Below, one piece after another: positions 1-64,000 of a stretch of DNA of 64,000 bases. Position 1 is the first letter of the stretch; the number at the start of each line of letters is the position of its first letter. A program made the translations under genes and the position numbers. The notes beneath the pieces are model-generated. The model saw only the letters and a program-made list of their open reading frames with translations. It made no database searches and was not told the origin of the DNA. The DNA is taken from assembly GCA_021413925.1 (NCBI GenBank), contig JAIOPL010000010.1, forward strand, positions 1 through 64,000, in the 5' to 3' direction. Origin of the DNA: Verrucomicrobiota bacterium (GTDB lineage: Bacteria; Verrucomicrobiota; Verrucomicrobiia; Chthoniobacterales; UBA6821).

Positions 1-124
1 TCCAAGTCATAAAAAGCTCCGCCAGGGGCTTCCGTAACCCAAAAAACTGGCGAATCGCCATCCTCTTCCATATGGGTAAATTACATCTCTCCCCTTATCA
101 TCCTCACCTCTCTTCCCAAGCCGT

Positions 125-1077
125 TTGACGAAGAGGCAGAAGTATTCCCTAGCCAAATTACTGAAGCAATATCCGGGAGATCTCTTGAGGCAGATCAAGG
201 AATTGAAGATCGAGACCGGTGTCTCGGCCTGGGCTGATCCGAGAACTTCACTTTTGATGACGATTTCCGGCATCCCCCGTAGGATCGGCTTTGATCATCA
301 GGCGCAGAATTACTTCGGTTCCGAACGACCTTGGCGTGCGGCAGGACTCAAGAAAGCTCAGATGCTGCAAGGTATCATGCGAGTTCTAGGCAAACCACTG
401 CTTACGGAATGCCTCAAGCGGAATAATTATCTTCAGCATCATGTGGAAGATTGCGCCCAGTTTTACAGGCATCTCGGGGTGGAATGGAAACCCGAATATC
501 CTTGGCTCACACAACCTGCAGCCCTGTTGCCTGAGGAAATACAAAGTTTCGTTCAGGAACATCATGAAGCAGGACGACCGGTGGGAATCGTACATGGTGA
601 TGAGCGGACGGAGGCAAAAAGATGGCCTGCTGAGAGATTCCAGGAGTTGGTGGAGCGATATCTCATTCCAAACAATCTCCCCGTCATTCTGCTTGAACTT
701 AAAAGAATTTCATCCCCCGGAGATTCATCATCCGCTAGTGTTTACTTTCAGACCCGAATCTCTGGCTGCCTATGTGGCCCTTTCCGAACTTTGCGACTAC
801 GCTATCTACAATGACACCGGTTCAGCTCATGTCAGTAGTGCCACGGGAAAAATCAGTAGTGACGATCTTTAGCAATAGCCGGCCGGAATGGTTCTCTCCC
901 TATGGGAATGAGCAATTTATTGTGCCCGGGGCAGAATGCCCGCATAAGCCATGTCTCGAGCATTGCATGATGCAAAGTTTCATCTGCCGAGATGGGGTGA
1001 CGGTTAAGTCAGTTGTGGAGAAGCTTAGAAGTTGTCTGCGCGAACTAAATATACAAAAAACAGGATGCGATGAGTGA
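125..1077 (+). pseudogene. Broken GT9 heptosyltransferase-like gene
   Basis: The region carries a glycosyltransferase family 9 (lipopolysaccharide heptosyltransferase-like) sequence spread over three frames. The first part, to about 700, has the mid-domain motif IPRRIGF. The second part, about 700-850, carries the nucleotide-sugar-binding end YNDTGSAHVSSATGK. The third, about 850-1077, has the C-terminal tail with ECPHKPCLEHC. Two +1-type frame changes are therefore needed, one near 690-715 (AAAA run) and one near 848-852 (AAAAA run). The N-terminal GDxxL part is also not in frame upstream, so the gene is broken at its 5' side or runs off the window. Both breaks sit at short A runs, so assembly error cannot be excluded, but several breaks in one gene favour real decay. 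The last codons overlap the start of the intact GT9 gene at 1070, as in an operon. Confidence 0.7.
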
Positions 1078-2089
1078 TGTTCTGATTGTCCGCCTAGATC
1101 ACTTGGGTGATTTGGTTCTGACTACGCCCTTATTTCGCGCCCTTAGCAAGGCGGGGCACCGTGTCACTGTCGTTGCCCGTCAATCCTCACTACCTGTCTT
1201 GGAGGGGAACCCTTATATATACAATCTGTTGGCCTCGGAGGATTTAGCGCCCGATTTTCCAAGGGGCTTACTGGCTCTGGGCGGGGCGATTCGCAGGCTC
1301 CAACCTGAAGTCGTGATGCTGCCTCACGCGAAGCCGCGAAGGTTGCTCTTTGCTGTGCGGTCTAGTTTTTTCGGGAGAATGATTGTGATGTGGGGTGGCA
1401 TTCCATCGAGGCTTCTTCTCTGTAACTCCTTGCGTTCAGGATTGCCTGAACGTGTAAGGCACTATTCTGACATTATGCTCGATATGGCAAGGGCATTGAA
1501 TGTTCCTCCGGATGGAGTGAATCCAGAAATCTTTCTTTCCGATATTGAAAAGAAGAACGCAAGGAATCTGCTCCGCGAGAGGTTCGGTGATCGGAAGGTG
1601 TTGGTAATTCATCCCGGATGCGCGGGGAATACCTGCAATCTTCCGATTGATTCCTACACTGCTCTGGCGAGGAGGTTGCTTAGTTCAACAGATGTTGGGA
1701 TTGTTTTTTCTGGCATTTCACCAGAGAGGGAGGTGTTTGTTGGCAAGCTTTCTGAGTTTGAGGGTAATGAACGCGTCTGGAATACGATGGGTGAGTTTTC
1801 ATTGCGAAAATATTGCGGCATTATCGAAGCATCTGATCTTGTTGTCACACCTAGCACGGGACCACTTCATCTGGCTAGTGCCTTAGGGAGAAGTACGCTA
1901 TCCCCCTTTTGCTGCAGAGCAGGTCTAAGCAAGGAAGTATGGGGAAACCTGAGCGCTAAAAGTATTGTGCTTGAGCCTCCAAGTCGTGTTTGTGCAGGAC
2001 GAAACAAAGGAAAATACTGTGATTTTCAAGGATGTATCAATGTCGAAAAGCTTCTTCAGTCTTGTATCGATCTTCTTGCTATCGCTTGA
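1070..2089 (+). CDS. GT9 family glycosyltransferase (heptosyltransferase-like)
   Basis: This 339-residue protein is intact. The N-terminal Rossmann half starts with VLIVRLDHLGDLVLTTP (residues 4-20), the acceptor-side GDxxLTTP signature of GT9. HPG at 181-183 opens the C-terminal half, and STGPLHLASALG (262-273) is the donor-nucleotide site. Family members transfer heptose or similar sugars from ADP-sugar onto LPS core at the inner face of the cytoplasmic membrane. The exact sugar cannot be read from sequence. The ATG overlaps the end of the broken GT9 upstream, so the two were probably one transcription unit. It converges on another GT9 gene 23 bp away. The C-terminal part is Cys-rich, as in the broken neighbour, suggesting the two are related copies. 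Confidence 0.85.
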   Translation: MSDVLIVRLDHLGDLVLTTPLFRALSKAGHRVTVVARQSSLPVLEGNPYIYNLLASEDLAPDFPRGLLALGGAIRRLQPEVVMLPHAKPRRLLFAVRSSFFGRMIVMWGGIPSRLLLCNSLRSGLPERVRHYSDIMLDMARALNVPPDGVNPEIFLSDIEKKNARNLLRERFGDRKVLVIHPGCAGNTCNLPIDSYTALARRLLSSTDVGIVFSGISPEREVFVGKLSEFEGNERVWNTMGEFSLRKYCGIIEASDLVVTPSTGPLHLASALGRSTLSPFCCRAGLSKEVWGNLSAKSIVLEPPSRVCAGRNKGKYCDFQGCINVEKLLQSCIDLLAIA

Positions 2090-2112
2090 TTCTGATGGCG
2101 ACAGCAGTTTCT

Positions 2113-3255
2113 TTAAGTAATTAGGGAGAGCAAAAGGTCTGCAACTTTCTTTGTTGTGGCTTGATCGAGATGGGAGTTTTGTTCTTTAGGAGGAAGAAAT
2201 TCCATATCAGGGCCTAGGTCGTATTCCGAGTCGGGGCAATAGACCCCGGCTTCCATTCTGGAGAACCACGGATTGCGCACAAAGACAACAGGCACCCCCG
2301 CCGCATTGGCAAGATGGCGGGGGCCGGAGTCCGTGCTCAGGACGACATGGCATTTGGTGAGAAAGGCGATCAAGGCCCGAAGCTCCAGACGGCCCGCATT
2401 GATGCTGACCGGTAAACTGAGCGAGGATTGCAGTAATTTTAACTTCTCTGCGTCCTGAGCAGCGCCGCAGAGCACGATCTGAGCAGTGCTCGAACTGTGG
2501 AGTAGCTCCAGGGTCTCACGGAACTTCTCGAGCGGCCAGACACCAGTCGGTTGGCGCGTCGTGACAAAACAGGCCAATACCGGGCGATCATCTGCCAACT
2601 TGAGTTCGGACCAGAGGGCTTCTGCTTTCCTGTGATCCTGCTCAGTCAGAGTGACTTTCGGACGCAAATCCCAGTTGGTTTCTTGCTCAGTGAGTTGAGC
2701 CACGAGATCTCGGAAATAGGCAGGAAACGGTTGAGGGTAGTTGATCCTGATTGGATGGGTTACCAATCCGGACCATCCCTTGTGGACGTATCCGACTCGG
2801 TTTGGAATGCCCAGAAGCGTTGCCGTCAGCAGTGGGCGGCTGTAGGAGCCGCTGTCGTAGCAGATCGCGACATCATACTGCTCCTGCTTCAATTTCATGA
2901 AGTCCTCCGATCCATAGTACGGGATCTCCATCCGGTGGATTTTCCGGAATGCATGATTGGCCTCTAGTACCTGCGCGGCCGGTTCCGGTGCCAAAATATC
3001 CCAAGTACAGTCCGGGAAACCCTTCGCCAATTGCATCAGGGAGGATGTGCGGTATAAGATATCTCCGATATGATTCGCGCCGATCAGAAGCCCTTTGCGC
3101 CATCTCTCCGGAGAGGTGGAGGAGCCCGACCACCATCTGGAGCCCATTCGCAGCATTGGGGCAAGCGCCTCGGTTGCATGGGCGCAAAGCAGTTGCCTGT
3201 GGCTTCGGAAACACTCAGGAATCATCTCTATGGGAGATCCTGCTCGTGCTTTCAT
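2113..3255 (-). CDS. GT9 family glycosyltransferase (heptosyltransferase-like)
   Basis: This 380-residue protein has an N-terminal extension of about 55 residues before the family core. GLLIGANHIGDILYRTSSL (residues 55-73) is the GD-containing first strand and loop. STDSGPRHLANAAG (from 307) is the donor-binding motif, here with Asp-Ser-Gly-Pro as in most heptosyltransferases. GT9 enzymes add heptose-like sugars to the LPS core or related glycans. It is divergent from the polymerase gene at 3312 (56 bp between starts, which should hold both promoters) and convergent with the preceding GT9 gene. The sequence is far from the 339-residue neighbour, so it is not a recent duplicate. The long N-terminus could mean the true start lies inside the listed one. 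Confidence 0.85.
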   Translation of the reverse strand: MKARAGSPIEMIPECFRSHRQLLCAHATEALAPMLRMGSRWWSGSSTSPERWRKGLLIGANHIGDILYRTSSLMQLAKGFPDCTWDILAPEPAAQVLEANHAFRKIHRMEIPYYGSEDFMKLKQEQYDVAICYDSGSYSRPLLTATLLGIPNRVGYVHKGWSGLVTHPIRINYPQPFPAYFRDLVAQLTEQETNWDLRPKVTLTEQDHRKAEALWSELKLADDRPVLACFVTTRQPTGVWPLEKFRETLELLHSSSTAQIVLCGAAQDAEKLKLLQSSLSLPVSINAGRLELRALIAFLTKCHVVLSTDSGPRHLANAAGVPVVFVRNPWFSRMEAGVYCPDSEYDLGPDMEFLPPKEQNSHLDQATTKKVADLLLSLIT

Positions 3256-3311
3256 TTCCCTGCAAGGAGCGAGAATGGCTTAGGTTATTTAACCGCCTAT
3301 CGTGATTAATC

Positions 3312-4862
3312 ATGGGTAAGCAATCATTCAATCCGGCTAGCGGGCAATTCATGATCTGGGGAGTGATTGCACTGGGATTGTACGCCGCACTCCAGGCGGG
3401 AAATATCATTGCCGATGACGGTTACGGAACGATTCTAATCTATCTCGGAGCCCTGATCGGGGTGATCGCCGTCCTGACCATCAGGCAGTATTGGTGGATT
3501 CCCCTTTTTCTGATCACCGCGGTGAGTTTTTCTACCTCGGTCGGATTCAAGCTTCAGGGAACCGATATCGCGGCCATGCTCGCTCTAGCCGCTCTCCTGG
3601 CGATGGTCTGCATGGGGCAACTCAAGTCAAAGCATGCCGAGTCGAACTTAGGTTTCTTTTTTTACTTATTGCTGCTCTATGTGGGAATGCATGCCGTGCT
3701 CTTCGGCTTGCAGAACTATTACAGCGGAGACACGCAGTTCAAAAACATCGTGAAGGCCTACTACGGGGCGTTTATGCCCCTAGTGATTATTTGGTTGATG
3801 GACCGATACGCCCATGAAAAGGGAATAAAGGGAGTGATCCTGACTGGAACGATCCTGAGCGTGATTTTTGGCATCATCGCTCTTGTCATGCACCTTGCCG
3901 GGTATTCCCTGCCGATTATTGGCGGGGGAACACTTGATTTCAGCTGGGCAAGCGCGGGGAACGCAATCGGCTATCTCCGATGGGTGATCCTGCCATTCCT
4001 GATGCTCGCGATCTGCATGGTATCCTGCAGGTCTCTTTCTGCCGGAAGTAAAATCTTATATAGGGTATCCATAGGAATTCTGATTCCACTCAATGTTTTC
4101 GGTGGTGGACGTGTGGCTTTAATCAGCCTTCTGCTTTTTATTGTTATCTGGTTTGGCATCCGGAAGAAGTGGCAGCAGGTTATCATCACCGGATGGATCA
4201 CCATGCTGGCAGTAATGGCACTAGTCCTGATGGGCCACACCATTGATGCAAGAACTCTCCAGAATATGCCGGAGAGTTTCAAGAATGTGCAACGCGCCGT
4301 CTCGATCTTCCTGCCGGCGGATCAGCAGAATGATGACCAGACAATGACCGAGGGGAGCAATGTGTGGCACGAGGATCTGGTGAAGGGATCCTGGGACTAT
4401 GCCATGAAGAATGCCTCCACAATGATTTTCGGCAACGGCTACAAGGGATGGGATGATTCGATCAACATCAACATGTTCACCTACGGGGCGGCCTATGACT
4501 CGGCGGTCCAGATGGCTATTCGAATGGGGATGTCGGAAACAATGTTTTTCAGTGCATTGGCGATTTTCGGATGGCTGGGTGTGGTGCTCTACTATGCCTT
4601 CATGATCGAACTGCTTCGCAGAAGCCGGCGGGTCATTCATCTCTGCTCCCAAGGCACGATGGCGAGGAGTCTCTGCGAGTTTTCGTTCTGCAGTATCCTG
4701 GTGACCATCATTGTCTCCCCGATCGGAGGGGCGATTCCCTCGTACGGCCTGATCTACTGGATGCTAGGATTCACTGCTGCCGAGCCGTACCTGGTGAGGC
4801 GTGCGAGCGGGGCTGTGGCAAAAGGCGCTGTGTATCTAGGATCAAAGCGGGCCATCGCTTAA
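3312..4862 (+). CDS. O-antigen polymerase/ligase-like membrane protein
   Basis: This 516-residue polytopic membrane protein has about ten to twelve hydrophobic segments and one large hydrophilic loop near residues 315-385. Such a loop is the usual layout of Wzy polymerases and WaaL/RfaL ligases of the O-antigen ligase superfamily. A short GGGRVALISLLLF stretch in the middle resembles the Arg-containing part of the Wzy_C region (GSRGALL-like). These proteins polymerise or attach undecaprenyl-linked oligosaccharide repeats on the periplasmic face. Polymerase and ligase cannot be separated by sequence alone. Neighbouring GT9, FkbM and GT4 genes support a role in surface polysaccharide assembly. 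The start is an ATG directly after a TAATC spacer; no clear Shine-Dalgarno is visible. Confidence 0.7.
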   Translation: MGKQSFNPASGQFMIWGVIALGLYAALQAGNIIADDGYGTILIYLGALIGVIAVLTIRQYWWIPLFLITAVSFSTSVGFKLQGTDIAAMLALAALLAMVCMGQLKSKHAESNLGFFFYLLLLYVGMHAVLFGLQNYYSGDTQFKNIVKAYYGAFMPLVIIWLMDRYAHEKGIKGVILTGTILSVIFGIIALVMHLAGYSLPIIGGGTLDFSWASAGNAIGYLRWVILPFLMLAICMVSCRSLSAGSKILYRVSIGILIPLNVFGGGRVALISLLLFIVIWFGIRKKWQQVIITGWITMLAVMALVLMGHTIDARTLQNMPESFKNVQRAVSIFLPADQQNDDQTMTEGSNVWHEDLVKGSWDYAMKNASTMIFGNGYKGWDDSININMFTYGAAYDSAVQMAIRMGMSETMFFSALAIFGWLGVVLYYAFMIELLRRSRRVIHLCSQGTMARSLCEFSFCSILVTIIVSPIGGAIPSYGLIYWMLGFTAAEPYLVRRASGAVAKGAVYLGSKRAIA

Positions 4863-4989
4863 TTGAAGGGGTGCTGCTCATTACGGTGGCCATAAATTTC
4901 TTCCAATCCTTTAATATAATTTTCTACACTACGACTCTGTTGCGGCCATCCTAACTTAACGCTCTTAAAGCACCAAAAACCTATTATGT

Positions 4990-5781
4990 ATGATCGAGTT
5001 AGCCTGGCTTAACAAACTGCACTGGCGGTTCAAGTATGCTTGGAACCTTGGTCTTGGTTCCACAACGGTCTGTTTTCTACAAAAAATCCGTCAGTCCATC
5101 GGTCGTCAAACTCGTCCCTACAAGCTACTTTGTAAATACATTAAGCATCCACTTCTCTGCCGTCCAGGGACAAGCGACAGGAAGGTGTTTTTACAGATTT
5201 TTGCTGACCGCGACTATCAATGTCTCGACGAAGTTCAAAGCGCTCAACTTGTGATCGATTGCGGCGCGAACGTCGGATATTCATCGGTTTATTTCCTCAA
5301 TCGATTCCCCAGTGCAAAGGTTATCGCGATTGAGCCCGATCCCAATAATTTCGCCCTTCTAAAGGCCAATGTCGCGCCTTATGGCGACCGCTGCGAAACT
5401 CTACAGACCGCAGTGTGGTCGAGCGAGACTGACCTTGTGATCTCCGAGGTGCCATTTCGCGATGGGCGAGAATGGTCAAAAACGGTGCGTCCGATAAGAA
5501 CTGGCGAGACCGGCTCCATGAGGGCAATCAGCATCGGCTCGGTTTTGAAAGAAAGCGGCCTCCAGCGAATCTCAATCCTCAAGTGCGATATCGAGGGAGC
5601 TGAAATCCAGGTTTTCTCTTCCGGTTTTGAGTCATGGCTAGGCAAGGTGGACAATCTTGTGATCGAGTTGCATGGTGATGAGGCGCGGGCTATCTTTCTA
5701 AGAGCAATCTCCCATGAAGGATTTCAAACTTCAGAGTCGGGCGAGCTTTTTGTATGCCGTCGCGCTACCTCCATCCCTTAG
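4990..5781 (+). CDS. FkbM family SAM-dependent methyltransferase
   Basis: This 263-residue protein has the FkbM fold. VIDCGANVGYSSVYF (residues 88-102) is the SAM-binding glycine loop, EPDP (115-118) binds the ribose, and KCDIEGAE (198-205) is the conserved FkbM motif after strand 4. Family members O-methylate hydroxyls of sugars or polyketides. In a polysaccharide cluster the expected substrate is a glycan, perhaps a terminal cap. It lies 127 bp after the polymerase gene on the same strand. The flanks (4863-4989 and 5782-6063) are clearly AT-richer than the rest of the window, which fits a horizontally acquired polysaccharide cassette. The substrate is inference. Confidence 0.85.
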   Translation: MIELAWLNKLHWRFKYAWNLGLGSTTVCFLQKIRQSIGRQTRPYKLLCKYIKHPLLCRPGTSDRKVFLQIFADRDYQCLDEVQSAQLVIDCGANVGYSSVYFLNRFPSAKVIAIEPDPNNFALLKANVAPYGDRCETLQTAVWSSETDLVISEVPFRDGREWSKTVRPIRTGETGSMRAISIGSVLKESGLQRISILKCDIEGAEIQVFSSGFESWLGKVDNLVIELHGDEARAIFLRAISHEGFQTSESGELFVCRRATSIP

Positions 5782-6063
5782 AGGAGTGGTTAGCGCCCAC
5801 CACACAAAATAGGTGCAATAAAGAATCGTGCCGTAAATTCAGTATTACGAAGCAGATTCCGGTATTCTATCAAAATCCTTTTTTAAAATATGATCAGATT
5901 TTTCAGTCAATCCACTAATTCAACGATAATTTCTTGCCCCGCATGGTCTTTAGGGTTGATTAAACTTGGAGACCAGCACTCTAAATTAATCAAATCAGCG
6001 CGCTCACGACACTCTATTCATCTGAAAAAAGATCGTCCATTCGTTCCCATTCAGCGAAATCTC
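5782..6063. other. AT-rich spacer between convergent genes
   Basis: The spacer is 282 bp and lies between the FkbM gene and the 3' end of a minus-strand glycosyltransferase. It is AT-rich compared with its surroundings. A 90-codon frame starting at 5890 runs into the glycosyltransferase in antisense and has no recognisable features, so I do not call it. I see no convincing terminator hairpin here. Confidence 0.4.
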
Positions 6064-7173
6064 TTACGAGATTTTACTCATGAGATTGACGAACATCTCC
6101 TCGTAGCTGGTGGTGATGACCTCCCAGTCATAGAGACTCGCCACCCGTTCGCGGGCAGCTAGCCCCAGCCGTCGGCGTTCCGCCGGATTGTCAAGAAGCC
6201 CTGAGATTGTTTCGCGAAGGCTCTCTATTTCGCGATCCTTTTCGAATACAGCCACCGCCTCGCCTCCCACTTCGAGGTTTGCGGCCGAGTTGCGTATGAC
6301 GATGCAGTTTCCGAATCCCATCTGATCCAATAGGACGGGTCTTGTTCCGTCGATGCCGCTGGGTAGACAGAAGAGTGACGCCGATCTGCTGATGGCGGCA
6401 TAGTCGTCGGCAAATACGTACCCGGCAAAGACGACCCTTCCGTCGGCTGCCTCGCGAAGGGATTGCTTGTACGCCTCGGAGTAGGGTGCATCGCCCACGA
6501 TAACGAGTTTCTTGTCCGTTTTGATTTGCTTGAATGCCTCGATGAGGAGTTCGGCCCGGTTCTCCGGCACAAGTCGGCTGACGAAAAGAACGTATCCGTC
6601 CGGCTCTAGGCCTAGCCGCTTGAGGATGTCGCTCGGGGGAGTTTCAGTGGGAATATTAGCCCCGTAGGGGACATAGACCGTCTCGCATCCGTAGAGTTCG
6701 CGGTATCGCTTCTGGATGACTTTGGCATCGGCAACGACGATGTCTGCAAAACGAGCTGCCCAGGACTCGCTCCAGAGAAGCCATCGGGAAGCAAATCCGC
6801 TCCATTTCTTGCGGGCCCAGTCTTCCCCGTCGACATTGATGATCGTGGGAATGCCAAGCCAGCGGCAAGGGAGGCAGAAGATGGCATTGCCAACGCCGCA
6901 GAAGTAGGCGATATCCGGGCGCTGGAAGGGTAGCAAGAGCACGGACAGAAAAGTGTGGACGATGGTGTCGAGGGACTTCTTGTTGATGGTGGGAAGCCTG
7001 ATGATGCGAACCCCCTTGTAAGTGCGGTCCTTGAAGGGCACGAACGGGTAGCGGTTGAAGACCACGACCTCGTGACCGCGCTTCACAAGCCTTATGGAAA
7101 GCTGCTCGTAGAAGGTTTCAAACCCGCTGTAACGGGCCGGTATGCCACGGGATCCGAGGAATGCGATTTTCAT
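6064..7173 (-). CDS. GT4 glycosyltransferase with DUF1972-like N-terminus
   Basis: The protein has 369 residues from the chosen ATG at 7173. An upstream in-frame start would add 47 residues of low-complexity sequence overlapping the previous gene. The N-terminus MKIAFLGSRGIPARYSGFET is the signature of the DUF1972 GT4 group (WchF/rhamnosyltransferase-like). VLFVSRLVPENRAELLIEAF is the GT4 donor-domain opening, and FCLPSGIDGTRPVLLDQMGF replaces the usual EGFGLPxLEAM motif. The enzyme is expected to be a retaining cytoplasmic or membrane-peripheral sugar transferase for a surface polysaccharide. It follows the next GT4 gene with a 19-bp gap on the minus strand, so they are likely co-transcribed. 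The sugar specificity is unknown. Confidence 0.85.
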   Translation of the reverse strand: MKIAFLGSRGIPARYSGFETFYEQLSIRLVKRGHEVVVFNRYPFVPFKDRTYKGVRIIRLPTINKKSLDTIVHTFLSVLLLPFQRPDIAYFCGVGNAIFCLPCRWLGIPTIINVDGEDWARKKWSGFASRWLLWSESWAARFADIVVADAKVIQKRYRELYGCETVYVPYGANIPTETPPSDILKRLGLEPDGYVLFVSRLVPENRAELLIEAFKQIKTDKKLVIVGDAPYSEAYKQSLREAADGRVVFAGYVFADDYAAISRSASLFCLPSGIDGTRPVLLDQMGFGNCIVIRNSAANLEVGGEAVAVFEKDREIESLRETISGLLDNPAERRRLGLAARERVASLYDWEVITTSYEEMFVNLMSKIS

Positions 7174-7192
7174 GTGGGTCGAGGGGTGGCTT

Positions 7193-8341
7193 TTAAGTCG
7201 TAATTCGTGCAATGCGTTCCCATGCCCGGACCGTTGGTGCGGCAAGTCGCTCCAAGGTGTAGGAAGCCGCGTGGAGAATCCCTTCGGCCGAGAGTGAACT
7301 GCGTTTCGTCTCATCTTTCCTCAACATGAGGATGGTCTCTCCGAGGGCCGCTTGATCGGTTACATCGGTGTAGCAAGCCGCTGTCCCACAGACTTCCGCA
7401 AGCGCCGAATGTCGGCCGAGGATCACAGGCGTGCCACAGGCCATCGCCTCAATGGGGGGGAGCCCGAAGCCTTCAAATAGGGAGGGATAGACAAAAAGCA
7501 ACGCTCCCGAGTAGAGGGCGGGAAGATCCTCCTCCGGTAAATATCCGGTGAAAACAATCCGATCGCCCGATGCATCACCGATGCCGGCCTCACTGAGGAT
7601 CTCATCAAAGAGCCAAGCCTTCTTTCCGGTGATGACGAGTGAAGTCTCCTTCATTTCGGGTCGGTCCATGATTCGTCTCCAGGCGCGGATCAACGAGATG
7701 ATGTTTTTGCGCGGCTGGAGATTCCCAAGCGCAAGGATGTAGCGTTCGGGAATGCCCAATCTGGAACGGAGGCCCCTTATTTTTTCCGTTTCAGCGCGCT
7801 TGTAGTGCGGGGGAAGGGCGTTGGGAGTGACGATGACTTTTTCCGAAGGGATCCCCAGTCGCCGGATAATATCCTCTCTGCAAAATTCGCTGATGGTCAT
7901 CACGATATGCGAGGTTTTTGCGGATCGGGGGATCGTCGCCCGGAATCGTGCAACCTCGCCTCGGGTGAACCACTCAGGGTTATGTTCATAGGAGAGATCG
8001 TGGATCAGCAGGGAGACCGGACATCCCGAGAGCAGGGGGGAGACATACTGAAGATGAATGAGATCCAGGCCGTCACGAAACGATGCCAGAGGGAGGTCTA
8101 ATCCGAGGCGTTTCAGCGGATTTGGAGAGACTTGATGGCGCTCGGCGCCTTGCAGGAGATCGCCGGCGATACGATTGGCGGTCGAGTGGCTGACGTACAG
8201 GACGTAGTCATGCTCTGGATGGGCATTTAAGCCCTGGAGGAGACATCGCAGGTAAGTTTCGTTTCCTCCGAGGTTTGATCCTAGGGCATGGGCGTCAATC
8301 CCGATCCTGAGCCGTTTTTTGGAGATGGAAGATGTCGCCAT
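7193..8341 (-). CDS. GT4 family glycosyltransferase
   Basis: The protein has 382 residues from the ATG at 8341. A TTG 27 bases upstream is also open but less likely. LRIGIDAHALGSNLGGNETY is the N-terminal glycine-rich acceptor loop. YILALGNLQPRKNIISLIRA starts the donor domain, and LFEGFGLPPIEAMACGTPVI carries the E(x7)E pair typical of GT4 retaining transferases (mannosyl- or glucosyl-transferase type). It is the first gene of a two-gene minus-strand unit and is divergent from a gene at 8470. The intervening 128 bp should contain both promoters. A GGTGGA sits about 14 bases before the ATG, too far to be a good ribosome site. Confidence 0.88.
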   Translation of the reverse strand: MATSSISKKRLRIGIDAHALGSNLGGNETYLRCLLQGLNAHPEHDYVLYVSHSTANRIAGDLLQGAERHQVSPNPLKRLGLDLPLASFRDGLDLIHLQYVSPLLSGCPVSLLIHDLSYEHNPEWFTRGEVARFRATIPRSAKTSHIVMTISEFCREDIIRRLGIPSEKVIVTPNALPPHYKRAETEKIRGLRSRLGIPERYILALGNLQPRKNIISLIRAWRRIMDRPEMKETSLVITGKKAWLFDEILSEAGIGDASGDRIVFTGYLPEEDLPALYSGALLFVYPSLFEGFGLPPIEAMACGTPVILGRHSALAEVCGTAACYTDVTDQAALGETILMLRKDETKRSSLSAEGILHAASYTLERLAAPTVRAWERIARITT

Positions 8342-8469
8342 TTGTTGGATAATATATCCACCGTGCAAATAACCATAACCCGTCTATTTTGTCGCTCTCG
8401 CATTGCTTGGGGACACAGCTCGGGCGTTTCCAATTCGTGATTGCTCTTCTTAAGAGACTGCTTCTTGCC

Positions 8470-9453
8470 ATGGCCCGCCTGATCGGAGCTGAGGTGACCG
8501 ATGAGCGTACCGGTGGAAAGCTTGGCAGGGCACTCTGTCTTGCGGGTCCATGGGGAATCTGGATGATCGGACTTCCCCATGCCGTCCGGATGATGTTTAT
8601 TCCGGAAAAGACAACTCTCTACACGAGGCACCGCATCGGATTCGCCACGCATGAGGAACCAGACTATGCCTCACTGCATGAGGGGGGAGACGTTCGATCC
8701 GATTCACTCCTGTGGGCCATTATCGTACACCAGCAACCCGAACAGATAGAGGCACTCCTGGGCTACTGGGAATCGCTCGGATATTCCCGAGATCGGATGC
8801 TAATCGTCCATGCAGGCAAAAAGGCCGACTTTGAAGCCATGGACATTCCGAACAAGGTCTTCGTGGAGGATGCCGAGATCAGGACGACCCATCACCCTCT
8901 GGAGAGGCAGAGTTACCACGGCGTCTTCCGTGAAGTGACCGCTTGGATGAGCGGAAAGGATTTCGGCGCTGTGGTATTGGTCGAGTATGACCACCTACCG
9001 CTTGTTCCCGACTGGGGTGAGAAACTGTGCGGCTTGATGGAGAGGGAACGAGCTGATGTGCTCTGTCACCATCTTACCCGTGTGGATGACACCAATGCCT
9101 CGCACTACCTCTACCACCTTCAGGATCGTCGCTTCCGCAATCTCTGGAAGAATTTGTCACTCAGGGAGGAAAAAGCCGTGTTTTTCAATGCCATCATGAC
9201 CGGATCGGTGTGGCGTCGGGACGCTTTTGAGGCGGTCGCCGCGCACCAAGAGCCATTTCCTGTCTATCTGGAACTCTACCTGCCATCCCTGGCTCATCAT
9301 CTGGGATATAGGGTGCGAGGACATGGTGATCAGGATCCCTTTATTCAGGTTGTGCCGAGGGAGGATCCCTTTTCGGATCGATGGGTTCAGGAAGGCGCAT
9401 GGTCGCTCCATCAGGTGAAATCCCTTGTGGGATTCTCTGGAAAGAGTCGGTAA
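8470..9453 (+). CDS. Conserved protein, possible GT-A-like glycosyltransferase
   Basis: The product has 327 residues from the ATG at 8470; an in-frame TTG at 8389 would add 27. I do not recognise the family with certainty. The N-terminal 50 residues hold a hydrophobic stretch (LCLAGPWGIWMIGLP). A central alpha/beta section follows with LWAIIVHQQPEQIEALLGYW and a strand ending in VVLVEYDHLPL. The acidic YDH resembles the metal-binding DxD region of GT-A transferases. It sits between GT4 genes and the exosortase locus, which supports a role in glycan synthesis for surface export. There is no signal peptide, so it is probably cytoplasmic or membrane-associated. The function is inferred from context only. 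Confidence 0.6.
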   Translation: MARLIGAEVTDERTGGKLGRALCLAGPWGIWMIGLPHAVRMMFIPEKTTLYTRHRIGFATHEEPDYASLHEGGDVRSDSLLWAIIVHQQPEQIEALLGYWESLGYSRDRMLIVHAGKKADFEAMDIPNKVFVEDAEIRTTHHPLERQSYHGVFREVTAWMSGKDFGAVVLVEYDHLPLVPDWGEKLCGLMERERADVLCHHLTRVDDTNASHYLYHLQDRRFRNLWKNLSLREEKAVFFNAIMTGSVWRRDAFEAVAAHQEPFPVYLELYLPSLAHHLGYRVRGHGDQDPFIQVVPREDPFSDRWVQEGAWSLHQVKSLVGFSGKSR

Positions 9454-9474
9454 ATCCTGCAGACTGATAACAAC

Positions 9475-10506
9475 ATGATGGCTCACCCTCTCACCCAGGA
9501 ATCGTCAGGGAACAACCATGACCTGCGCAGGAAATTGATCGCTGCGGCCTTGGTTTCTCTAGGCATATTTGTCGTGTTTTATACCTTTGTGAAATACACA
9601 ACGGGTTATGGTCAGACAAGGGGTACCATTTTCACTCAGATGCATTTGCAATGGCAGCTGGAGGAGTGGGGCCACTGCATGATGGTTCCTTTCGCCGCGG
9701 GGCTCATTGTGTTTTTGGACCGGGCCAAGCTATTGACCCTTCCCATGGTCGGAGCGGCGTCCGGTTTCTGGATCCTGTGCTCCGGGTTCTTCCTCTACTG
9801 GTTCGGCTACAAGGCCGATAACATTTACTTCTCCTATGCGGCAGCGCAGATCCTTCTCGCAGGACTGATCGTCTGGTTTGGCGGGTGGGGATGGATGAGG
9901 GAGTTGAGTTTTCCGTGGCTGTTTCTGATCTTCATGTGGCCCCTGCTGTTCCTCGAGAACTTCATCTCCTTTCCGCTCCGCATGCTGGTGAGTCACGCAG
10001 GGGTCGTGATCCTGAATCTCACGGGCGTTCCCGCCGTTCTTAACGGTACGGGGATACTTTCTGCGGCTGACCCCCTGCTTCACCTTGCCCAGGGTGAGAG
10101 GTTTGCCGTCGATGTCGCTCTCCCGTGCAGCGGGATGAGGTCCCTTTTTGCCCTGCTGATGGTCAGCGCCCTGTACGGGTATTTTTCGATCAAGGGAGCA
10201 TGGGGGCGCCTGACCCTGTTTCTTGTGTCGATCCCGCTCGCGATTGCCGGGAACATCTGCCGGATCGTCATGCTGACGGTCGGCACCATGATCATGGGAT
10301 CGGAGAGGGCGATCGGAAGCCTAGAACATCCCAGCTTCTTCCACATGCTGGCTGGTTATGTGGTTTTTCTGGTGGCTCTGGGAGGCATGGTCTTGGTAGC
10401 TGGATTGATCAATTGGGGCGCTTCCAGAACTCGAGCTTCCTCGGGGGTGACGAAAATCGCCGCCTCCACCCCGGCATCACCGGAAAATCCAAGCGAGCTT
10501 AACTAA
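9475..10506 (+). CDS. xrt: Exosortase (transmembrane PEP-CTERM transpeptidase)
   Basis: This 343-residue polytopic membrane protein has about eight segments. The exosortase/archaeosortase catalytic triad is in place: Cys218 in VALPCSGMRS, Arg263 in AGNICRIVML and His290 in HPSFFHMLAGYVVF. Exosortases recognise C-terminal PEP-CTERM tripartite signals (motif, transmembrane helix, basic tail), cleave them and release or anchor the protein at the cell surface, often with exopolysaccharide. A likely substrate with an IPEPSTYALFGLG tail lies at 33819. The gene is directly followed by an EpsI-like gene (2 bp gap) and a PAS membrane gene, an exosortase operon arrangement. The subtype (XrtA, C, D and so on) was not assigned. 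Two ATGs in tandem make the start uncertain by one codon. Confidence 0.93.
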   Translation: MMAHPLTQESSGNNHDLRRKLIAAALVSLGIFVVFYTFVKYTTGYGQTRGTIFTQMHLQWQLEEWGHCMMVPFAAGLIVFLDRAKLLTLPMVGAASGFWILCSGFFLYWFGYKADNIYFSYAAAQILLAGLIVWFGGWGWMRELSFPWLFLIFMWPLLFLENFISFPLRMLVSHAGVVILNLTGVPAVLNGTGILSAADPLLHLAQGERFAVDVALPCSGMRSLFALLMVSALYGYFSIKGAWGRLTLFLVSIPLAIAGNICRIVMLTVGTMIMGSERAIGSLEHPSFFHMLAGYVVFLVALGGMVLVAGLINWGASRTRASSGVTKIAASTPASPENPSELN

Positions 10507-10508
10507 TC

Positions 10509-11225
10509 ATGACAACCGGAGAAAAGAGCCTCATGTCTCTCACAAACAGAATTCCGTTTTGCCGTGAACTCGTCGTCGTTGTGATGGCGGGAATCACCCT
10601 GTTTTTCTGCTTCCATGGGGGGGCTGTCAAGAGCGGTCCAGAATCCGGAGTCATCATGAATCTTCCCGAGGTTCTGCTCGGGATGCAGGGAACCGAGGTG
10701 CCGGTTTCCGAGGGTGAGAAAGCGATTCTTCCGAAGGATACCGAGATAGCGAAGAAACAGTATCATTCGGGGGATGACCACTTGCTCTCCGTACAGATCG
10801 TCCTTGCGGGGGGCGAGAAAAGGAGCATCCATCGTCCGGAAATCTGCCTGCCCGCTCAGGGATGGACTTTGGATTCGGGGAACATGGTCCCCGTGAAACT
10901 TTCCAACGGAAAGAAACTTGAGGTGATGCGTCTTACCGCTAGGCGCCCGATCATGCTCAACAACGGAAGCAAGGCTGAGCTCGAGAGTGTCTTCTATTAC
11001 TGGTTCGTGGGGCACAACGCCACGACCCCGTATCATCTTAAGAGAATCCTTCTGACCAACCTCGATATGGTCTTTCACAATGTGAATCACCGATGGGCCT
11101 ATGTGATGGTCTCCGCCCCCGTACTCAAGGGATTGGTCCCCGGCGGCAATGACCTCAATCAAACCGACGAGATGCTGGACAATGCTGTTCGGGAGTTGGC
11201 CCCGGAAATCATGAAAAATCTATGA
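10509..11225 (+). CDS. epsI: EpsI-like exosortase-associated protein
   Basis: This 238-residue protein has one N-terminal transmembrane helix (about residues 19-37) and a periplasmic domain of the EpsI/DUF3485 family. The hallmark motif SIHRPEICLPAQGW spans residues 106-119, with His108 and Cys113. EpsI domains are found either fused to exosortase or beside it and are thought to assist the processing or export step, although the biochemistry is unclear. It starts 2 bp after exosortase and overlaps the next gene by 4 bp (ATGA), so the three are translationally coupled. The start has a second ATG eight codons in; the first is kept because it sits immediately behind the exosortase stop. Confidence 0.88.
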   Translation: MTTGEKSLMSLTNRIPFCRELVVVVMAGITLFFCFHGGAVKSGPESGVIMNLPEVLLGMQGTEVPVSEGEKAILPKDTEIAKKQYHSGDDHLLSVQIVLAGGEKRSIHRPEICLPAQGWTLDSGNMVPVKLSNGKKLEVMRLTARRPIMLNNGSKAELESVFYYWFVGHNATTPYHLKRILLTNLDMVFHNVNHRWAYVMVSAPVLKGLVPGGNDLNQTDEMLDNAVRELAPEIMKNL

Positions 11226-11932
11226 AACAAAGAGATGTCCGCGTGGATTTCATCGGAGAACTGCTCATTCCCACGGCTTACCTTTTTGTTGTTTTGGGCC
11301 TAGATTACACATCAAGGCACTCCACCATAACCCCTCTCTTTGCGGTTATAGGATTGATGGTGATGGCATTCTGCCTGCGCCCATCGTGGATGGTTGCTTG
11401 GGGCTTTGTGTATTCACTTGTTGTCGCCTGCATCTTTCTGATTCCGACATGGACTTCTTTTTTCAACAGCTCCAATACTCACGCTGAATCACTAACTCCT
11501 CTTGTGAGAACAGGGACTTTTGTGGTGGGGGCAACGCTTGCGACGCTTCTTTGCTTCTCTCTCAACCGAGCCAGATCCTTAAGCCGGAATTTGCGCAAGT
11601 TGATTGAAGGGGTGCCGACTCCCTTGATCGCTTCCGATGTCAACGGAAGGATCTTTCTGATTAACCGCACTGCGTCCGAGTTGCTGGGACTTGATGACAA
11701 GGGAAAAACCACCGAGTCGTACTTTGAACTGCTTGCCCCCAAAAACCGTAAGGGGAAAACCGTTGCCGAATATCTTTTGCGGTTCGAGAACCCGTCAATC
11801 AGCGACCCCCTCGTTCTTGAGTGCCTCGGGGTTGTCTATCACGGCTCTACCCTATTAATCGGTTCGAGTGATCCTCCACTTTTGATGACCTCGCTTGAAA
11901 GGAAATCCGTTTTGGAATCAACTCCCGAGTAG
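11222..11932 (+). CDS. Membrane protein with PAS-like domain, exosortase operon
   Basis: This 236-residue protein has four or five hydrophobic segments in residues 10-110. A PAS-like stretch follows: LIEGVPTPLIASDVNGRIFL then NRTASELLGLDDKGKTTESY. This is the usual opening of PAS sensor domains at the inner face of the membrane. No kinase, GGDEF or response-regulator output domain follows, so it is either a shortened sensor or an adaptor. The start ATG overlaps the EpsI stop. The gene is probably the last of the exosortase operon, since the exonuclease gene follows after 28 bp with unrelated function. A role in sensing or regulating export is inferred from position only. Confidence 0.7.
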   Translation: MKQRDVRVDFIGELLIPTAYLFVVLGLDYTSRHSTITPLFAVIGLMVMAFCLRPSWMVAWGFVYSLVVACIFLIPTWTSFFNSSNTHAESLTPLVRTGTFVVGATLATLLCFSLNRARSLSRNLRKLIEGVPTPLIASDVNGRIFLINRTASELLGLDDKGKTTESYFELLAPKNRKGKTVAEYLLRFENPSISDPLVLECLGVVYHGSTLLIGSSDPPLLMTSLERKSVLESTPE

Positions 11933-11960
11933 GCGGGTTGAACGCTCCCCCTGCGACCAG

Positions 11961-12974
11961 ATGATGATGCCCTCGCCGCGAGCGGAAAGAGTCCTTCTGG
12001 TCGATGGTCACTACTACCTCTATCGCTCCTTCTTTGCGATCCGGGGTCTGACGAACTCGCGTGGCGAACCAACCAACGCAATCTATGGATTCGTGAAGGC
12101 GTTGCGGCGAATGCTCTCGGATCTGAAGCCCGACTACGCGGCTGTCGTCTGGGATGCCGGCCTGCCGGAGCGTCGCACTCAATTACAGCCTGAGTACAAG
12201 CAGCATCGGGACGAGATGCCGGATGATCTGGAGGTCCAGCAGGAGCCGATCCAGAAAATCGTTCCCCTACTCGGGGTGGCCAGTGTCTTCCTGCAGAACC
12301 ATGAGGCGGATGATCTCATCGCTTCCTATGTAGTGGAGGCTAGCCGTCGCGGAATGGAATGTGTGGTGGCAACCAATGACAAGGACATCCTCCAGATGGT
12401 TCGCGAAGGGGTCTCTATCTACTCGACCGCCAAGGCCGATGTGGGCGAGGGGAATGGGGGATTCAAACTTCTTGGGATTCCCGAGGTGACAGCGAAGTGG
12501 GGGGTGGAGCCTTCGCTCATTGCCGATGTCCTGGCCCTGACGGGAGACTCAGCGGATAACATCACCGGAGTGGCCGGTGTGGGCGGTAAGACGGCAGCCA
12601 AATGGATCGCTCAGTACGGATCACTCGACCGCATCCTTGAGGGTAAGGAGCTGGACCCTAAGGTACGTGAGAAGGTGGAGGCCTCCCGTGAGCTGATTCT
12701 CCAGAACCGCCAGATGGTGGCTCTTGATCTGGATTTACCGCTGCCGCTACCGATTGCAGAAATGAAGCTTAGCCCTCGTTATCCTGAGCTGATCGAGGCG
12801 CTGCGGAATTGCGAATTCCGTTCACTGGTTGCCGAAGTGGAGCGCGAGGCGTCCACAGCCCAACTTCCATCTTCTATCGTCCATCCCCCCTCTCCAATTC
12901 CCGATCCCCATTCCCCATCACCTATCTCCCATCACCTATTCCCTCACCCTCCAGCCCAAGGAGAGCTCTTCTGA
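11961..12974 (+). CDS. 5'-3' exonuclease (PolI N-terminal/FEN type)
   Basis: The protein has 337 residues from the ATG at 11961; three ATGs in tandem precede the domain. VLLVDGHYYLYRSFFAIRG opens the PIN-like nuclease fold with its first acidic ligand. HEADDLIA and ATNDKDILQMV give the central acidic cluster. LTGDSADNITGVAGVGGKTA is the helix-hairpin-helix (H3TH) DNA-binding motif typical of the 5' nuclease of DNA polymerase I. There is no polymerase domain, so it is a stand-alone flap/5' exonuclease as in YpcP/ExoIX proteins. The last 40 residues are Pro/Ser/His-rich and are encoded by an intergenic-type repeat, so they are unlikely to be part of the fold. The stop codon overlaps the next start (TGATG), giving translational coupling. 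Confidence 0.88.
   Translation: MMMPSPRAERVLLVDGHYYLYRSFFAIRGLTNSRGEPTNAIYGFVKALRRMLSDLKPDYAAVVWDAGLPERRTQLQPEYKQHRDEMPDDLEVQQEPIQKIVPLLGVASVFLQNHEADDLIASYVVEASRRGMECVVATNDKDILQMVREGVSIYSTAKADVGEGNGGFKLLGIPEVTAKWGVEPSLIADVLALTGDSADNITGVAGVGGKTAAKWIAQYGSLDRILEGKELDPKVREKVEASRELILQNRQMVALDLDLPLPLPIAEMKLSPRYPELIEALRNCEFRSLVAEVEREASTAQLPSSIVHPPSPIPDPHSPSPISHHLFPHPPAQGELF
12861..12955 (+). repeat. Pyrimidine-rich repeat inside the exonuclease 3' end
   Basis: The plus strand here is almost pure pyrimidine plus A, made of short degenerate units such as CCCATCACCTATCTCCC. The same unit type occurs in spacers at 34941-34990, 38689-38721, 43112-43150 and 45217-45257, and its complement near 33606-33645. 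Here it is read in frame as a Pro/Ser/His tail of the exonuclease, and the following gene starts immediately after it. Confidence 0.75.
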
Positions 12975-13597
12975 TGAGGAAGAGTCTTGTTTTTGGCGCG
13001 GGACAGGGGGCTCGTCTGGCGGTGCTGGATCTCATCAAGCGCTCCGCGAATGGTCTTGGTGTGAAGCAGATTGCGGCTGAATTGGGCATGAGTTACATGG
13101 GGGTGAAGGCGCATTGCCTTGCTCTCGCCTCCGAGAAGTATCTGAGCACTTGGAGGCAGCCTGCTCCCAAGGGGCGCCCTCTGATGTTCTATCGATTGAC
13201 GGAATCTGGAGAGCATCTCTTTGCAGAACCGGGTCTTGAATTGGCGATGGGACTGCTGCGCGATGCTGAAAAACTCTTTGGCTCTTCTGCTCCGCAGAAG
13301 CTGCTGACTCTCCATTACCGTTCCGAGGCCGAACGATATAACGCGATGATCTCTTCTCCGGAAGTCACTGAAAGAATAAGGGCCTTTGTCCGACTGCGTG
13401 ATCGGGAAGAAAGAATGTCAGTGTTCTGGGGCAATGAGACTGGATGGGAGATCCACGAGTATCACAACCCCCACGCTGCTCTCATGCGGGAGTATCCTGC
13501 GGCGATTAACCTAGAGGAAGCAATGATCGGCGAGGTTCTGGGAGTGCCAGTTCGCAGAAGCGAGGAGGGAAACCGGATTATTTTTTCAACCTGCTAG
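12974..13597 (+). CDS. SufR-like winged-helix transcriptional regulator
   Basis: The product has 207 residues; its ATG overlaps the exonuclease stop. An N-terminal HTH (about residues 28-52, VKQIAAELGMSYMGVKAHCL) is followed by a wing with GRPLMFYRLTESGEHLF (68-84). This is the layout of the COG2345/SufR group of ArsR/DeoR-like repressors. SufR proteins sense Fe-S clusters through conserved C-terminal cysteines. Here the matching region (residues 155-207, with EYHNPHAALMREYPAAINLEE) has no cysteine except the very last residue, so Fe-S sensing through that site looks lost. The target is unknown and no suf genes are in the window. Coupling to a nuclease gene suggests co-expression, possibly autoregulated. 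The start is unambiguous because upstream codons are repeat-derived. Confidence 0.8.
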   Translation: MRKSLVFGAGQGARLAVLDLIKRSANGLGVKQIAAELGMSYMGVKAHCLALASEKYLSTWRQPAPKGRPLMFYRLTESGEHLFAEPGLELAMGLLRDAEKLFGSSAPQKLLTLHYRSEAERYNAMISSPEVTERIRAFVRLRDREERMSVFWGNETGWEIHEYHNPHAALMREYPAAINLEEAMIGEVLGVPVRRSEEGNRIIFSTC

Positions 13598-13936
13598 GGA
13601 ATCTCCTGATCGATCTCTTGCAGGCACAAAACTCCTGCCGAGAATGTGGTGGTGAATCAAACGGAGTGCCTCCCGCAGGGGCGCGGATCAAGGCTCAGAG
13701 TTTTTGGACTGATTTAAGAAGTGGTAAAGTTTTGCCGAAACAGACGTCGTTTGGGGCATCTGGTCTGCATTGCTCACTCCTCTTTATTTTCTCAGCGCCT
13801 CCGCGCCTCTGCGGGAAAATATGCAGTTTTTTCAATAAGCCCTATGCGAAACTTCCTCTGCATCTCCGCGTTTGCATGCATAGCCGGTGATGCGCATCCC
13901 TTTCGCCTGCGGGATAACTCGCTACGGAGGGCCTGA
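13598..13936. repeat. Gene-free spacer with CTCTGCG-type repeat
   Basis: This is 339 bp between convergent genes. I see no credible gene; an open frame at 13618 is low-complexity and has no recognisable features. At 13791-13820 there is a copy of the dispersed CGCCTCTGCGGGAAAAT repeat, and 13851-13878 holds a related CTCTGCATCTCCGCG unit. Related copies lie at 34851-34882 and on both sides of 38205-38370. Confidence 0.55.
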
Positions 13937-14764
13937 TCAAGTCTTAGCCGGAAGGTGTTCCCTGCAGAATTCCCTGCCGTCCGCTGTGACGCGGAAATCA
14001 ATGTCCGGATGGCTGGACTCGGTGTTACCGCATGCCTCGCAGCGATGGAGCGTCTCGACTGGTTGGTTTTTTTTGCTTTGTTTTTGGCCTTGAGGCTTGA
14101 GTCGGGTGGGAGCACCGGAGAATCCTGCAACACCCCTTTTCAGAATGCCCAGATGGGATCTCAACTCAGTATTGAAAAACAGAAGGTAGTTGAGAAAAGC
14201 CGCTCCCAGAGTCGCGGCTACTATCAGTGGTTGACCCAATGCGGAGAGGATCATGATGAAGGCACTGAAGAGAGCCAACCAGGCGATCCTGACCGGAAGA
14301 ATGAAGAAAACCAGGACCTTGAAGTCGGGGTAGACCGTTGCATAGGCAAGTAGCAGTGAGAGATTAAGAAAGGTATTGGCCCGTCCGATGGAGGTCCCTT
14401 CACCTGACAATCCGAATCCGAAGGAGACCATCGTGCAGAGCAGGATGCCGCACAAATAAAAAGAGGTCAGTCTCGCCGCTCCCATGGCGGTCTCTAGTCC
14501 ATCGCCTAGGTAAAGCAGGAAAAGGAGTGAGAAAAAAATCCAGAACGGACTCAGTGTCTCCGGAATAAAGATCCAGGTAACAAGTCTCCAAATCTCTCCT
14601 CGAAGAACAAGGGCGGGATTGAGCTCCAGAACCGAAAGATATCCCGGGGCCAGAAGATGGAGAATGAAAACCAAGGCGTTGAAGAGAACCACGTAGCGGA
14701 TCAACCCCGGCACGGCGCAGTATTCCGAGATTCTACGCAGTCGGTCATTGAGTTCGGAACGCAT
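13937..14764 (-). CDS. Rhomboid-like membrane protein with C-terminal zinc ribbon
   Basis: This 275-residue protein has six predicted transmembrane helices in residues 20-198. ALVLRGEIWRLVTWIFIPE (51-69) is the characteristic rhomboid L1-loop sequence (GQxWRLxT), and the following helices keep the rhomboid spacing. The serine-protease signature is not intact. The GxSG region reads GTSIGRANTF, and the last helix (GQPLIVAATLGAAFLNYLLF) lacks the catalytic His. It is therefore likely a rhomboid pseudoprotease, of the type that binds membrane clients without cutting. The C-terminus carries Cys242-x2-Cys245 and Cys267-x2-His270, a putative zinc ribbon. Its start faces the gene at 14825 across 60 bp, where both promoters should lie. 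Confidence 0.75.
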   Translation of the reverse strand: MRSELNDRLRRISEYCAVPGLIRYVVLFNALVFILHLLAPGYLSVLELNPALVLRGEIWRLVTWIFIPETLSPFWIFFSLLFLLYLGDGLETAMGAARLTSFYLCGILLCTMVSFGFGLSGEGTSIGRANTFLNLSLLLAYATVYPDFKVLVFFILPVRIAWLALFSAFIMILSALGQPLIVAATLGAAFLNYLLFFNTELRSHLGILKRGVAGFSGAPTRLKPQGQKQSKKNQPVETLHRCEACGNTESSHPDIDFRVTADGREFCREHLPAKT

Positions 14765-14824
14765 GGGAAAACTCTATCATGACGCAAGCGCACCCCCAGT
14801 AAAAGAGTGAAGGAGGTCTCACTG

Positions 14825-15601
14825 ATGTTACGAAATCGAAACAATCTTTTTGATGGCACGCTTGAAAAGAAAGCGTACCTTGTGGCTGTGGGGAATCCAG
14901 AGGAGATACCTAATATTGAGCACTTTCCGCTTTCTCCGCGGATGGCACGCCCCCCTGTCCCTTCCTCAGCACGGGAAGAAACAGAGTTAGCCCCCGAGAT
15001 CACCAAGCGCAGCCTGACGCCCGCTCATAAAATCCAGGTTGAGTTCTGGCATCAAGGGGAGCAGGCAGCCGAGTTAGCAGCTCCCGTTAAGTCCAACCTT
15101 TCCAAGCGTTCCAAACGTACACAGAGGCCTGATCAGAGGGCTGATCAGTTGGGGTGGATCATGGGAGTGCTCGCACTCATCGTCATCGCGGTGACGGCTT
15201 ATGGGCTCCATCTAAACAACAAAAAATATTCCTACAAGGATGGCTTTTCAAAGAAATCGAGCACGCCGACAATTGATTTCTACCAAGGCAACAACGCCTT
15301 CGCTAAAAAAGTTCTGGAAGAGAAAGGGGTGGGAAAAGAGAGCTCTGGAGTTGAGGTGCCCTCGCTTCCGGGTGGCAATGATGAGATGGAAATTCCTCTC
15401 AAGGATCAGATGGCCAGCATGAATGCGAAGTTGGATAAGGTTCGGGCTCAAAAACTGATCGAGGAGCCTCCCATCCCGATGCCCGAGAAGCTACAAAAGC
15501 CGGCATTGCCTCTTGGCGTAAAACCCACTGATCTCAAAAAATTCGACAATCCGCTGGAATTCAACGGCATGTTGCCCAAGCCTCTGCAGCGGACCAATTA
15601 A
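14825..15601 (+). CDS. Single-pass membrane protein of unknown function
   Basis: The protein has 258 residues. I chose the ATG at 14825 because a perfect AAGGAGG lies at 14810-14816, eight bases upstream; an earlier GTG would bury that site in the coding region. This is one of the few strong Shine-Dalgarno sites in the window. Residues 1-105 are hydrophilic with a basic patch (NLSKRSKRTQR). A transmembrane helix follows (about 109-129, LGWIMGVLALIVIAVTAYGL), then a 130-residue extracytoplasmic, Pro/Lys-rich tail with a short coiled-coil-like stretch (KDQMASMNAKLDKVRAQKL). The domain order suggests a cytoplasmic N-terminus. I do not recognise a family. It converges on the minus-strand pseudopilin operon. 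Confidence 0.75.
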   Translation: MLRNRNNLFDGTLEKKAYLVAVGNPEEIPNIEHFPLSPRMARPPVPSSAREETELAPEITKRSLTPAHKIQVEFWHQGEQAAELAAPVKSNLSKRSKRTQRPDQRADQLGWIMGVLALIVIAVTAYGLHLNNKKYSYKDGFSKKSSTPTIDFYQGNNAFAKKVLEEKGVGKESSGVEVPSLPGGNDEMEIPLKDQMASMNAKLDKVRAQKLIEEPPIPMPEKLQKPALPLGVKPTDLKKFDNPLEFNGMLPKPLQRTN

Positions 15602-15642
15602 GCCGCCCTTTTCCGGACTAATCCTGTAAGACGCAAGCCGGA

Positions 15643-16452
15643 TCAAGGGTCTTCAAAGACTCGCACGAAGTCAGGTTTTCCATTCCGCAGGAAGAAGGGA
15701 ATGAGGCAGTTTCCCTCGGCCCCTTCCTGCTCGATTTCCAGAGGGATGCCCTGCCCGTCGATGACGGCCTCATAGCTCACGCACGCGGGCTGGTGCACTA
15801 GCAGGACGCTGTTTCCGGGAGCCAGATAGGCAAGCTGCTGGGCCGGCTTGTTCTCGGAGGCGGGGCTTCGGAGTAGGAGTGTTTTCCCCGGCATGGCATT
15901 GATGATCCTGTAGTGGCACGGATCAGAGGTGACTAGCGTGTAGGGGATAACATGGAACTGAACGTTGGGAAGGTAAACTCCCCGGGGTGCTGCATCTCCC
16001 AGGACCTGAGGTAGTTTTTCCGCCGGTCCGCGCGTGCTCAAATCACCCGTCAGCAGGAGGTATTGGCTCGAGACTGGTTTGAACCGGATGGTTTGGACTG
16101 TTGCGAGGCCGCCATTGGTGCTCCGCACGACATAATGAACCTCTGGCGTTGCGATGGCCTTATTGGCTGTCCATTTCCCCTGGGGAAAGTCGGGGTAGGC
16201 GATCGGCTTGTTGGTTCCGCCATTTCTCCCAGTGCCAATCCCAAGGGAGATCGAGGGAACGCTGGTGGCGTTCACAATGGTGACCCGGATCTCGGGAGTT
16301 GGAGTCGGGGTGGCTGCGGCGTGATGGTGCTGATGAGATGCCCGAGGTCCCTGAGGTCCCTGAGTTGAAAGCGTCGGCGAGGCGGGTGAGGGAGAGAGAG
16401 CCGGAACGAGTGTTGTCTGGGCCAGTAAGATAAATGCAGTGAATGTCATCAT
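15643..16452 (-). CDS. Secreted protein of unknown function, cassette gene 5
   Basis: This 269-residue protein has an N-terminal hydrophobic signal peptide (MMTFTAFILLAQTTLVPALS). A low-complexity linker of Pro/Thr/His follows (HQHHHAAATPTPTPE), then a roughly 210-residue domain that starts IRVTIVNATSVPSISLGIG and looks beta-rich. It contains three cysteines that could form disulfides. I do not recognise the fold. It begins 54 bp after the cassette A gene on the same strand, so it is likely the last gene of that operon and may be secreted or displayed by the same pseudopilus machinery. That role is inference from position. Confidence 0.7.
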   Translation of the reverse strand: MMTFTAFILLAQTTLVPALSPSPASPTLSTQGPQGPRASHQHHHAAATPTPTPEIRVTIVNATSVPSISLGIGTGRNGGTNKPIAYPDFPQGKWTANKAIATPEVHYVVRSTNGGLATVQTIRFKPVSSQYLLLTGDLSTRGPAEKLPQVLGDAAPRGVYLPNVQFHVIPYTLVTSDPCHYRIINAMPGKTLLLRSPASENKPAQQLAYLAPGNSVLLVHQPACVSYEAVIDGQGIPLEIEQEGAEGNCLIPFFLRNGKPDFVRVFEDP

Positions 16453-16506
16453 AACTGAGAAAAGGGATGCGTGGACTTGGAAGGTATGGCCTTGGAATGC
16501 ACGGAC

Positions 16507-19329
16507 TCAGCGCCACTGCACGTCATGCAGGGAAGGGATGAGTCGGCCTGTGGCATCGGGTTCCAGCCGGAGAAGTCCCTCCATGAGCGAGCGTCCCTTG
16601 GTTTTGCCATGAGGATCGAGAGCTTCGCCGATTACGTACAGATGGAAGACGCGGGTTTGCAGGATGCAATGACCGATGATCTTGCCGAAGGCCTCTTCCC
16701 TGGCACGGTCGAACACGGCGGCTGTCGGCGGTGAACTGCCTGGGATATTCCTTTGAAGGAAAGGCGTGTAGGTATCCGCGTTGACGAGATTTGTTGTGAG
16801 CGGGTAAAGATCGGAGAGTTTCTGGTAGGGACGGTTTGCTTCCACGACGGAGGCCAGATCATCCGCCGCATTGGCGCTAATACGTGAATTCGTAAAACGT
16901 TGGTCTGAGGTGACCCCGACTCCGTAGAAAAGTGAAGTGAGCACAGCGTGAGAGGCGGTGTTGACATTGATACGACCGGGAATGCCGGTGTTCGTGCCGA
17001 GTTGGTTGGTATCTGCCGAAGTATCCCTGGAAGGGGCGCGGCGTCCTTCGTCCGCTAGGGTGAAGAGATCGAGGAGTTCGATGGCTCGCTTGCCGGGAAC
17101 ATCCCAGTTGTTGGCTCCCGCAAACTGGAACTCCGGCTGCCCGATTCGGAGCGTCCTCCCACCACCACTACAGGTTAAGATGCCGGCCTGACTCGTGTTC
17201 ACGGCCGAGCCCTGATCATCCACCTGGGCCGGTTCAAAGATATTCCCTAATTCCGCAAGGGAAACCATGGCTCCCTTTCGCATGACATCGGGGGCTGTCT
17301 TGTTATCGATTCCCTCACGATAGGAGGAGGGGATCTGATCAGGCATCTGCTCGGCAGTGGCGGGGCGGTTTCCGATCACGGGATTCTCCGGGATCCAGTC
17401 GCGGCTTTTCCAAGTGTTCTTGGGATCCAGAATCATGCCTTTGTTGAGTACGCCACCCGGGACAACGCCGTTCCAGAGAGTGTTTTCCTGATAGCTCGCG
17501 ATCGGAACCCACGTGTAGGAGGTCAGAAAGGTGGCGCGGGGATCTCCGACAAAACGGTATTTCCCTGGATCCAGCGCCTCGGAGGATTCGTCCGGTTCGG
17601 TTTCTTTGCCTGAGTAGGTGGGAACCGTGAGGCATTGCCACCGAGGCTGGGAGTTGAGCAGTTGCTGTGCATTATGCTTCAGCCCGCCCTGTTCCTTCTT
17701 GGATTCATTCGTAGAACGGCGGGTCAGGTCGACAAGCTTCTCGTTCCAGTAAAACTCGAAGTATTCAGGGGCATTGTTTTCGTTGCCAGTCGGACCCTCC
17801 TTCCAGCTGGGTTCGTTGGTGCTTGGAGGGGTGGGTGAGTTCCAAGTCTGGGATTCAGGCTGGAATGCCACTACGGTGAATTCATTCGGACGCAGATCTC
17901 TGGTTGAGGAAGCAGTTTCATCATATTTCTTGAAAGGTGTCTCCACACCGGTTCCAAAAGCCACATAAGCCCTGTTCCCGATCACTAGACGAGGAATGCC
18001 TCCTCTCACGACGCTTGTTGTGGGGTTCCAGATCTCGACAAAGAACTGGCTTTCGATTGCGGTCATGTTGGTAGTGCTGTTTGTCAGGTAGGCGGTGCGC
18101 GTGCATTTTTCGGCAATCTGCGTCACATAGGGGACGAGATCCCTGCCCGATGGCTCACCTCCCGGAGGCCCTGTGGGTCCTGGTGCCGTGGAAATGTAAT
18201 CGACGATGCTGCAGGCCAACCGTGTCAGGTAGAGGAACGGGTCGCTTCCTTTCTTGGCCAATGAGGGATCACGTTGTTTGAACTTCGGGAGGTTCTTGTC
18301 GATGATACGGGCGATATTGGTCGCGCGATCGTAGGATGTGGCGCCCCAGGCTGGGTTTGTGGCCAGATCGTTGAGGTTGTATTTTGGCAATCCACCTTCC
18401 GGAAGTGTCGCGGGGATGAGATCCGGCGTTTTGCAAGGATCGCGGGTTAGGAGTGAGCGTTTTTCCCCGTACTCCCGAGAGTCTTGGAATGCGGTTTCGA
18501 AGCTTCCCGCTGTCGGGAGATGACTCGCGATTTCGTGGAGATGGGCGGCTTCCTCGGGGCTTGGCAAGAGAGTGCTCCCGTCCGCCAGCGGGAGATCACC
18601 AGGACCATGATCCCAGTCCTTGGGATCCGTGCGTGGATTGCCGAGGTGAAGGGCCGGATTCAAACGGGCCGACTCGTCGGTCATGATGAAGGCATAGCGT
18701 CCCACAGTTTTTCCCTCGCTGTCATGGAGGGATTGCCAGAGTGCCGGATACACGCCATCGGAAGCGATCATCCCCGACCCCCTCAGCGCGGGCTCATTCG
18801 TCCCTTTTGAGTTGTTCTCATTGTTCGTGTCGAGGGAGCTTCCGACGAATGAGGGATCATTCAGGTCCACTGCCACGGAGGGGTTAGTGGAAAGCCGCTC
18901 ATCAAGCAGTGATTTCAAGGTGTTTTTGGTGAGCTTTGGAAAGAGCGCCGCTTTGGTGAGGTCGAAGGAAAAAAGAGGCAGAATCTCGGTGCTGTTCGTG
19001 AGGTTAGATGCACCAAGAAGGAGAGGGGGGACGATATCTTCTTCAGGATCTTCTCCCTCTCCATTGGGTAGGGGTAGGCCGACCAGATAGGCCGGACGAT
19101 TCGAGGTCGCGATCAGCAATAGCTCGCTTGCCGAGGCAATGCCGGACTCGGCACTCAGTTCCGCCTGTTCCTCTGCCGAGCAGGCCGCGCTACTTGTTCG
19201 CTCGATCCGCACGCTTTGGAGAAGGCAGACAAGCAGGAGTGTGAGCAGGCCGATCAGGCTGAGGACAGCAATGATAGCCGACCCCCTTTCCTCTTGTCGG
19301 GACTGCAACCTGGATGGAGATTTCGTCAT
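16507..19329 (-). CDS. Verru_Chthon cassette protein A, GspK-like minor pseudopilin
   Basis: The protein has 940 residues from the ATG at 19329, which overlaps the previous stop (ATGA). A short basic leader RQEERG is followed by a hydrophobic helix, SAIIAVLSLIGLLTLLLVCL, as in class III pilin signals, but without Glu at +5. Lack of Glu5 is typical of the GspK minor pseudopilin. From residue 786, RINVNTASHAVLTSLFYG and ADDLASVVEANRPYQKLSDL match the GspK helical repeat (iNvNtA...L...l). At about 940 residues it is roughly three times the length of a classical GspK, with a large central insertion. Known as a Verrucomicrobia-specific cassette protein (TIGR02600 type). It would cap a pseudopilus tip with the C, B and D products. 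Confidence 0.85.
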   Translation of the reverse strand: MTKSPSRLQSRQEERGSAIIAVLSLIGLLTLLLVCLLQSVRIERTSSAACSAEEQAELSAESGIASASELLLIATSNRPAYLVGLPLPNGEGEDPEEDIVPPLLLGASNLTNSTEILPLFSFDLTKAALFPKLTKNTLKSLLDERLSTNPSVAVDLNDPSFVGSSLDTNNENNSKGTNEPALRGSGMIASDGVYPALWQSLHDSEGKTVGRYAFIMTDESARLNPALHLGNPRTDPKDWDHGPGDLPLADGSTLLPSPEEAAHLHEIASHLPTAGSFETAFQDSREYGEKRSLLTRDPCKTPDLIPATLPEGGLPKYNLNDLATNPAWGATSYDRATNIARIIDKNLPKFKQRDPSLAKKGSDPFLYLTRLACSIVDYISTAPGPTGPPGGEPSGRDLVPYVTQIAEKCTRTAYLTNSTTNMTAIESQFFVEIWNPTTSVVRGGIPRLVIGNRAYVAFGTGVETPFKKYDETASSTRDLRPNEFTVVAFQPESQTWNSPTPPSTNEPSWKEGPTGNENNAPEYFEFYWNEKLVDLTRRSTNESKKEQGGLKHNAQQLLNSQPRWQCLTVPTYSGKETEPDESSEALDPGKYRFVGDPRATFLTSYTWVPIASYQENTLWNGVVPGGVLNKGMILDPKNTWKSRDWIPENPVIGNRPATAEQMPDQIPSSYREGIDNKTAPDVMRKGAMVSLAELGNIFEPAQVDDQGSAVNTSQAGILTCSGGGRTLRIGQPEFQFAGANNWDVPGKRAIELLDLFTLADEGRRAPSRDTSADTNQLGTNTGIPGRINVNTASHAVLTSLFYGVGVTSDQRFTNSRISANAADDLASVVEANRPYQKLSDLYPLTTNLVNADTYTPFLQRNIPGSSPPTAAVFDRAREEAFGKIIGHCILQTRVFHLYVIGEALDPHGKTKGRSLMEGLLRLEPDATGRLIPSLHDVQWR

Positions 19330-20075
19330 GGCTGGGACAAGACCTCGCGACATGGCGGAAGGTGAATGATAGCCGTTGATCGTTGCAGCCCCTCTCTCAG
19401 AAGGCGGCCGTTTCTCTCTACTGCCTTGGGGTCCGAGGCGATGAGGCGAGCGGTCCTTGTATTGATGGCGGAGAGAGTCACCTCCAAAAGCTCCGGAGGA
19501 GTGCTTTGTTCAGGAATGGAACGGATCTGAAAGAAAACGATATTTCTCGCCAGCAGTTCCGTGGTAGCGGCGTTCTCCGGGGAGGCTTTTCCATAGAGTT
19601 CTTGCAGGGAATCCTCTTCCACCGCCTTGGATACGGGTTCCCCGGAGGCATGGAACCGGTAGAGATTCGTACATCCGTTTTCCTTGGGATCCGCGGCAAG
19701 AAAGTAACCTACTGCACAGAGATCTCCCTTGATCTCGGAGTGCCTTCGATCCGCTGGATGCGAAACGAGAAAAAAGAGACCTGAGGATTGTTCCTGTTCG
19801 GGCTTTCTGATGTCGAGCGAGTCGGAATTGGTGGTGATGACTGCGGAGTGGAGATCCTCGGTGATGATCTGAAGTGAGGCCCGAAGTTCACGAAGAGCCT
19901 CGCGTCTTCCTTCCCCATCGCGCCAGACCTTGGAGGCTCCATCTCCCATACCTAGAAGGAGCAGAATCAGAACGGCTAGGATCGCCGAGGAGACAAGAAC
20001 CTCCGTGAGCGTGAACCCCTCATGGTTGAGGGGTTTTCCGAAATAGCCGTTTTTGATGTGATAATCGGATCGCAT
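19326..20075 (-). CDS. Verru_Chthon cassette protein C, GspJ-like pseudopilin
   Basis: The protein has 249 residues from the ATG at 20075; the longer open frame to 20309 is antisense-like and overlaps gene B. After a leader of about 19 residues comes GFTLTEVLVSSAILAVLILL, the type IV pilin-like methylation motif with Glu at +5. The position after gene B and before gene A, and the ELRASLQIITEDLHSAVITT helix, fit GspJ minor pseudopilins. The prepilin peptidase would cut after the Gly. The globular domain (residues 60-249) has no catalytic motif. Gene starts and stops overlap or touch on both sides, so the cassette is translationally coupled. Belongs to the TIGR02599-type family by recognition. 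Confidence 0.85.
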   Translation of the reverse strand: MRSDYHIKNGYFGKPLNHEGFTLTEVLVSSAILAVLILLLLGMGDGASKVWRDGEGRREALRELRASLQIITEDLHSAVITTNSDSLDIRKPEQEQSSGLFFLVSHPADRRHSEIKGDLCAVGYFLAADPKENGCTNLYRFHASGEPVSKAVEEDSLQELYGKASPENAATTELLARNIVFFQIRSIPEQSTPPELLEVTLSAINTRTARLIASDPKAVERNGRLLREGLQRSTAIIHLPPCREVLSQP

Positions 20076-20077
20076 GG

Positions 20078-20593
20078 TCACGGTATCGCGAGAAGCTTTG
20101 TGAAACGATGGAGGGTTCGCCCCGATGCCGGAGCTGAAGGAGGCAAGGCCACTAGGACCTCGGCAATCACGATGCCGGGAGTGGAGCGTTTCGGGCTCAG
20201 GGTTAGCCACGCGAGGGCGGTGATGCCCTGCTCGAGGACGGGGTTGGTGGCTTCGGAAGCGGGGATTGCACGAATCGGTTCGCATGAGGAGTCGTAGGCG
20301 ATACAGCAACTTGTCGGGGATTTGGCGGCGATGTTTTCCCAGACCGGAACGCCGTTGCTCATCGCTGTGGCTAGATGGAGAAGAGACGGATTATTTCCGA
20401 ATGAAAGGCCCTCCATGATATCGGAGGCAATCAGGGTTGCCTGGGTCTCTTCCTTGGCGTCCCTTTCGGTTTTGTGGGTTACGGAGAACAGGGCGATCAG
20501 GGCAAATGCCGTGATGGAAAAAACACCGACGGCAACCAGAATCTCCACAAGGGTGAAGGCATGAGCTGATGAGCAGCTGATCTTCTTTCTCAT
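20078..20593 (-). CDS. Verru_Chthon cassette protein B, GspI-like pseudopilin
   Basis: This 171-residue protein has the N-terminus MRKKISCSSAHAFTLVEILVA, a short basic leader followed by AFTLVE: Ala at -1 and Glu at +5 of the mature helix. The hydrophobic helix runs FTLVEILVAVGVFSITAFAL. The following KTERDAKEETQATLIASDIM stretch resembles the GspI helix that precedes its small beta domain. The ATG overlaps the stop of gene D, and the stop is two bases before gene C starts. Order D-B-C-A therefore parallels gspH-I-J-K. It is expected to be a minor component at the tip of a type II secretion or type IV pilus fibre. Confidence 0.85.
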   Translation of the reverse strand: MRKKISCSSAHAFTLVEILVAVGVFSITAFALIALFSVTHKTERDAKEETQATLIASDIMEGLSFGNNPSLLHLATAMSNGVPVWENIAAKSPTSCCIAYDSSCEPIRAIPASEATNPVLEQGITALAWLTLSPKRSTPGIVIAEVLVALPPSAPASGRTLHRFTKLLAIP

Positions 20594-21210
20594 TGCTTGG
20601 GACTCGTGGAATTGTAACTGGCTCGCCCGCTGCCACGGGAGAGCTCGATGGGAGAAGGCAAGGGACCTTTGGGGGATCGTAGGCGCAGTAAGAGTGCCGG
20701 GCCTCCCTGTTGAGGAATGCCGATTCTTCCCGAGCGTTGGAACATCACTCCCCCTACCGAGATGGTAGGAGGAACCGGGGCAGCTATTGCGGCACCCATC
20801 GCCGCAGCGATCACCTCGGCTAGTGGCTTCTGATCCATCAGGGTATCTTCCCCGACCTGGAACATGATTCCCCGGGGAAGCATGGTCCAGCTACCTGCTG
20901 ATGTGAATGGCACGGACCCCGTACCTCCTATTCCCTCGCGAGTGACGATGCGAAGGGATGCTTGTTTTAGCTCATCATTATTCCTGAACAGCACCCAGGT
21001 CTCCTTTTTACCCGAGACTGCCGCCAGACGCGCCTGCTCCAGGCTCCCCATGACAAGACTCACTGCGGCGTTGTTCGCTTGGGAGCGGGTGATCGCTCCC
21101 CATGTCGGAACCGCAAGCGACACGAGGGCAGCGATCACCGCCATGACGACAAGCAACTCAGTCAGTGTGACTCCCGTACGAGTAGAGTTGTTAGGAAGAA
21201 GGTCAGACAC
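20590..21210 (-). CDS. Verru_Chthon cassette protein D, GspH/FimT-like pseudopilin
   Basis: This 206-residue protein has the leader and motif TGVTLTELLVVMAVIAALVS, with Gly at -1 and Glu at +5. QANNAAVSLVMGSLEQARLA follows, typical of GspH/FimT pseudopilins where this helix leads into a beta-sandwich. VLFRNNDE matches the usual start of the GspH core. It is the first gene of the D-B-C-A cassette, so its promoter should lie in 21211-21290 on the minus strand. No major pseudopilin (GspG), ATPase (GspE), platform (GspF) or secretin gene is in the window, so the assembly machinery must be encoded elsewhere. Confidence 0.85.
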   Translation of the reverse strand: MSDLLPNNSTRTGVTLTELLVVMAVIAALVSLAVPTWGAITRSQANNAAVSLVMGSLEQARLAAVSGKKETWVLFRNNDELKQASLRIVTREGIGGTGSVPFTSAGSWTMLPRGIMFQVGEDTLMDQKPLAEVIAAAMGAAIAAPVPPTISVGGVMFQRSGRIGIPQQGGPALLLRLRSPKGPLPSPIELSRGSGRASYNSTSPKQ

Positions 21211-21291
21211 AGCGCTGAAGCGTGTCTGATTGTCTTGCGACGAGCCACTCCAAATTCGCCCCCGATGATCGCCGACAGCTGAGGTGGTTTT

Positions 21292-21702
21292 TTATTGGCA
21301 GGCCCTGATGACCGAGAAGCCCAGCCAGATGCCGCTCACGCAGAGCAACACGGAGAGAAAGACATTCAGGAATGCCCCAATCCAGTTACCCTGCTCCATG
21401 AGTAAGAAAGTCTGGAGGCTGAAGGAGGAGAAGGTTGTGTAGCCACCTAGAACGCCGATCATGAGAAAGGTGCGGGCCCCAGGCGAGAAGATCAATCTTC
21501 CCGGTTCTGTTTCGCCATAGCCGGCTAGCAGGCCCATCAGGAGAGCGCCCATCACATTCACCACCACTGTGCCGAAGGGAAACTGGTTGCCCATCCAGCG
21601 GGTGACGAGATCCGTCATTCCCGCTCGGGCGACCGATCCCAAGGCTCCGCCAACTCCGACGAGCAGATAAGGATGCCTGAGCAGTAGGGTGATGAACGAC
21701 AT
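21292..21702 (-). CDS. crcB: CrcB/Fluc fluoride ion channel
   Basis: This 136-residue protein has four transmembrane helices, the standard size for CrcB. GALGSVARAGM (19-29) and the NVMGALLMGLL helix are family hallmarks. GVLGGYTTFSSFSLQTF carries the Gly-Gly-Tyr-Thr-Thr-Phe-Ser segment that lines the fluoride pathway. Such proteins form dual-topology dimers that export fluoride. Many crcB genes are preceded by a fluoride riboswitch; I read the upstream 80 bases and did not see its consensus. It is single-copy here, so it would be a homodimer. It is divergent from the gene at 21833. Confidence 0.93.
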   Translation of the reverse strand: MSFITLLLRHPYLLVGVGGALGSVARAGMTDLVTRWMGNQFPFGTVVVNVMGALLMGLLAGYGETEPGRLIFSPGARTFLMIGVLGGYTTFSSFSLQTFLLMEQGNWIGAFLNVFLSVLLCVSGIWLGFSVIRACQ

Positions 21703-21832
21703 GGATGCACTGAACAGGAAATGGAAACCGGTTAAAAGATGGAAACTTTAGCGGCTTGGAGCGGCTTTGATTGATCAGAGAGCGGAGATTTCGGCTTTCC
21801 GATTTTTGTCATCCTCTGATACTCATCCAGGC

Positions 21833-22387
21833 ATGTTCCCCACTTCACGACCCCTCCTTGTCCTTACTTCCTTGCTCTTTGCGGTTGTCCCTCTAGTCGC
21901 ACAGGACTTCCCGACCACGAAAATTGCGGAGATGGATGCGGCTTCCTACCTGCAACCCCTTCCTGACAATCATGTGGTGCCGCTGAACGTCATCGCTGGG
22001 GATTTTGCAAAAAATCAGTCTGCGGCCATCGGAAAATATAATGGTCAGCGCATCACGGTGATCGGCCGGATCTCCGCTCTCAGCCAGGGAAGCAGCGAGA
22101 ACAAGGTGCTCGTTGTCACCATGCAGGATCCCTCTGCGAATTTGCCCGCAGTGAAGGCCGAATTCCTTTTCGGATCAATCCCTGTAAACTCTGAGATACA
22201 GATATCGTCGGATGGTTCGATGGCGACTATTTTGCATCGCGATCGCAGCGGAATCATTCTCTCGCAGGACCCCTATCTTTCTGTCGATCAGCGCGTCGCT
22301 ATCAAGGGGAATTTCAAGGGAGTTAAGGTAGGTGATATTGTCCTGACGGCCTGCAAGCTGGAACCCAAAGGGAAGTACAAGCAATGA
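21833..22387 (+). CDS. Secreted protein with OB-fold (tRNA_anti-like) domain
   Basis: The protein has 184 residues from the ATG at 21833; the TTG upstream is less likely because it would hide the signal peptide. The signal peptide reads MFPTSRPLLVLTSLLFAVVP, with cleavage probably after LVAQ or nearby. The mature domain contains FAKNQSAAIGKYNGQRITVIG, the typical start of a tRNA_anti-like OB-fold, where A...N...A..Y.g..v.v.G recurs. These extracytoplasmic OB domains occur in many uncharacterised bacterial proteins, and their ligand is unknown. It is not linked by function to the neighbouring crcB. Confidence is good for a gene, moderate for the domain. Confidence 0.75.
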   Translation: MFPTSRPLLVLTSLLFAVVPLVAQDFPTTKIAEMDAASYLQPLPDNHVVPLNVIAGDFAKNQSAAIGKYNGQRITVIGRISALSQGSSENKVLVVTMQDPSANLPAVKAEFLFGSIPVNSEIQISSDGSMATILHRDRSGIILSQDPYLSVDQRVAIKGNFKGVKVGDIVLTACKLEPKGKYKQ

Positions 22388-22500
22388 TGGGTGAGGGTGG
22401 AAACCCTCTTGAAAACTTTCCCAAGCACATACCGGTGGCTTGAATGTCACAAAAAAGAGCTAGTCAAGCAGGGGTGGGAGGCTTAAGAGCTTGAAGATAA

Positions 22501-22812
22501 ATGTCTGATTCTCGTGACCCGATTCCAGATAATGGCGCTTCCCCCGATGTCTCTGGGGAAAATAAACCACTTATGCGTAAAGTGGGGATGATCGATCCAG
22601 GATTTCGAGAGCTTGAGGAGACCTCCGTGCTCCGTCCGCGCATTCTCGGGATCAAGACCCCTCAGGACTACCGGGATCGCCGCAATCTTAAGCTCTTGGG
22701 GGCTGCTCTCTTAGTAGCGATCGTGATTTTTGGTATACTGGAATACAGGCAGCTTCGTTTGGGCGCCCATGAAGCCAAGCAATCAGCGATGGGATTTTTT
22801 GATCAGAAGTAG
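22501..22812 (+). CDS. Small single-pass membrane protein, unknown function
   Basis: This 103-residue protein starts at an ATG. Residues 1-62 are hydrophilic and acidic at the start. Then KLLGAALLVAIVIFGILEY (about 64-82) forms one transmembrane helix, followed by a 20-residue tail. No family is recognised. The codon pattern is coding-like throughout and matches the neighbours. It lies 113 bp after the OB-fold gene and just before a repeat-flanked spacer. It may be a helper of envelope processes, but there is no direct evidence. Confidence 0.6.
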   Translation: MSDSRDPIPDNGASPDVSGENKPLMRKVGMIDPGFRELEETSVLRPRILGIKTPQDYRDRRNLKLLGAALLVAIVIFGILEYRQLRLGAHEAKQSAMGFFDQK

Positions 22813-22844
22813 GCAGCTCCCGACTTCCCCCGTAGCCAAGTAGA

Positions 22845-23019
22845 CTTTAAACCCGAACTCCGAAGTTGAGGAGAGCGATTTGACACAATCTACTGACCGC
22901 CAAGAAGTCTTGTCGATTCTCGCCTGTATCAATCGATACGCCCTCGAAATCTCCGCAACTCCTATCGGCCAGCATCTTACGCCAACTCATCTCTTTCATC
23001 TTCGGAGTTCGGGTTAAAG
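22845..23019. repeat. Inverted-repeat-flanked 175-bp segment, possible MITE or remnant
   Basis: A near-perfect inverted repeat flanks this spacer: arm 22845-22865 (CTTTAAACCCGAACTCCGAAG) and its complement at 23000-23019, differing by one missing base. The interior 22862-22912 is 47/51 identical to 57294-57344. Read in the frame that matches the second copy, it gives the peptide EVEESDLTQSTDRQEVL, with only four base changes between copies, two of them synonymous. Together these suggest a mobile or decayed segment rather than a regulatory hairpin. See the linked remnant at 57216-57350. Confidence 0.65.
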
Positions 23020-23057
23020 GAGTTGCCCGATCAGGGTTTTATCCCTTTGCTCCCGAG

Positions 23058-24419
23058 ATGCCTTTTCGCTCGCTCGGCCTTGATGCCGCTATTCTCAAAG
23101 CCGTCCAAGAGACCGGCTACACGGAACCGACCCCGATCCAGTCCGCCGCGATTCCCTTCGTGCTTCAGCGCAGGGATCTGATCGGTATAGCCCAGACTGG
23201 CACCGGCAAGACGGCCGCCTTCACGCTGCCGATCCTCTCGCTGCTGGCCGCCTCGCCATCCAAGGGTATCCGTGCCCTGATCATCGCCCCTACCCGTGAA
23301 CTGGTCGTCCAGATCGAGGAGAATGTCCGGGCCTACGCCAAGCACATGCCGCTCACCGTGGCCACGATCTTCGGAGGAGTCAGCGAGCGTCCCCAGATCA
23401 AGGCACTCGAGCAGGGGGCCGACCTCGTGGTCGCCACTCCGGGACGTCTGCTTGACCTGATCCGCGGCAGGGAGAAGGCCTTCGCCCACATCGAGTTCCT
23501 GGTGCTCGACGAGGCCGATCGGATGCTCGACATGGGCTTTGTTCCCGCGATCCGCCAGATCGTGAGGCTTCTTCCCCGCAAGCGTCAGACGCTCTTCTTC
23601 TCCGCTACGCTCTCTCGTGAGATCGAGAAGCTGACCGGCGAGTTTCTTCAGGAGCCTGAGACAGTCGAGATCGGCCGCCGTTCCAATCCTGCCGACACCG
23701 TCACCCAGTCGATCTACGAGATTCCCCAGCATCTCAAGCCGGGTCTTCTGCTTCATCTGCTGCAGAATGGGGCGCTCAACGTGGTGCTTGTCTTCACGCG
23801 GACCAAGCATGGGGCCGATCGTATCGCCCGTCGCCTCGAGCAGGCGGGTATCACTACCGGCACGATTCATTCCAACCGTTCCCAGAACCAACGTCTGCGA
23901 GCCCTCAATGAATTCAAAGAGGGCAAAATCCGCGTTCTCGTAGCGACCGACATCGCTGCTCGAGGTATCGACGTCGATGGGATCACTCATGTGGTGAACT
24001 ACGACTTCCCTCCCCACCACGAGGATTATGTCCATCGCATCGGCCGCACAGGTCGGGCAAAAGCCGTGGGCGAGGCGATCAGTTTCGTCTCCAAGGAGGA
24101 CGATGATGCCCTGCGTGCCTTGGAGCGCTTTACCCGCCGTGGGATCCCACGTGTGAAAGCCGAGGGATTCGATGACAAGGCGCCGGCTCCTCCCCGCGAG
24201 AGGGGTGCTGGCGGCGATCGTCGTCCGCCGCGCAAGCCGGGCGAAGTGAGGGCTCCCCGCTCCTCATCCTCCTCTTCTTATCGCAGCGGAGGCCAGCCAC
24301 GCCAGCGTCGTGCTGATACAGGTGGCGGTTCTGGCGGCACTCAGTCCGGTCAGAAATCCACCGGTGAGAAGAAAGGCGTGATAGGACGGATCTTTGGCCT
24401 TGGCCGACGCCGGGACTAG
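23058..24419 (+). CDS. DEAD-box RNA helicase (RhlE-like)
   Basis: This 453-residue protein has all the DEAD-box motifs in order: Q motif GYTEPTPIQ (20-28), Walker A AQTGTGKT (45-52), PTREL (78-82), TPGR (127-130), DEAD (151-154), SAT near 188 and HRIGRTGRA in the second RecA lobe. The C-terminal 80 residues are Arg/Gly/Ser-rich and disordered, as in RhlE proteins that bind ribosomal RNA. It is expected to remodel RNA duplexes during ribosome assembly or mRNA decay, with ATP hydrolysis. The start is an ATG; no good Shine-Dalgarno site is visible. It converges on a minus-strand gene with a 4-bp overlap of the stops. Confidence 0.93.
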   Translation: MPFRSLGLDAAILKAVQETGYTEPTPIQSAAIPFVLQRRDLIGIAQTGTGKTAAFTLPILSLLAASPSKGIRALIIAPTRELVVQIEENVRAYAKHMPLTVATIFGGVSERPQIKALEQGADLVVATPGRLLDLIRGREKAFAHIEFLVLDEADRMLDMGFVPAIRQIVRLLPRKRQTLFFSATLSREIEKLTGEFLQEPETVEIGRRSNPADTVTQSIYEIPQHLKPGLLLHLLQNGALNVVLVFTRTKHGADRIARRLEQAGITTGTIHSNRSQNQRLRALNEFKEGKIRVLVATDIAARGIDVDGITHVVNYDFPPHHEDYVHRIGRTGRAKAVGEAISFVSKEDDDALRALERFTRRGIPRVKAEGFDDKAPAPPRERGAGGDRRPPRKPGEVRAPRSSSSSSYRSGGQPRQRRADTGGGSGGTQSGQKSTGEKKGVIGRIFGLGRRRD

Positions 24420-25015
24420 TGCGCCCCCTGCAGGATGATCTCGGTGATGCCGGGATACTGTGAGGTTTTCCCGGGAGTGATCTCGTTGATACTCAGTTCG
24501 ATGAGATCTCCCTGATTCAGGAGGATGTCGGGGAAGTGGAAGTCTTGCCGGCGCCAGGTATCGGCGAGATAGAGGCGGGCGATCGGCTTTTTATTCAAGA
24601 GCAGGGTCATCGTCTTCACGCGGGCAAAGCCTCGGAACTCTTCCAGCGTCCTGATCACACCGTTGGCGATGGTGATCCCGTAGAACGGGGTGTCCCGGCA
24701 ATCCTTGGGAAGTTTTTTCGGAATGCGGAACTGGATGATCTCTCCCGGTCCCGAGGTGGGTGAGATCCAAGCGGACATGGCGTCATCATCGCAGAGCTCC
24801 GATGCGGGCTTAAGCGTGGAAACAGAACTGCCTGCCAGCGTTTCCCAGAAGAAGGCACAGCGGAGAGAGCATCCCCCCATCAGATCCTGAAGGAAAGGCT
24901 CGCCCACCTTCGGTTTCAGCAGGGGAGGGGAATCAGCGTGGACTAATGATGATATCGCGGCAAAAGCCAGTAGGCTCAGTGTAATGAAGGAGGGTCTCAG
25001 GTGCACGATTTGCAA
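24416..25015 (-). CDS. Secreted protein with NADase-type glycan-binding-like domain
   Basis: This 199-residue protein has a signal peptide (PSFITLSLLAFAAISSLVHA). The mature part shows a discoidin-like pattern: SELCDDDAMSAWISPTSGPG, then FYGITIANG and TRRQDF-like strands, ending in TEIIL. This resembles the NADase-type glycan-binding domain that accompanies toxins and cell-wall proteins, where LCDG(D)xxTAW is the usual opening. The start codon is TTG and overlaps the end of the fur-like gene by 19 bp, so the protein is probably co-expressed with znuA and fur and may act in metal stress or surface binding. The link to zinc is inference. The stop overlaps the helicase stop by 4 bp. Confidence 0.65.
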   Translation of the reverse strand: MQIVHLRPSFITLSLLAFAAISSLVHADSPPLLKPKVGEPFLQDLMGGCSLRCAFFWETLAGSSVSTLKPASELCDDDAMSAWISPTSGPGEIIQFRIPKKLPKDCRDTPFYGITIANGVIRTLEEFRGFARVKTMTLLLNKKPIARLYLADTWRRQDFHFPDILLNQGDLIELSINEITPGKTSQYPGITEIILQGAH

Positions 25016-25374
25016 ACTCCGTGGAGAGTGATCTCGTGATCTGTGACCCGGAACCCCGCAGGGACTAGTTTTTTAAGACCTTCCACGCATTTCTCGAGGT
25101 CGAAGACCGCATGGCATTCTCGGCAGTGAAAGTGATGATGGTGTCCTTTGTCGGCACGTTCATAGCGTGGCGCCTGTCCAGGGATCTCCACACAGCAGAC
25201 CTGGCCCTCTTCTTGAAGGGTCTTGAGCGTGCGGTAGACAGTGGCGATCCCGAGAGTGGGGGCGCTCTTCAGGGCAAGGGTCATGATCTCGTCTGGCAGG
25301 AGTGGATGTTCCTGCTCGGTCAAGACGGCCTTGATGGCCTCCTTCTGGCGGGTTGTGCGTCGTTCGATGGCCAA
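24997..25374 (-). CDS. zur: Fur-family metalloregulator, probably Zur type
   Basis: This 125-residue protein has the family's winged-helix half (RTTRQKEAIKAVLTEQEHPL) and recognition helix GIATVYRTLKTLQEEGQV. Then come HHHHFHCRECHAVFDLEKC, holding the first Cys-x2-Cys, and HGVCKSCT with the second, which form the structural zinc site. The sensing His residues are in KGHHHHFHC. It sits 26 bp after a zinc-type substrate-binding protein gene, so a zinc-responsive Zur is more likely than iron-responsive Fur. It would repress the upstream operon and perhaps the divergent outer-membrane gene. The symbol zur is inference. Confidence 0.85.
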   Translation of the reverse strand: MAIERRTTRQKEAIKAVLTEQEHPLLPDEIMTLALKSAPTLGIATVYRTLKTLQEEGQVCCVEIPGQAPRYERADKGHHHHFHCRECHAVFDLEKCVEGLKKLVPAGFRVTDHEITLHGVCKSCT

Positions 25375-25400
25375 GATGTTACTATGCCCGGTAGAGATCG

Positions 25401-26279
25401 TTATTTCAAGCCGTCGACGATGGCCGCGACATTATGCCTCATCATGGAGTCATAGGTGTTTGCCTCCGACTCACCCAGTCCGTCTGAATAGAGTGTGTAT
25501 CCCGTCCTGGCCCCTGTTTCCTTGGAGATCTGTTGAACGGCACGGGGGTTCTCGATGCTCTCGAAGAAGACAGCCTTCACACGCTGTCCTCTGATCACTT
25601 CGATGATCTCCCTCACATGTCGGGAGGATGGCTCTTCATTCGTTGAGACTCCTTTCAAGGGATAAATGGTGAATCCGTAGTCATGGGCAAAATATTGGAG
25701 AGCATCGTGCGAGGTGACGAGTTTGCGCTGATCGTGGGAGAGTCCTGCCAGTTTCACCCGGATCCAACGCTGCAGTTCGTCTAAGGAGGAAAGATAGCTC
25801 TGCGCATTCTTTTGGTAACTGGCTGCATTGGATGGATCAGCCTTAGCAAATGCGGCGGCTATCACTCTGGTGGCTATCTTCATATTTTCAACACTGTGCC
25901 ACCAGTGGGGATCCTCCACTTTCTTTCCATCCTCGTTCATGGTCAGGGAGGGAATGTCTCCGCCGATGTTCAGGAACTTTGAGGAACCGCCGCCAGCAGC
26001 CTCTTCGAGTTTTGTCAGATACCCCTCGATTCCCTTCCCAGTGAAGAGGACAAGATTCGCATCGGCTACTTTTCTCACATCACTCGGTGTCGGTTCGAAT
26101 TCATGGGGATCGATTCCCGACTTGATGACAGCCACCACCTTCACGTGATTGCCCCCGATGTTTTTCGCAAGATCCGTCGTGATCGTGGAGAGCGAGGCCA
26201 CGGTTATGTCGGCCTGGCCCAAGGAGGTTCCGAGGACGAGCGCGGTCAGGAGCAGGGGAAGGGGGTGGATGATTTTCAT
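25401..26279 (-). CDS. znuA: Metal ABC transporter substrate-binding protein (ZnuA-like)
   Basis: This 292-residue protein has a signal peptide (LPLLLTALVLGTSLGQADI). Cluster A-I substrate-binding motifs are present: SGIDPHEFEPTPSD with His59, DPHWWHSV with His125 and His128, VTSHDALQYFA with His191, and YSDGLGE with Asp266, the usual set of metal ligands. Such proteins bind Zn2+ or Mn2+ in the periplasm and hand it to a ZnuBC-type permease. The His-rich loop seen in many ZnuA proteins is absent here. No permease or ATPase gene is adjacent, which is unusual. It is the first gene of a znuA-fur-secreted protein operon; the promoter faces the divergent gene at 26412. Confidence 0.88.
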   Translation of the reverse strand: MKIIHPLPLLLTALVLGTSLGQADITVASLSTITTDLAKNIGGNHVKVVAVIKSGIDPHEFEPTPSDVRKVADANLVLFTGKGIEGYLTKLEEAAGGGSSKFLNIGGDIPSLTMNEDGKKVEDPHWWHSVENMKIATRVIAAAFAKADPSNAASYQKNAQSYLSSLDELQRWIRVKLAGLSHDQRKLVTSHDALQYFAHDYGFTIYPLKGVSTNEEPSSRHVREIIEVIRGQRVKAVFFESIENPRAVQQISKETGARTGYTLYSDGLGESEANTYDSMMRHNVAAIVDGLK

Positions 26280-26320
26280 GATACTAATGAGAATAGATTA
26301 TTGACAACGCGGGGATGCTA

Positions 26321-26344
26321 TTGATAAAAGGTAATCACTATCAA
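26321..26344. promoter_or_regulatory. Possible Zur/Fur operator in divergent spacer
   Basis: The sequence has 6-bp arms TTGATA and TATCAA at each end with a 12-bp centre, an imperfect dyad of 24 bp. It lies between znuA and the His-rich outer-membrane gene. Further toward znuA, AATGAGAATAGATTATTG (26285-26302) is AT-rich and resembles half of a Fur-type box. I infer a metal-repressor site because the operon encodes such a repressor. The match is not to a defined consensus. Confidence 0.35.
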
Positions 26345-26411
26345 CCGTCCCATGCAATATCCATCCTCACTCGATACATTACTCGACAGACCACTCCATG
26401 CCGCCGGGAAC

Positions 26412-27419
26412 ATGAACCCGATGATCCGGTTTGCGGCACTCACACTCATCATGGCCATGATCATGGCATTCGCTCCGGCGCGTGTTCATGCGTGCAGTTC
26501 ATGCCCCAGCGGCAACACTGGAACGAGCTACAACTTCCCCGATGGCGTGGGAGGGATGGCCTGGATGCAGTACAACTTCGAGTCGCAGAGCCAGAACTAC
26601 AGCGGCTTCAACAAGGCCCCCGCCGACACCAACCATGACAAGCTGGTCCAGACCTCCACGATGATCGCTGGCTTGCAATATTTCTGGAATGAGAAGTGGG
26701 GGTTCCAGGTACTGGTTCCCTCGGCCAACACTCTCTACCGCTATGCTCCGCACAGCGGCGATCATGCCGGGGAGACTGCGGAGGCTCATGCAGAGGAAGC
26801 TCATGCCGAAGAGGGGCACGCAGAGGAACACCAGGGAGAGAAGGTTGTCACCAAGCAGTGGTGGGCCATGGGAGATATCCGCCTGAACGCAATCTACACC
26901 GGGCTCAGCAAGGATCAGTCGACCGGAATCAATCTGGGTGTGAAGCTTCCTTCCGGAAACTGGACCGAACCCAATGTCGAGCGCTCCGTGCAGGTCGGCA
27001 CCGGAAGCACCGACATCCTCTTCGGCTTCTACCATCGGCATCGCATCACGAGCGATGCGCTTTGGAGTTGGTATTCCCAGGCCCAGTTGGATGCCCCGGT
27101 GATCTCGCAGGGAGGATACACCCCGGGCATCGCCGTGGATGTCGCGACGGGCGTCTACTACTCGGGACTGAGTCTCGGGAAACTGAAGATCCGTCCCATC
27201 GGGCAGGCGATTTTCACCACGGTGGGATCGGATTCCGGCCCCAATGCCTCCGGCCAGAACAACGGCTTCCAGCAACTCTCGCTCGCTCCTGGCATCGAAT
27301 TCGAAGTCCATCCCGTCCGTGTCTACGCGGATGTGGCCCTTCCTGTCATGAACAACGTCTCCGGCAACCAGCTTATTGCTCCGGCTCAGGTGCGCGTGAT
27401 CGCCAGCTATTCGTTCTAG
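26412..27419 (+). CDS. Outer-membrane protein with His-rich metal-binding loop
   Basis: The protein has 335 residues from the ATG at 26412; an upstream ATG at 26352 would place 20 hydrophilic residues before the signal peptide. A signal peptide (RFAALTLIMAMIMAFAPARV) ends in VHACSSC, so Cys-anchoring is possible but not clear. The protein is rich in alternating beta strands and ends in Phe (IASYSF), like outer-membrane barrels. A loop near residues 115-140 reads AEAHAEEAHAEEGHAEEHQG, an Ala/Glu/His repeat that could bind zinc. Divergence from znuA and fur supports a zinc-regulated outer-membrane protein. It could be a metal-uptake porin, but no TonB box is seen. Confidence 0.7.
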   Translation: MNPMIRFAALTLIMAMIMAFAPARVHACSSCPSGNTGTSYNFPDGVGGMAWMQYNFESQSQNYSGFNKAPADTNHDKLVQTSTMIAGLQYFWNEKWGFQVLVPSANTLYRYAPHSGDHAGETAEAHAEEAHAEEGHAEEHQGEKVVTKQWWAMGDIRLNAIYTGLSKDQSTGINLGVKLPSGNWTEPNVERSVQVGTGSTDILFGFYHRHRITSDALWSWYSQAQLDAPVISQGGYTPGIAVDVATGVYYSGLSLGKLKIRPIGQAIFTTVGSDSGPNASGQNNGFQQLSLAPGIEFEVHPVRVYADVALPVMNNVSGNQLIAPAQVRVIASYSF

Positions 27420-27547
27420 AACGGTTCCCTGGGCAAAAAGAGCCCGTGCCTCGGTAACTTCCTGTTTTCCTGATTGATATCTTCGGAATCCGGATCTGGG
27501 CGCAGGCTGGTCATCCGTCAGGGAAGCCGCTAAACGAAGTGCTTCCC

Positions 27548-28936
27548 ATGAGGATAGTTCGGATCTTTTTCACACTCCTGATCGGTTTGGCTGCCCCGCT
27601 CCTTCAAGCGGAACAGCCGCCGATTCTGGATCCGGCGTTCAATCCCCTGCTGAGGGAGAAGATCGCCGGGGATCTCTTCGGTTACAGACCCAAAGTTGAG
27701 GAAAATGGGATCTCTCTCTTCGCGCAGTCGGTCACCGATATGCTCTGGAACACGGTCGGTGGTGATTCCATAGGGAGTGCCTGCAACGGATTACTTCAGT
27801 TCGGGGCGGAGATTGATCTCGCCAAGGCTGTGGGCCTGCCAGGCGGCCGCTTCAAGAACTCATGGTTCTGGCTCTACGGCCGCAATCCCTCCAACTACGT
27901 CGGGGATGTCAACGGAGTCAGTGGCATCTCGGGCCTCCCTTCCTTCCGCTGCTACGAACTCTGGTATGAGCAGAATGTGCTGGAGGATGCCCTCTCCCTG
28001 CGCGGAGGTCTTCTCGGGCTTGACGCAGAGTTCTGCTATCCTGAGACGGCACTCCTCTTCATGAACGGCACCTTTGGTATGCCGGCACTCATGTCCCAGA
28101 ATCTCGTCAACAGCGGTCCCCAGTATCCCATGGCGACACCGGGCATCAGGCTTGCTGTGCGCCCGGTTTCATGGCTCACCCTGCGTAGTTCCTTCTCCCA
28201 AGCCAACCCCTTTCCGCAGAGCGAGAACCTTCACAACTTCAACTGGAACTTCGGCCCCTCCGGAGGGCTCCTCAGTATGAATGAAGCCGAGGCCCGATGG
28301 GAATCCCTGCTCAAGGAGAGGAAACTTCCTGGCTCCGCAAAGGCCGGCTTTTTCATCCAGTCGGGACAGAGTCCCGCGGTTCCCGACGAATGGTCCTTCG
28401 GCCCCCCCGATTCACTCCAGTACTGCACCGGATTCTACGGGATCATCGACCAGATGTTGTACCGTGCGCCGGGTCAGGATGAAGCTCCGTCGAAAAACCC
28501 CGTTGCCGGCAAATCGGTCGTGGATGGCAAGGGCACCGACGGCAAAAGCTCCGATGGTAAAAGCACCGCTGGGGAGGCTCCCGTGCGTGGTCTGAAATCC
28601 TGGTTAAGGGTTGGTTTCTGCCCCCAGTCCTACAACCCGCTCTCCATCTACACGGATGGAGGTCTGGTCTATACCGGGCTGATTCCTGGTCGCAAGGAAG
28701 ACAAGACGGGCATTGCCTTCTGCTACGGACAGGTCAGCAGCGGCTACATGAATCTGGGAAATGCCCAGGGAATTCCGGCCCCCTCCTTCGAGGCGGTGAT
28801 CGAGTTCACCCACTCGATCCGCCTGGCCCCAGCAATCGCTCTCCAACCCGACATCCAGTATGTCATGCATCCCGGCGGAAGCCGCCAGAACGGCAATGCC
28901 CTGGTGGTAGGGATGCGCGCCGTGGTGGATTTTTAA
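27548..28936 (+). CDS. OprB-family carbohydrate-selective porin
   Basis: The protein has 462 residues from the ATG at 27548; a GTG three codons earlier is also open. The signal peptide is RIVRIFFTLLIGLAAPLLQA. The body shows alternating amphipathic strands with OprB-like features: WFWLYGRNPSNYVGD, YELWYEQN, then FGMPALMSQ and a C-terminal strand ending in Phe (VVDF). OprB porins admit glucose and other sugars across the outer membrane. An unusual hydrophilic insertion, about residues 310-335, has the repeated unit DGK (VDGKGTDGKSSDGKS); it probably forms a surface loop. It may share promoter elements with the preceding outer-membrane gene, 128 bp upstream. Confidence 0.75.
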   Translation: MRIVRIFFTLLIGLAAPLLQAEQPPILDPAFNPLLREKIAGDLFGYRPKVEENGISLFAQSVTDMLWNTVGGDSIGSACNGLLQFGAEIDLAKAVGLPGGRFKNSWFWLYGRNPSNYVGDVNGVSGISGLPSFRCYELWYEQNVLEDALSLRGGLLGLDAEFCYPETALLFMNGTFGMPALMSQNLVNSGPQYPMATPGIRLAVRPVSWLTLRSSFSQANPFPQSENLHNFNWNFGPSGGLLSMNEAEARWESLLKERKLPGSAKAGFFIQSGQSPAVPDEWSFGPPDSLQYCTGFYGIIDQMLYRAPGQDEAPSKNPVAGKSVVDGKGTDGKSSDGKSTAGEAPVRGLKSWLRVGFCPQSYNPLSIYTDGGLVYTGLIPGRKEDKTGIAFCYGQVSSGYMNLGNAQGIPAPSFEAVIEFTHSIRLAPAIALQPDIQYVMHPGGSRQNGNALVVGMRAVVDF

Positions 28937-28960
28937 GAAGGGACCAGTTAGCCTCTACGG

Positions 28961-29692
28961 ATGGAAACTCAAGAGGTGATCAGTGGGAGCAAACGCGATG
29001 CCGTGGCCGTCCGCGATTTCTTCAATGGCTGGACGCTCTACCGCAGGATCGTCGATAACGATTATCTCTATCACCGTTCCGTGGGAGAGGTTTTCTCAAG
29101 GTGGCTTGACCGTATGGACGGCACCTTCAGTTTTCTTGATCTGGGATGTGGCGATGCGGAGTTCAGTTCCGGGATCCTGAGTGGAAGGCCGCTTCGTTCT
29201 TACACGGGGATCGACCTCTCCCCAGTGGCTCTTGAACTTGCGCTTCAGAACACTGCTTCACTCGGCGTCCCCTGCAACCTGATTGTCGGTGACTTTCTCC
29301 TGAGCCTGAGCGCATTACCTGAAGAATACGATCTGATCTACATCGGCCTCTCGCTCCATCATCTTTCCCGTCAGGAGAAGGAATTCTTTTTTGGCGAGCT
29401 CCGTCGCAAAGTCTCTCCGGGAGGATCATTGCTGATCTTCGATCCCGTGCTGACTCCCGGTGAGGCGCGTGCTTCCTATCTGGGCCGCTGGTCCGATCAC
29501 GCCCAGTGGTCGTGGAAGGCATTGACCGTGGAGGAGGTCGCGGGAGCCGTGCAGCATGTCACAACTTCCGATTTCCCCGAGGAGCTCTCCACGCTGAACA
29601 GGATGGCTGTGGCTGCCGGATTTCACTCTGCCGAAGTCCTCTTCATGGACCGAACTGATTTCTACGCCTTGATGGCGTTTCAGGCCGCATGA
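28961..29692 (+). CDS. Class I SAM-dependent methyltransferase
   Basis: This 243-residue protein contains FLDLGCGDAEFSSGIL (motif I, glycine-rich SAM loop) and YTGIDLSPVALELAL (motif II with the ribose-binding Asp). YDLIYIGLSLHHLSRQEKE (motif IV) and GGSLLIFDPVL follow. This is the seven-strand methyltransferase fold of the Methyltransf_25/12 type. The substrate is unknown. It starts 24 bp after the OprB gene on the same strand, so a common transcript is likely, but no functional link is evident. The start ATG has no clear Shine-Dalgarno. Confidence 0.85.
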   Translation: METQEVISGSKRDAVAVRDFFNGWTLYRRIVDNDYLYHRSVGEVFSRWLDRMDGTFSFLDLGCGDAEFSSGILSGRPLRSYTGIDLSPVALELALQNTASLGVPCNLIVGDFLLSLSALPEEYDLIYIGLSLHHLSRQEKEFFFGELRRKVSPGGSLLIFDPVLTPGEARASYLGRWSDHAQWSWKALTVEEVAGAVQHVTTSDFPEELSTLNRMAVAAGFHSAEVLFMDRTDFYALMAFQAA

Positions 29693-29762
29693 GGCTATCC
29701 CCCGTTTGTTCTCTCCAAGCCAGGGCTTGCCTTCCCATTGCTGATGGGGCTAGGCATCTGCC

Positions 29763-30791
29763 ATGCAGATGATGAATCACATGCGGTTTTTGCTTCTAGC
29801 CGGTTTTCTTGCGCTGGTTCTTCCTGCATCCATTAGCGCTGATCCGGGTAAGAAACCAGAAACGCCGGCAGTCGTTCCGCCAGCGGGGCCAGAGATCGTC
29901 GATGTCGGTGTCTGGCCCACGGTCATCTACAACCTGGATGTCCATTCTAATACCTTCTACATGACCGCCTACGTCTGGTTCATCTGGAAGGGTAACATCG
30001 ATCCGAGCGAGACCGCCGAGTTAGTCAACAATGTGGAGAGCTGGGGACTGACAAAGGTGAGAACCTACCCCAAGCCGATCACCTTCCCCGATGGCCGCAA
30101 GTACCAGTGCCTCAGGATTGAGGGACGATTTTTCCAGCCCTTCAGCTTGAAGCGATTCCCTCTGGAGCACCACACCCTTAGTCTCTCGCTGGAGGATAAC
30201 ACCTACACGGTCGATAAGATTATTTACCGATTGGATCAAAAAAACTCAGGCATCGATCCGGGTATCAATATCCCCGGTTGGAGCGTGAAATCATGGTCGG
30301 GCCTCGCCGGTATCCACCACTTCCCGACCAATCTCGGAGACCAGACGGTCGGAACCGAGGGGGTGGACTATGGATCGATAACCTTCAAGGTCGAGGTCAC
30401 GCGTCCCGTGAACTTCTTCCTCTGGAAGATGATGCTCCCGGTCTTGATTGTCCTGATAGCCAACTGGACGGCACTCCTGCTGCATCCGACTCAGCTGGCC
30501 TCACGTGTCGCCATGACGGGAACGGCCCTACTGACAACGGTCTTTCTGGAGCAGGGATACTCCTCGAATCTGCCTGAGGTGAACTATCTGGTCCTGATGG
30601 ATAAAATATACGTCGTTGTCTATCTGCTCATTATTGCCTCACTGGTTCAGGTCGTGATTCAAGGGGCGCTTGAAAAGAGGCACCTGCTCAATGAATTCAA
30701 GAAGGCTCAGTGGGTAGATAAAATCAGCGTGGTTCTTCAGGCAGCAGCCTTCATTCTGGCTCTCATCTTTATCAACGCCACGACGCGTTGA
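29763..30791 (+). CDS. Prokaryotic pentameric ligand-gated ion channel (GLIC/ELIC-like)
   Basis: This 342-residue protein has a signal peptide (MRFLLLAGFLALVLPASIS). A beta-sandwich extracellular domain (about residues 45-213) starts VDVGVWPTVIYNLDVHSNTF. It includes FQPFSLKRFPLEHHTLSLSL (124-143), the Cys-loop segment with its conserved Pro, and ends TRPVNFFLWKM. Four transmembrane helices follow at about 218-239 (with the M1 Pro226), 245-262, 279-301 and 320-338. This is the pLGIC layout. Only one cysteine is visible in the ectodomain, so the disulfide is missing, as in bacterial members. M2 reads ASRVAMTGTALLTTVFLEQG, with small polar residues lining a pore. Ligand and ion selectivity cannot be read from sequence. 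The start could also be one of the following ATGs (29769, 29772, 29781). Confidence 0.88.
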   Translation: MQMMNHMRFLLLAGFLALVLPASISADPGKKPETPAVVPPAGPEIVDVGVWPTVIYNLDVHSNTFYMTAYVWFIWKGNIDPSETAELVNNVESWGLTKVRTYPKPITFPDGRKYQCLRIEGRFFQPFSLKRFPLEHHTLSLSLEDNTYTVDKIIYRLDQKNSGIDPGINIPGWSVKSWSGLAGIHHFPTNLGDQTVGTEGVDYGSITFKVEVTRPVNFFLWKMMLPVLIVLIANWTALLLHPTQLASRVAMTGTALLTTVFLEQGYSSNLPEVNYLVLMDKIYVVVYLLIIASLVQVVIQGALEKRHLLNEFKKAQWVDKISVVLQAAAFILALIFINATTR

Positions 30792-30833
30792 TCAGCAATA
30801 GCGAATGGAGCTGGGGTGGGAATATCTACGCTC

Positions 30834-31427
30834 TCAAGATCCCTTGAGATCTTCAAATGAGTGCCTGAGTTGCTCGACCTGTTTCCTGTAGTGCTCGGCG
30901 TCTCCGTAATCGAAAAAATACCGGTAGCGACTGTGCGCGGACTTCATGCGGATCGCATGTTTGATGGGGCACCAGTATTGCTCGGTTCGTGCCGCGATCT
31001 CCCCGGTCATCGCCAGTACCCCATTGGCATACCCGCAGTATTCGCAGTTCAGTTTCTCGATCCAGTTGAGATAGGCAAGGTGGCGTCTGTCGAGTCGGAT
31101 GAATTCGTGGCGCCGGACCTTGGGAATGCCATAGATCGGAAAGCAAACAAACTGGTACACAGACAGCATAAGGTCCAGCAGGGCTATCGGGATCAGGCAT
31201 GACCAGATCACCGGTGCAGTCAGAACACTGACAAGGCGGGAACTCCGGATGAAAGAGGTGAACCGGGTGACCAGCTTGCGGTGCTTGGCGCGGGCTTCCT
31301 CCGTGAAGCGTACCTTGCCCTGACGCACTTCATAGAAAAACTCGGCTTCCTTTCTCTGCAATTCATGGAGAATTTCCTTCTCCAGAACATTCATCCGTTC
31401 CAGCAAGGCATCGAGTGAAGTGTTCAT
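30834..31427 (-). CDS. Conserved membrane protein with NCEYCGYANG motif
   Basis: The protein has 197 residues from the ATG at 31427; the longer open frame reaches into the tRNA region and is unlikely. The N-terminus (MNTSLDALLERMNVLEKEIL) is a coiled-coil-like helix. Hydrophobic segments follow at about 88-115 (VIWSCLIPIALLDLMLSVYQ). Then come NCEYCGYANGVLAMTGEIAA and TEQYWCPIKHA, a conserved CxxC...C motif that I have seen in hypothetical proteins of Gram-negative bacteria. It may bind a metal or Fe-S cluster, but no function is assigned. It converges on the ligand-gated channel gene, 42 bp away. Confidence 0.65.
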   Translation of the reverse strand: MNTSLDALLERMNVLEKEILHELQRKEAEFFYEVRQGKVRFTEEARAKHRKLVTRFTSFIRSSRLVSVLTAPVIWSCLIPIALLDLMLSVYQFVCFPIYGIPKVRRHEFIRLDRRHLAYLNWIEKLNCEYCGYANGVLAMTGEIAARTEQYWCPIKHAIRMKSAHSRYRYFFDYGDAEHYRKQVEQLRHSFEDLKGS

Positions 31428-31582
31428 GGGGGTCGTGACCAGAGGACGCGGCCAACTGATTGATGGCAGGGGATGCGGAACTAAGGAAGAGCTATCGTGT
31501 TCCCTGCTGAACCCCACTTGGAACAAGAGATGGCAAATGCATTTTTGCAAGTCAGTTTGCAATCCCTGAAATAGAATCCCAC

Positions 31583-31656
31583 CGGAGTTGACGGGGCTCG
31601 AACCCGCAACCCCCGCCGTGACAGGGCGGTGCTCTGACCAATTGAGCTACAACTCC
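31583..31656 (-). tRNA. trnD: tRNA-Asp (anticodon GTC)
   Basis: On the minus strand GGAGTTG pairs with CAACTCC as acceptor stem. The D arm is AGCTCAATTGGTCAGAGC and the anticodon arm CCGCC-CTGTCAC-GGCGG puts GTC in the anticodon. The T arm is CGGGTTCGAGCCCCG. The 3' CCA is not encoded. Confidence 0.95.
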
Positions 31657-31769
31657 AGGGATCTCTCGGCAAATTACCGAGGGCTGGTAATCATCCATGC
31701 AATCGCGTTCCCGGCAATCTTTTTTGTGACTTTCCTGCAGTTGCCGGTCATTCTTGCTAGCACAAGACT

Positions 31770-33239
31770 ATGGCTTATACATCCTATGCTGCCTTCCTGA
31801 AGGCTCTCGAAGAAGCCGGTGAGCTCCGGCGCATCTCTGAGCCCGTGGCCACCGAACTCCAGATCACGGAGATCGCCGACCGTGAGATGAAGTCGCCGGG
31901 AGGAGGGAAAGCGCTGCTCTTCGAGAGACCGACGATCAACGGCAAGGTCTCCGCCTTCCCTGTAGCGATCAATGCCTTGGGCTCCAAGCGCCGCATGGCG
32001 ATGGCTCTCGGACTCGACTCCGTCGATGAGCTTGCCGGACAACTTGAGTTCCTGATGAAGGCGAAGCCGCCGAAGAGCTTCAAGGACGCCCTCAAGCTCC
32101 TGCGCAACGGCATCGATCTCATTCATGCCCGCCCTCGCTCCGTAAAGAGCGCTCCCTGTCAGGAAATCGTGAATCGGATGGGGGAGGGGAATAATGGAGA
32201 GCCTTTTTCCTTGGATCAACTGCCGATCCTGAAGTGCTGGCCACAGGATGGCGGACGGTTCATCACACTGCCAACCGTCTACACCAAGGACCCCGACACG
32301 GGTGAGCGGAATGTCGGCATGTACCGGATCCAGATCTACGACGGCAAGACTACAGGGATGCACTGGCAGGTTCATAAGGTCGGAGCCCGCCACGGGAAGC
32401 GCTACTACGAGCGCGGCGAGAAGATGCCCGTCGCCATCTGCCTCGGCGGCGACCCCGCCTTCACGCTGGCCGCCACAGCGCCTCTCCCAGATGGCATTGA
32501 TGAGATCCTCTTCGCCGGATTCGCCCGCAAAAAATCTGTCGACCTTGTGAAATGCGTGACCCAGCCGCTCGAGGTCCCCGCGGAAAGCGACTTCGTGATC
32601 GAGGGATATGTGCAGCCCGGCGAGATGCGGCCCGAGGGACCGTTCGGCGATCACACCGGATTCTACACACCCGTGGACGACTATCCCGTCTTCCATGTCA
32701 CGGCCATCACCCACAGGAAGGAGGCTGTCTACCCCTGCACGATCGTCGGGATTCCGCCGATGGAGGACTTCTACATGGGAGAGGCGAGCGTCCGGATCTT
32801 CCTACCGATTTTCAAAATGAACTTCCCCGAGATCGTCGACATGGCACTTCCAGCCGAGGGGACATTCCACAACCTCGTCTTCGTCTCGATCAAGAAGCAG
32901 TACCCGTGGCAGGCCTTCAAGGTGATGCATGGACTCTGGGGCATGGGCCAGATGATGTTTGCCAAGTATATCGTCGTCGTGGATCAGGACTGCGATGTGC
33001 AAAACACTTCGGAAGTTCTTTTCCGCTGGATGGCCAACACCGATCCCCAGCGCGACAGCATCCTGACCAAGAACCCACTGGACAGCCTCGACCATGCCCC
33101 GACCGTTCCCAACATGGGCGGACACATGGGCTTCGACGCCACGAAGAAGATCCCCGGCGAAGGGTACATGCGCGGCTGGCCCGACTTGGTGAAAATGGAT
33201 GAGGCGACGAAGGCATGGGCGGATGGGTTTCGGGGATAG
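31770..33239 (+). CDS. ubiD: UbiD-family prenylated-FMN-dependent decarboxylase
   Basis: This 489-residue protein is of normal UbiD length. NVGMYRIQIYDGKTTGMHWQ (181-200) binds the prenylated flavin. RPEGPFGDHTGFY (287-299) supplies the Glu-Arg-Glu type catalytic residues. VDQDCDVQNTSEVLFRW is the C-terminal dimer region with conserved Asp. UbiD enzymes remove the carboxylate from aromatic acids; in bacteria this usually serves ubiquinone or menaquinone biosynthesis, and a menaquinone role is plausible here. No ubiX/flavin prenyltransferase is adjacent. Its last 60 bases are duplicated at 33555-33614 with only synonymous changes. The start ATG has a weak AGCAC upstream. Confidence 0.92.
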   Translation: MAYTSYAAFLKALEEAGELRRISEPVATELQITEIADREMKSPGGGKALLFERPTINGKVSAFPVAINALGSKRRMAMALGLDSVDELAGQLEFLMKAKPPKSFKDALKLLRNGIDLIHARPRSVKSAPCQEIVNRMGEGNNGEPFSLDQLPILKCWPQDGGRFITLPTVYTKDPDTGERNVGMYRIQIYDGKTTGMHWQVHKVGARHGKRYYERGEKMPVAICLGGDPAFTLAATAPLPDGIDEILFAGFARKKSVDLVKCVTQPLEVPAESDFVIEGYVQPGEMRPEGPFGDHTGFYTPVDDYPVFHVTAITHRKEAVYPCTIVGIPPMEDFYMGEASVRIFLPIFKMNFPEIVDMALPAEGTFHNLVFVSIKKQYPWQAFKVMHGLWGMGQMMFAKYIVVVDQDCDVQNTSEVLFRWMANTDPQRDSILTKNPLDSLDHAPTVPNMGGHMGFDATKKIPGEGYMRGWPDLVKMDEATKAWADGFRG

Positions 33240-33243
33240 GCTC

Positions 33244-33299
33244 AGGGAGCAACTCACCATGCCGCCGACACTCATGGCGGAATCCGAGAATTGCTCTCT
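33244..33299 (+). terminator. Hairpin after ubiD, possible terminator
   Basis: AGGGAGCAA (33244-33252) pairs with TTGCTCTCT (33291-33299), and inside it CCGCC (33262-33266) pairs with GGCGG (33276-33280). The hairpin begins five bases after the ubiD stop. No T run follows, so it may not be an intrinsic terminator of the strong type. Confidence 0.4.
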
Positions 33300-33329
33300 T
33301 GAGGAGCTGAAAACTATGATTAAATCCAG

Positions 33330-33515
33330 ATGAAGTCCTCAGTTAAAAAATCCGAGAGCGATTTCATTCTCTCTGCAAAGAGGGCCTTCGGCCGTGTCAA
33401 TCGCTCACTACGTGCCGAGAACGCCCGTTTGGGACTCCCTCTCATCCAGGGCGTGAATGGCAAGCTAACTCTTGTGAAGCTAACGGCATTGGCTCTTTCA
33501 GAGAAAAGAAGGTAA
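33330..33515 (+). CDS. Small basic protein, unknown function
   Basis: This 61-residue frame from an ATG reads MKSSVKKSESDFILSAKRAF then GRVNRSLRAENARLGLPLIQ. The pattern (basic, VNRxLRxENxRLGxPL) resembles a group of small bacterial proteins of unknown role found near toxin-antitoxin or orphan positions. It lies between the two copies of the ubiD 3' end, so it may be cargo of a small inserted segment. No Shine-Dalgarno is visible. Coding is moderate: the pattern is good but short. Confidence 0.45.
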   Translation: MKSSVKKSESDFILSAKRAFGRVNRSLRAENARLGLPLIQGVNGKLTLVKLTALALSEKRR

Positions 33516-33554
33516 GGAAAAGCCAAAATTCCACGGGCTGCACCAAGTGGCAGG

Positions 33555-33614
33555 CCTGACCTAGTGAAAATGGACGAGGCGACGAAGGCATGGGCGGATG
33601 GATTCAGGGGATAG
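33555..33614 (+). repeat. Duplicated 3' end of ubiD
   Basis: These 60 bases repeat the end of ubiD (33180-33239) with seven differences, all synonymous: both encode PDLVKMDEATKAWADGFRG and stop. The segment between the copies, about 315 bp, holds the small ORF at 33330. The pattern resembles an element that replaced a gene's 3' end and left the old end displaced. Confidence 0.85.
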
Positions 33615-33645
33615 GGAATAGGGAATGGGGGATAGGGGAGGAACT
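33606..33645 (+). repeat. Purine-rich degenerate repeat
   Basis: Units such as GGGATAGGGAATAGGGAATG run from the end of the displaced ubiD copy. They belong to the same purine/pyrimidine family as 38629, 43041 and 45148. No pyrimidine partner arm is obvious downstream here. The rest of the spacer to 33818 contains no gene that I can support. Confidence 0.6.
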
Positions 33646-33818
33646 ACTCGTGATGCGAGCGACCTTTCATTCCTCGTCCATCATTCGATGGTTCCGAGAT
33701 TCCATGACGGGCCCATCGCAGATACCTTTCAAAACGGGTTGACGGGTGTGTTGGGCTATCGTTCAATCTTTGAAATTCCACTCCCCCTACTACCCCCCAC
33801 AGACCATTTTAAAACCTC

Positions 33819-34781
33819 ATGAAGAAGATCCTACTCGCCACAGCGATCCTTGCTGGCGCAAGCCTTACCACCAGCGCCCATGCCGATACCTTCGGAACGG
33901 GGGCCAATCAGTTCACCCTCGATTTCACCACGATCGGTAATACCAATAACAGCGCCGACACCACCGGCTACGGCTCGGTCGGTTACGCCTACCGGATCGG
34001 AACCTACGAGATCTCCCAGAACCAGATCGATAAGGCCACAGCCTCCGGACTCCAGAATGTCACGGCGGGAGAATGGACCGGTGACAGGCCTGCGGGCCGC
34101 ATGACTTGGTATGAGTCGGCGGCCTTTGTGAACTGGCTCAATACGAGCAAAGGATTTGCCCCCGCTTATAATCTGTCATGGAGTGGCAGCACCTGGAGCA
34201 TGGCTCTCTGGACAGCCACAGACAACGGGTATGATGCCAATAACCTCTACCGCAACTCACAGGCGAAGTATTTCCTCCCAAGCGAGAACGAGTTCTACAA
34301 GGCGGCTTTCGGCAAGAGTGACGGGACTGGCTACTACCTGTATCCGACGGCCAGCAATTCTGCCCCCACGGCTGTTACAAGCGGAACCACCTCAGGAACA
34401 GCTGTCTATAACCAAGGTTGGATACCACCAGGACCCGCTTCTATCTATCAAGCTGGAGGACGCAGCTCCTACGGGACGATGGGTCAGGGAGGGAATATGC
34501 AGGAATGGCAGGAAAGCTCCTCGGATGGCACGAATAACAATGTGGGTGATCAACGCATGGTTCGAGGAGGTTACTGGTATGGTTCCTCCAGTGATGCTCT
34601 AGATTCCTCGACCCGCTCCAGCTTCGGTCCGAGCACTGATATCGTAAATCTTGGGTTCCGAGTTGCCAGCGTGAGTGGAATTGTTCCAGAAAGCCCTGCT
34701 ATTCCCGAACCCTCCACCTACGCGCTATTCGGCCTCGGTGCGCTCGCGTTGGTGATCGCCTACCGCCGGAAAATGGCCTGA
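33819..34781 (+). CDS. PEP-CTERM protein with FGE/SUMF1-like domain
   Basis: This 320-residue protein has a signal peptide (MKKILLATAILAGASLTTSA) and a formylglycine-generating-enzyme-like (C-type lectin-like) domain. YRIGTYEISQNQ, YFLPSENEFYKAA, QGGNMQEWQESS, RMVRGGYW and LGFRVAS are the family landmarks. There is no cysteine anywhere in the protein, so it cannot be an active oxidase of the FGE type; a binding or scaffold role is more likely. The C-terminus IPEPSTYALFGLGALALVIA then basic YRRKMA is a textbook PEP-CTERM signal for exosortase, which is encoded at 9475. A strong terminator follows. It has no Shine-Dalgarno at the ATG. Confidence 0.9.
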   Translation: MKKILLATAILAGASLTTSAHADTFGTGANQFTLDFTTIGNTNNSADTTGYGSVGYAYRIGTYEISQNQIDKATASGLQNVTAGEWTGDRPAGRMTWYESAAFVNWLNTSKGFAPAYNLSWSGSTWSMALWTATDNGYDANNLYRNSQAKYFLPSENEFYKAAFGKSDGTGYYLYPTASNSAPTAVTSGTTSGTAVYNQGWIPPGPASIYQAGGRSSYGTMGQGGNMQEWQESSSDGTNNNVGDQRMVRGGYWYGSSSDALDSSTRSSFGPSTDIVNLGFRVASVSGIVPESPAIPEPSTYALFGLGALALVIAYRRKMA

Positions 34782-34813
34782 ACTAATTAGCTAAGCAGCA
34801 AACAATCTGAAAG

Positions 34814-34847
34814 GCCCGTCTCCCGAAAAAGGGTGACGGGCTTTTTT
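34814..34847 (+). terminator. Rho-independent terminator after PEP-CTERM gene
   Basis: GCCCGTC-T-CCC pairs with GGG-T-GACGGGC around a short A-rich loop and is followed by six T. The stem is GC-rich and directly downstream of the gene, a clear intrinsic terminator. Confidence 0.9.
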
Positions 34848-34850
34848 GTC

Positions 34851-34990
34851 TTCTGAATCCTCTGCGCCTCCGCGATTGCTGGCCCGGCCGTTGCTTCGCA
34901 TCCGTTACGGCTGCGGGAGAAATCTGCAGGCTGAGTCGGCTTCTCCCCTGCCGCTATCTCCCATCTCCTATCTTCTGCCTCCCCAATGCC
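34851..34990. repeat. Spacer with two dispersed repeat types
   Basis: 34851-34882 carries a CTCTGCGCCTCCGCG unit. 34941-34990 carries pyrimidine units (CTATCTCCCATCTCCTATC) that run to the edge of the next minus-strand gene. The middle shows no gene. Confidence 0.6.
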
Positions 34991-34993
34991 CTC

Positions 34994-35866
34994 TCAGTTC
35001 CTCGCCGTCATCACCCGGAGTAGGGTCAGAAGCTTTCTGAATGTGGGAACCCGGTATCGCTTCGCAAAGACATCGTAGCGGTCTCGGTGCATCTGGAGCA
35101 GGAGATCGCGGTAGAGGGCGCTCATGAGTCGGGCTGGGCGCATGAGGCGCCGTTGATTGATGGTCATTTCCGACCAGGCGATCTCAGCCTTGGCGAACCA
35201 CGAGTCGGCCCGCTCTGCCTGATAATTCAGAAGGTGAGTCATTTCCGGAGAGAGACGTGACTGGAGAATGTCCTTCTTACTGACTCCGAAGCGCTTGAGA
35301 TCCTCACGGGGGATGTAGATCCGGCCCATCGATGCATCCTCGGCGACATCCCTCAGGATGTTGGTGAGTTGCAGGGCTATCCCCAACTGCTCCGCATAGC
35401 TCTCCACGGCTTCTCCCTGAGCTCCAAAGATCTGAGCGCTGGTCAGTCCCACAGCCGAGGCGACGCGGCGGCAGTAGATTTCCAAATCCTTGAAGGTCGC
35501 GTAGCGGTTCTGCTCACGATCTCCCGCGTCCATGAGCATGCCACGTACGATCTCCGAGAGCAGGTGGCGGTCGAGATGCCGCCTCTGGATTATGGCCTCA
35601 AAATCTTCCGGGAGTCTTATAGAAGTCTTATTTCTAAACTCAATCGCACTCAGCCAAGACTCCAGTGCCTTCTGCTTCTGAGTAACCTCAAGGGAACGGC
35701 TGTCGGCGATATCATCCACAAGGCGGCACCACTCCGCGAATAGGAGTGCATCGGAACGCCGACCCCCGGGTAGCAGAAGAAGTGCCGGGATCAGGTTGGA
35801 AGAACGCCGAGGCCGCGAGCCCCGAATCCTGCGCGGGATGCTGAGTGCGGGGGTTGATGATTCCAT
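34994..35866 (-). CDS. Squalene/phytoene synthase family protein
   Basis: The protein has 290 residues from the ATG at 35866 (a GTG six codons upstream is also open). CRLVDDIADS is the first aspartate-rich motif. Then come RNYATFKDLEIYCRRVA-like residues (seen as RYATFKDLEIYCRRVASAVG) and LTNILRDVAEDASMGRIYIP, the second Asp-rich motif. Both bind Mg2+ and the diphosphates of two prenyl donors. Family members make squalene or phytoene; with no desaturase or cyclase gene nearby I cannot separate them, although an HpnC/D-type role in hopanoid synthesis is possible. It is divergent from pgsA, with 82 bp between starts. Confidence 0.85.
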   Translation of the reverse strand: MESSTPALSIPRRIRGSRPRRSSNLIPALLLLPGGRRSDALLFAEWCRLVDDIADSRSLEVTQKQKALESWLSAIEFRNKTSIRLPEDFEAIIQRRHLDRHLLSEIVRGMLMDAGDREQNRYATFKDLEIYCRRVASAVGLTSAQIFGAQGEAVESYAEQLGIALQLTNILRDVAEDASMGRIYIPREDLKRFGVSKKDILQSRLSPEMTHLLNYQAERADSWFAKAEIAWSEMTINQRRLMRPARLMSALYRDLLLQMHRDRYDVFAKRYRVPTFRKLLTLLRVMTARN

Positions 35867-35948
35867 GGGGCTGATGAGTACCACTATCCATCATTACTGA
35901 ATCTTTCAGCTTTTAACTTTTTCCTCTGAAGCGGAGTGTGAGGGAAGG

Positions 35949-36548
35949 ATGACTCTCCCCAACCAGATCACCATCGCCCGGATCCTACTGATCCCGGTAT
36001 TTGTCGTGCTTGCGATCTATTACGGGAAGACAGCCGCTTCCGGTCACCCCGACGAGAATCTTCGCTTGGCAACCATTGCCGTTTTTCTTGCGGCCGCCCT
36101 GAGTGACGGGATCGACGGGTGGCTCGCCCGCCGCTTTCACCTCAAGTCACGCCTAGGCGCCATCCTGGATCCGATCGCCGACAAGGGGCTGATGCTGACG
36201 GCGATCATCACTCTAAGTGTCACGAAGTGGCCCTACGAACTCCCTGTGTGGTACCCGGTGCTCGTGATCGCCCGTGACATCATTATTGTGGTCGGGTGCG
36301 CCATCCTGCGTCTGCTCAACGATCATCTGGAAGTGAGGCCCTCGCATTTGGGCAAGGCCTCCACCTTCCTTCAGATGCTGACGGTTGCCGTCGTCATGTT
36401 GCAGTGGAGCCACTGTGATCCGGTGGTCTGGGTCTCCGGAGCGGTGACTCTTCTGAGTGGTATCGGCTATGTCGCCTCCGGCATCAAGCAACTCCAGGAT
36501 GGCGGACACACGGTTCCCGTGACACCCTCGGATAAACCCGCTTCCTAA
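35949..36548 (+). CDS. pgsA: CDP-diacylglycerol-glycerol-3-phosphate phosphatidyltransferase
   Basis: This 199-residue membrane protein has four or more helices. It contains the CDP-alcohol phosphatidyltransferase signature DGIDGWLARRFHLKSRLG followed by AILDPIADK, matching D-G-x2-A-R-x8-G-x3-D-x3-D. It makes phosphatidylglycerol phosphate from CDP-diacylglycerol in the inner membrane. Slightly longer than E. coli PgsA (182) but within range. The gene is followed by der after 24 bp, an arrangement suggesting a shared transcript. The ATG is preceded by GAGGGAAGG, a fair ribosome site. Confidence 0.9.
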   Translation: MTLPNQITIARILLIPVFVVLAIYYGKTAASGHPDENLRLATIAVFLAAALSDGIDGWLARRFHLKSRLGAILDPIADKGLMLTAIITLSVTKWPYELPVWYPVLVIARDIIIVVGCAILRLLNDHLEVRPSHLGKASTFLQMLTVAVVMLQWSHCDPVVWVSGAVTLLSGIGYVASGIKQLQDGGHTVPVTPSDKPAS

Positions 36549-36572
36549 GCAGGGCCAACACTTTATTTTTTC

Positions 36573-38195
36573 ATGAGACGAGTCGCTATTGTCGGTCGCC
36601 CCAATGTGGGTAAATCCTCCCTCTTCAACCGTCTCATGGGACGGAGGGTCGCTATCGTCCATGACCAACCGGGCGTGACTCGCGACCGTCTGGCCGGGAT
36701 CTGCAAGACAGGTTCGGTGCCCTTCGAAATCATTGACACCGGTGGCATCGGCGATGCACCCGATCCCGACTTCGCGGAGGCGACCCATGTGGCCGCTCAG
36801 GTCGCGATCGCAAGTGCCGATCTGCTTCTCTTTGTCGTGGATGGGAGGGCTGGACTCACACCCCTGGATCGCGAGCTGGCCCGGATGCTGCGATCCGGAG
36901 GGCGCCCCCTCATCCTAGTCATCAACAAGATCGATCAGGAAATGCATGAGTCGTTGGTCGCGGATTTTTTCCAGCTCGGCTTTCCGGAGGTGCTAACAAT
37001 CAGCGCCGCCCATGGACGCGGCACCATTGATCTGCTCGAGATGATCTGCGGCAAGCTCGGAGAGATGGCTTCCATCACCGTCACCGAACCCGAAGATCTC
37101 TCGGCGCCCCGACTGGCGATTGTGGGCCGTCCGAATGTTGGGAAATCCTCACTCTTGAACCGGTTGCTCGGCGAAGAACGCAGCATCGTAAGCGATATCT
37201 CCGGCACCACCCGCGACGCCCTCGATGTGCGCTGTGAACTGGGCGGCGAGCCCTACATTCTCGTGGATACGGCCGGACTCCGTCACCGTTCCAAGCCCGA
37301 CACCTCGGTGGAGATCTTCAGCGCGATGCGTTCCGAGGAGGCGATCCGACGGGCTGACGCGGGGCTGCTTGTGGTCGATGCGACTGAGGGAGTCACCACC
37401 CAGGACAAACGCATCGCCGGCATGCTTCAGGAATCGTACAAGGCCTGCATCATCCTTCTCAACAAATGGGATCTCGTCAGCAAGGAGGACGGAGGGCGCG
37501 CCTCCCAAGGCGAACAGTCCGACGTGATCCGGAAGGACCTCTTCTTCCTCGATTACGCTCCAGTGGTCTGCATCTCGGCCAAGACGGGCCAGGGGTTTAG
37601 CCGGATTTTCACCGCGCTCAAGAGCGTCCGCCAGGAAACTGAAACCCGGATCTCGACGGGAGAGCTGAACAGATTCTTTCGAGATACCTTCGAGCAGCAC
37701 CCTCCTCCCTCCAAGTCGGGCAAGCGCTTCAAGCTCCTCTACGCCACCCAAGTGTTGCCGGCGATCGTACGGCCGTTCAGCCCGCCCGAGTTCCTGCTCT
37801 TTGTTAACGATCCCGATCTCATCACGGATGCTTACCGAGAGTACCTCTTCAACCAATTCCGGGCACGCTGGCCCTTTCCCGGTGTTCCGATCCGCCTCCG
37901 CATGAAGGGACGCGATAGCCGTGAGGTTCAGGATCGCAAAAAGGAGGGCCGCACGATCACTAATGCCGCCATCGCCGCGGAGGATGCAGACTCACTCAGG
38001 GAGAATAAAGAGCATAAGGAGAACGGGGGTGCTAAGGAGAATAAGGGAAAAAAGGAAACTCAGGAGAAGTCCCCGCGTCGCCCACTCCTCAAGGCAGTGC
38101 CACGTCCCCGTCGCGCCCCCTCGCACAAGCCACAGAAGCGTCTCGGTGGGAAAAAGACAGCAGCTCCCCGCAAGGGAAGGGCCCCCCGTCGGTAG
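36573..38195 (+). CDS. der: Ribosome biogenesis GTPase Der (EngA)
   Basis: This 540-residue protein has two consecutive G domains. GRPNVGKSS occurs at 8-16 and again at 185-193, with DTGG and DTAG switch II and NKID and NKWD G4 motifs. A KH-like domain follows to about residue 450. The protein then adds a basic tail of about 85 residues (ENKEHKENGGAKENKGKKET and PRRPLLKAVPRPRRAPSHK), not found in E. coli Der. Der acts on the 50S subunit. The tail probably binds rRNA. It sits 24 bp after pgsA. The following spacer contains a repeat and no gene for 250 bases. Confidence 0.93.
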   Translation: MRRVAIVGRPNVGKSSLFNRLMGRRVAIVHDQPGVTRDRLAGICKTGSVPFEIIDTGGIGDAPDPDFAEATHVAAQVAIASADLLLFVVDGRAGLTPLDRELARMLRSGGRPLILVINKIDQEMHESLVADFFQLGFPEVLTISAAHGRGTIDLLEMICGKLGEMASITVTEPEDLSAPRLAIVGRPNVGKSSLLNRLLGEERSIVSDISGTTRDALDVRCELGGEPYILVDTAGLRHRSKPDTSVEIFSAMRSEEAIRRADAGLLVVDATEGVTTQDKRIAGMLQESYKACIILLNKWDLVSKEDGGRASQGEQSDVIRKDLFFLDYAPVVCISAKTGQGFSRIFTALKSVRQETETRISTGELNRFFRDTFEQHPPPSKSGKRFKLLYATQVLPAIVRPFSPPEFLLFVNDPDLITDAYREYLFNQFRARWPFPGVPIRLRMKGRDSREVQDRKKEGRTITNAAIAAEDADSLRENKEHKENGGAKENKGKKETQEKSPRRPLLKAVPRPRRAPSHKPQKRLGGKKTAAPRKGRAPRR

Positions 38196-38204
38196 ATCTC
38201 TTCA

Positions 38205-38370
38205 ATCAAATATTTATCGCGCAGAGGCGCGGAGAAAGATGAAAAGAAAAACAGGAATCCATTGGCCTGCCTTTGCTGACCGCGCCTCGCCTGTCTGTCC
38301 ATAAAGCTGCTTTCCATGAAATTCTTTTCCACTCTGCGTCTCTGCGCCACTGCGGGAGAATATTCTTTCA
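38205..38370. repeat. Paired CGCAGAGGCGCGGAG / CTCTGCGCCACTGCGGGAG repeat
   Basis: A left arm (38211-38240) with CGCGCAGAGGCGCGGAGAAA and a right arm (38326-38370) with CTCTGCGTCTCTGCGCCACT are inverted to each other around about 85 bp. Other copies of the right arm type are at 13791 and 34851. The interior shows no gene. Confidence 0.6.
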
Positions 38371-38444
38371 GCCTTTTTCTTTAGCGTGATCGTTTGAAAG
38401 TTGAGGCATTGACTCTAGGTCCGGCTCCCGATACTTCAGTTCCC

Positions 38445-38624
38445 ATGAACAGTTTTCCTTTTCCCGCTGAGCCTTCCGAGAAGCAGAATATCATCGAGAG
38501 CGCCATCGGGCGCTGGCTTCTCGTGGTACTACCAGTCGTCCTGATCGGGCATCTTTTAGGAGCCTTGGCAATTGTTGCGGCGCTCATGTCGTCCAATTTC
38601 AATATCCTCGGCTGGCTGGAGTAA
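38445..38624 (+). CDS. Small membrane protein, unknown function
   Basis: The product has 59 residues from the ATG at 38445; an upstream in-frame start at 38394 adds 17. About residues 21-50 form one long or two short hydrophobic helices (RWLLVVLPVVLIGHLLGALA, then IVAALMSSNF). No family recognised. The position after a repeat-containing spacer and before another repeat makes the gene call moderate. Confidence 0.45.
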   Translation: MNSFPFPAEPSEKQNIIESAIGRWLLVVLPVVLIGHLLGALAIVAALMSSNFNILGWLE

Positions 38625-38628
38625 CAGT

Positions 38629-38721
38629 CGTGGGTGATTGGTGATCGGGAATGGGTGATCGGGTATAAAAAGCTGGAGTTTTTTTTACTCCCTATAACCC
38701 ATAGCCTATTCCCTACCCCCC
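38629..38721. repeat. Paired purine/pyrimidine repeat arms
   Basis: The left arm 38629-38665 is purine-rich (GGTGATCGGGAATGGGTGAT). The right arm 38689-38721 is pyrimidine-rich (CCCATAGCCTATTCCCTACC). The two are partly complementary. It is the same family as at 43041-43150 and 45148-45257. Confidence 0.6.
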
Positions 38722-38742
38722 AGCCGTCGCTACGCGACGGCT
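38722..38742 (-). other. Perfect hairpin overlapping a gene stop
   Basis: AGCCGTCGC pairs perfectly with GCGACGGCT around TAC. It spans the stop codon of the following minus-strand gene. There is no T run beyond it on the minus strand, so it may be part of a repeat rather than a terminator. Confidence 0.5.
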
Positions 38743-39700
38743 ACGGCTCCGGATGGTCGTCTCCCGTTGTGCGCGTCCCGATCTGGCTGTGGTTGACATA
38801 GGCATGGCCCTGGAGATGAGCCATCGCGGCGCAGAGACATCCCCCTCCGATGATGATCACCCCGGCGATGTAGACCCAGAGTAGCAGGAACATCATGCCA
38901 CCCATCGCCCCGTAGATGGCGCTGTAGTTGATGAGCTTCGGGACAATGTTCACGAAGAAGGCCTGGCCTACCTGGAGGAGAATGGCGACGAGCAGGGCCG
39001 GGATCCAGATCTGGACAAAGCGGATCTTAAGACGCGGCGCCAGCATGAAGAGCACTGTGAAACAATAGAAGAGTACCAGGGTGCCTCCGACATAACGGCT
39101 GAAGTCCACAACGGCCAGCGCATGGGCGACGTTGACCATGGGGAAGTATTCGGTGATCACTCTCTCCAGGGAGTGCAATAGTCGCGCCACCCCCTGCAGT
39201 AGTGCTGGAACGATGGTGCCGATGAGCAGGGCTCCCGACATGGCCAGAATCAGGAGGAGATTTTTCACCGGCATCTGCCACCAGGGGAGCCGGCGTGTTC
39301 CCCAGGCGTGATTGATCGAGAGCACGAGTGAGTGGAAGAACCGCAGGGAGGCCCAGGTTAGGATAAGGATGGAGGCGATGCTGACACTGCCGCGCGCTTT
39401 TTCCAGACCGCGCACCATGCTCCAAAGAAGCTCCTGCTGTTCCTCCCCAATGGGAACGAAACGGTGGATGGTGGTCAGGGCCGTGTCCCCGGGGAAGAGA
39501 TAGGAGCCGATGGTCAGCAGGAGAGCGACAAGAGGAACAAGCGAGAAGAGGGCGTAGTAGGCGAAGGCTGCTGCGTTCTCACCGCCGCTGATCCGCCCAT
39601 AGATCGTCGCGGTCTCGCGGATCAACCGCCAGAGATAGAGTGCGGATGTGACAACGTGCCGTGGAATCAATCTTTTTCGCTCACCATCGTGCGTTGTCAT
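38741..39700 (-). CDS. YihY/BrkB family inner-membrane protein
   Basis: This 319-residue protein has six hydrophobic segments. AAAFAYYALFSLVPLVALLLT is the N-terminal signature of the YihY/UPF0761 family, and GGMMFLLLWVYIAGVIIIGG is the C-terminal one. YSAIYGAMGGM lies between them. The family includes the former "RNase BN" annotation, now abandoned; no enzyme activity is established, and some members act in virulence or serum resistance. It is followed on the same strand by nothing obvious, and pdxH lies just upstream (26 bp), so the two may be co-transcribed from the pdxH side. Confidence 0.88.
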   Translation of the reverse strand: MTTHDGERKRLIPRHVVTSALYLWRLIRETATIYGRISGGENAAAFAYYALFSLVPLVALLLTIGSYLFPGDTALTTIHRFVPIGEEQQELLWSMVRGLEKARGSVSIASILILTWASLRFFHSLVLSINHAWGTRRLPWWQMPVKNLLLILAMSGALLIGTIVPALLQGVARLLHSLERVITEYFPMVNVAHALAVVDFSRYVGGTLVLFYCFTVLFMLAPRLKIRFVQIWIPALLVAILLQVGQAFFVNIVPKLINYSAIYGAMGGMMFLLLWVYIAGVIIIGGGCLCAAMAHLQGHAYVNHSQIGTRTTGDDHPEP

Positions 39701-39726
39701 TGAGCAGGTACTTGGGAGACCGAGGG

Positions 39727-40413
39727 TTACGGACTCAGGCGTTCGATGATCCAGGCCGTGCCTTCGGCTGACTTCCCCTGCTTGGGGCGTCTATAACGGA
39801 AGCGGTCGTGGAGGCGGTTTGGTCGACCCTGCCAAAACTCGATCGTACGAGGGGAGACCTGATAGCCGCTCCAGAAATCGGGCACAGGGATCTCCTCTCC
39901 TGAGTAGCGCTCTTCCAGTTCCGTTGCCTGTCGATCAAGCGTCTCGCGGTCGGGGAGCACCATGCTCTGGCGGGAGGCCCATGCTCCGATGCGACTACCC
40001 CGCGGACGGCTCGCGAAGTAGGCCTCCGTCTCCGAGCGGGGCAGGAGCGAGGCAATACCGTTGATCTGAATCTGACGCTCGAGGGGCTCCCAGTAGAAGA
40101 GCAGGGAGACAAAGTTATTGGCCGCAATCTGCAAGGCCTTGCGGCTGCCAGTATTGGTGAAGAAACGGAATCCGGTCTCATCGTATCCCTTCAGCAGCAC
40201 GACACGGGAGGAGACTTCCCCCTCCGGGGAACTCGTAGAGAGGACCATGGCGGTCGATTCCAGAACGGAGGGGGAAGACTTCGCCTCATCCAGCCACGCA
40301 TGGAACTGGACGAACGGATCGGGAGCGAGGTCGGCACTCCTGAGTTCGGCATGATGGTAGTCACGCCGGAACGAGGCCACGTCGAGAAGGTCTGGGCGCT
40401 CGGATTGTTCCAT
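39727..40413 (-). CDS. pdxH: Pyridoxamine 5'-phosphate oxidase
   Basis: The protein has 228 residues from the ATG at 40413; the longer frame to 40530 adds 39 unlike residues. VVLLKGYDETGFRFFTNTGS binds the FMN phosphate region. SLLFYWEPLERQIQINGIA and FASRPRGSRIGAWASRQS are highly conserved PdxH segments. EFWQGRPNRLHDRFRYRR is the C-terminal family motif. It oxidises pyridoxine- or pyridoxamine-phosphate to PLP using FMN and O2. E. coli PdxH has 218 residues. It is divergent from the tuf cluster; about 250 bp separates its start from tRNA-Thr. Confidence 0.93.
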   Translation of the reverse strand: MEQSERPDLLDVASFRRDYHHAELRSADLAPDPFVQFHAWLDEAKSSPSVLESTAMVLSTSSPEGEVSSRVVLLKGYDETGFRFFTNTGSRKALQIAANNFVSLLFYWEPLERQIQINGIASLLPRSETEAYFASRPRGSRIGAWASRQSMVLPDRETLDRQATELEERYSGEEIPVPDFWSGYQVSPRTIEFWQGRPNRLHDRFRYRRPKQGKSAEGTAWIIERLSP

Positions 40414-40663
40414 TGAGTGATCATGCAACAGGCACCGCCACAGAGGCACCCCTAAAATTGAACGCAAATTGCTTTTGACAGAAGAAGGTCCGCGAATCAT
40501 TCTTCTAATCCGCTTTTTCTCGAAAAGCATCGTTGCATCGTCGTCGCTATTAACTAGTACCGGCTGGTGTGACGGTCATTGCTTTTAAGGAGCTGCGGAA
40601 ACGACCCTAGCATCCCGAAGGTCGCTGTTCTTTCAACAACTTGGCCGGTCTTAGGACCGGGCA

Positions 40664-40740
<77 letters not shown>

Positions 40741-40787
40741 GAGGAACGAATCACCAAAAAACAAAACAACCAGCACAACCCAACATT

Positions 40788-41972
40788 ATGGCAAAAGAAG
40801 CCTTCAAACGCGAAAAAGATCACGTGAACATCGGCACGATCGGGCACGTTGATCACGGCAAGACCACCCTCACCGCCGCCATCACCACCGTGCTGGCCAA
40901 GACCGGAAAGGCCCAGGCACGCGCCTACGACCAGATCGATGCGGCTCCCGAGGAAAAGGCACGAGGCATCACCATTTCCACCGCTCACGTCGAGTACGAG
41001 AGCGACAAGCGCCACTACGCCCACGTCGATTGCCCGGGACACGCCGATTACGTCAAGAACATGATCACCGGTGCCGCCCAGATGGACGGTGGTATCCTTG
41101 TCGTCAGCGCTGCAGACGGCCCGATGCCCCAGACTCGTGAGCACATCCTGCTCGCCCGTCAGGTCGGCGTTCCTTCCCTTGTCGTCTTCATGAACAAGGT
41201 GGATCTTGTTGATGATCCGGAGCTCCTCGACCTCGTCGAGATGGAGGTCCGCGATCTCCTTACGTCCTATGACTTCCCAGGTGACGAGATCCCCATCATC
41301 AGGGGCAGCGCCAAGAAGGCCCTCGAGGGAGACCCCGAGCAGGAGAAGAACATCCTCGCCCTCATCGAGGCCGTTGATACCTACATCCCGATGCCTGAGC
41401 GTCCGAAGGATCAGCCCTTCCTCCTCCCTGTCGAGGACGTGTTCAACATCGAAGGTCGTGGCACCGTGGCCACCGGCCGCGTCGAGCGTGGTATCCTGAA
41501 GAAGGGTGAGGAAGTCGAGATCGTTGGTCTCAAGGACACCCAGAAGACCACCGTTACCGATATCGAAATGTTCCGTAAGCTCCTCGACACCGCAGAGGCC
41601 GGCGACAACGTCGGAATTCTGCTTCGCGGTATCAAGAAGGAAGATATCGAGCGTGGACAGGTCATCGCTAAGGTCGGCTCCATCAAGCCCCACAAGAAGT
41701 TTAAGGCCGAGATCTACGTCCTCAGCAAGGAGGAAGGTGGTCGCCACACCCCGTTCTTCACGAACTATCGTCCTCAGTTCTACTTCCGCACCACCGACGT
41801 CACCGGCTCTGTCAAGCTGCCCGAGGGTGTTGAGATGGTCATGCCTGGTGACAACGTCGCCATCGAGGTCGAACTCGGTAGCCCGATCGCTATGGAGAAG
41901 ACAATCCGCTTTGCAATCCGTGAAGGCGGCCGTACCGTCGGTGCGGGTCGTGTCTCCGAGATCATCGAATAA
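40788..41972 (+). CDS. tuf: Elongation factor Tu
   Basis: The protein has 394 residues from the ATG at 40788. The longer open frame reads through the tRNA and is not a start. GHVDHGKTT (19-27) is the P loop, DCPGHADY the switch II, NKVD (G4) and GSAKKALEG (G5) follow. The beta-barrel domains 2 and 3 are complete, ending VSEIIE. EF-Tu brings aminoacyl-tRNA to the ribosome. It is flanked by tRNA-Thr and tRNA-Trp and followed by secE and nusG, the usual arrangement. Codon use is strongly biased, as expected for a highly expressed gene. Confidence 0.98.
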
Positions 41973-41988
41973 CACATCGCAAGAGCCT

Positions 41989-42061
41989 AGGCCAGTAGCT
42001 CAATTGGTAGAGTAGCGGTCTCCAAAACCGTTTGTTGGGGGTTCGAGTCCCTCCTGGCCTG
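41989..42061 (+). tRNA. trnW: tRNA-Trp (anticodon CCA)
   Basis: AGGCCAG pairs with CTGGCCT. The anticodon arm GCGGT-CTCCAAA-ACCGT gives CCA, and the T arm is GGGGGTTCGAGTCCCTC. The 3' CCA is not encoded. It is placed between tuf and secE, as in many bacteria. Confidence 0.96.
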
Positions 42062-42105
42062 CTCTGCATCCTTCGCTCTTCTTCCGCACTTCCTCATCCC
42101 CTTGT

Positions 42106-42321
42106 ATGGCAAATAAATTATTCTCCTACTTCGGTGAGGTCCGTACGGAACTGAAGAAGGTGCAGTGGCCTTGGGATGACAGCGAGCGCGGATTCCGCAA
42201 GTACAAAGAGCTCTGGGATTCCACGTTGGTTGTCATCATCGCCATGCTTCTGGTCGGCGGTTACATCTCCTTCTTCGATTTCATCACCATCAATGTGGTC
42301 GGATTCCTGACCAAACCCTAA
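42106..42321 (+). CDS. secE: Preprotein translocase subunit SecE
   Basis: This 71-residue protein opens FGEVRTELKKVQWPW, which matches the conserved amphipathic helix of SecE (xELKKVxWP). One transmembrane helix follows (TLVVIIAMLLVGGYISFFDF). It is the single-helix form typical of most bacteria. SecE stabilises the SecYEG channel. It starts 45 bp after tRNA-Trp and lies 36 bp before nusG, the canonical order. Confidence 0.95.
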   Translation: MANKLFSYFGEVRTELKKVQWPWDDSERGFRKYKELWDSTLVVIIAMLLVGGYISFFDFITINVVGFLTKP

Positions 42322-42357
42322 CCGGCACACTCCCGGTTTTTACCAAATTATCTGATC

Positions 42358-42921
42358 ATGGCATTAGCCCCGAAAGACCAGTGGTTCGTCGTTCACGTCC
42401 TCTCCGGACAGGAAAAGAAAATCCACGCCAACATCGTCAAGAGGATCGCCACCGAGGAGATCGGCGACCATGTCTTCGAGGTGCTTATTCCCACCGAGCG
42501 GGTGCAGGAGATCAAGCGCGGCAAGAAAACCGAGACCACTCGCAAATTCTTTCCAGGATACCTTATTGTCAACATGCACCTCCTCGATGAGAACAACGAA
42601 CTCATCGACAAGTCCTGGTACTTCATCAAAGACACCACCGGTGTCATTGGATTCGCCGGCACCAAGGACAAGCCTATTCCTATGCGGCAGAAAGAGGTCG
42701 ATGCCATGCTTTCCCAGATGAAAGAGCGCGAGGACACCGTCACCGCCAAGGTCATCTACGAGGTCGGCGATAAGGTCAAGGTCTCCGACGGTCCCTTCCA
42801 GAACCAGCAGGGCATCGTCGAGGAGGTCGACCCCGAGCGCGGCAAGCTCCGCGTCAGTGTCAGCATCTTCGGACGCGACACGCCTGTGGAGCTGGAATAT
42901 TGGCAGGTCGAAAAGGCTTAG
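42358..42921 (+). CDS. nusG: Transcription termination/antitermination factor NusG
   Basis: This 187-residue protein has the NGN domain start WFVVHVLSGQEKKIHANI. FFPGYLIVNMHL is the central strand motif and GVIGFAGTKDKPIPM leads to the KOW domain. VGDKVKVSDGPFQNQQGIVE opens the KOW motif. NusG binds RNA polymerase and couples to Rho or to the ribosome. Its normal followers rplK-rplA are absent here: a terminator comes right after the gene. Confidence 0.97.
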   Translation: MALAPKDQWFVVHVLSGQEKKIHANIVKRIATEEIGDHVFEVLIPTERVQEIKRGKKTETTRKFFPGYLIVNMHLLDENNELIDKSWYFIKDTTGVIGFAGTKDKPIPMRQKEVDAMLSQMKEREDTVTAKVIYEVGDKVKVSDGPFQNQQGIVEEVDPERGKLRVSVSIFGRDTPVELEYWQVEKA

Positions 42922-42985
42922 TCTTTGGATCTTGTGATCGCCGCCCGCCGCAAGCGCACGGCATAACACTTCTTCTTTCACAAAA

Positions 42986-43018
42986 GCCCCGCTACCGGCA
43001 AACGGAGCGGGGCTTTTT
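42986..43018 (+). terminator. Rho-independent terminator after nusG
   Basis: GCCCCGCT pairs with AGCGGGGC across a 12-base loop and is followed by five T. It closes the tuf-secE-nusG transcription unit. Confidence 0.92.
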
Positions 43019-43040
43019 GTTGCACCGGTTTCTCGGTCAG

Positions 43041-43150
43041 GAGCGCAGAAGATGGAAGATGGAAGATTGGAGATGGAGGATTGGAGACTCCCGACCTTCG
43101 GCTCGGTCTTCAGGTTTCATCCCTACATCCTACTTCCCATCTCCCGCCCC
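43041..43150. repeat. Paired purine/pyrimidine repeat arms
   Basis: The left arm (43041-43088) is made of units like GATGGAAGATTGGAGATGGA. The right arm (43112-43150) has ATCCTACTTCCCATCTCCCG. These are partly complementary. No gene lies between the nusG terminator and the small minus-strand gene at 43166. Confidence 0.6.
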
Positions 43151-43165
43151 TCCGGGGCGCCCCCC

Positions 43166-43438
43166 TCACTTCGGGCTTAAGACGTCGGCTAGCATTTTCC
43201 TCGCTAGGACGAGGTCGCTGTAGGGAGTGCGCTTGCGTTGGTACTTCCGCTCGAGGACTTCGATCAACGACTCGACATCAGCCGCCGGCGGCTTGGTCTT
43301 CTTGTTGTCGTAATAGGTCCAGACTTCGGCATCGGACCGCTTGGTCTGGAAGCGGAAGAGACTGGCTTCCTTGATGACACGGAGTTCCCGTTTCACTCCG
43401 TCCTCATCGCGAACTTTCCATTCATGGTTTCCTCTCAT
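43166..43438 (-). CDS. Small conserved protein, unknown function
   Basis: This 90-residue charged protein reads MRGNHEWKVRDEDGVKRELR at the start; residues 20-60 (VIKEASLFRFQTKRSDAEVW) look like beta strands and ADVESLIEVLERKYQRKRTP a helix. It has no membrane segment or signal peptide. I do not recognise the family. Upstream lies the divergent CPBP gene (25 bp between starts), so the two may share a regulatory region. Confidence 0.6.
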   Translation of the reverse strand: MRGNHEWKVRDEDGVKRELRVIKEASLFRFQTKRSDAEVWTYYDNKKTKPPAADVESLIEVLERKYQRKRTPYSDLVLARKMLADVLSPK

Positions 43439-43463
43439 GGTTTGAGCTGTTAGCTTCCTCTGC

Positions 43464-44414
43464 GTGCGCTCTCTCGGGAAGATCTTTCTCTACCTTCTAC
43501 TCGTCCTGATCGGCGGGGCTCTTGCGGCACCCCTGGCCTGGCATCTGATCCAGATGCTCCCGCCCCATCTTCTTGGTGGTCTGATCGGAAAGATACAGGG
43601 TATGCCCTTCCACCGCTATCTCTCACGCAGCCTACAGGTCGCCGCCATCCTTCTGCTTGTGCCACTGCTGCGGTCCCTGCGGATTCGTTCGTTTGCAGAG
43701 CTCGGTCTGCATGGCAGTGGCCGGTCTCTGAAGGATCTGATGGTTGGTTTGTTTTCCGGAGCCTTCTGCATCCTCCTTCTGGAGTCGGCTGCTCTTTATT
43801 CCGGAGCCTTTGTTATCCATCCCGGCTGGAGTGTGGGGTTGATGGGTGCTCTTCCCCGTTTGCTGCTGACCGCCGTTGTGGTCGCTACGTTGGAGGAGTT
43901 TCTTTTCCGGGGCGTGCTTTTGGGATTTTTCCGACAGGTGATGGTTCCGTCGGTGGCCATCATTCTCTCGGCCATGATCTTTGCCGGGGTTCATTTTTTG
44001 AATCTCCCCACGGCGGCATCGGGTGAAGCATCTCCTGACTGGTGGTCCGGACTGTCGGTCCTCGGTTCCCTCGGGAGTTCGTTGCCACCGTTGCCTATTC
44101 TCGGCTGGGCGTTTGCGACCCTCTTTGTGGCGGGGATCATTCTGGCCTGGATGACTGTGCACACGGGTTCTCTCTGGGCGGCGATTGGACTTCATGGAAG
44201 CTGGATCCTCGGGCAACAGGTATTCAACGCGGTCGCCGGCTTCCGAGTGCAGCCTCCGGATGGTCTTTTGCCGCTGTTCGGTCCTCCCCAGTGCCACGGC
44301 ATGGTGCCCGTAGGGCTTATCCCGCTGGGTGCATTGCTGCTTGCGGGCTTTCTGGCAGTGATATTGCTCCGTCACCGCAGGCAACCGCCACTTTATCCCC
44401 TTGGGAACCGGTGA
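43464..44414 (+). CDS. CPBP family intramembrane metalloprotease
   Basis: This 316-residue protein has about eight hydrophobic segments. LEEFLFRG holds Glu144-Glu145 and the Arg; FAGVHF holds His177; LHGSWI near residues 235-240 gives the third motif. This is the CPBP (CAAX protease/Rce1-like, Abi) family; members cut C-terminal prenylated proteins, bacteriocins or regulators in the membrane. The gene has a GTG start. Its 3' end overlaps the comF start by 14 bp, so it is translationally linked to it. The substrate is unknown; prenyl cleavage is not indicated. Confidence 0.85.
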   Translation: MRSLGKIFLYLLLVLIGGALAAPLAWHLIQMLPPHLLGGLIGKIQGMPFHRYLSRSLQVAAILLLVPLLRSLRIRSFAELGLHGSGRSLKDLMVGLFSGAFCILLLESAALYSGAFVIHPGWSVGLMGALPRLLLTAVVVATLEEFLFRGVLLGFFRQVMVPSVAIILSAMIFAGVHFLNLPTAASGEASPDWWSGLSVLGSLGSSLPPLPILGWAFATLFVAGIILAWMTVHTGSLWAAIGLHGSWILGQQVFNAVAGFRVQPPDGLLPLFGPPQCHGMVPVGLIPLGALLLAGFLAVILLRHRRQPPLYPLGNR

Positions 44415-45147
44415 TTATTCATTGCTCCGTCGAGCCGAGGCGTCGGTTCTGAGTCCACTGTTGAGCCTGCTTTATCCGGCTCATTGCGCATCCTGCGGGT
44501 GCAGCATTGCAGATAGGGGCACCCGGGATGAGTTCCTTTGTGGGGAATGCAGGAATGGAATTCTGGCTCCACCGGAACATCTTTGCCCGATGTGCTCCCA
44601 TCCAATGCTCGGTTTGGTGACCTGTCCGAACTGCGATGATCGCAGCTGGCACCTCTCCGCTATCGTGGCTGCTTGCCGCTATGATGGACTAGCGGGAGAG
44701 TTAGTGAAACGTTTCAAGTACGGCCGCGACCGGACACTGGCGCCTCTTCTGGGTGATCTCCTGTTCGGGGCGATGAACGATCCCAGACTGGCAGGCAAAG
44801 AATTCGACATCATCGTCCCGGTACCTCTTCATCGCCTGCGGGAGCGCGAACGCGAGTTCAATCAGTCAGATCTTCTGGCCGCTAGGCTTGTGAAGCATTT
44901 TGGTTGCCCTATGAAAAACCTGCTGAAGCGTACCCGTGCCACGGCCCCTCAGGCCGGTCTCAGTCGTGAGGAAAGAATGGAGAATCTCGAGGGAGCCTTC
45001 GAAGTCAGAAAGCCTCCACGGGCAGGAGTTTCCCTGCTTCTGGTTGACGATGTCACCACGACGGGGGCCACGCTGGATGCCTGTGCCGCCGTCCTGATGG
45101 AGGCCGGAGCCGCAGAAGTCTGCGCGGTGGTGGTGGCGAGAGGCTGA
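44401..45147 (+). CDS. comF: ComF family phosphoribosyltransferase-like protein
   Basis: This 248-residue protein has an N-terminal zinc-ribbon-like region with CASCGCS, CGEC and CPMCSHP/CPNC. A PRT domain follows with IIVPVPLHRLREREREFNQS (phosphate side) and SLLLVDDVTTTGATLDAC, the PRPP-binding motif. ComF proteins are required for DNA uptake in competent bacteria, and the exact role is unclear. The start is TTG within the CPBP gene. The C-terminus ends VVVARG, as in most ComF proteins. No other competence genes are here. Confidence 0.88.
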   Translation: MGTGDYSLLRRAEASVLSPLLSLLYPAHCASCGCSIADRGTRDEFLCGECRNGILAPPEHLCPMCSHPMLGLVTCPNCDDRSWHLSAIVAACRYDGLAGELVKRFKYGRDRTLAPLLGDLLFGAMNDPRLAGKEFDIIVPVPLHRLREREREFNQSDLLAARLVKHFGCPMKNLLKRTRATAPQAGLSREERMENLEGAFEVRKPPRAGVSLLLVDDVTTTGATLDACAAVLMEAGAAEVCAVVVARG

Positions 45148-45257
45148 TCGGCAATGGGGAATAGGATATAGGTGATAGGGAAAAGGGGGATTCACCTGGA
45201 TCTCTTCTTTTGTATTCTCTCCCTATTACCTATCCCCTAGACCCGATCCCCTATCAG
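45148..45257. repeat. Paired purine/pyrimidine repeat arms
   Basis: The left arm reads GGATATAGGTGATAGGGA and the right arm TCCCTATTACCTATCCCC; they are complementary over about 14 of 17 bases around a 26-bp loop. It sits between comF and accD. This is the clearest hairpin of the family. Confidence 0.7.
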
Positions 45258-45297
45258 GCTTCCCATCAACCGCTGATTTGTTGCAGAATTGTTCCCC

Positions 45298-46140
45298 ATG
45301 ACGATGTTCAAAAAGCCGACGCTTAAGTTTTCAGAAAAAAAGCGGCGCGAAATGCCCGAAGGCCTCTGGACGAAGTGCCCTGGATGTTCCGAGATGGTCC
45401 ATCATCTCGCGGTTGAGGAAAATCTGCGTGTCTGTCCCAAATGCGGCCATCACTTCCCCATGGGAGGGCAGGAGCGGATCTCCACACTGGTGGACGAAGG
45501 GACCTTCGTGGAGACGGATGCCACGATGTCCTCGGTGGATCCTCTCGGATTCAGGGGAGTCGCCACCTATGAGGATCGTCTCAAGACCTATCGGGAGAAG
45601 ACCGGACTCGTCGATGCCGTGATCACCGGTTCGGGGGTCATGGGGGGGCATCCCGTCGGGTTGGCTGTGATGGATTTCTCCTTTCTGGCGGCCACCATGG
45701 GCTCCGTAGTCGGCGAGAAGATTACCCGCATCATTGAGGCCTCCACCAAGGCCAAGCAGCCTGTCATCATCGTCTGTGCCTCGGGAGGCGCACGCATGTA
45801 CGAGGGGATGCTCTCCCTCATGCAGATGGCCAAGACCAGCGGCGCCCTGGCCCGCCACAGCGAGGCAGGACTACCCTATATCGCCGTTCTGACTAATCCT
45901 ACAACGGCCGGTGTCATGGCCAGCTTCGCCACGCTCGGTGATATAGCCCTGGCGGAACCGAAGGCCATGATAGGCTTCGCCGGCCCGCGGGTGATCCGTG
46001 AGACAACACACCAGGAATTACCCGAGGGATTTCAGACCGCCGAGTTCCTGCTCGAGCATGGCCTGATCGACGAGATCGTCCCCCGCGCGAAAATGCGCGA
46101 GACTATCATCACGATCATCGCGAACCTGATGGGCAAGTAG
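45298..46140 (+). CDS. accD: Acetyl-CoA carboxylase carboxyltransferase beta subunit
   Basis: The protein has 280 residues from the ATG at 45298; a TTG three codons upstream is also open. The four-cysteine zinc ribbon (Cys27, Cys30, Cys46, Cys49: CPGC...CPKCGHH) is followed by the carboxyltransferase domain, with TGSGVMGGHPVGLAVMDF, IIVCASGGARMYEGMLSL and TTAGVMASFATLGD. With AccA it transfers CO2 from biotin to acetyl-CoA to give malonyl-CoA. AccA is not in the window. folC follows after a repeat-filled spacer; the accD-folC order is common in bacteria. Confidence 0.95.
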   Translation: MTMFKKPTLKFSEKKRREMPEGLWTKCPGCSEMVHHLAVEENLRVCPKCGHHFPMGGQERISTLVDEGTFVETDATMSSVDPLGFRGVATYEDRLKTYREKTGLVDAVITGSGVMGGHPVGLAVMDFSFLAATMGSVVGEKITRIIEASTKAKQPVIIVCASGGARMYEGMLSLMQMAKTSGALARHSEAGLPYIAVLTNPTTAGVMASFATLGDIALAEPKAMIGFAGPRVIRETTHQELPEGFQTAEFLLEHGLIDEIVPRAKMRETIITIIANLMGK

Positions 46141-46154
46141 TGGGAGGAAGAGGG

Positions 46155-46353
46155 ATGAAAGCTGAAGGCTGAGACCTGAAGGTTTCGCCGCCGTCTTCCG
46201 AACGTCTCGCCCTGAGGGGTTGCTTCGCAGGCCAAACGGCAACACCCGCCACTTGGTTTTTGCGGGTGTTACCTATGTCCTGACCCGTTCCCTGTGCCCC
46301 GGCTTGTTTCAGCTTTCATACTTCAGGTTTCAGCTTTCATACTTCAGGTTTCA
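46155..46353. repeat. Spacer with inverted and tandem CTGAA-type repeat
   Basis: 46155-46182 (TGAAAGCTGAAGGCTGAGAC and following) is inverted to 46307-46353, which has two and a third copies of a 21-bp unit TTTCAGCTTTCATACTTCAG(G). The last copy ends two bases before folC. This is a third, different dispersed repeat family. Confidence 0.6.
46241..46270 (+). terminator. Hairpin after accD, possible terminator
   Basis: AACACCCGC pairs with GCGGGTGTT across a 12-base loop. There is a T run inside the loop but none after the stem, so it is not an ideal intrinsic terminator. It is 100 bp after accD. Confidence 0.45.
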
Positions 46354-46355
46354 AC

Positions 46356-47606
46356 ATGTCCCCTGATTCCTCTCTCCTCGATTGGCTGATGGCCACGCAG
46401 TCCCGGGGTGTCCATCCCGGACTCGAGCGGATGGAGCGCCTGCTTGTGGGGCTTGGGAATCCCGAACGAAATCTGCGTTGTCTCCATGTAGCGGGCACGA
46501 ACGGGAAGGGCTCCGTCTGCGCCATTGCCGAATCGATACTCCGGAGTATGGGGATCCGGACCGGCCTCTATACCTCACCCCATCTGGTGGAGTTCTCTGA
46601 GCGGATCCGGATCAACGGGGATAATATTGCTGATGCCAAGATCGATGAAGGGATTGCGAGGATACGAGAGATCACAAAGGCGTGGAGAGAGGAGGAGCAA
46701 CCTACGTTTTTCGAGTTGGTGACGGCCCTCGCCTTCGATCTCTTGGATCGTGAGGGCTGCGAGGTTGTGGTTTTAGAAACTGGACTCGGTGGTCGCCTCG
46801 ATGCCACCAACACGGCCGCCAAGCTTGCTTGCGCTATCACGCCGATCGCGCTCGATCACTCGGAGTGGCTGGGAGAGACATTGGGTGAGATTGCAAGCGA
46901 GAAGGCCGGGATCCTCCGGGAAGGCATTCCCGTTGTCATAGCCCCTCAGGATCCCGAGGTCTCGAAGGTCCTTGCCAGGGCGGCTCAGGCGATCGGTGTC
47001 CCCTGCGAGTGGGTCACAGCGCCGATTCCCGCAGACATTCTGCTTGGTCTTGCTGGATCTCATCAGCGCTGGAATGCCTCGGTGGCTCTCTCGTTGATTC
47101 GCGCCGCCGGATTCGAGCCCTCCCCCGATGCCCTTGCGAGGGGGCTCTGTGAGGTTTGTTGGCCCGGCCGTTTCCAGCAACTTGTCCTTTCCGGAGCTAA
47201 ACTGATCCTGGATGGAGCCCACAATCATCATGCGGTCCGCCAGCTCGTGGTTACATGGAGGGAGAAATATGGAGAGCGCCCTTGCAGGCTTATCTTTGGG
47301 GCGCTTGCGGACAAGGATCCCGCGGCGATGCTCTCCGAATTGATGCCTCTGGCTTCGGAGGTTTTTCTCGTGCCTGTGCCCTCTCCTCGATCGGCTGATC
47401 CCTGGAAAATAGCTTCGAGGGAGTACTTTAGCGGTTGTTCACAACCCATTCCCAAGGTCTTTGGGTCGCTTCGGGAGGCCTTGGAGGGACTCAGGCACCA
47501 TCATTCTGACTCGGAAGCCCCTGTCCTACTGACTGGATCGCTCTTCTTGGTCGGAGAGGCCCTTTCCTTGGTTTCCGGGGGAGAGGTCAAGCCGCGCAGC
47601 CAATAA
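46356..47606 (+). CDS. folC: Bifunctional folylpolyglutamate/dihydrofolate synthase
   Basis: This 416-residue protein has the Mur-ligase-like architecture. HVAGTNGKGSVCAIAESIL (from 44) is the P loop, and LYTSPHLVEFSERIRING is the folate and Omega-loop region. LETGLGGRLDATNT is the Mg/Glu motif, and LDHSEWLGETLGEIASEKAG the helix with conserved His and Lys. FQQLVLSGAKLILDGAHNHH starts the C-terminal domain. The enzyme adds glutamate to folates and may also join dihydropteroate with glutamate. The ATG is 215 bp after accD behind repeats. Confidence 0.95.
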   Translation: MSPDSSLLDWLMATQSRGVHPGLERMERLLVGLGNPERNLRCLHVAGTNGKGSVCAIAESILRSMGIRTGLYTSPHLVEFSERIRINGDNIADAKIDEGIARIREITKAWREEEQPTFFELVTALAFDLLDREGCEVVVLETGLGGRLDATNTAAKLACAITPIALDHSEWLGETLGEIASEKAGILREGIPVVIAPQDPEVSKVLARAAQAIGVPCEWVTAPIPADILLGLAGSHQRWNASVALSLIRAAGFEPSPDALARGLCEVCWPGRFQQLVLSGAKLILDGAHNHHAVRQLVVTWREKYGERPCRLIFGALADKDPAAMLSELMPLASEVFLVPVPSPRSADPWKIASREYFSGCSQPIPKVFGSLREALEGLRHHHSDSEAPVLLTGSLFLVGEALSLVSGGEVKPRSQ

Positions 47607-47833
47607 GGAAGAGCCCCCTGAAACTGCCCGAGCGGGGCAATCTTTTTCCAAGTTATAGTTATTCACAAAGCGCTCTTGTGCTTGCTGAGATGATTCTGGG
47701 ATAGGAAAATCATGGTTCGCCCCTGTTTTTCACCAACTCAAAAGAGAAAAAAGAAAAAGAAAAACTTTTCTGCAATTCTCGTTGACCCAATGTCGCTACA
47801 TAATCTACAAATTGCGGTCATCTAGTCCGCGAG

Positions 47834-47849
47834 ACACAACATATAGTGT
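47834..47849 (+). promoter_or_regulatory. NrdR box upstream of nrdA
   Basis: The 16-mer ACACAACATATAGTGT matches the NrdR operator consensus acaCwAtATaTwGtgt at 15 of 16 positions, with perfect outer ACAC/GTGT arms. It lies 4 bp before the first nrdA ATG, where it would overlap the promoter or early leader. A TATAAT at 47849-47854 just after it and a TTGACC at 47782-47787 are promoter candidates. A second box at the usual 31-32-bp spacing was not found, although 47798-47813 matches weakly. Confidence 0.8.
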
Positions 47850-47852
47850 ATA

Positions 47853-50738
47853 ATGGACCTTTTCCCAAAAACCCCCAAGCCTCTCACTAAATCTATGGAA
47901 CCACTCTCCGGACAACTCTCCCTGAGCGGAGTCGACCCCCTGCATGGTCGCGAATTCATCGTCCGCAAGCGCGATGGCCGCAGCGAACCCTTCAACGAGG
48001 AGCGGATCCGACTTGCCGTGGAGAGCGCCTTCAAGGCCGACCGCGATATTCCCAGCGACTATTCCCTTTCCCCGGAGGATCAAGCTGCCGCTCTTTCGGT
48101 GACGGTAGCCGTCGTACAGCGCCTCCTCAGCCGTGCAGCCCGTGGTGAGGAACTCGAGATAGAGCGTGTCCAGGATGCCGTGGAGGAGGCCCTCATGGTG
48201 CAGGGACACGTCCAGGTGGCCCGCCGCTACATCATTTACCGTGAGGATCGCCGCAAGGCCCGCGCCCTGCGCGGCGACCGCGATGTCTCGGGCCATGTCC
48301 AGGCCGAGCTTCATGTCACCCTTCGTGACGGCAGCAAGGAGATCCTGGAGCCTCAGCGCATCCGCCGCACCCTGATCCGCGCCTGCCGTGGGTTTGAGGA
48401 CCGCTGCGAGGCCCGCGAGATGTCCGACGAGACGATGAGGAGCCTCTACGACGGCGTCCGCATCGACGAGATCGAGAAGGCGATGATCTTCGCCTCGAAG
48501 TCCCGCATCGAGCAGGATCCGGCCTACGGCTACGTAACGGCCCGTCTCCTTCTGGATGTGATCTACGGCGAGACCCTTCCCGGCTACGAGCACTACCATG
48601 ATGTCACAGTCGCCCATACATCCCGCTTCCAGGCCTACCTCGAGGAGGGTATTGCCGCAGGACGCCTCACTCCGGGGCTACTGGAGTTTGATCTTGTTAA
48701 GATCGCAGCAGCCCTCAAGCCCGAGCGCGATCTCCTCTTCAACTACATGGGACTGCAGACCATTTATGATCGATACCTGATTCACATCGGCGGCCACCGC
48801 CTCGAGTCACCCCAGTTCTTCTGGATGCGCGTCTGCCTCGGTCTTGCCATGAATGAGGGTGAGCAGAAGAACGAGCGGGCCATCGAGTTCTACGAACTCC
48901 TCTCTAGCTTCCTCTTTACCTCCTCCACGCCGACCCTCTTTAACAGCGGCACCCTGCACCCCCAGCTCAGTTCCTGCTATCTGACGACGGTGATGGATGA
49001 TCTCGACCATATCTTCAAGTGCGTCAGCGACGACGCGAAGCTCTCGAAGTGGGCCGGCGGACTTGGCAATGACTGGACCAATGTCCGCGCCACTGGCTCC
49101 CTCATCAAGGGTACCAACGGTGAGAGCCAGGGTGTCATTCCCTTCCTCAAGGTCGCCAATGATACCGCCGTCGCCGTGAACCAAGGCGGCAAGCGCAAGG
49201 GGGCGATGTGCGCTTACCTGGAGACCTGGCACCTCGACATCGAGGACTTCCTCGAGCTTCGCAAGAACGTGGGCGACGAGCGCCGCCGCACCCACGACAT
49301 GAACACCGCCAACTGGATTCCCGACCTCTTTATGAAGAGGGTCAAGGAGAATGGTCAGTGGACCCTCTTCAGCCCGAGCGATGTTTCTGACCTGCACGAT
49401 CTCTACGGCCGCGCCTTCGAGGAGCGGTACTGCGAGTATGAGGCCATGGCCGACCGCGGCGAGATCCCACTCTTCAAGCGGATCGAGGCCTCCTCCATCT
49501 GGCGCAAGATCCTGTCGATGGTCTTCGAGACAGGCCATCCCTGGATCACCTTTAAGGATCCCTCCAACATCCGCTCCCCGCAAGATCATCAGGGAGTCGT
49601 CCATAGCTCCAACCTCTGCACCGAGATCTTACTGAATACTTCCGCCGAGGAGACGGCCGTCTGCAACCTCGGTTCCATCGGCCTTCCCCTCCATGTCAAC
49701 GAGCGCGGACTCGATCTGGTTCTCCTGGAGAAGACCATCCGCACGGCCATGCGGATGCTCGATAACGTCATCGACATCAACTACTATCCAACACCGGAAG
49801 CCAGGACCGCAAACCTCCGTCACCGCCCCGTCGGTCTCGGACTCATGGGATTCCAGGATGCCCTGTACAAGCTGAAGATAAGCTACGCCAGCAAAGAGGC
49901 CGTCGCCTTTGCCGACTCCAGCATGGAGGCGATTTCTTACTTTGCCATTCTGGCCTCCACGGAGCTTGCCTCCGAGCGCGGGGCCTACGAGAGCTACAAG
50001 GGATCAAAGTGGGATCGCGGCCTGCTGCCGATCGACACGATAGATCTTCTCGAGCAGGAGAGGGGGATGCCCGTGAGCATGGATCGCTCCTCCAGCCTCG
50101 ATTGGAGCGTCATCCGCACCGCCGTCCAGAAGCACGGCATGCGCAACAGCAACACCATGGCAATCGCCCCGACCGCCACGATCTCCAACATCACGGGTGT
50201 CTCCCAGTCGATCGAACCGACCTTCAAGAACCTCTTCGCCAAGGAAAACCTGAGCGGTGGATTCACCGTCATCAACAGCTACCTCGTCGAGGATCTCAAG
50301 GCACTCGGCATCTGGGATCGCAAGATGCTCGAGGAACTCAAGTACAAGGATGGTTCCATCCTCGGCATCGACCGCATCCCGGAGAAGATCCGCGAGATCT
50401 ACCGTACCGCCTTCGAGGTCGAGCCAAATTGGTATATTGAGTGCGCTAGCCGCCGCCAGAAGTGGATCGATATGGGTCAGTCCCTGAACCTCTATATCGC
50501 CGCCCCGAGCGGCAAGAGACTCAATGACATGTATCTCCATGCCTGGGAGACAGGTCTCAAGACCACCTACTATTTACGTGCCACGGCCGCTTCCACGGTC
50601 GAGCAGAGCACCAGTCAGGCCCGTCCGAACTGGGTTAATCAGCCCCAGGCCAAGGAGAAGGAATTCACCGCCGAAGAGGCCGCAGCTTGCAGCATCGAGG
50701 CGATGCGCAACGGAGGCGAGTGCGAAGCCTGCCAATAA
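47853..50738 (+). CDS. nrdA: Ribonucleotide reductase class I, alpha subunit
   Basis: This 961-residue protein (or 947 from an in-frame ATG at 47895, favoured if the TATAAT is the promoter) has an N-terminal ATP-cone ([20 protein letters not shown]). A second cone-like region ([20 protein letters not shown]) follows, giving two allosteric domains. The catalytic core has [43 protein letters not shown] with its Cys and Glu, and [20 protein letters not shown]. The C-terminal NGGECEACQ has the redox cysteine pair Cys957/Cys960. It reduces ribonucleoside diphosphates with the NrdB radical. nrdB follows after 129 bp. Confidence 0.96.
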
Positions 50739-50867
50739 GCGGAAGCCTGAAGTCGATAACTTTAAGATTCCCCACCCCACCCTGTCGTAACCAAGCCAAC
50801 AACACACCAACGCTGGGAAAAACGACAATCCGCACGTAACTTAACCAAACCCCACGAATACACCGCC

Positions 50868-51929
50868 ATGTCCTGCTGCTCCTCCACTACGCAACCCGCC
50901 ACCTTCCACGACCTCACCAAGCGGATCGACTCTGATCAGAAACGCCTGGTCAACTGCAAGCAGGTCGATGTGAACCAGCTCATGCCCCTCAAGTACACCT
51001 GGGCCTGGGACTACTACACCAAGGGCTGTGCCAATCACTGGATGCCGAATGAGGTTCCGATGCAGCGTGATATCGAGCTCTGGAAGTCCAACAAGCTCAC
51101 CGCTGACGAGCGCCAGGTCATCATGCGGAATCTCGGCTTCTTCAGCACCGCGGAGAGCCTCGTCGGGAACAATATTGTGCTCGCAATCTTCAAGCACGTC
51201 ACCAATCCCGAAGCCCGTCAGTACATGCTTCGTCAGGGCTTCGAAGAGGCAATCCACACACACACCTTCCAGTACATCGTCGAGAGCCTATCGCTGGACC
51301 AGCGCGAGGTCTTCAACATGTACCACGAGGTGAATTCCATCAATGAGAAGGATGCCTTCGAGATGAGCCTCACCGCCTCCATCATGGAGGATGGGTTCTC
51401 CACCGAGACCACTGAGGGACTCCAGACCTTCCTCAAGAACCTGGTCGGCTTCTACGTCATCATGGAGGGGATCTTCTTCTACAGCGGCTTCGTGATGCTC
51501 CTCTCCTTCAAGCGCCAGAACAAGATGGTCGGCATCGGCCAGCAGTTCGAGTACATCATGAGGGACGAGTCGATCCATCTGAATTTTGGCATCGACCTCA
51601 TCAACGGCATCCGCGAGGAGAATCCCGAGGCCTGGACCCCAGAGCTCGAAGCCGAAGTGCGCGCCATGATTCTGAAGGCCGTCGAGCTCGAGATTGCTTA
51701 CGCCCAGGATTGCATGCCCCGTGGCATCCTAGGACTGAATGCCGGCCTCTTCCGCGAGTACGTCCAGTACATCGCCGACCGCCGCTTTGATCGCCTCAAC
51801 ATGCCCCAGGAGTTCGGAAGCGCCAATCCCTTCCCCTGGATGAGCGAAGTGGCCGACCTCTCTAAGGAAGCCAACTTCTTCGAAACCAAGGTCACCGCTT
51901 ACCAGAACGCCAGCCAGCTCGAGTGGTAA
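50868..51929 (+). CDS. nrdB: Ribonucleotide reductase beta subunit, class Ic type
   Basis: This 353-residue ferritin-like protein has the six metal ligands at the spacing of E. coli NrdB: Glu96, Glu127, His130, Glu200, Glu234 and His237. The first ligand is Glu (AESLVGNN) where class Ia has Asp84. The radical Tyr122 is replaced by Phe134 ([12 protein letters not shown]). Glu plus Phe is the class Ic pattern, known from Chlamydia trachomatis, where a Mn/Fe cluster stores the oxidising equivalent. The C-terminus binds NrdA. It is probably transcribed with nrdA from the NrdR-controlled promoter. The metal content is inference from residues. Confidence 0.93.
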
Positions 51930-52002
51930 GTCGTCACTAAACGAATCAAGGATTTCCTCCCCGAGACCCCGTGGTTTTTCCATGGGGAAATCCACCCAGA
52001 GG

Positions 52003-52030
52003 CAGCCCGCGACTGAAAAGTCGTGGGCTG
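52003..52030 (+). terminator. GAAA-loop hairpin after nrdB
   Basis: CAGCCCGCGACT pairs with AGTCGTGGGCTG, 12 bp with one GU wobble, around a GAAA tetraloop. Another small hairpin CCCCGTGG/CCATGGGG lies just before at 51967-51986. Only TTCT follows, so termination is likely but not by the ideal form. Confidence 0.65.
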
Positions 52031-52119
52031 TTCTGCGTCTAGGGTGCTTCCTTGTCGCCAACCGCTAAAACCTCTTAGTTATCCCAAAGATCCCCATAGC
52101 TTCTATCCCCTTCATCCCT

Positions 52120-54213
52120 GTGAAATTCCTTCTGCTCTTCTTCTGCCTCGCTGGGGTGATTAGTGCCGCCGATCAGCCCGGGGAAGTAACGCTCTCGATC
52201 GATACCAATCATCCGACGGCGAGCTTTGACCCTAGCCGGGCTTTCGGGGCCGGTATCGACGGGCACGAGCAGGGGGATTGCCTGCAGATGCTTTCCAAGG
52301 GGAGCGTGAAGCGGATGCTAGGGGCTGGATTGGGCCCGGTTTCCGTGAGACTGCGGACCGAGCTGGCCGTGGAGGCCTGGCATTGGAACCCCGCTGGGAG
52401 TTGGAGTGATCCGAAGCATCAGCAAGGTTATTGGACCTCCAGTTCCAAGCCAGATCCGGAACACTCAATCCAAGTTTCCTATGGCTACAAGCTTCCAAGA
52501 AGGGGCGACACGCTGGATGAAGCGAACGACGACGGCTATTCGCGTCTCGACGATGGGGATCCGAAGACCTTCTGGAAGAGCAATCCCTACCTGTGCAAAC
52601 CGTACACGGGGGTTGATGATTCCTGTCATCCTCAGTGGGTGGTGTTGGATTTCGGCAAGCAGGTGCCGCTCAATGCGATCCGGATCCAGTGGGCGAATCC
52701 TTACGCCACAAGCTTCCGTATCGAGTACGCCACCCATGGCCGAGTTTATTACGGCGGACATCCCGGAAACATTCTCTCTCCTGTCTGGCACTCATTTTCC
52801 CATGGAAGCACGAGTGTAGGAAAGGGAGATGACCAGTTCATGAAACTGTCTGATCATTCCGTGAAGGCGCGCTATCTCAGGATCTGGATGACAAAGAGTT
52901 CGGGCACAGCCCTGCCTGGGTCTACCGATCTACGGGATCATCTCGGCTATGCGATCCGTGAGATCAGAGCAGGGGAGGTTGGGCGATTCGATTTCGATGA
53001 TCATGTGGTTCACTCAACTGGTAAGGGACAAACCATCACCTATGTTTCCTCGACCGATCCGTGGCATCGGAGGTGTGATCGGGATCCGAAGGTCGAGCAA
53101 CCCGGGATCGATCTGCTCTGCCGTTGCGGCATCACTCGGGGCCTTCCCCTGATGCTGGCTCTTCCTGTGCTCTACGACACCCCGGAGAATGCCTCGGGCT
53201 TGGCCACATACGTCCAGCGCTCGGGTTATCCTGTCAGTCGCCATGAGCTCGGAGAGGAACCCGACGGCCAGCGGATCGATCCCCGTGATTTCGGAGTGCT
53301 CTACGCTCAAGTAAGCAGGAGAGTCAGAAAAGCAGTCCCGGATGCCGTCATGGGAGGGCCAAGCTTTGTCACGCTGGATGTCGAGTCGGGTGATGACCAG
53401 ACCTACCGCTTTGATAAGCGCTGGTGGATCAGGGATTTCCTTGGGGAACTCAAGCGGCGGAATCAGTCACAGGACTTCCGCTTTATCTCCTTCGAGTGGT
53501 ACCCCTTTGATGATGTGGACGATGTGGATGGAAAGGAGTCGAACCAGCTTCCGAAAGCCTCCGGGATGCTCCGACGCACCTTGCGCTTGATGAGCTGTTT
53601 CCATCTGCCACTCGTGATAGGGGAGAGCAACTACTCCGTGTTCCCTTGTAGGCAGGAAGTCGATCTCTCTGGCGCCCTGCTGAATGCTGAGACGGCTGCC
53701 CAGTTCCTCTGCGGGGGAGGGGATGCCTTCTACTACTACGGCTACGAGCCGAACAAACTCGATGGCAGCAGCGGCTCCTGGGGCAATCAGCTTATGCTTC
53801 TGGAAGGCAAGGATGGGATAGTGCCTGTCGCCACGTACCAAGCTCTGAAGATGATGAATAGGGAATGGTTCGATCCCAAGAAAGGAGCTCATCGAACCTT
53901 CCCCGTCCATCTTTCCGGCAACAGATCAAAAGATCTTCTGAGTGCCTTTGCGCTCCAGCGTCCGGATAACAAATGGTCCTTGCTGCTAATTAACAAAGAT
54001 CCAGTCCATGAAGTGAGAATCGTTATCCGAGGAAGAAATCCCTGGCCGGGTTCAGCACGACTCGTGACTTATTCAGCTGAGCAATATTACTGGCAGGCTG
54101 ACAAAGCTGCGGGGCATCCGACCCGGAACGCCGCCCCCTCTCGAATCATTGTGCAGGGTAATCAAAGCTTCACACTCCCTGCCTGGTCCCTCTCCATTCT
54201 GCGATCAGAGTAA
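52120..54213 (+). CDS. Secreted glycoside hydrolase with discoidin-like insert
   Basis: This 697-residue protein has a GTG start and a signal peptide (KFLLLFFCLAGVISA). An N-terminal beta part is followed, at about 135-285, by an F5/8-type C-like insert (DGDPKTFWKSNP, QWVVLDFGKQVPLNAIRIQW, RYLRIWM). Then comes a TIM barrel: RHELGEEPDG with Glu379 or Glu380 as probable acid/base, and LPLVIGESNYS with Glu502 as probable nucleophile. This is the clan GH-A layout, closest in feel to GH39-like or related families. A C-terminal beta domain (SLLLINKDP) follows. It probably acts on a polysaccharide outside the cell or in the periplasm. The substrate is not known. Confidence 0.75.
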   Translation: MKFLLLFFCLAGVISAADQPGEVTLSIDTNHPTASFDPSRAFGAGIDGHEQGDCLQMLSKGSVKRMLGAGLGPVSVRLRTELAVEAWHWNPAGSWSDPKHQQGYWTSSSKPDPEHSIQVSYGYKLPRRGDTLDEANDDGYSRLDDGDPKTFWKSNPYLCKPYTGVDDSCHPQWVVLDFGKQVPLNAIRIQWANPYATSFRIEYATHGRVYYGGHPGNILSPVWHSFSHGSTSVGKGDDQFMKLSDHSVKARYLRIWMTKSSGTALPGSTDLRDHLGYAIREIRAGEVGRFDFDDHVVHSTGKGQTITYVSSTDPWHRRCDRDPKVEQPGIDLLCRCGITRGLPLMLALPVLYDTPENASGLATYVQRSGYPVSRHELGEEPDGQRIDPRDFGVLYAQVSRRVRKAVPDAVMGGPSFVTLDVESGDDQTYRFDKRWWIRDFLGELKRRNQSQDFRFISFEWYPFDDVDDVDGKESNQLPKASGMLRRTLRLMSCFHLPLVIGESNYSVFPCRQEVDLSGALLNAETAAQFLCGGGDAFYYYGYEPNKLDGSSGSWGNQLMLLEGKDGIVPVATYQALKMMNREWFDPKKGAHRTFPVHLSGNRSKDLLSAFALQRPDNKWSLLLINKDPVHEVRIVIRGRNPWPGSARLVTYSAEQYYWQADKAAGHPTRNAAPSRIIVQGNQSFTLPAWSLSILRSE

Positions 54214-54219
54214 TGCGAG

Positions 54220-54268
54220 TGATCCGGAGAGGAATTTCCGCTCCGAATCATTCTGGCTGTCCTTTTTG
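54220..54268. terminator. Bidirectional hairpin between convergent genes
   Basis: TGATCCGGAGAGGAA pairs with TTCCGCTCCGAATCA (54220-54250), with two mismatches, and is followed by a CCTTTTTG stretch at 54261-54268. It sits between the glycosidase and hsp20, which converge. Confidence 0.65.
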
Positions 54269-54276
54269 AGTATCGA

Positions 54277-54729
54277 TCAGGAGACCTTGATCTCGATCTG
54301 TTTCGGGCGGGACTTCTCGCTCTTGGTGACATGAACCTTCAGGGTGCCGTCGCCGAACTTGGCATCGACCTTACCGGCATCGGCATCATCAGGCAGGTCG
54401 AAACTCCTGACGAAGCTACCGTAGGAGCGCTCTATGCGGTGGTACTTCTTACCCTTCTCCTCCTTCTCAAACTTCCGTTCGCCAGAGATCGTCAGGATGC
54501 CGTTTTCCACGGTCACCTTGACCTCCTCTTTCTTGATCTCAGGCAACTCCGCAGTGATCACGTATTCCTTCTCATCCTCGATGATGTCCACAGCCGGTGC
54601 CCACTGGGCCACGGTCATGAGTTCCTTGTCCCCGTTGTGTCGGAGTGAGGAGGGAAGGATGCTGGAGAGACGTGACTGCACTTCCTCGAGTTCGCGGATC
54701 GGATTCCATCGTGTCAGTGTCATGTTCAT
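54277..54729 (-). CDS. hsp20: Small heat-shock protein Hsp20
   Basis: This 150-residue alpha-crystallin protein has WNPIRELEEVQSRLSSIL at the N-terminus and VDIIEDEKEYVITAELPEIK opening the crystallin domain. KVTVENGILTISGERK and AKFGDGTLKVHVTKSE are the conserved strands, and PKQIEIKVS carries the C-terminal IxI motif (IEI). It holds unfolding proteins in oligomers. The region upstream (54730-54929) shows no clear heat-shock element such as CIRCE. Confidence 0.93.
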   Translation of the reverse strand: MNMTLTRWNPIRELEEVQSRLSSILPSSLRHNGDKELMTVAQWAPAVDIIEDEKEYVITAELPEIKKEEVKVTVENGILTISGERKFEKEEKGKKYHRIERSYGSFVRSFDLPDDADAGKVDAKFGDGTLKVHVTKSEKSRPKQIEIKVS

Positions 54730-54929
54730 AGTTTTAGTTTGTGTGGCATCGATTTCATGGATCGCCGGGATTACCTGCCGTGTGAACCGAGCGATAGAGC
54801 CGAATTTAATTCCCGGCGCATGAGAGAAAAATAATGCAGCGGGACCGTACCCGATAGATGGGAAAACGCTTATCCGGCGCTAACGAAACTGCGTAGGGCT
54901 ATGACTACCCCCAACTTCTCACCTGGGTT

Positions 54930-55475
54930 CTATCGCAGGAAGCCCCAGCTGATCAAGCCCGCCACGCCCATCATGAGCACGGGATTGATCTTTGTGAAGA
55001 GCATCAGGCAAAGCGCCGCGAGGCCCATGACGGCCGTCGGAAACGAGTGGATCGAGGTCTTGGCGATGATCCAGGTCGCGGCCAGGATTAGGCCCGTGGA
55101 GACAGGCATCATGGCCCGCTCGACAGTGTGACGCCAGGGGGACTCTTTCCACCCGTCCCAGAACTTACTGACCACAAGGACCAGGATCGAGCTTGGCAGG
55201 AACATCGCGATCGTAGCGATCAGCGCGCCTAGGATTGCAATCGCCGTTCCGTAGGGAAGGCAGGCCTTCAGACCGACCAGCGAAACCACCATCATCGAGG
55301 GACCAGGCGCCGCCATGCTGATCGAGAAGAGATCGACGAACTGCTGGTTGCTCATCCAGTGATATTCGCCGACCGAGGCCTGATGCATCGAAGGGAGTAC
55401 CACCTTCCCTCCGCCGAAGGCCGAGATCGAGAGAGCTGAGAAGAGGGCTGTGAGGTGGAGGAAGGTCTTGATCAT
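54930..55475 (-). CDS. chrA: Chromate transporter family, C-terminal half protein
   Basis: This 181-residue protein has five or six hydrophobic segments and ALSISAFGGGKVVLPSMHQA plus FSISMAAPGPSMMVVSLVGL, the GGG and PGP motifs of CHR family transporters. It is a half-length form; its partner at 55472 holds the other half. The ATG overlaps the partner's stop by 4 bp (ATGA). The pair would form a heterodimeric short-chain CHR transporter, exporting chromate or other oxyanions. The link to chromate is by family name only. Confidence 0.88.
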   Translation of the reverse strand: MIKTFLHLTALFSALSISAFGGGKVVLPSMHQASVGEYHWMSNQQFVDLFSISMAAPGPSMMVVSLVGLKACLPYGTAIAILGALIATIAMFLPSSILVLVVSKFWDGWKESPWRHTVERAMMPVSTGLILAATWIIAKTSIHSFPTAVMGLAALCLMLFTKINPVLMMGVAGLISWGFLR

Positions 55476-56086
55476 GGCTTAATTCCCTCCGTTGTTTTCT
55501 GGGGCCGGGGCCGATGCCACCAGATGGCCAAGGGAGCCATGATTAGGATCACATAGGGGACATGCAGATGGGCGAACCGAACCAGAGCAAAGGTCAGAAG
55601 AATCAGGACGATGTCGAAGGCCCCTCGGATCGCCTTCTGACCAGCCTCGAAGACCATGCTCGCCATCAGACCGCAGGCGGTTGCCGTGATTCCGGCAAGC
55701 ACAGCGCGCGTGTCGGTGGTCTTGCCGGCATGGAAGTAGAGAAATCCCAGGATGCAGACCAGGACGAAGGGCGGCACCAGGATCGAAGTGAGCGCAACCG
55801 CAGCGCCTAGGGGGCCGCGTAGGTGATTGCCGATATAGATCGAGAGTCCGGCCACGTTCGCACCCGGAAGGATCTGGACTAGAGCTAGGCCCGGAAGGAA
55901 TTCCTCATCGGTCAGCCACTGCTTCTGACCCACCACCAGCCTGCGGATATAGGCAGTCAGTCCTCCGCCGAAGCTCGTGATCCCGATGAAACCGAAGAGG
56001 CCGGCGATCTCCAGAAGGGATACCTTGACCCTTATGAATGAAGCCTGAGCCTCTTCCTGATCAGGATTTGGGGCTTCCACCGGCAT
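55472..56086 (-). CDS. chrA: Chromate transporter family, N-terminal half protein
   Basis: The protein has 204 residues from the ATG at 56086; AGAAGG lies just before it, a good Shine-Dalgarno. FGFIGITSFGGGLTAYIRRL and LPGLALVQILPGANVAGLSI are the CHR motifs. The 22 residues of the longer open frame are the antisense-like overlap with the PLD gene's end. It is the first of the split pair and overlaps the upstream PLD gene by 26 bp, so translation of the three is coupled. A total of about 385 residues is typical of full-length CHR transporters. Confidence 0.88.
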   Translation of the reverse strand: MPVEAPNPDQEEAQASFIRVKVSLLEIAGLFGFIGITSFGGGLTAYIRRLVVGQKQWLTDEEFLPGLALVQILPGANVAGLSIYIGNHLRGPLGAAVALTSILVPPFVLVCILGFLYFHAGKTTDTRAVLAGITATACGLMASMVFEAGQKAIRGAFDIVLILLTFALVRFAHLHVPYVILIMAPLAIWWHRPRPQKTTEGIKP

Positions 56087-57080
56087 TGCCTTCTTTTTGC
56101 TCGGCCAGCACCTTGGCGGCGTGCTTTTCCTGGTCGGCCTGGATGCCTGCATCGGTGAGGTCCATCTTCTTGGAGCTTTCCCAGTCCGATTCGAAGATCT
56201 TCACCAGACGCTTGATAAGATCGGGATCGCTGAAGCGGATGCCAAGTTCACGACGTTCGTTGAAGCACTTCGGATAGATATTGAAGGAGCTCAGCAGCGC
56301 ACGGTGCTTGTCGGCCAGGATCAGCTTCGCATGGAGGTGGACACCATGGAGCTTATGGACATGGATCCCGAGATCCTCGAGCAGCCTGAGGCCCGCGACC
56401 CCCTCGAGGATGTAGAAGTCCCTGAGGGAATGGACCGGCAGGGCCGTGGCGTGGACCTTCACATCTCGTTTCATCTTGGCGCGGACCAGCGCCTCGATGA
56501 CCGGCGTGTCGACATACTTCTCATGCTGGATGTAGAGCGTCTTGTTGGCCCCATCGATGAAGTTGATCACTTCCTGGCGCGCGCGTCCGACGCTCCAGAT
56601 CAGGTTCGAGACGGCCGGCGGGACGAAGTCCTCGCGATTCCAGTCGGCCTCGAAGCAGCCCGCGACCTCGGAGACCTCCTCAGGATCATTCGTGACCAGA
56701 CCATAGTCGCGGGTCAGTCCGAAGTACTTCGGGGCCCAGTTGAGTGACATGATGAAGGCCTGTTTGCCGTCCACGACCATCGATTTTTCATGGGTGATCG
56801 GGTACTTCGGATTCGTCTCCTTCACGTTCACCTTCGCATTCTTGAAGAGCTCGAAGGCCTCGTCATTGTCATGCTCCCCGGTGAAGCGGGAGGGATTCAG
56901 CATCACTCGGACCTTCACTCCCCGCTTGTGCGCCGCGATCACTGCCTCCATCAGGACCGGATCGGTGAACTGGAACATCTTGATGTCCAGCGAGTGCTTG
57001 GCATTCTCGATGGTGCCCAGTATCGGGGCGATCCCATCATCTGGTTGAACGATCAGGCTGTGAACAGAGTCTTCAAACAT
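56061..57080 (-). CDS. Phospholipase D-like (HKD) protein
   Basis: This 339-residue protein has two HKD motifs: THEKSMVVDGKQAFIMSLNW and LHAKLILADKHRALLSSFNI. Both catalytic His and Lys are present; the second Asp is in ADKH. The arrangement is that of cardiolipin synthase or PLD-type phosphodiesterase/nuclease proteins. There is no N-terminal membrane helix, so it is not the membrane-anchored synthase form. It may act on DNA or lipid. It overlaps the chromate transporter gene by 26 bp, so the three genes form an operon. The link between these functions is not clear. Confidence 0.85.
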   Translation of the reverse strand: MFEDSVHSLIVQPDDGIAPILGTIENAKHSLDIKMFQFTDPVLMEAVIAAHKRGVKVRVMLNPSRFTGEHDNDEAFELFKNAKVNVKETNPKYPITHEKSMVVDGKQAFIMSLNWAPKYFGLTRDYGLVTNDPEEVSEVAGCFEADWNREDFVPPAVSNLIWSVGRARQEVINFIDGANKTLYIQHEKYVDTPVIEALVRAKMKRDVKVHATALPVHSLRDFYILEGVAGLRLLEDLGIHVHKLHGVHLHAKLILADKHRALLSSFNIYPKCFNERRELGIRFSDPDLIKRLVKIFESDWESSKKMDLTDAGIQADQEKHAAKVLAEQKEGNAGGSPKS

Positions 57081-57441
57081 AGCTTTGATTTGATCTGATT
57101 CAGAATCCGTGTCAATCAGTGATGGGGATGGTCTGCTATCGATGTCGACTTACCCGAGGTCACCGACAGAAGGCTCAAAAGTTTCTAAAAAAAGCCATAT
57201 CGCCACAGGGAGGAGTAGAAACGGCATGGAATCCCTTGCTTGGATGAAGTGCACTCCATGGTGAAAGAAGCCGTGGCTTGCTACTTCGAGGATGAAGTTG
57301 AGCAGAGCGATTTAACACAATCTACTGACCGCAAAGAAGTGTTGCCTCGCTCATTCCCATGAGGCTCACTCCTTAGCCGCTATAGTACCATTTCTTCCTG
57401 TGATTGGTATGAGTTGTGCCAACAGCTGAACAGTCTTCAGC
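57081..57441. other. Spacer with HicB-like remnant
   Basis: The spacer is 361 bp. About 57230-57350 reads, in one frame, GIPCLDEVHSMVKEAVACYF then EDEVEQSDLTQSTDRKEVL. The first part resembles the end of a HicB antitoxin (TLDEV..MVKEAV.CYFED). Stop codons lie before and after it, so it is a fragment. 57294-57344 is 47/51 identical to 22862-22912. The remainder shows no gene. Confidence 0.5.
57294..57344 (+). repeat. 51-bp block shared with 22862-22912
   Basis: The block differs at four positions from the copy at 22862. Read in frame, two changes are silent (TTG/TTA, GTC/GTG) and two change Gln/Glu and Lys/Gln. That pattern suggests both descend from a coding sequence. Confidence 0.8.
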
Positions 57442-60400
57442 CTAAACCCCTTTGGCCACCTTGCGGCCAAGCACTTCCTTGAGAAATGGAGCTGTCCTGC
57501 TGGTCTTGCTCTTGGCTACTTCCTCGGGGGTTCCGGTCGCAACGATCTGGCCGCCCCGATGCCCAGCCTCCGGACCGACATCAATGATGTAGTCTGCCTC
57601 GGCCACGAGATCCAGATGATGCTCCACGACGATCACTGTGTGCCCCTCGTCGACAAGACGATGGAGCACGGTCTGAAGGAGTTCCACATCGGCTGCATGC
57701 AGTCCGATCGTTGGTTCTTCGAGGATGTAGAGTGTGCCTCCCCGCTTGGCCATGCGTGGGCGTTCGGTGCCTCCTCCTCCGCGCGCAAGCTGAGTAACGA
57801 GCTTGATGCGCTGGGCCTCACCGCCGCTGAGCGTGGGGCTCGGCTGTCCGAGCTTGAGATAACCGAGGCCTGTCTCGACCAGGAGCTGCAAAGGCTTGCG
57901 GATCTTGGGATGGGCGGCAAAGAACTCCGCGGCCTGTTCGACCGTCATCGAGAGAACGTCTCCGATGGACTTGCTATCGTACTTTACTTCCAGGGTCTGG
58001 CGGTTGAAGCGGGTTCCGCCGCAATCCTCACAGGGCATGTAGGAAGCGGGCAGGAAGTTCATCTCCAGCTTGATGACACCCTGGCCCTCGCAGGTGTCGC
58101 AGCGCCCGCCCTGATTATTGAAGGAGAAGCGACTTCCCGAGTAACCGCGCATCCTGGCGTCCGGCAAACCCGCGTAGAGGGTCCTGATAGCATCGAAGAT
58201 CTTCAGGTAGGTGGCGGGGGTCGAGCGGGAGGTCTTGCCGATCGGAGACTGATCGACCTCGATCACCTGCGAGAGGTGCTGGACTCCGCTGATCGATTTC
58301 CAATACTGCGGGCCGTTCTTCTTCCGTCGGCCGGTACGAACCAGGGATTCCTCGACGGCAGGAAGAAGCACACCTCGCAGCAAGGTGCTTTTGCCGGATC
58401 CGCTGATGCCGCTGATGGCGGTAAGGCGTTGAAGAGGGAAGCTGACGTCGACGTTGTCGAGGTTGTGACGCTTGGCGCCCTTGAGTTCGAGCCATGCGGC
58501 AACATCCTTTATCGAGCGACGCGATCCGCGCAGTGGATGAACGGGCGGTTCGCGTAGGAACTTTCCGGTCAGTGAGCGCTCGTTAGCCATCACCTCATCC
58601 ATGGTGCCGAAGGCGATGATTTCCCCTCCGTGGCTTCCGGCCTTGGGGCCGAGATCGATGATCCGGTCGGCCCGGCGCATCGTTTCCTCATCGTGCTCGA
58701 CGATGATCAACGAATTACCCTGCGCCGTGAGTTCCCCAAGCGCATCGAGGAGTCGCTCGTTATCGCGGGGGTGCAGTCCGATGGTCGGTTCGTCGAGGAC
58801 ATAGAGGACGCCGCGCAGATTCGAACCAAGCTGGGCGGCGAGACGGATACGCTGCGATTCTCCGCCGCTGAGGGTCTTGGCTGAGCGGTGGAGTTGCAGG
58901 TAGTCGAGGCCGACACGGCCCAGGAACTCCAGTCGCTGGCGAATCTCCGGAAGGATATCCCGTGCCACGATCTCATCGCGCCCCTTGAAGTTCCAATTTC
59001 CTGTGAGAGTGAGTGCATCGTTGGAGGATCGTGCGGAGAAACCGGCGATGCTCTCCCCGTTGATCCTCACGGCACAGGCCACGGGATTGAGGCGGTCACC
59101 CTGGCAGACGGGGCAGGGGCGGGTCTCGCCCTCCTCACGGTTTTCAAAGGATTTTTCCGCCGCCAAGTCGGCCTCCAACTGGGAGTCAAAGTCCTTGGCC
59201 TTGGGGATCTCGCTCCAGACCTCGCCGAAGCCCCGGCAATGCTCGCACCATCCATGGGGTGAGTTGAAGGAGAAGAGCCTGGGATCGAGTTCTTCAAAGG
59301 ATCGTCCGCAATCCGGGCAGTTCATCTCCGAGCTGAGGATTCGGAATTCCTCGGCGATGGCTGCGTTGGTTTTCTTGCCCGCTTTTTCCTTAAGTGCCTT
59401 GGAGGTCTTCGAGGCTTTGGTAGTTTTTCCCTTGGCAGGTTTCTCCTTGGGCATTTCAGCAGGCACGGGGCGTGCCTTGGCTGTTCCCTTGCCGATATCA
59501 AGAGCCTGCTTAGCCAGATCGAGGATTCCTTTCTTCGCTCCCTTCTCGATCGTGCCGATCAGGACATCGATGCTGTGTTCCTTAAAGCGTTCCAGAGGCT
59601 CAAAATCCTCCACCCCGACCAGTTCCCCATCGACCAACAGAGTCGAATATCCATGGTCACCCGCCCAGCGGGCGACCTCGGTGTGGTATCCCTTGCGTCC
59701 CCGGATCAGGTTGGCAAAGAGTTGGACTGGGGAGTCTTTCGCCATGGCCTCAAGCTCCGTGGCCACGGCGGTGAGTGAGCTCTTCTGGACGGCAACGTTG
59801 CAGTCGGGGCAATGCTGGGTTCCGAGCTTTGAGTAAAGGAGTCTTAGGAACTGGTGGATCTCTGTGACGGTGGCGACGGTCGACTTGCCTCCACCCCGGG
59901 TGATCCGCTGCTCGATCGCCACACTTGGTGGCAGGCCTTCGATCCTGTCGACATCTGGTTTCTCGAGTTGTTCAACGAACTGACGGGCATACGGGGACAT
60001 ACTGTCAAGGAACCGCCGCTGCCCTTCCGCGAAGAGAATGTCGAACGCTAGTGTCGACTTGCCGCTGCCGCTCAGTCCGGTCACGACGATCATTTCGTCA
60101 CGCGGGATATCGATGGAGATGTTCTTGAGATTGTGTTCGCGTGCTCCGTGAATCTGGATCGATTTTGAAACCGGTGTCTGCTTTCGGACCAGGCCTTTTT
60201 CAAGAAGGAGAGGGGGTCTTCCCGCTAGGACTTCGCGCAAATAGCGTCCCGTGTGAGAGCCCTGGGTGGCCGCAACTTCCTCGGGCGTTCCGCTTACGAC
60301 GAGATTTCCACCCTCGTCACCGGCTTCTGGACCGATGTCGATAACCCAGTCGGCGGTCTTGATCACGTCGAGGTTATGCTCAATGACAATGATGCTGTTC

Positions 60401-63072
60401 CCTTCCGAGACCAGACGCTCGAAGGCCTTCAGCAGGATGGCGATGTCGTCGATGTGCAGACCGGTCGTCGGCTCGTCGAAGATGAGGAGGGCCCCTCCCG
60501 GTTCGTGACCGGCAAGCCGTGCGGCTAGCTTCAGCCGCTGCGACTCGCCACCGCTCAGGACATTGAGGGGTTGGCCTAGCTTCAGGTAGTCGAGGCCAAC
60601 ATCGGAGAGAAGTTGCAGCGGGGCACAGATCGCTTCGGATTTGGAGCCACCCTTGAAAAAGGCGATTGCCTCCCGGGAGGTCATCTCCAGGACGTCGTGG
60701 ATCGACTTGCCTCGGTGACGGATAGCCAGCACACGCTCCTGATAGCGCTTCCCCTCGCACTCCGGACAACGGAGGAAGAGATCGCTTAGGAACTGCATCT
60801 CGACCTTCTCAAAGCCAAGGCCCGAGCAACGATCGCAGCGACCTTGTCCCGAGTTGAACGAGAAGGCGGAGGGGCTCATGCCGGCCTCGATCGCTTCGTC
60901 CTCCATGCCAAAGAGTTCGCGGATCGCATCGAAGACCCCGAGATAGACGGCAGGGGTGGATCGGGGAGTGCGTGCGAGGGGCGACTGGTCGACCAACACC
61001 ACGTCGGAAAGCTCATCTCCCCCCTTGATCGAGCGACAGCGACCGGCTGCCTCGCCCTCTTCGGCCGCTGCCGACGTGAGATTTCTGTAGAGGACATCGC
61101 GGACCAGTGAGCTTTTGCCGGAGCCGGAGACACCGGTCACGCAGCAGAAGACGCCAAGTGGGAACTTCACATCGAGTTTCTCGATGTTGTGGTGGCGGAT
61201 CCCTTTGATCTCGATCCACTGCTTCGGTTTCTTCCGCTTCTTTGGCACCCCGATCACTTTGTCCCCCCGCAGGTAAGCGGCGGTGAGCGATTCCTTGGAG
61301 GAGGCAAGTTCCGAGAGCGGGCCCGAGAACATCAGGTGGCCTCCTTCCTGCCCGCGACCTGGTCCCAGGTCGACAATATGGTCCGCCGAGCGGATCACGG
61401 CCTCCTCGTGCTCGACGACGATGAGGGTGTTCCCCTTGTCGCGCAGAGCGCGCATGATTTCGAGGAGTTTGCCGACATCACGCGGATGCAGGCCGACGCT
61501 CGGTTCATCCATGACAAAGAGTGTGTTGACTAAGGATGCCCCAAGACAGGTGGTCAGGTTCACCCGCTCGATCTCTCCGCCGGAGAGTGTCTTGGTGGCG
61601 CGGTCGAGCGTGAGGTATCCCAGGCCGACCGACTCCAGGTAGCCGAGTCGCGAAACAATCTGGTCCAGAAGCATGATCGCCCCGGCATCGCCTGGAGCAA
61701 TGGGAAGTTCTCTGAGCAGCGGAGAAAGTCGTGAGACCGGTGTCCCGGCGATCTCGGGCAGGGTCATCGGCTTACACGGCAAGGGGAGACGGAAGTTCAG
61801 GGTCTCCGGTTGGAAGCGTCCCCCCTTGCACGTCGTGCAGGGTCTGTAGGCGCGGTAGCGGCTCAGGAAAACACGGATGTGCATCTTGTAGGTTCGCTTC
61901 TCCATCCACTTGAAAAACCCGTCGATCCCGTACCACTGGCTGCTCTGCCAGAGTTCCTCGCCGCTGAGATCTGCCCCCTTTTCCCCCTCTATCACGAAAC
62001 GCTGATCGGAGTCGGGCAGCTCCTCGAAGGGAAGATGCACGTCGATGTCTGCGGTTGCACAGGCCTTCAGAAGATCTCGCTGGCACTCGCGCGACTGACC
62101 GCTCTGGAAGGGTTTCACCACACCTCCGGCTATGCTCAGGGAACGGTCCGGCATGACTCGGTCATAGTCGAGGCCGATCACCCGACCGAAGCCGCGGCAG
62201 TCGGGACAGGCGCCGAGGGGATTATTGAAGCTGAAGAGACCGGGCGCCGGAGGACGGATATCGAGGTCGCAATGGGCGCAATGCCAGCCCGACGAGTGGG
62301 GAAACTGTTCGCCGCTTTCAGGATCAATCAGAGTGACCCGATCCTTGCCGAGTCGCAGGGCGGTTTCGATTGCCTCGGTGAGGCGCCCGCGTTCCTCCTC
62401 GGTGATGGCCAGACGATCCTGGATGACCTGCACGACAGCGGGCAGTTGGGTCAGCTGTGTGGGCTCATCCGTCCGATGGATGGTTCCCTCGATCCAGATC
62501 CGGAGATATCCCTGCTCCTGGAGGAAGGTGAAAAAGTCGGCCGGTGAGCGGGGAAGGGGTGGCACCTCTGTCTCTTCCTCCGATACTTCCGATCGCGTGG
62601 CGACGGGGAAGGTCACAAGCATCCGCCTTCCCGAGAGGGAGGACATAAGCGAAGAGGTGACTGACTCGGGTGACTCCGGTGTGACAGGGCGTCCGCATCC
62701 GGGGCAGGAGGCCGTGGCGGCGCGCGCCATCAGCAGCTTCAGGTAGTCGTTGATCTCTGTGATCGTACCGACCGTCGAGCGGGTGGTCTTGACGCTGTTG
62801 CTCTGCTCGATGGCAATCGCCGGAGGAATCCCCTCGATGGTGGTCGCACGGGGCTTGTCCATCCGGTCGAGGAACTGCCTCGTGTAGGGGCTGAAAGTCT
62901 CGACATAGCGTCTCTGTCCCTCCGCATAGATGGTATCGAAGGCGAGGCTCGATTTGCCCGATCCGCTGGGGCCCGTAACGACAATGAGCGACCCTGTGGG
63001 AAGGTCGAGGTCGATGCCCTTGAGATTATTCTGCGTGACGCCCTGAAGGCGGATCCTTGGAGACTCAGTCAC
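57442..63072 (-). CDS. uvrA: Double-length excinuclease ABC subunit A (fused UvrA)
   Basis: This 1876-residue protein consists of two UvrA copies in one chain. Four Walker A motifs appear (GPSGSGKSS at 34-42, [27 protein letters not shown]), with four ABC signature and D-loop sets (LSGGE, DEPxxGLHxxD). Zinc-binding clusters such as [17 protein letters not shown] and CPGCGRP recur. UvrA finds damaged DNA with UvrB in nucleotide-excision repair. Normal UvrA has about 940 residues; Chlamydia-type genomes carry a similar double version. A Lys/Ala-rich insertion ([20 protein letters not shown]) sits in the second half. The HU-like gene lies just upstream. Confidence 0.96.
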
Positions 63073-63121
63073 CGGCTAAGTTTTTTTGGTTGGGGGGGGA
63101 GCGGTCTGGCTTGCTTAGGCT

Positions 63122-63460
63122 CTAGGCCGCAGCGTTCCCGCTGTGAGCCGGCTGACTCTTGAGCTCTTCGGTGCGAAGCAATACCCGCTGGCGCATGATC
63201 TTTCCTGACTTGAACTTCACAGTCGCACGCGAGGGGATGGGCACGTCGACATCGGGTTGGTTCGGATTCCTTCCCACGCGGGAACGGGTGAGGCGCACCT
63301 CGAACACGCCAAAATTCCTCAACTCGACTCCGTCGCCTTTGGCTAGGGCCTCCGTGATATGGTCGAGCGTCTTCTGGATGACGTTGAAGACATCACTCTG
63401 GATCAGGCCCGTTTCGTTACTGATGGCAATGACGAGGTCGCGTTTGGTGAGGTTGGCCAT
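63122..63460 (-). CDS. HU/IHF family DNA-binding protein
   Basis: This 112-residue protein opens MANLTKRDLVIAISNETGLI. VELRNFGVFEVRLTRSRVGR then NPNQPDVDVPIPSRATVKFK forms the beta-ribbon arm that bends DNA. Size and the NPNQ signature fit IHF-alpha/HU proteins. A 20-residue C-terminal tail is added. HU proteins shape the nucleoid and may assist uvrA. It lies 49 bp upstream of uvrA in the same direction, so a shared transcript is possible. Confidence 0.93.
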   Translation of the reverse strand: MANLTKRDLVIAISNETGLIQSDVFNVIQKTLDHITEALAKGDGVELRNFGVFEVRLTRSRVGRNPNQPDVDVPIPSRATVKFKSGKIMRQRVLLRTEELKSQPAHSGNAAA

Positions 63461-63591
63461 GATGAGAAGATGTTATGGTGGTTGTTTTCTCTATCGGGGG
63501 CCAGAGAAGAAAAGAAATGTCCTACAGAAAGAACTCTCTGATAGCAAGAAACAAAACTAAAAGAAAACCCTTCCTAAGGAATCTGCAGAAC

Positions 63592-64000
63592 TCAACATCT
63601 GCCATTCTTGAGCACCGCCGAACGCCACCAAGCCAGCAGCTCGTGATGGCAGGCATTCCACTCGGAGATAGGCTCGGCAATACGGGCCGTCCAGTTGGCG
63701 GATCCTACGGCCCCCGGTACGTTGAAGCGCTGGCTTGTCCCGAAGAGGTCCGTGATCATCGGGATCGCGATCCAGGAATTGCAGGCCAAGATTCCTTCCA
63801 TGAGAGCTCGATGAACAATATCGCCGAAGGAAGTCACCGGATCGATCTCCGGATGGGCTGAGAAGAGGAGGAGTTCATTGAGGATTTTGCGGCAACCCGC
63901 CTCTTCTTCCCCGCCATGAGCCAAGCCTGCTTGCCATGCTTCCCACTGAGTAATCATTGGCGCGTGGTCGTGGGTTGCGTAGGTGGCGACCGAGATGCGG
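63592..64000 (-). CDS. malQ: 4-alpha-glucanotransferase (amylomaltase), C-terminal part
   Basis: The gene runs beyond the window: reading frame continues through 64000. The visible part has VATYATHDHAPMITQWEAW, the conserved MalQ THD segment (catalytic stabiliser Asp). IAIPMITDLFGTSQRFNVPG and GSANWTARI make up the family's C-terminal signature (xxPxTxxxNWxxR). MalQ moves glucan chains in maltodextrin or glycogen metabolism. The ATG at 63957 is only an internal Met. Only about 136 residues are visible, so no statement on the N-terminal domain is possible. Confidence 0.88.
   Translation of the reverse strand, partial: RISVATYATHDHAPMITQWEAWQAGLAHGGEEEAGCRKILNELLLFSAHPEIDPVTSFGDIVHRALMEGILACNSWIAIPMITDLFGTSQRFNVPGAVGSANWTARIAEPISEWNACHHELLAWWRSAVLKNGRC

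Follow-up and report, generated by a model that had tools for sequence, protein, structure and literature searches.

In a 64,000-nucleotide stretch of a freshwater Verrucomicrobiota genome (hereafter, the window) we analyzed five genes, D, B, C, A and E (the last also called gene 5), and we consider it fairly probable that they encode the priming and tip complex of the cell's type IV pilus (T4P). We prefer this reading because protein A is confined to genomes with a T4P secretin, members of the A family carry the PilX_N domain, and the type II secretion system (T2SS) of the same genome has a separate set of components.

Layout, conservation and family matches of the cassette

The genes lie on one strand of the window and their features are collected in Table 1. 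As described in the first-pass annotation, four coupled prepilin genes in the order D-B-C-A are followed by a gene for a secreted protein; the prepilin sites of D, B and C are of class III with Glu5, and the site of A lacks this residue. The gene order and overlaps had also been equated with those of gspH-I-J-K. The order holds, and D and B overlap by ATGA, as do C and A if A starts at 19329, its likely start, which gives a protein of 940 aa. B and C, however, are separated by 2 nt and do not overlap. The gap between A and E is 54 nt. Scanning for promoters and terminators gave no more sites than the count expected by chance.

Table 1. Genes, domains and motifs of the cassette, with positions in the window; arrows mark prepilin sites.
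Feature	Position	Strand	Remarks
D, minor prepilin, GspH/FimU position, 206 aa, Glu5 present	20590-21210	minus	site ..RTG↓VTLTE
B, minor prepilin, GspI/PilV position, 171 aa, Glu5 present	20078-20593	minus	site ..AHA↓FTLVE, Ala instead of Gly at -1
C, minor prepilin, GspJ/PilW position, 249 aa, Glu5 present	19326-20075	minus	site ..HEG↓FTLTE
A, giant GspK/PilX-type minor pilin, 948 aa, no Glu5	16507-19353	minus	site ..ERG↓SAIIA
A residues 24-82, pilin N-terminal helix after G↓SAIIA, GspK/PilX-like	19108-19284	minus	
A residues 226-233, DESARLNP motif, aligned with GspK DExGxLNxN	18655-18678	minus	
A residues 405-575, inserted beta-sandwich domain, none in GspK	17629-18141	minus	AlphaFold model
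A residues 698-705, SLAELGNI motif, aligned with GspK SVxEMxxV	17239-17262	minus	
A residues 795-800, INVNTA motif, start of Pfam T2SSK	16954-16971	minus	
A residues 902-947, C-terminal beta strands (low confidence), aligned with GspK C-terminus	16513-16650	minus	
E (gene 5), secreted tandem beta-sandwich protein, 269 aa	15643-16452	minus	
E residues 55-136, first beta-sandwich domain, DUF4397-like in relatives	16045-16290	minus	
E residues 164-262, second beta-sandwich domain, AlgF C-domain-like	15667-15963	minus	

A was detected in 34 of 58 relatives with a single-protein query and in 47 of them with an order-level alignment (A2); for the collection scan we used a family-level alignment (A1), A2 being too diverse. 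The named relatives are freshwater Spartobacteria/Chthoniobacterales metagenome assemblies, and they point to Chthoniobacterales for the source genome as well. In gene maps, the order D-B-C-A is repeated across the order, and most relatives of the genus show D-B-C-A together with E where the flank downstream of A survives. All five genes gave dN/dS values of 0.10-0.21 against two relatives, indicating purifying selection. Given this recurrence and these dN/dS values, the cassette is not a product of chance.

Regarding family matches, the TIGR02532 model recognized D and C above its cut-off and B at or just under it (14.6-16.5 vs 16.3 bits). The four proteins had been named in the first-pass annotation as members of the Verru_Chthon D, B, C and A families (TIGR02596, 02598, 02599 and 02600). 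Four prepilin genes in the order D-B-C-A, which we take to be the defining trait of a Verru_Chthon cassette, are indeed present in the window, and the likeness extends to the letters and to the best NCBIfam matches of D (TIGR02596) and C (TIGR02599). However, the scores are far under the curated cut-offs for D (31.9 vs 70 bits), B (21.2 vs 51.4), C (41.6 vs 256.5) and A (18.8 vs 332.3), with matches mainly confined to the N-terminal helix, so we discarded membership by name; in the literature searched we found no use of the name Verru_Chthon. The best NCBIfam match of B was PilV (TIGR02523, 33.5 bits), followed by GspI (29.9 bits), both under cut-off, and C matched GspJ with 19.2 bits. None of the window proteins reached the NCBIfam equivalog cut-offs of gspH, gspI, gspJ or GspK. 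For A, the GspK match (33.0 bits) covers residues 22-81 and falls under a cut-off that is also missed by true GspKs of the same order. The INVNTA motif, previously noted near the C-terminus of A, coincides with a sub-threshold Pfam T2SSK match (18.3 bits, residues 795-814). Among other members of the A family in the order, matches to TIGR02600 go down to 3e-19.

Two further observations concern the window outside the cassette. Near it, at 13937-14764, lies a gene for a membrane protein with a rhomboid domain (PF01694, 23.0 bits vs a cut-off of 22.6); a similar gene adjoins A in relatives L073 and L078 and is found near A in L067. At 57442-63072, an ORF of 1876 aa has three ABC segments along with two UvrA interaction domains, and it resembles a fusion of two copies of UvrA into a single chain.

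Protein A and its secreted neighbour

When the full-length A profile was compared with 19 GspKs of the order, the N-terminal helix region alone aligned (probability 92.5%). With residues 261-679 removed, the core of A aligned to GspK with a probability of 72.7% and an E-value of 3e-5 (hhalign), and the DESARLNP, SLAELGNI and INVNTA segments and the C-terminal strands were colinear in both proteins. Three shuffled controls gave probabilities of 0.1-0.9%, and residues 405-680 alone did not match the GspK profile (0.1%). The earlier description of A as a giant protein of GspK type is thereby sustained: A is a genuine GspK/PilX homologue into which about 420 residues have been inserted. Its AlphaFold model is poor overall (pLDDT 49.8); the inserted beta-sandwich, at around residues 405-575, is well predicted, with a core pLDDT of about 80-92. 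Comparison of this inserted domain with PDB folds gave a best Z of 5.2, which is not meaningful, and sequence searches of the PDB with A returned no matches.

The N-terminus of the family resembles PilX. Pfam PilX_N was found in 10 of 18 A-family members (best 1.3e-9) and T2SSK_1st in none of them, whereas the true GspKs of the order presented T2SSK_1st in 18 of 19 cases and PilX_N in 0 of 19. The A of the window matched neither Pfam family, and PilX_N was matched by the A of a relative from the same genus (L102, E=0.002).

The fifth gene had been presented as encoding an unrecognised secreted protein linked to the cassette. Secretion and linkage stand: its short hydrophobic N-terminus is read as a signal peptide, and E occurs in 12 of the 58 relatives, never without A. 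In 11 of these 12 genomes it is the gene immediately 3' of A; in the twelfth, A is cut by the contig end. The protein can no longer be called unrecognised. E (P0005) matched no NCBIfam or Pfam family, PilY1 and DUF4397 included, but its AlphaFold model (pLDDT 75) presents two tandem beta-sandwich domains, similar to the extracellular domain of PepT2 (Z 14.3 over 177 residues, rmsd 3.8) and to the AlgF C-domain (6d10; Z 8.9 over 86 residues, rmsd 2.8). E is thus modelled as a tandem beta-sandwich protein of the AlgF/PepT2/DUF4397 type. AlgF, which mediates protein-protein interaction in the periplasm, has PepT2, pneumolysin and transthyretin among its structural neighbours (PMC10641220), and the E model has the same set of neighbours. 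Sequence identity to AlgF and PepT2 is in contrast only about 12-14%, and no alginate or acetylation genes were noted beside E.

Other genes follow A elsewhere. In L108, A is followed by a diverged E that is 36% identical to the E of the window (E=2e-31) and matches DUF4397 weakly (18.6 bits), and at 12 more distant loci A is followed by another gene with a signal-peptide-like start. DUF4397 was matched in 6 of 11 aligned downstream genes of the order, above cut-off in L084. Direct profile comparison found no significant similarity between E and the genes downstream of A in other families. The case for their homology is therefore made by the DUF4397 matches and the modelled fold; common descent of all these downstream genes is likely.

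The machine and its proposed tip

Akkermansia and other Verrucomicrobiota have a conserved, little-studied T4P (Amuc_1098 to 1102), for which no minor pilins or tip are named in the literature searched. The source genome (2.4 Mb, 95.5% complete) contains genes for two PilB-type ATPases, PilT/PilU, an Amuc_1101-type PilM and two Amuc_1098-type secretins. No prepilin gene was found on contig C6, which carries T4P machine genes, and the neighbourhood of the cassette contains no ATPase, platform or secretin gene and shows no linkage to T2SS genes. A T2SS, which the first-pass annotation had proposed to look for elsewhere in the genome, is encoded on contig C26, with four prepilins, GspM, GspD and a GspK of normal size. 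This GspK adjoins GspD, and the T2SS has its own minor pseudopilins; across the order, normal GspKs likewise go with GspD.

The distribution of A follows the T4P secretin. In the order sample (58 relatives), a full Amuc_1098-type secretin was present in 46 of the 47 genomes with A, the one exception (G021) being 73% complete, and in 4 of the 11 genomes without A, the other 7 lacking it (p=8e-6, phylogeny ignored). Co-occurrence of A with GspD in the same sample gave p=1.0. In a class sample of 139 genomes with completeness of at least 95%, and with A called at E<=1e-20, A was found in 31 of 87 genomes with the T4P secretin and in 0 of 52 without it (p=7e-8, phylogeny ignored). Their joint absence recurs in separate lineages. 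A and the T4P secretin are both absent, with GspD kept, in all four sampled genomes of family f5 and in G024 of family f4; both are also absent in the reduced 0.9-Mb genomes of genus g9, and the larger relatives G046 and G054 keep both. Since many genomes with a T4P lack A, it is not a universal part of the pilus. In the class sample, genomes of genus g27 (family f14), which are probably Akkermansia, have two Amuc_1098-type secretins and no A at 1e-20, and their pilus must therefore use another tip set.

One could argue that the cassette forms an alternative minor-pseudopilin tip of the T2SS, with D-B-C-A swapping with GspH-I-J-K and A recruiting particular substrates. The signature and the gene order are those of GspH-I-J-K (Glu5 in the first three proteins and not in the fourth), the core of A aligns with GspK, NF037980 (GspK) matches 16 of 18 A-family members, and among class genomes with a T4P secretin A is commoner with GspD (26 of 59) than without it (5 of 28; p=0.018). 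Against this, A is found in 0 of the 35 class genomes that have GspD and lack the T4P secretin. Five class genomes carry A without a strong GspD, and G033, which keeps A and T4P secretins, has neither a strong GspD nor a separate GspK. The cassette also differs from GspH-I-J-K in its position apart from the T2SS genes, in the insert and in the lack of T2SSK_1st. With A tracking the T4P secretin and the T2SS having a GspK of its own, we ruled out the T2SS tip as the main reading and consider it unlikely. From the pseudopilus tip proposed in the first-pass annotation, the tip complex remains as the most natural reading, and its attribution to the T2SS is not supported.

The closest parallel to a T4P tip is FimU-PilV-PilW-PilX-PilY1 of Myxococcus xanthus and Pseudomonas aeruginosa, which shares with the cassette the order of four pilins, the last without Glu5, and the adjacent secreted partner. 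In M. xanthus there are three fimU-pilV-pilW-pilX clusters, each also with pilY1; PilX, which lacks Glu5, is placed atop the stack of minor pilins, and PilY1 is dependent on it (PMC7541494). The source genome, similarly, has further A-like clusters. The differences are that A has about 940 aa, with GspK-type motifs and an insert, and that the partner is AlgF/DUF4397-like and not PilY1. As a T4P tip, D, B, C and A (FimU-PilV-PilW-PilX-like) would nucleate the pilus fibre and stay at its end. A, which is enlarged about threefold by the insertion and has no Glu5, would cap the tip, with the inserted beta-sandwich projecting outward, and E would bind A in the place of PilY1, as an adhesin or a protein adaptor. 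Assembly into pili, the tip location, the binding of E to A and the ligand are what we infer by analogy.

Another possibility is that gene 5 encodes a cargo, and that a short pseudopilus-like piston with the giant A recognises and exports it as a one-substrate system. E is secreted, adjacent and tied to A, and PilY1 has itself been likened to a T2SS substrate in M. xanthus (PMC7541494). Yet the cassette has no ATPase, platform or secretin genes of its own, some A cassettes lack gene 5 (genus g2, G004 and G008), and A is confined to T4P genomes, so that we give this explanation slightly less credit than the T2SS tip. Least probable is a T4P tip specialised in DNA uptake, with the inserted domain of A or gene 5 as DNA receptor: it shares the T4P evidence, and one modular minor pilin is thought to bind DNA (PMC8179133), but no DNA-binding feature was identified and the fold relatives of E bind proteins or small ligands (PMC10641220).

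Returning to the T4P tip, pilins of this kind are already known, since modular pilins with grafted domains are widespread and GspK itself is among them (PMC8179133). As in Streptococcus sanguinis PilB and GspK, a functional module is carried on a pilin, probably at the tip (PMC8179133); the module of A differs in sitting inside a GspK-type core and in having no clear fold match. The new part is the combination of a giant GspK-type core, a PilX-like N-terminus in the family and an AlgF-like partner, a tip design that we did not find described in the literature searched. More tentatively, and with somewhat less than even confidence, we suggest a Verrucomicrobiota T4P tip without PilY1, built from a giant PilX/GspK hybrid and an AlgF-like partner, in which several divergent cassettes per genome would supply exchangeable tips to one machine. 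If the cassette does form a T4P tip, the missing tip genes of many lineages would be at hand, and Verru_Chthon-like families that so far are names only would gain a function. A single protein family would also connect two branches of tip pilins, GspK and PilX, and an AlgF-type adaptor could replace PilY1.

Other pilin loci of the genome

A second cassette lies on contig C12 (L056, 7870-14493), in the order B-C-A-secreted gene-D. Its A protein has 1213 aa and matches TIGR02600 at 58 bits; its secreted gene had no Pfam match and looks unlike gene 5. On the minus strand of contig C14 (L113, 1-7769) we found two giant GspK-like ORFs in tandem, one of 1331 aa (213-4208) and one of at least 1160 aa (4286-7768). 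Their C-termini are almost the same and they have DETAKVNINTAS-type motifs; D, B and C genes are absent from this contig. Several A-like proteins per genome were also present in other members. A candidate third cassette at position 15997 of contig C26 was rejected, as it consists of an isolated pseudopilin and the large ORF nearby encodes methionine synthase.

Finally, two smaller loci were recorded. On contig C13 (L057, 4361-6876), a membrane-anchored protein of 358 aa, which had no Pfam match and whose sequence reads like a secretin N-domain, lies between two similar prepilin-type proteins with C-termini of the form DG..HVET. On contig C25 (L115, 7755-8440), a small antitoxin-like ORF is followed by a PIN/VapC-like ORF near an isolated pseudopilin, and the pair is a probable toxin-antitoxin system.
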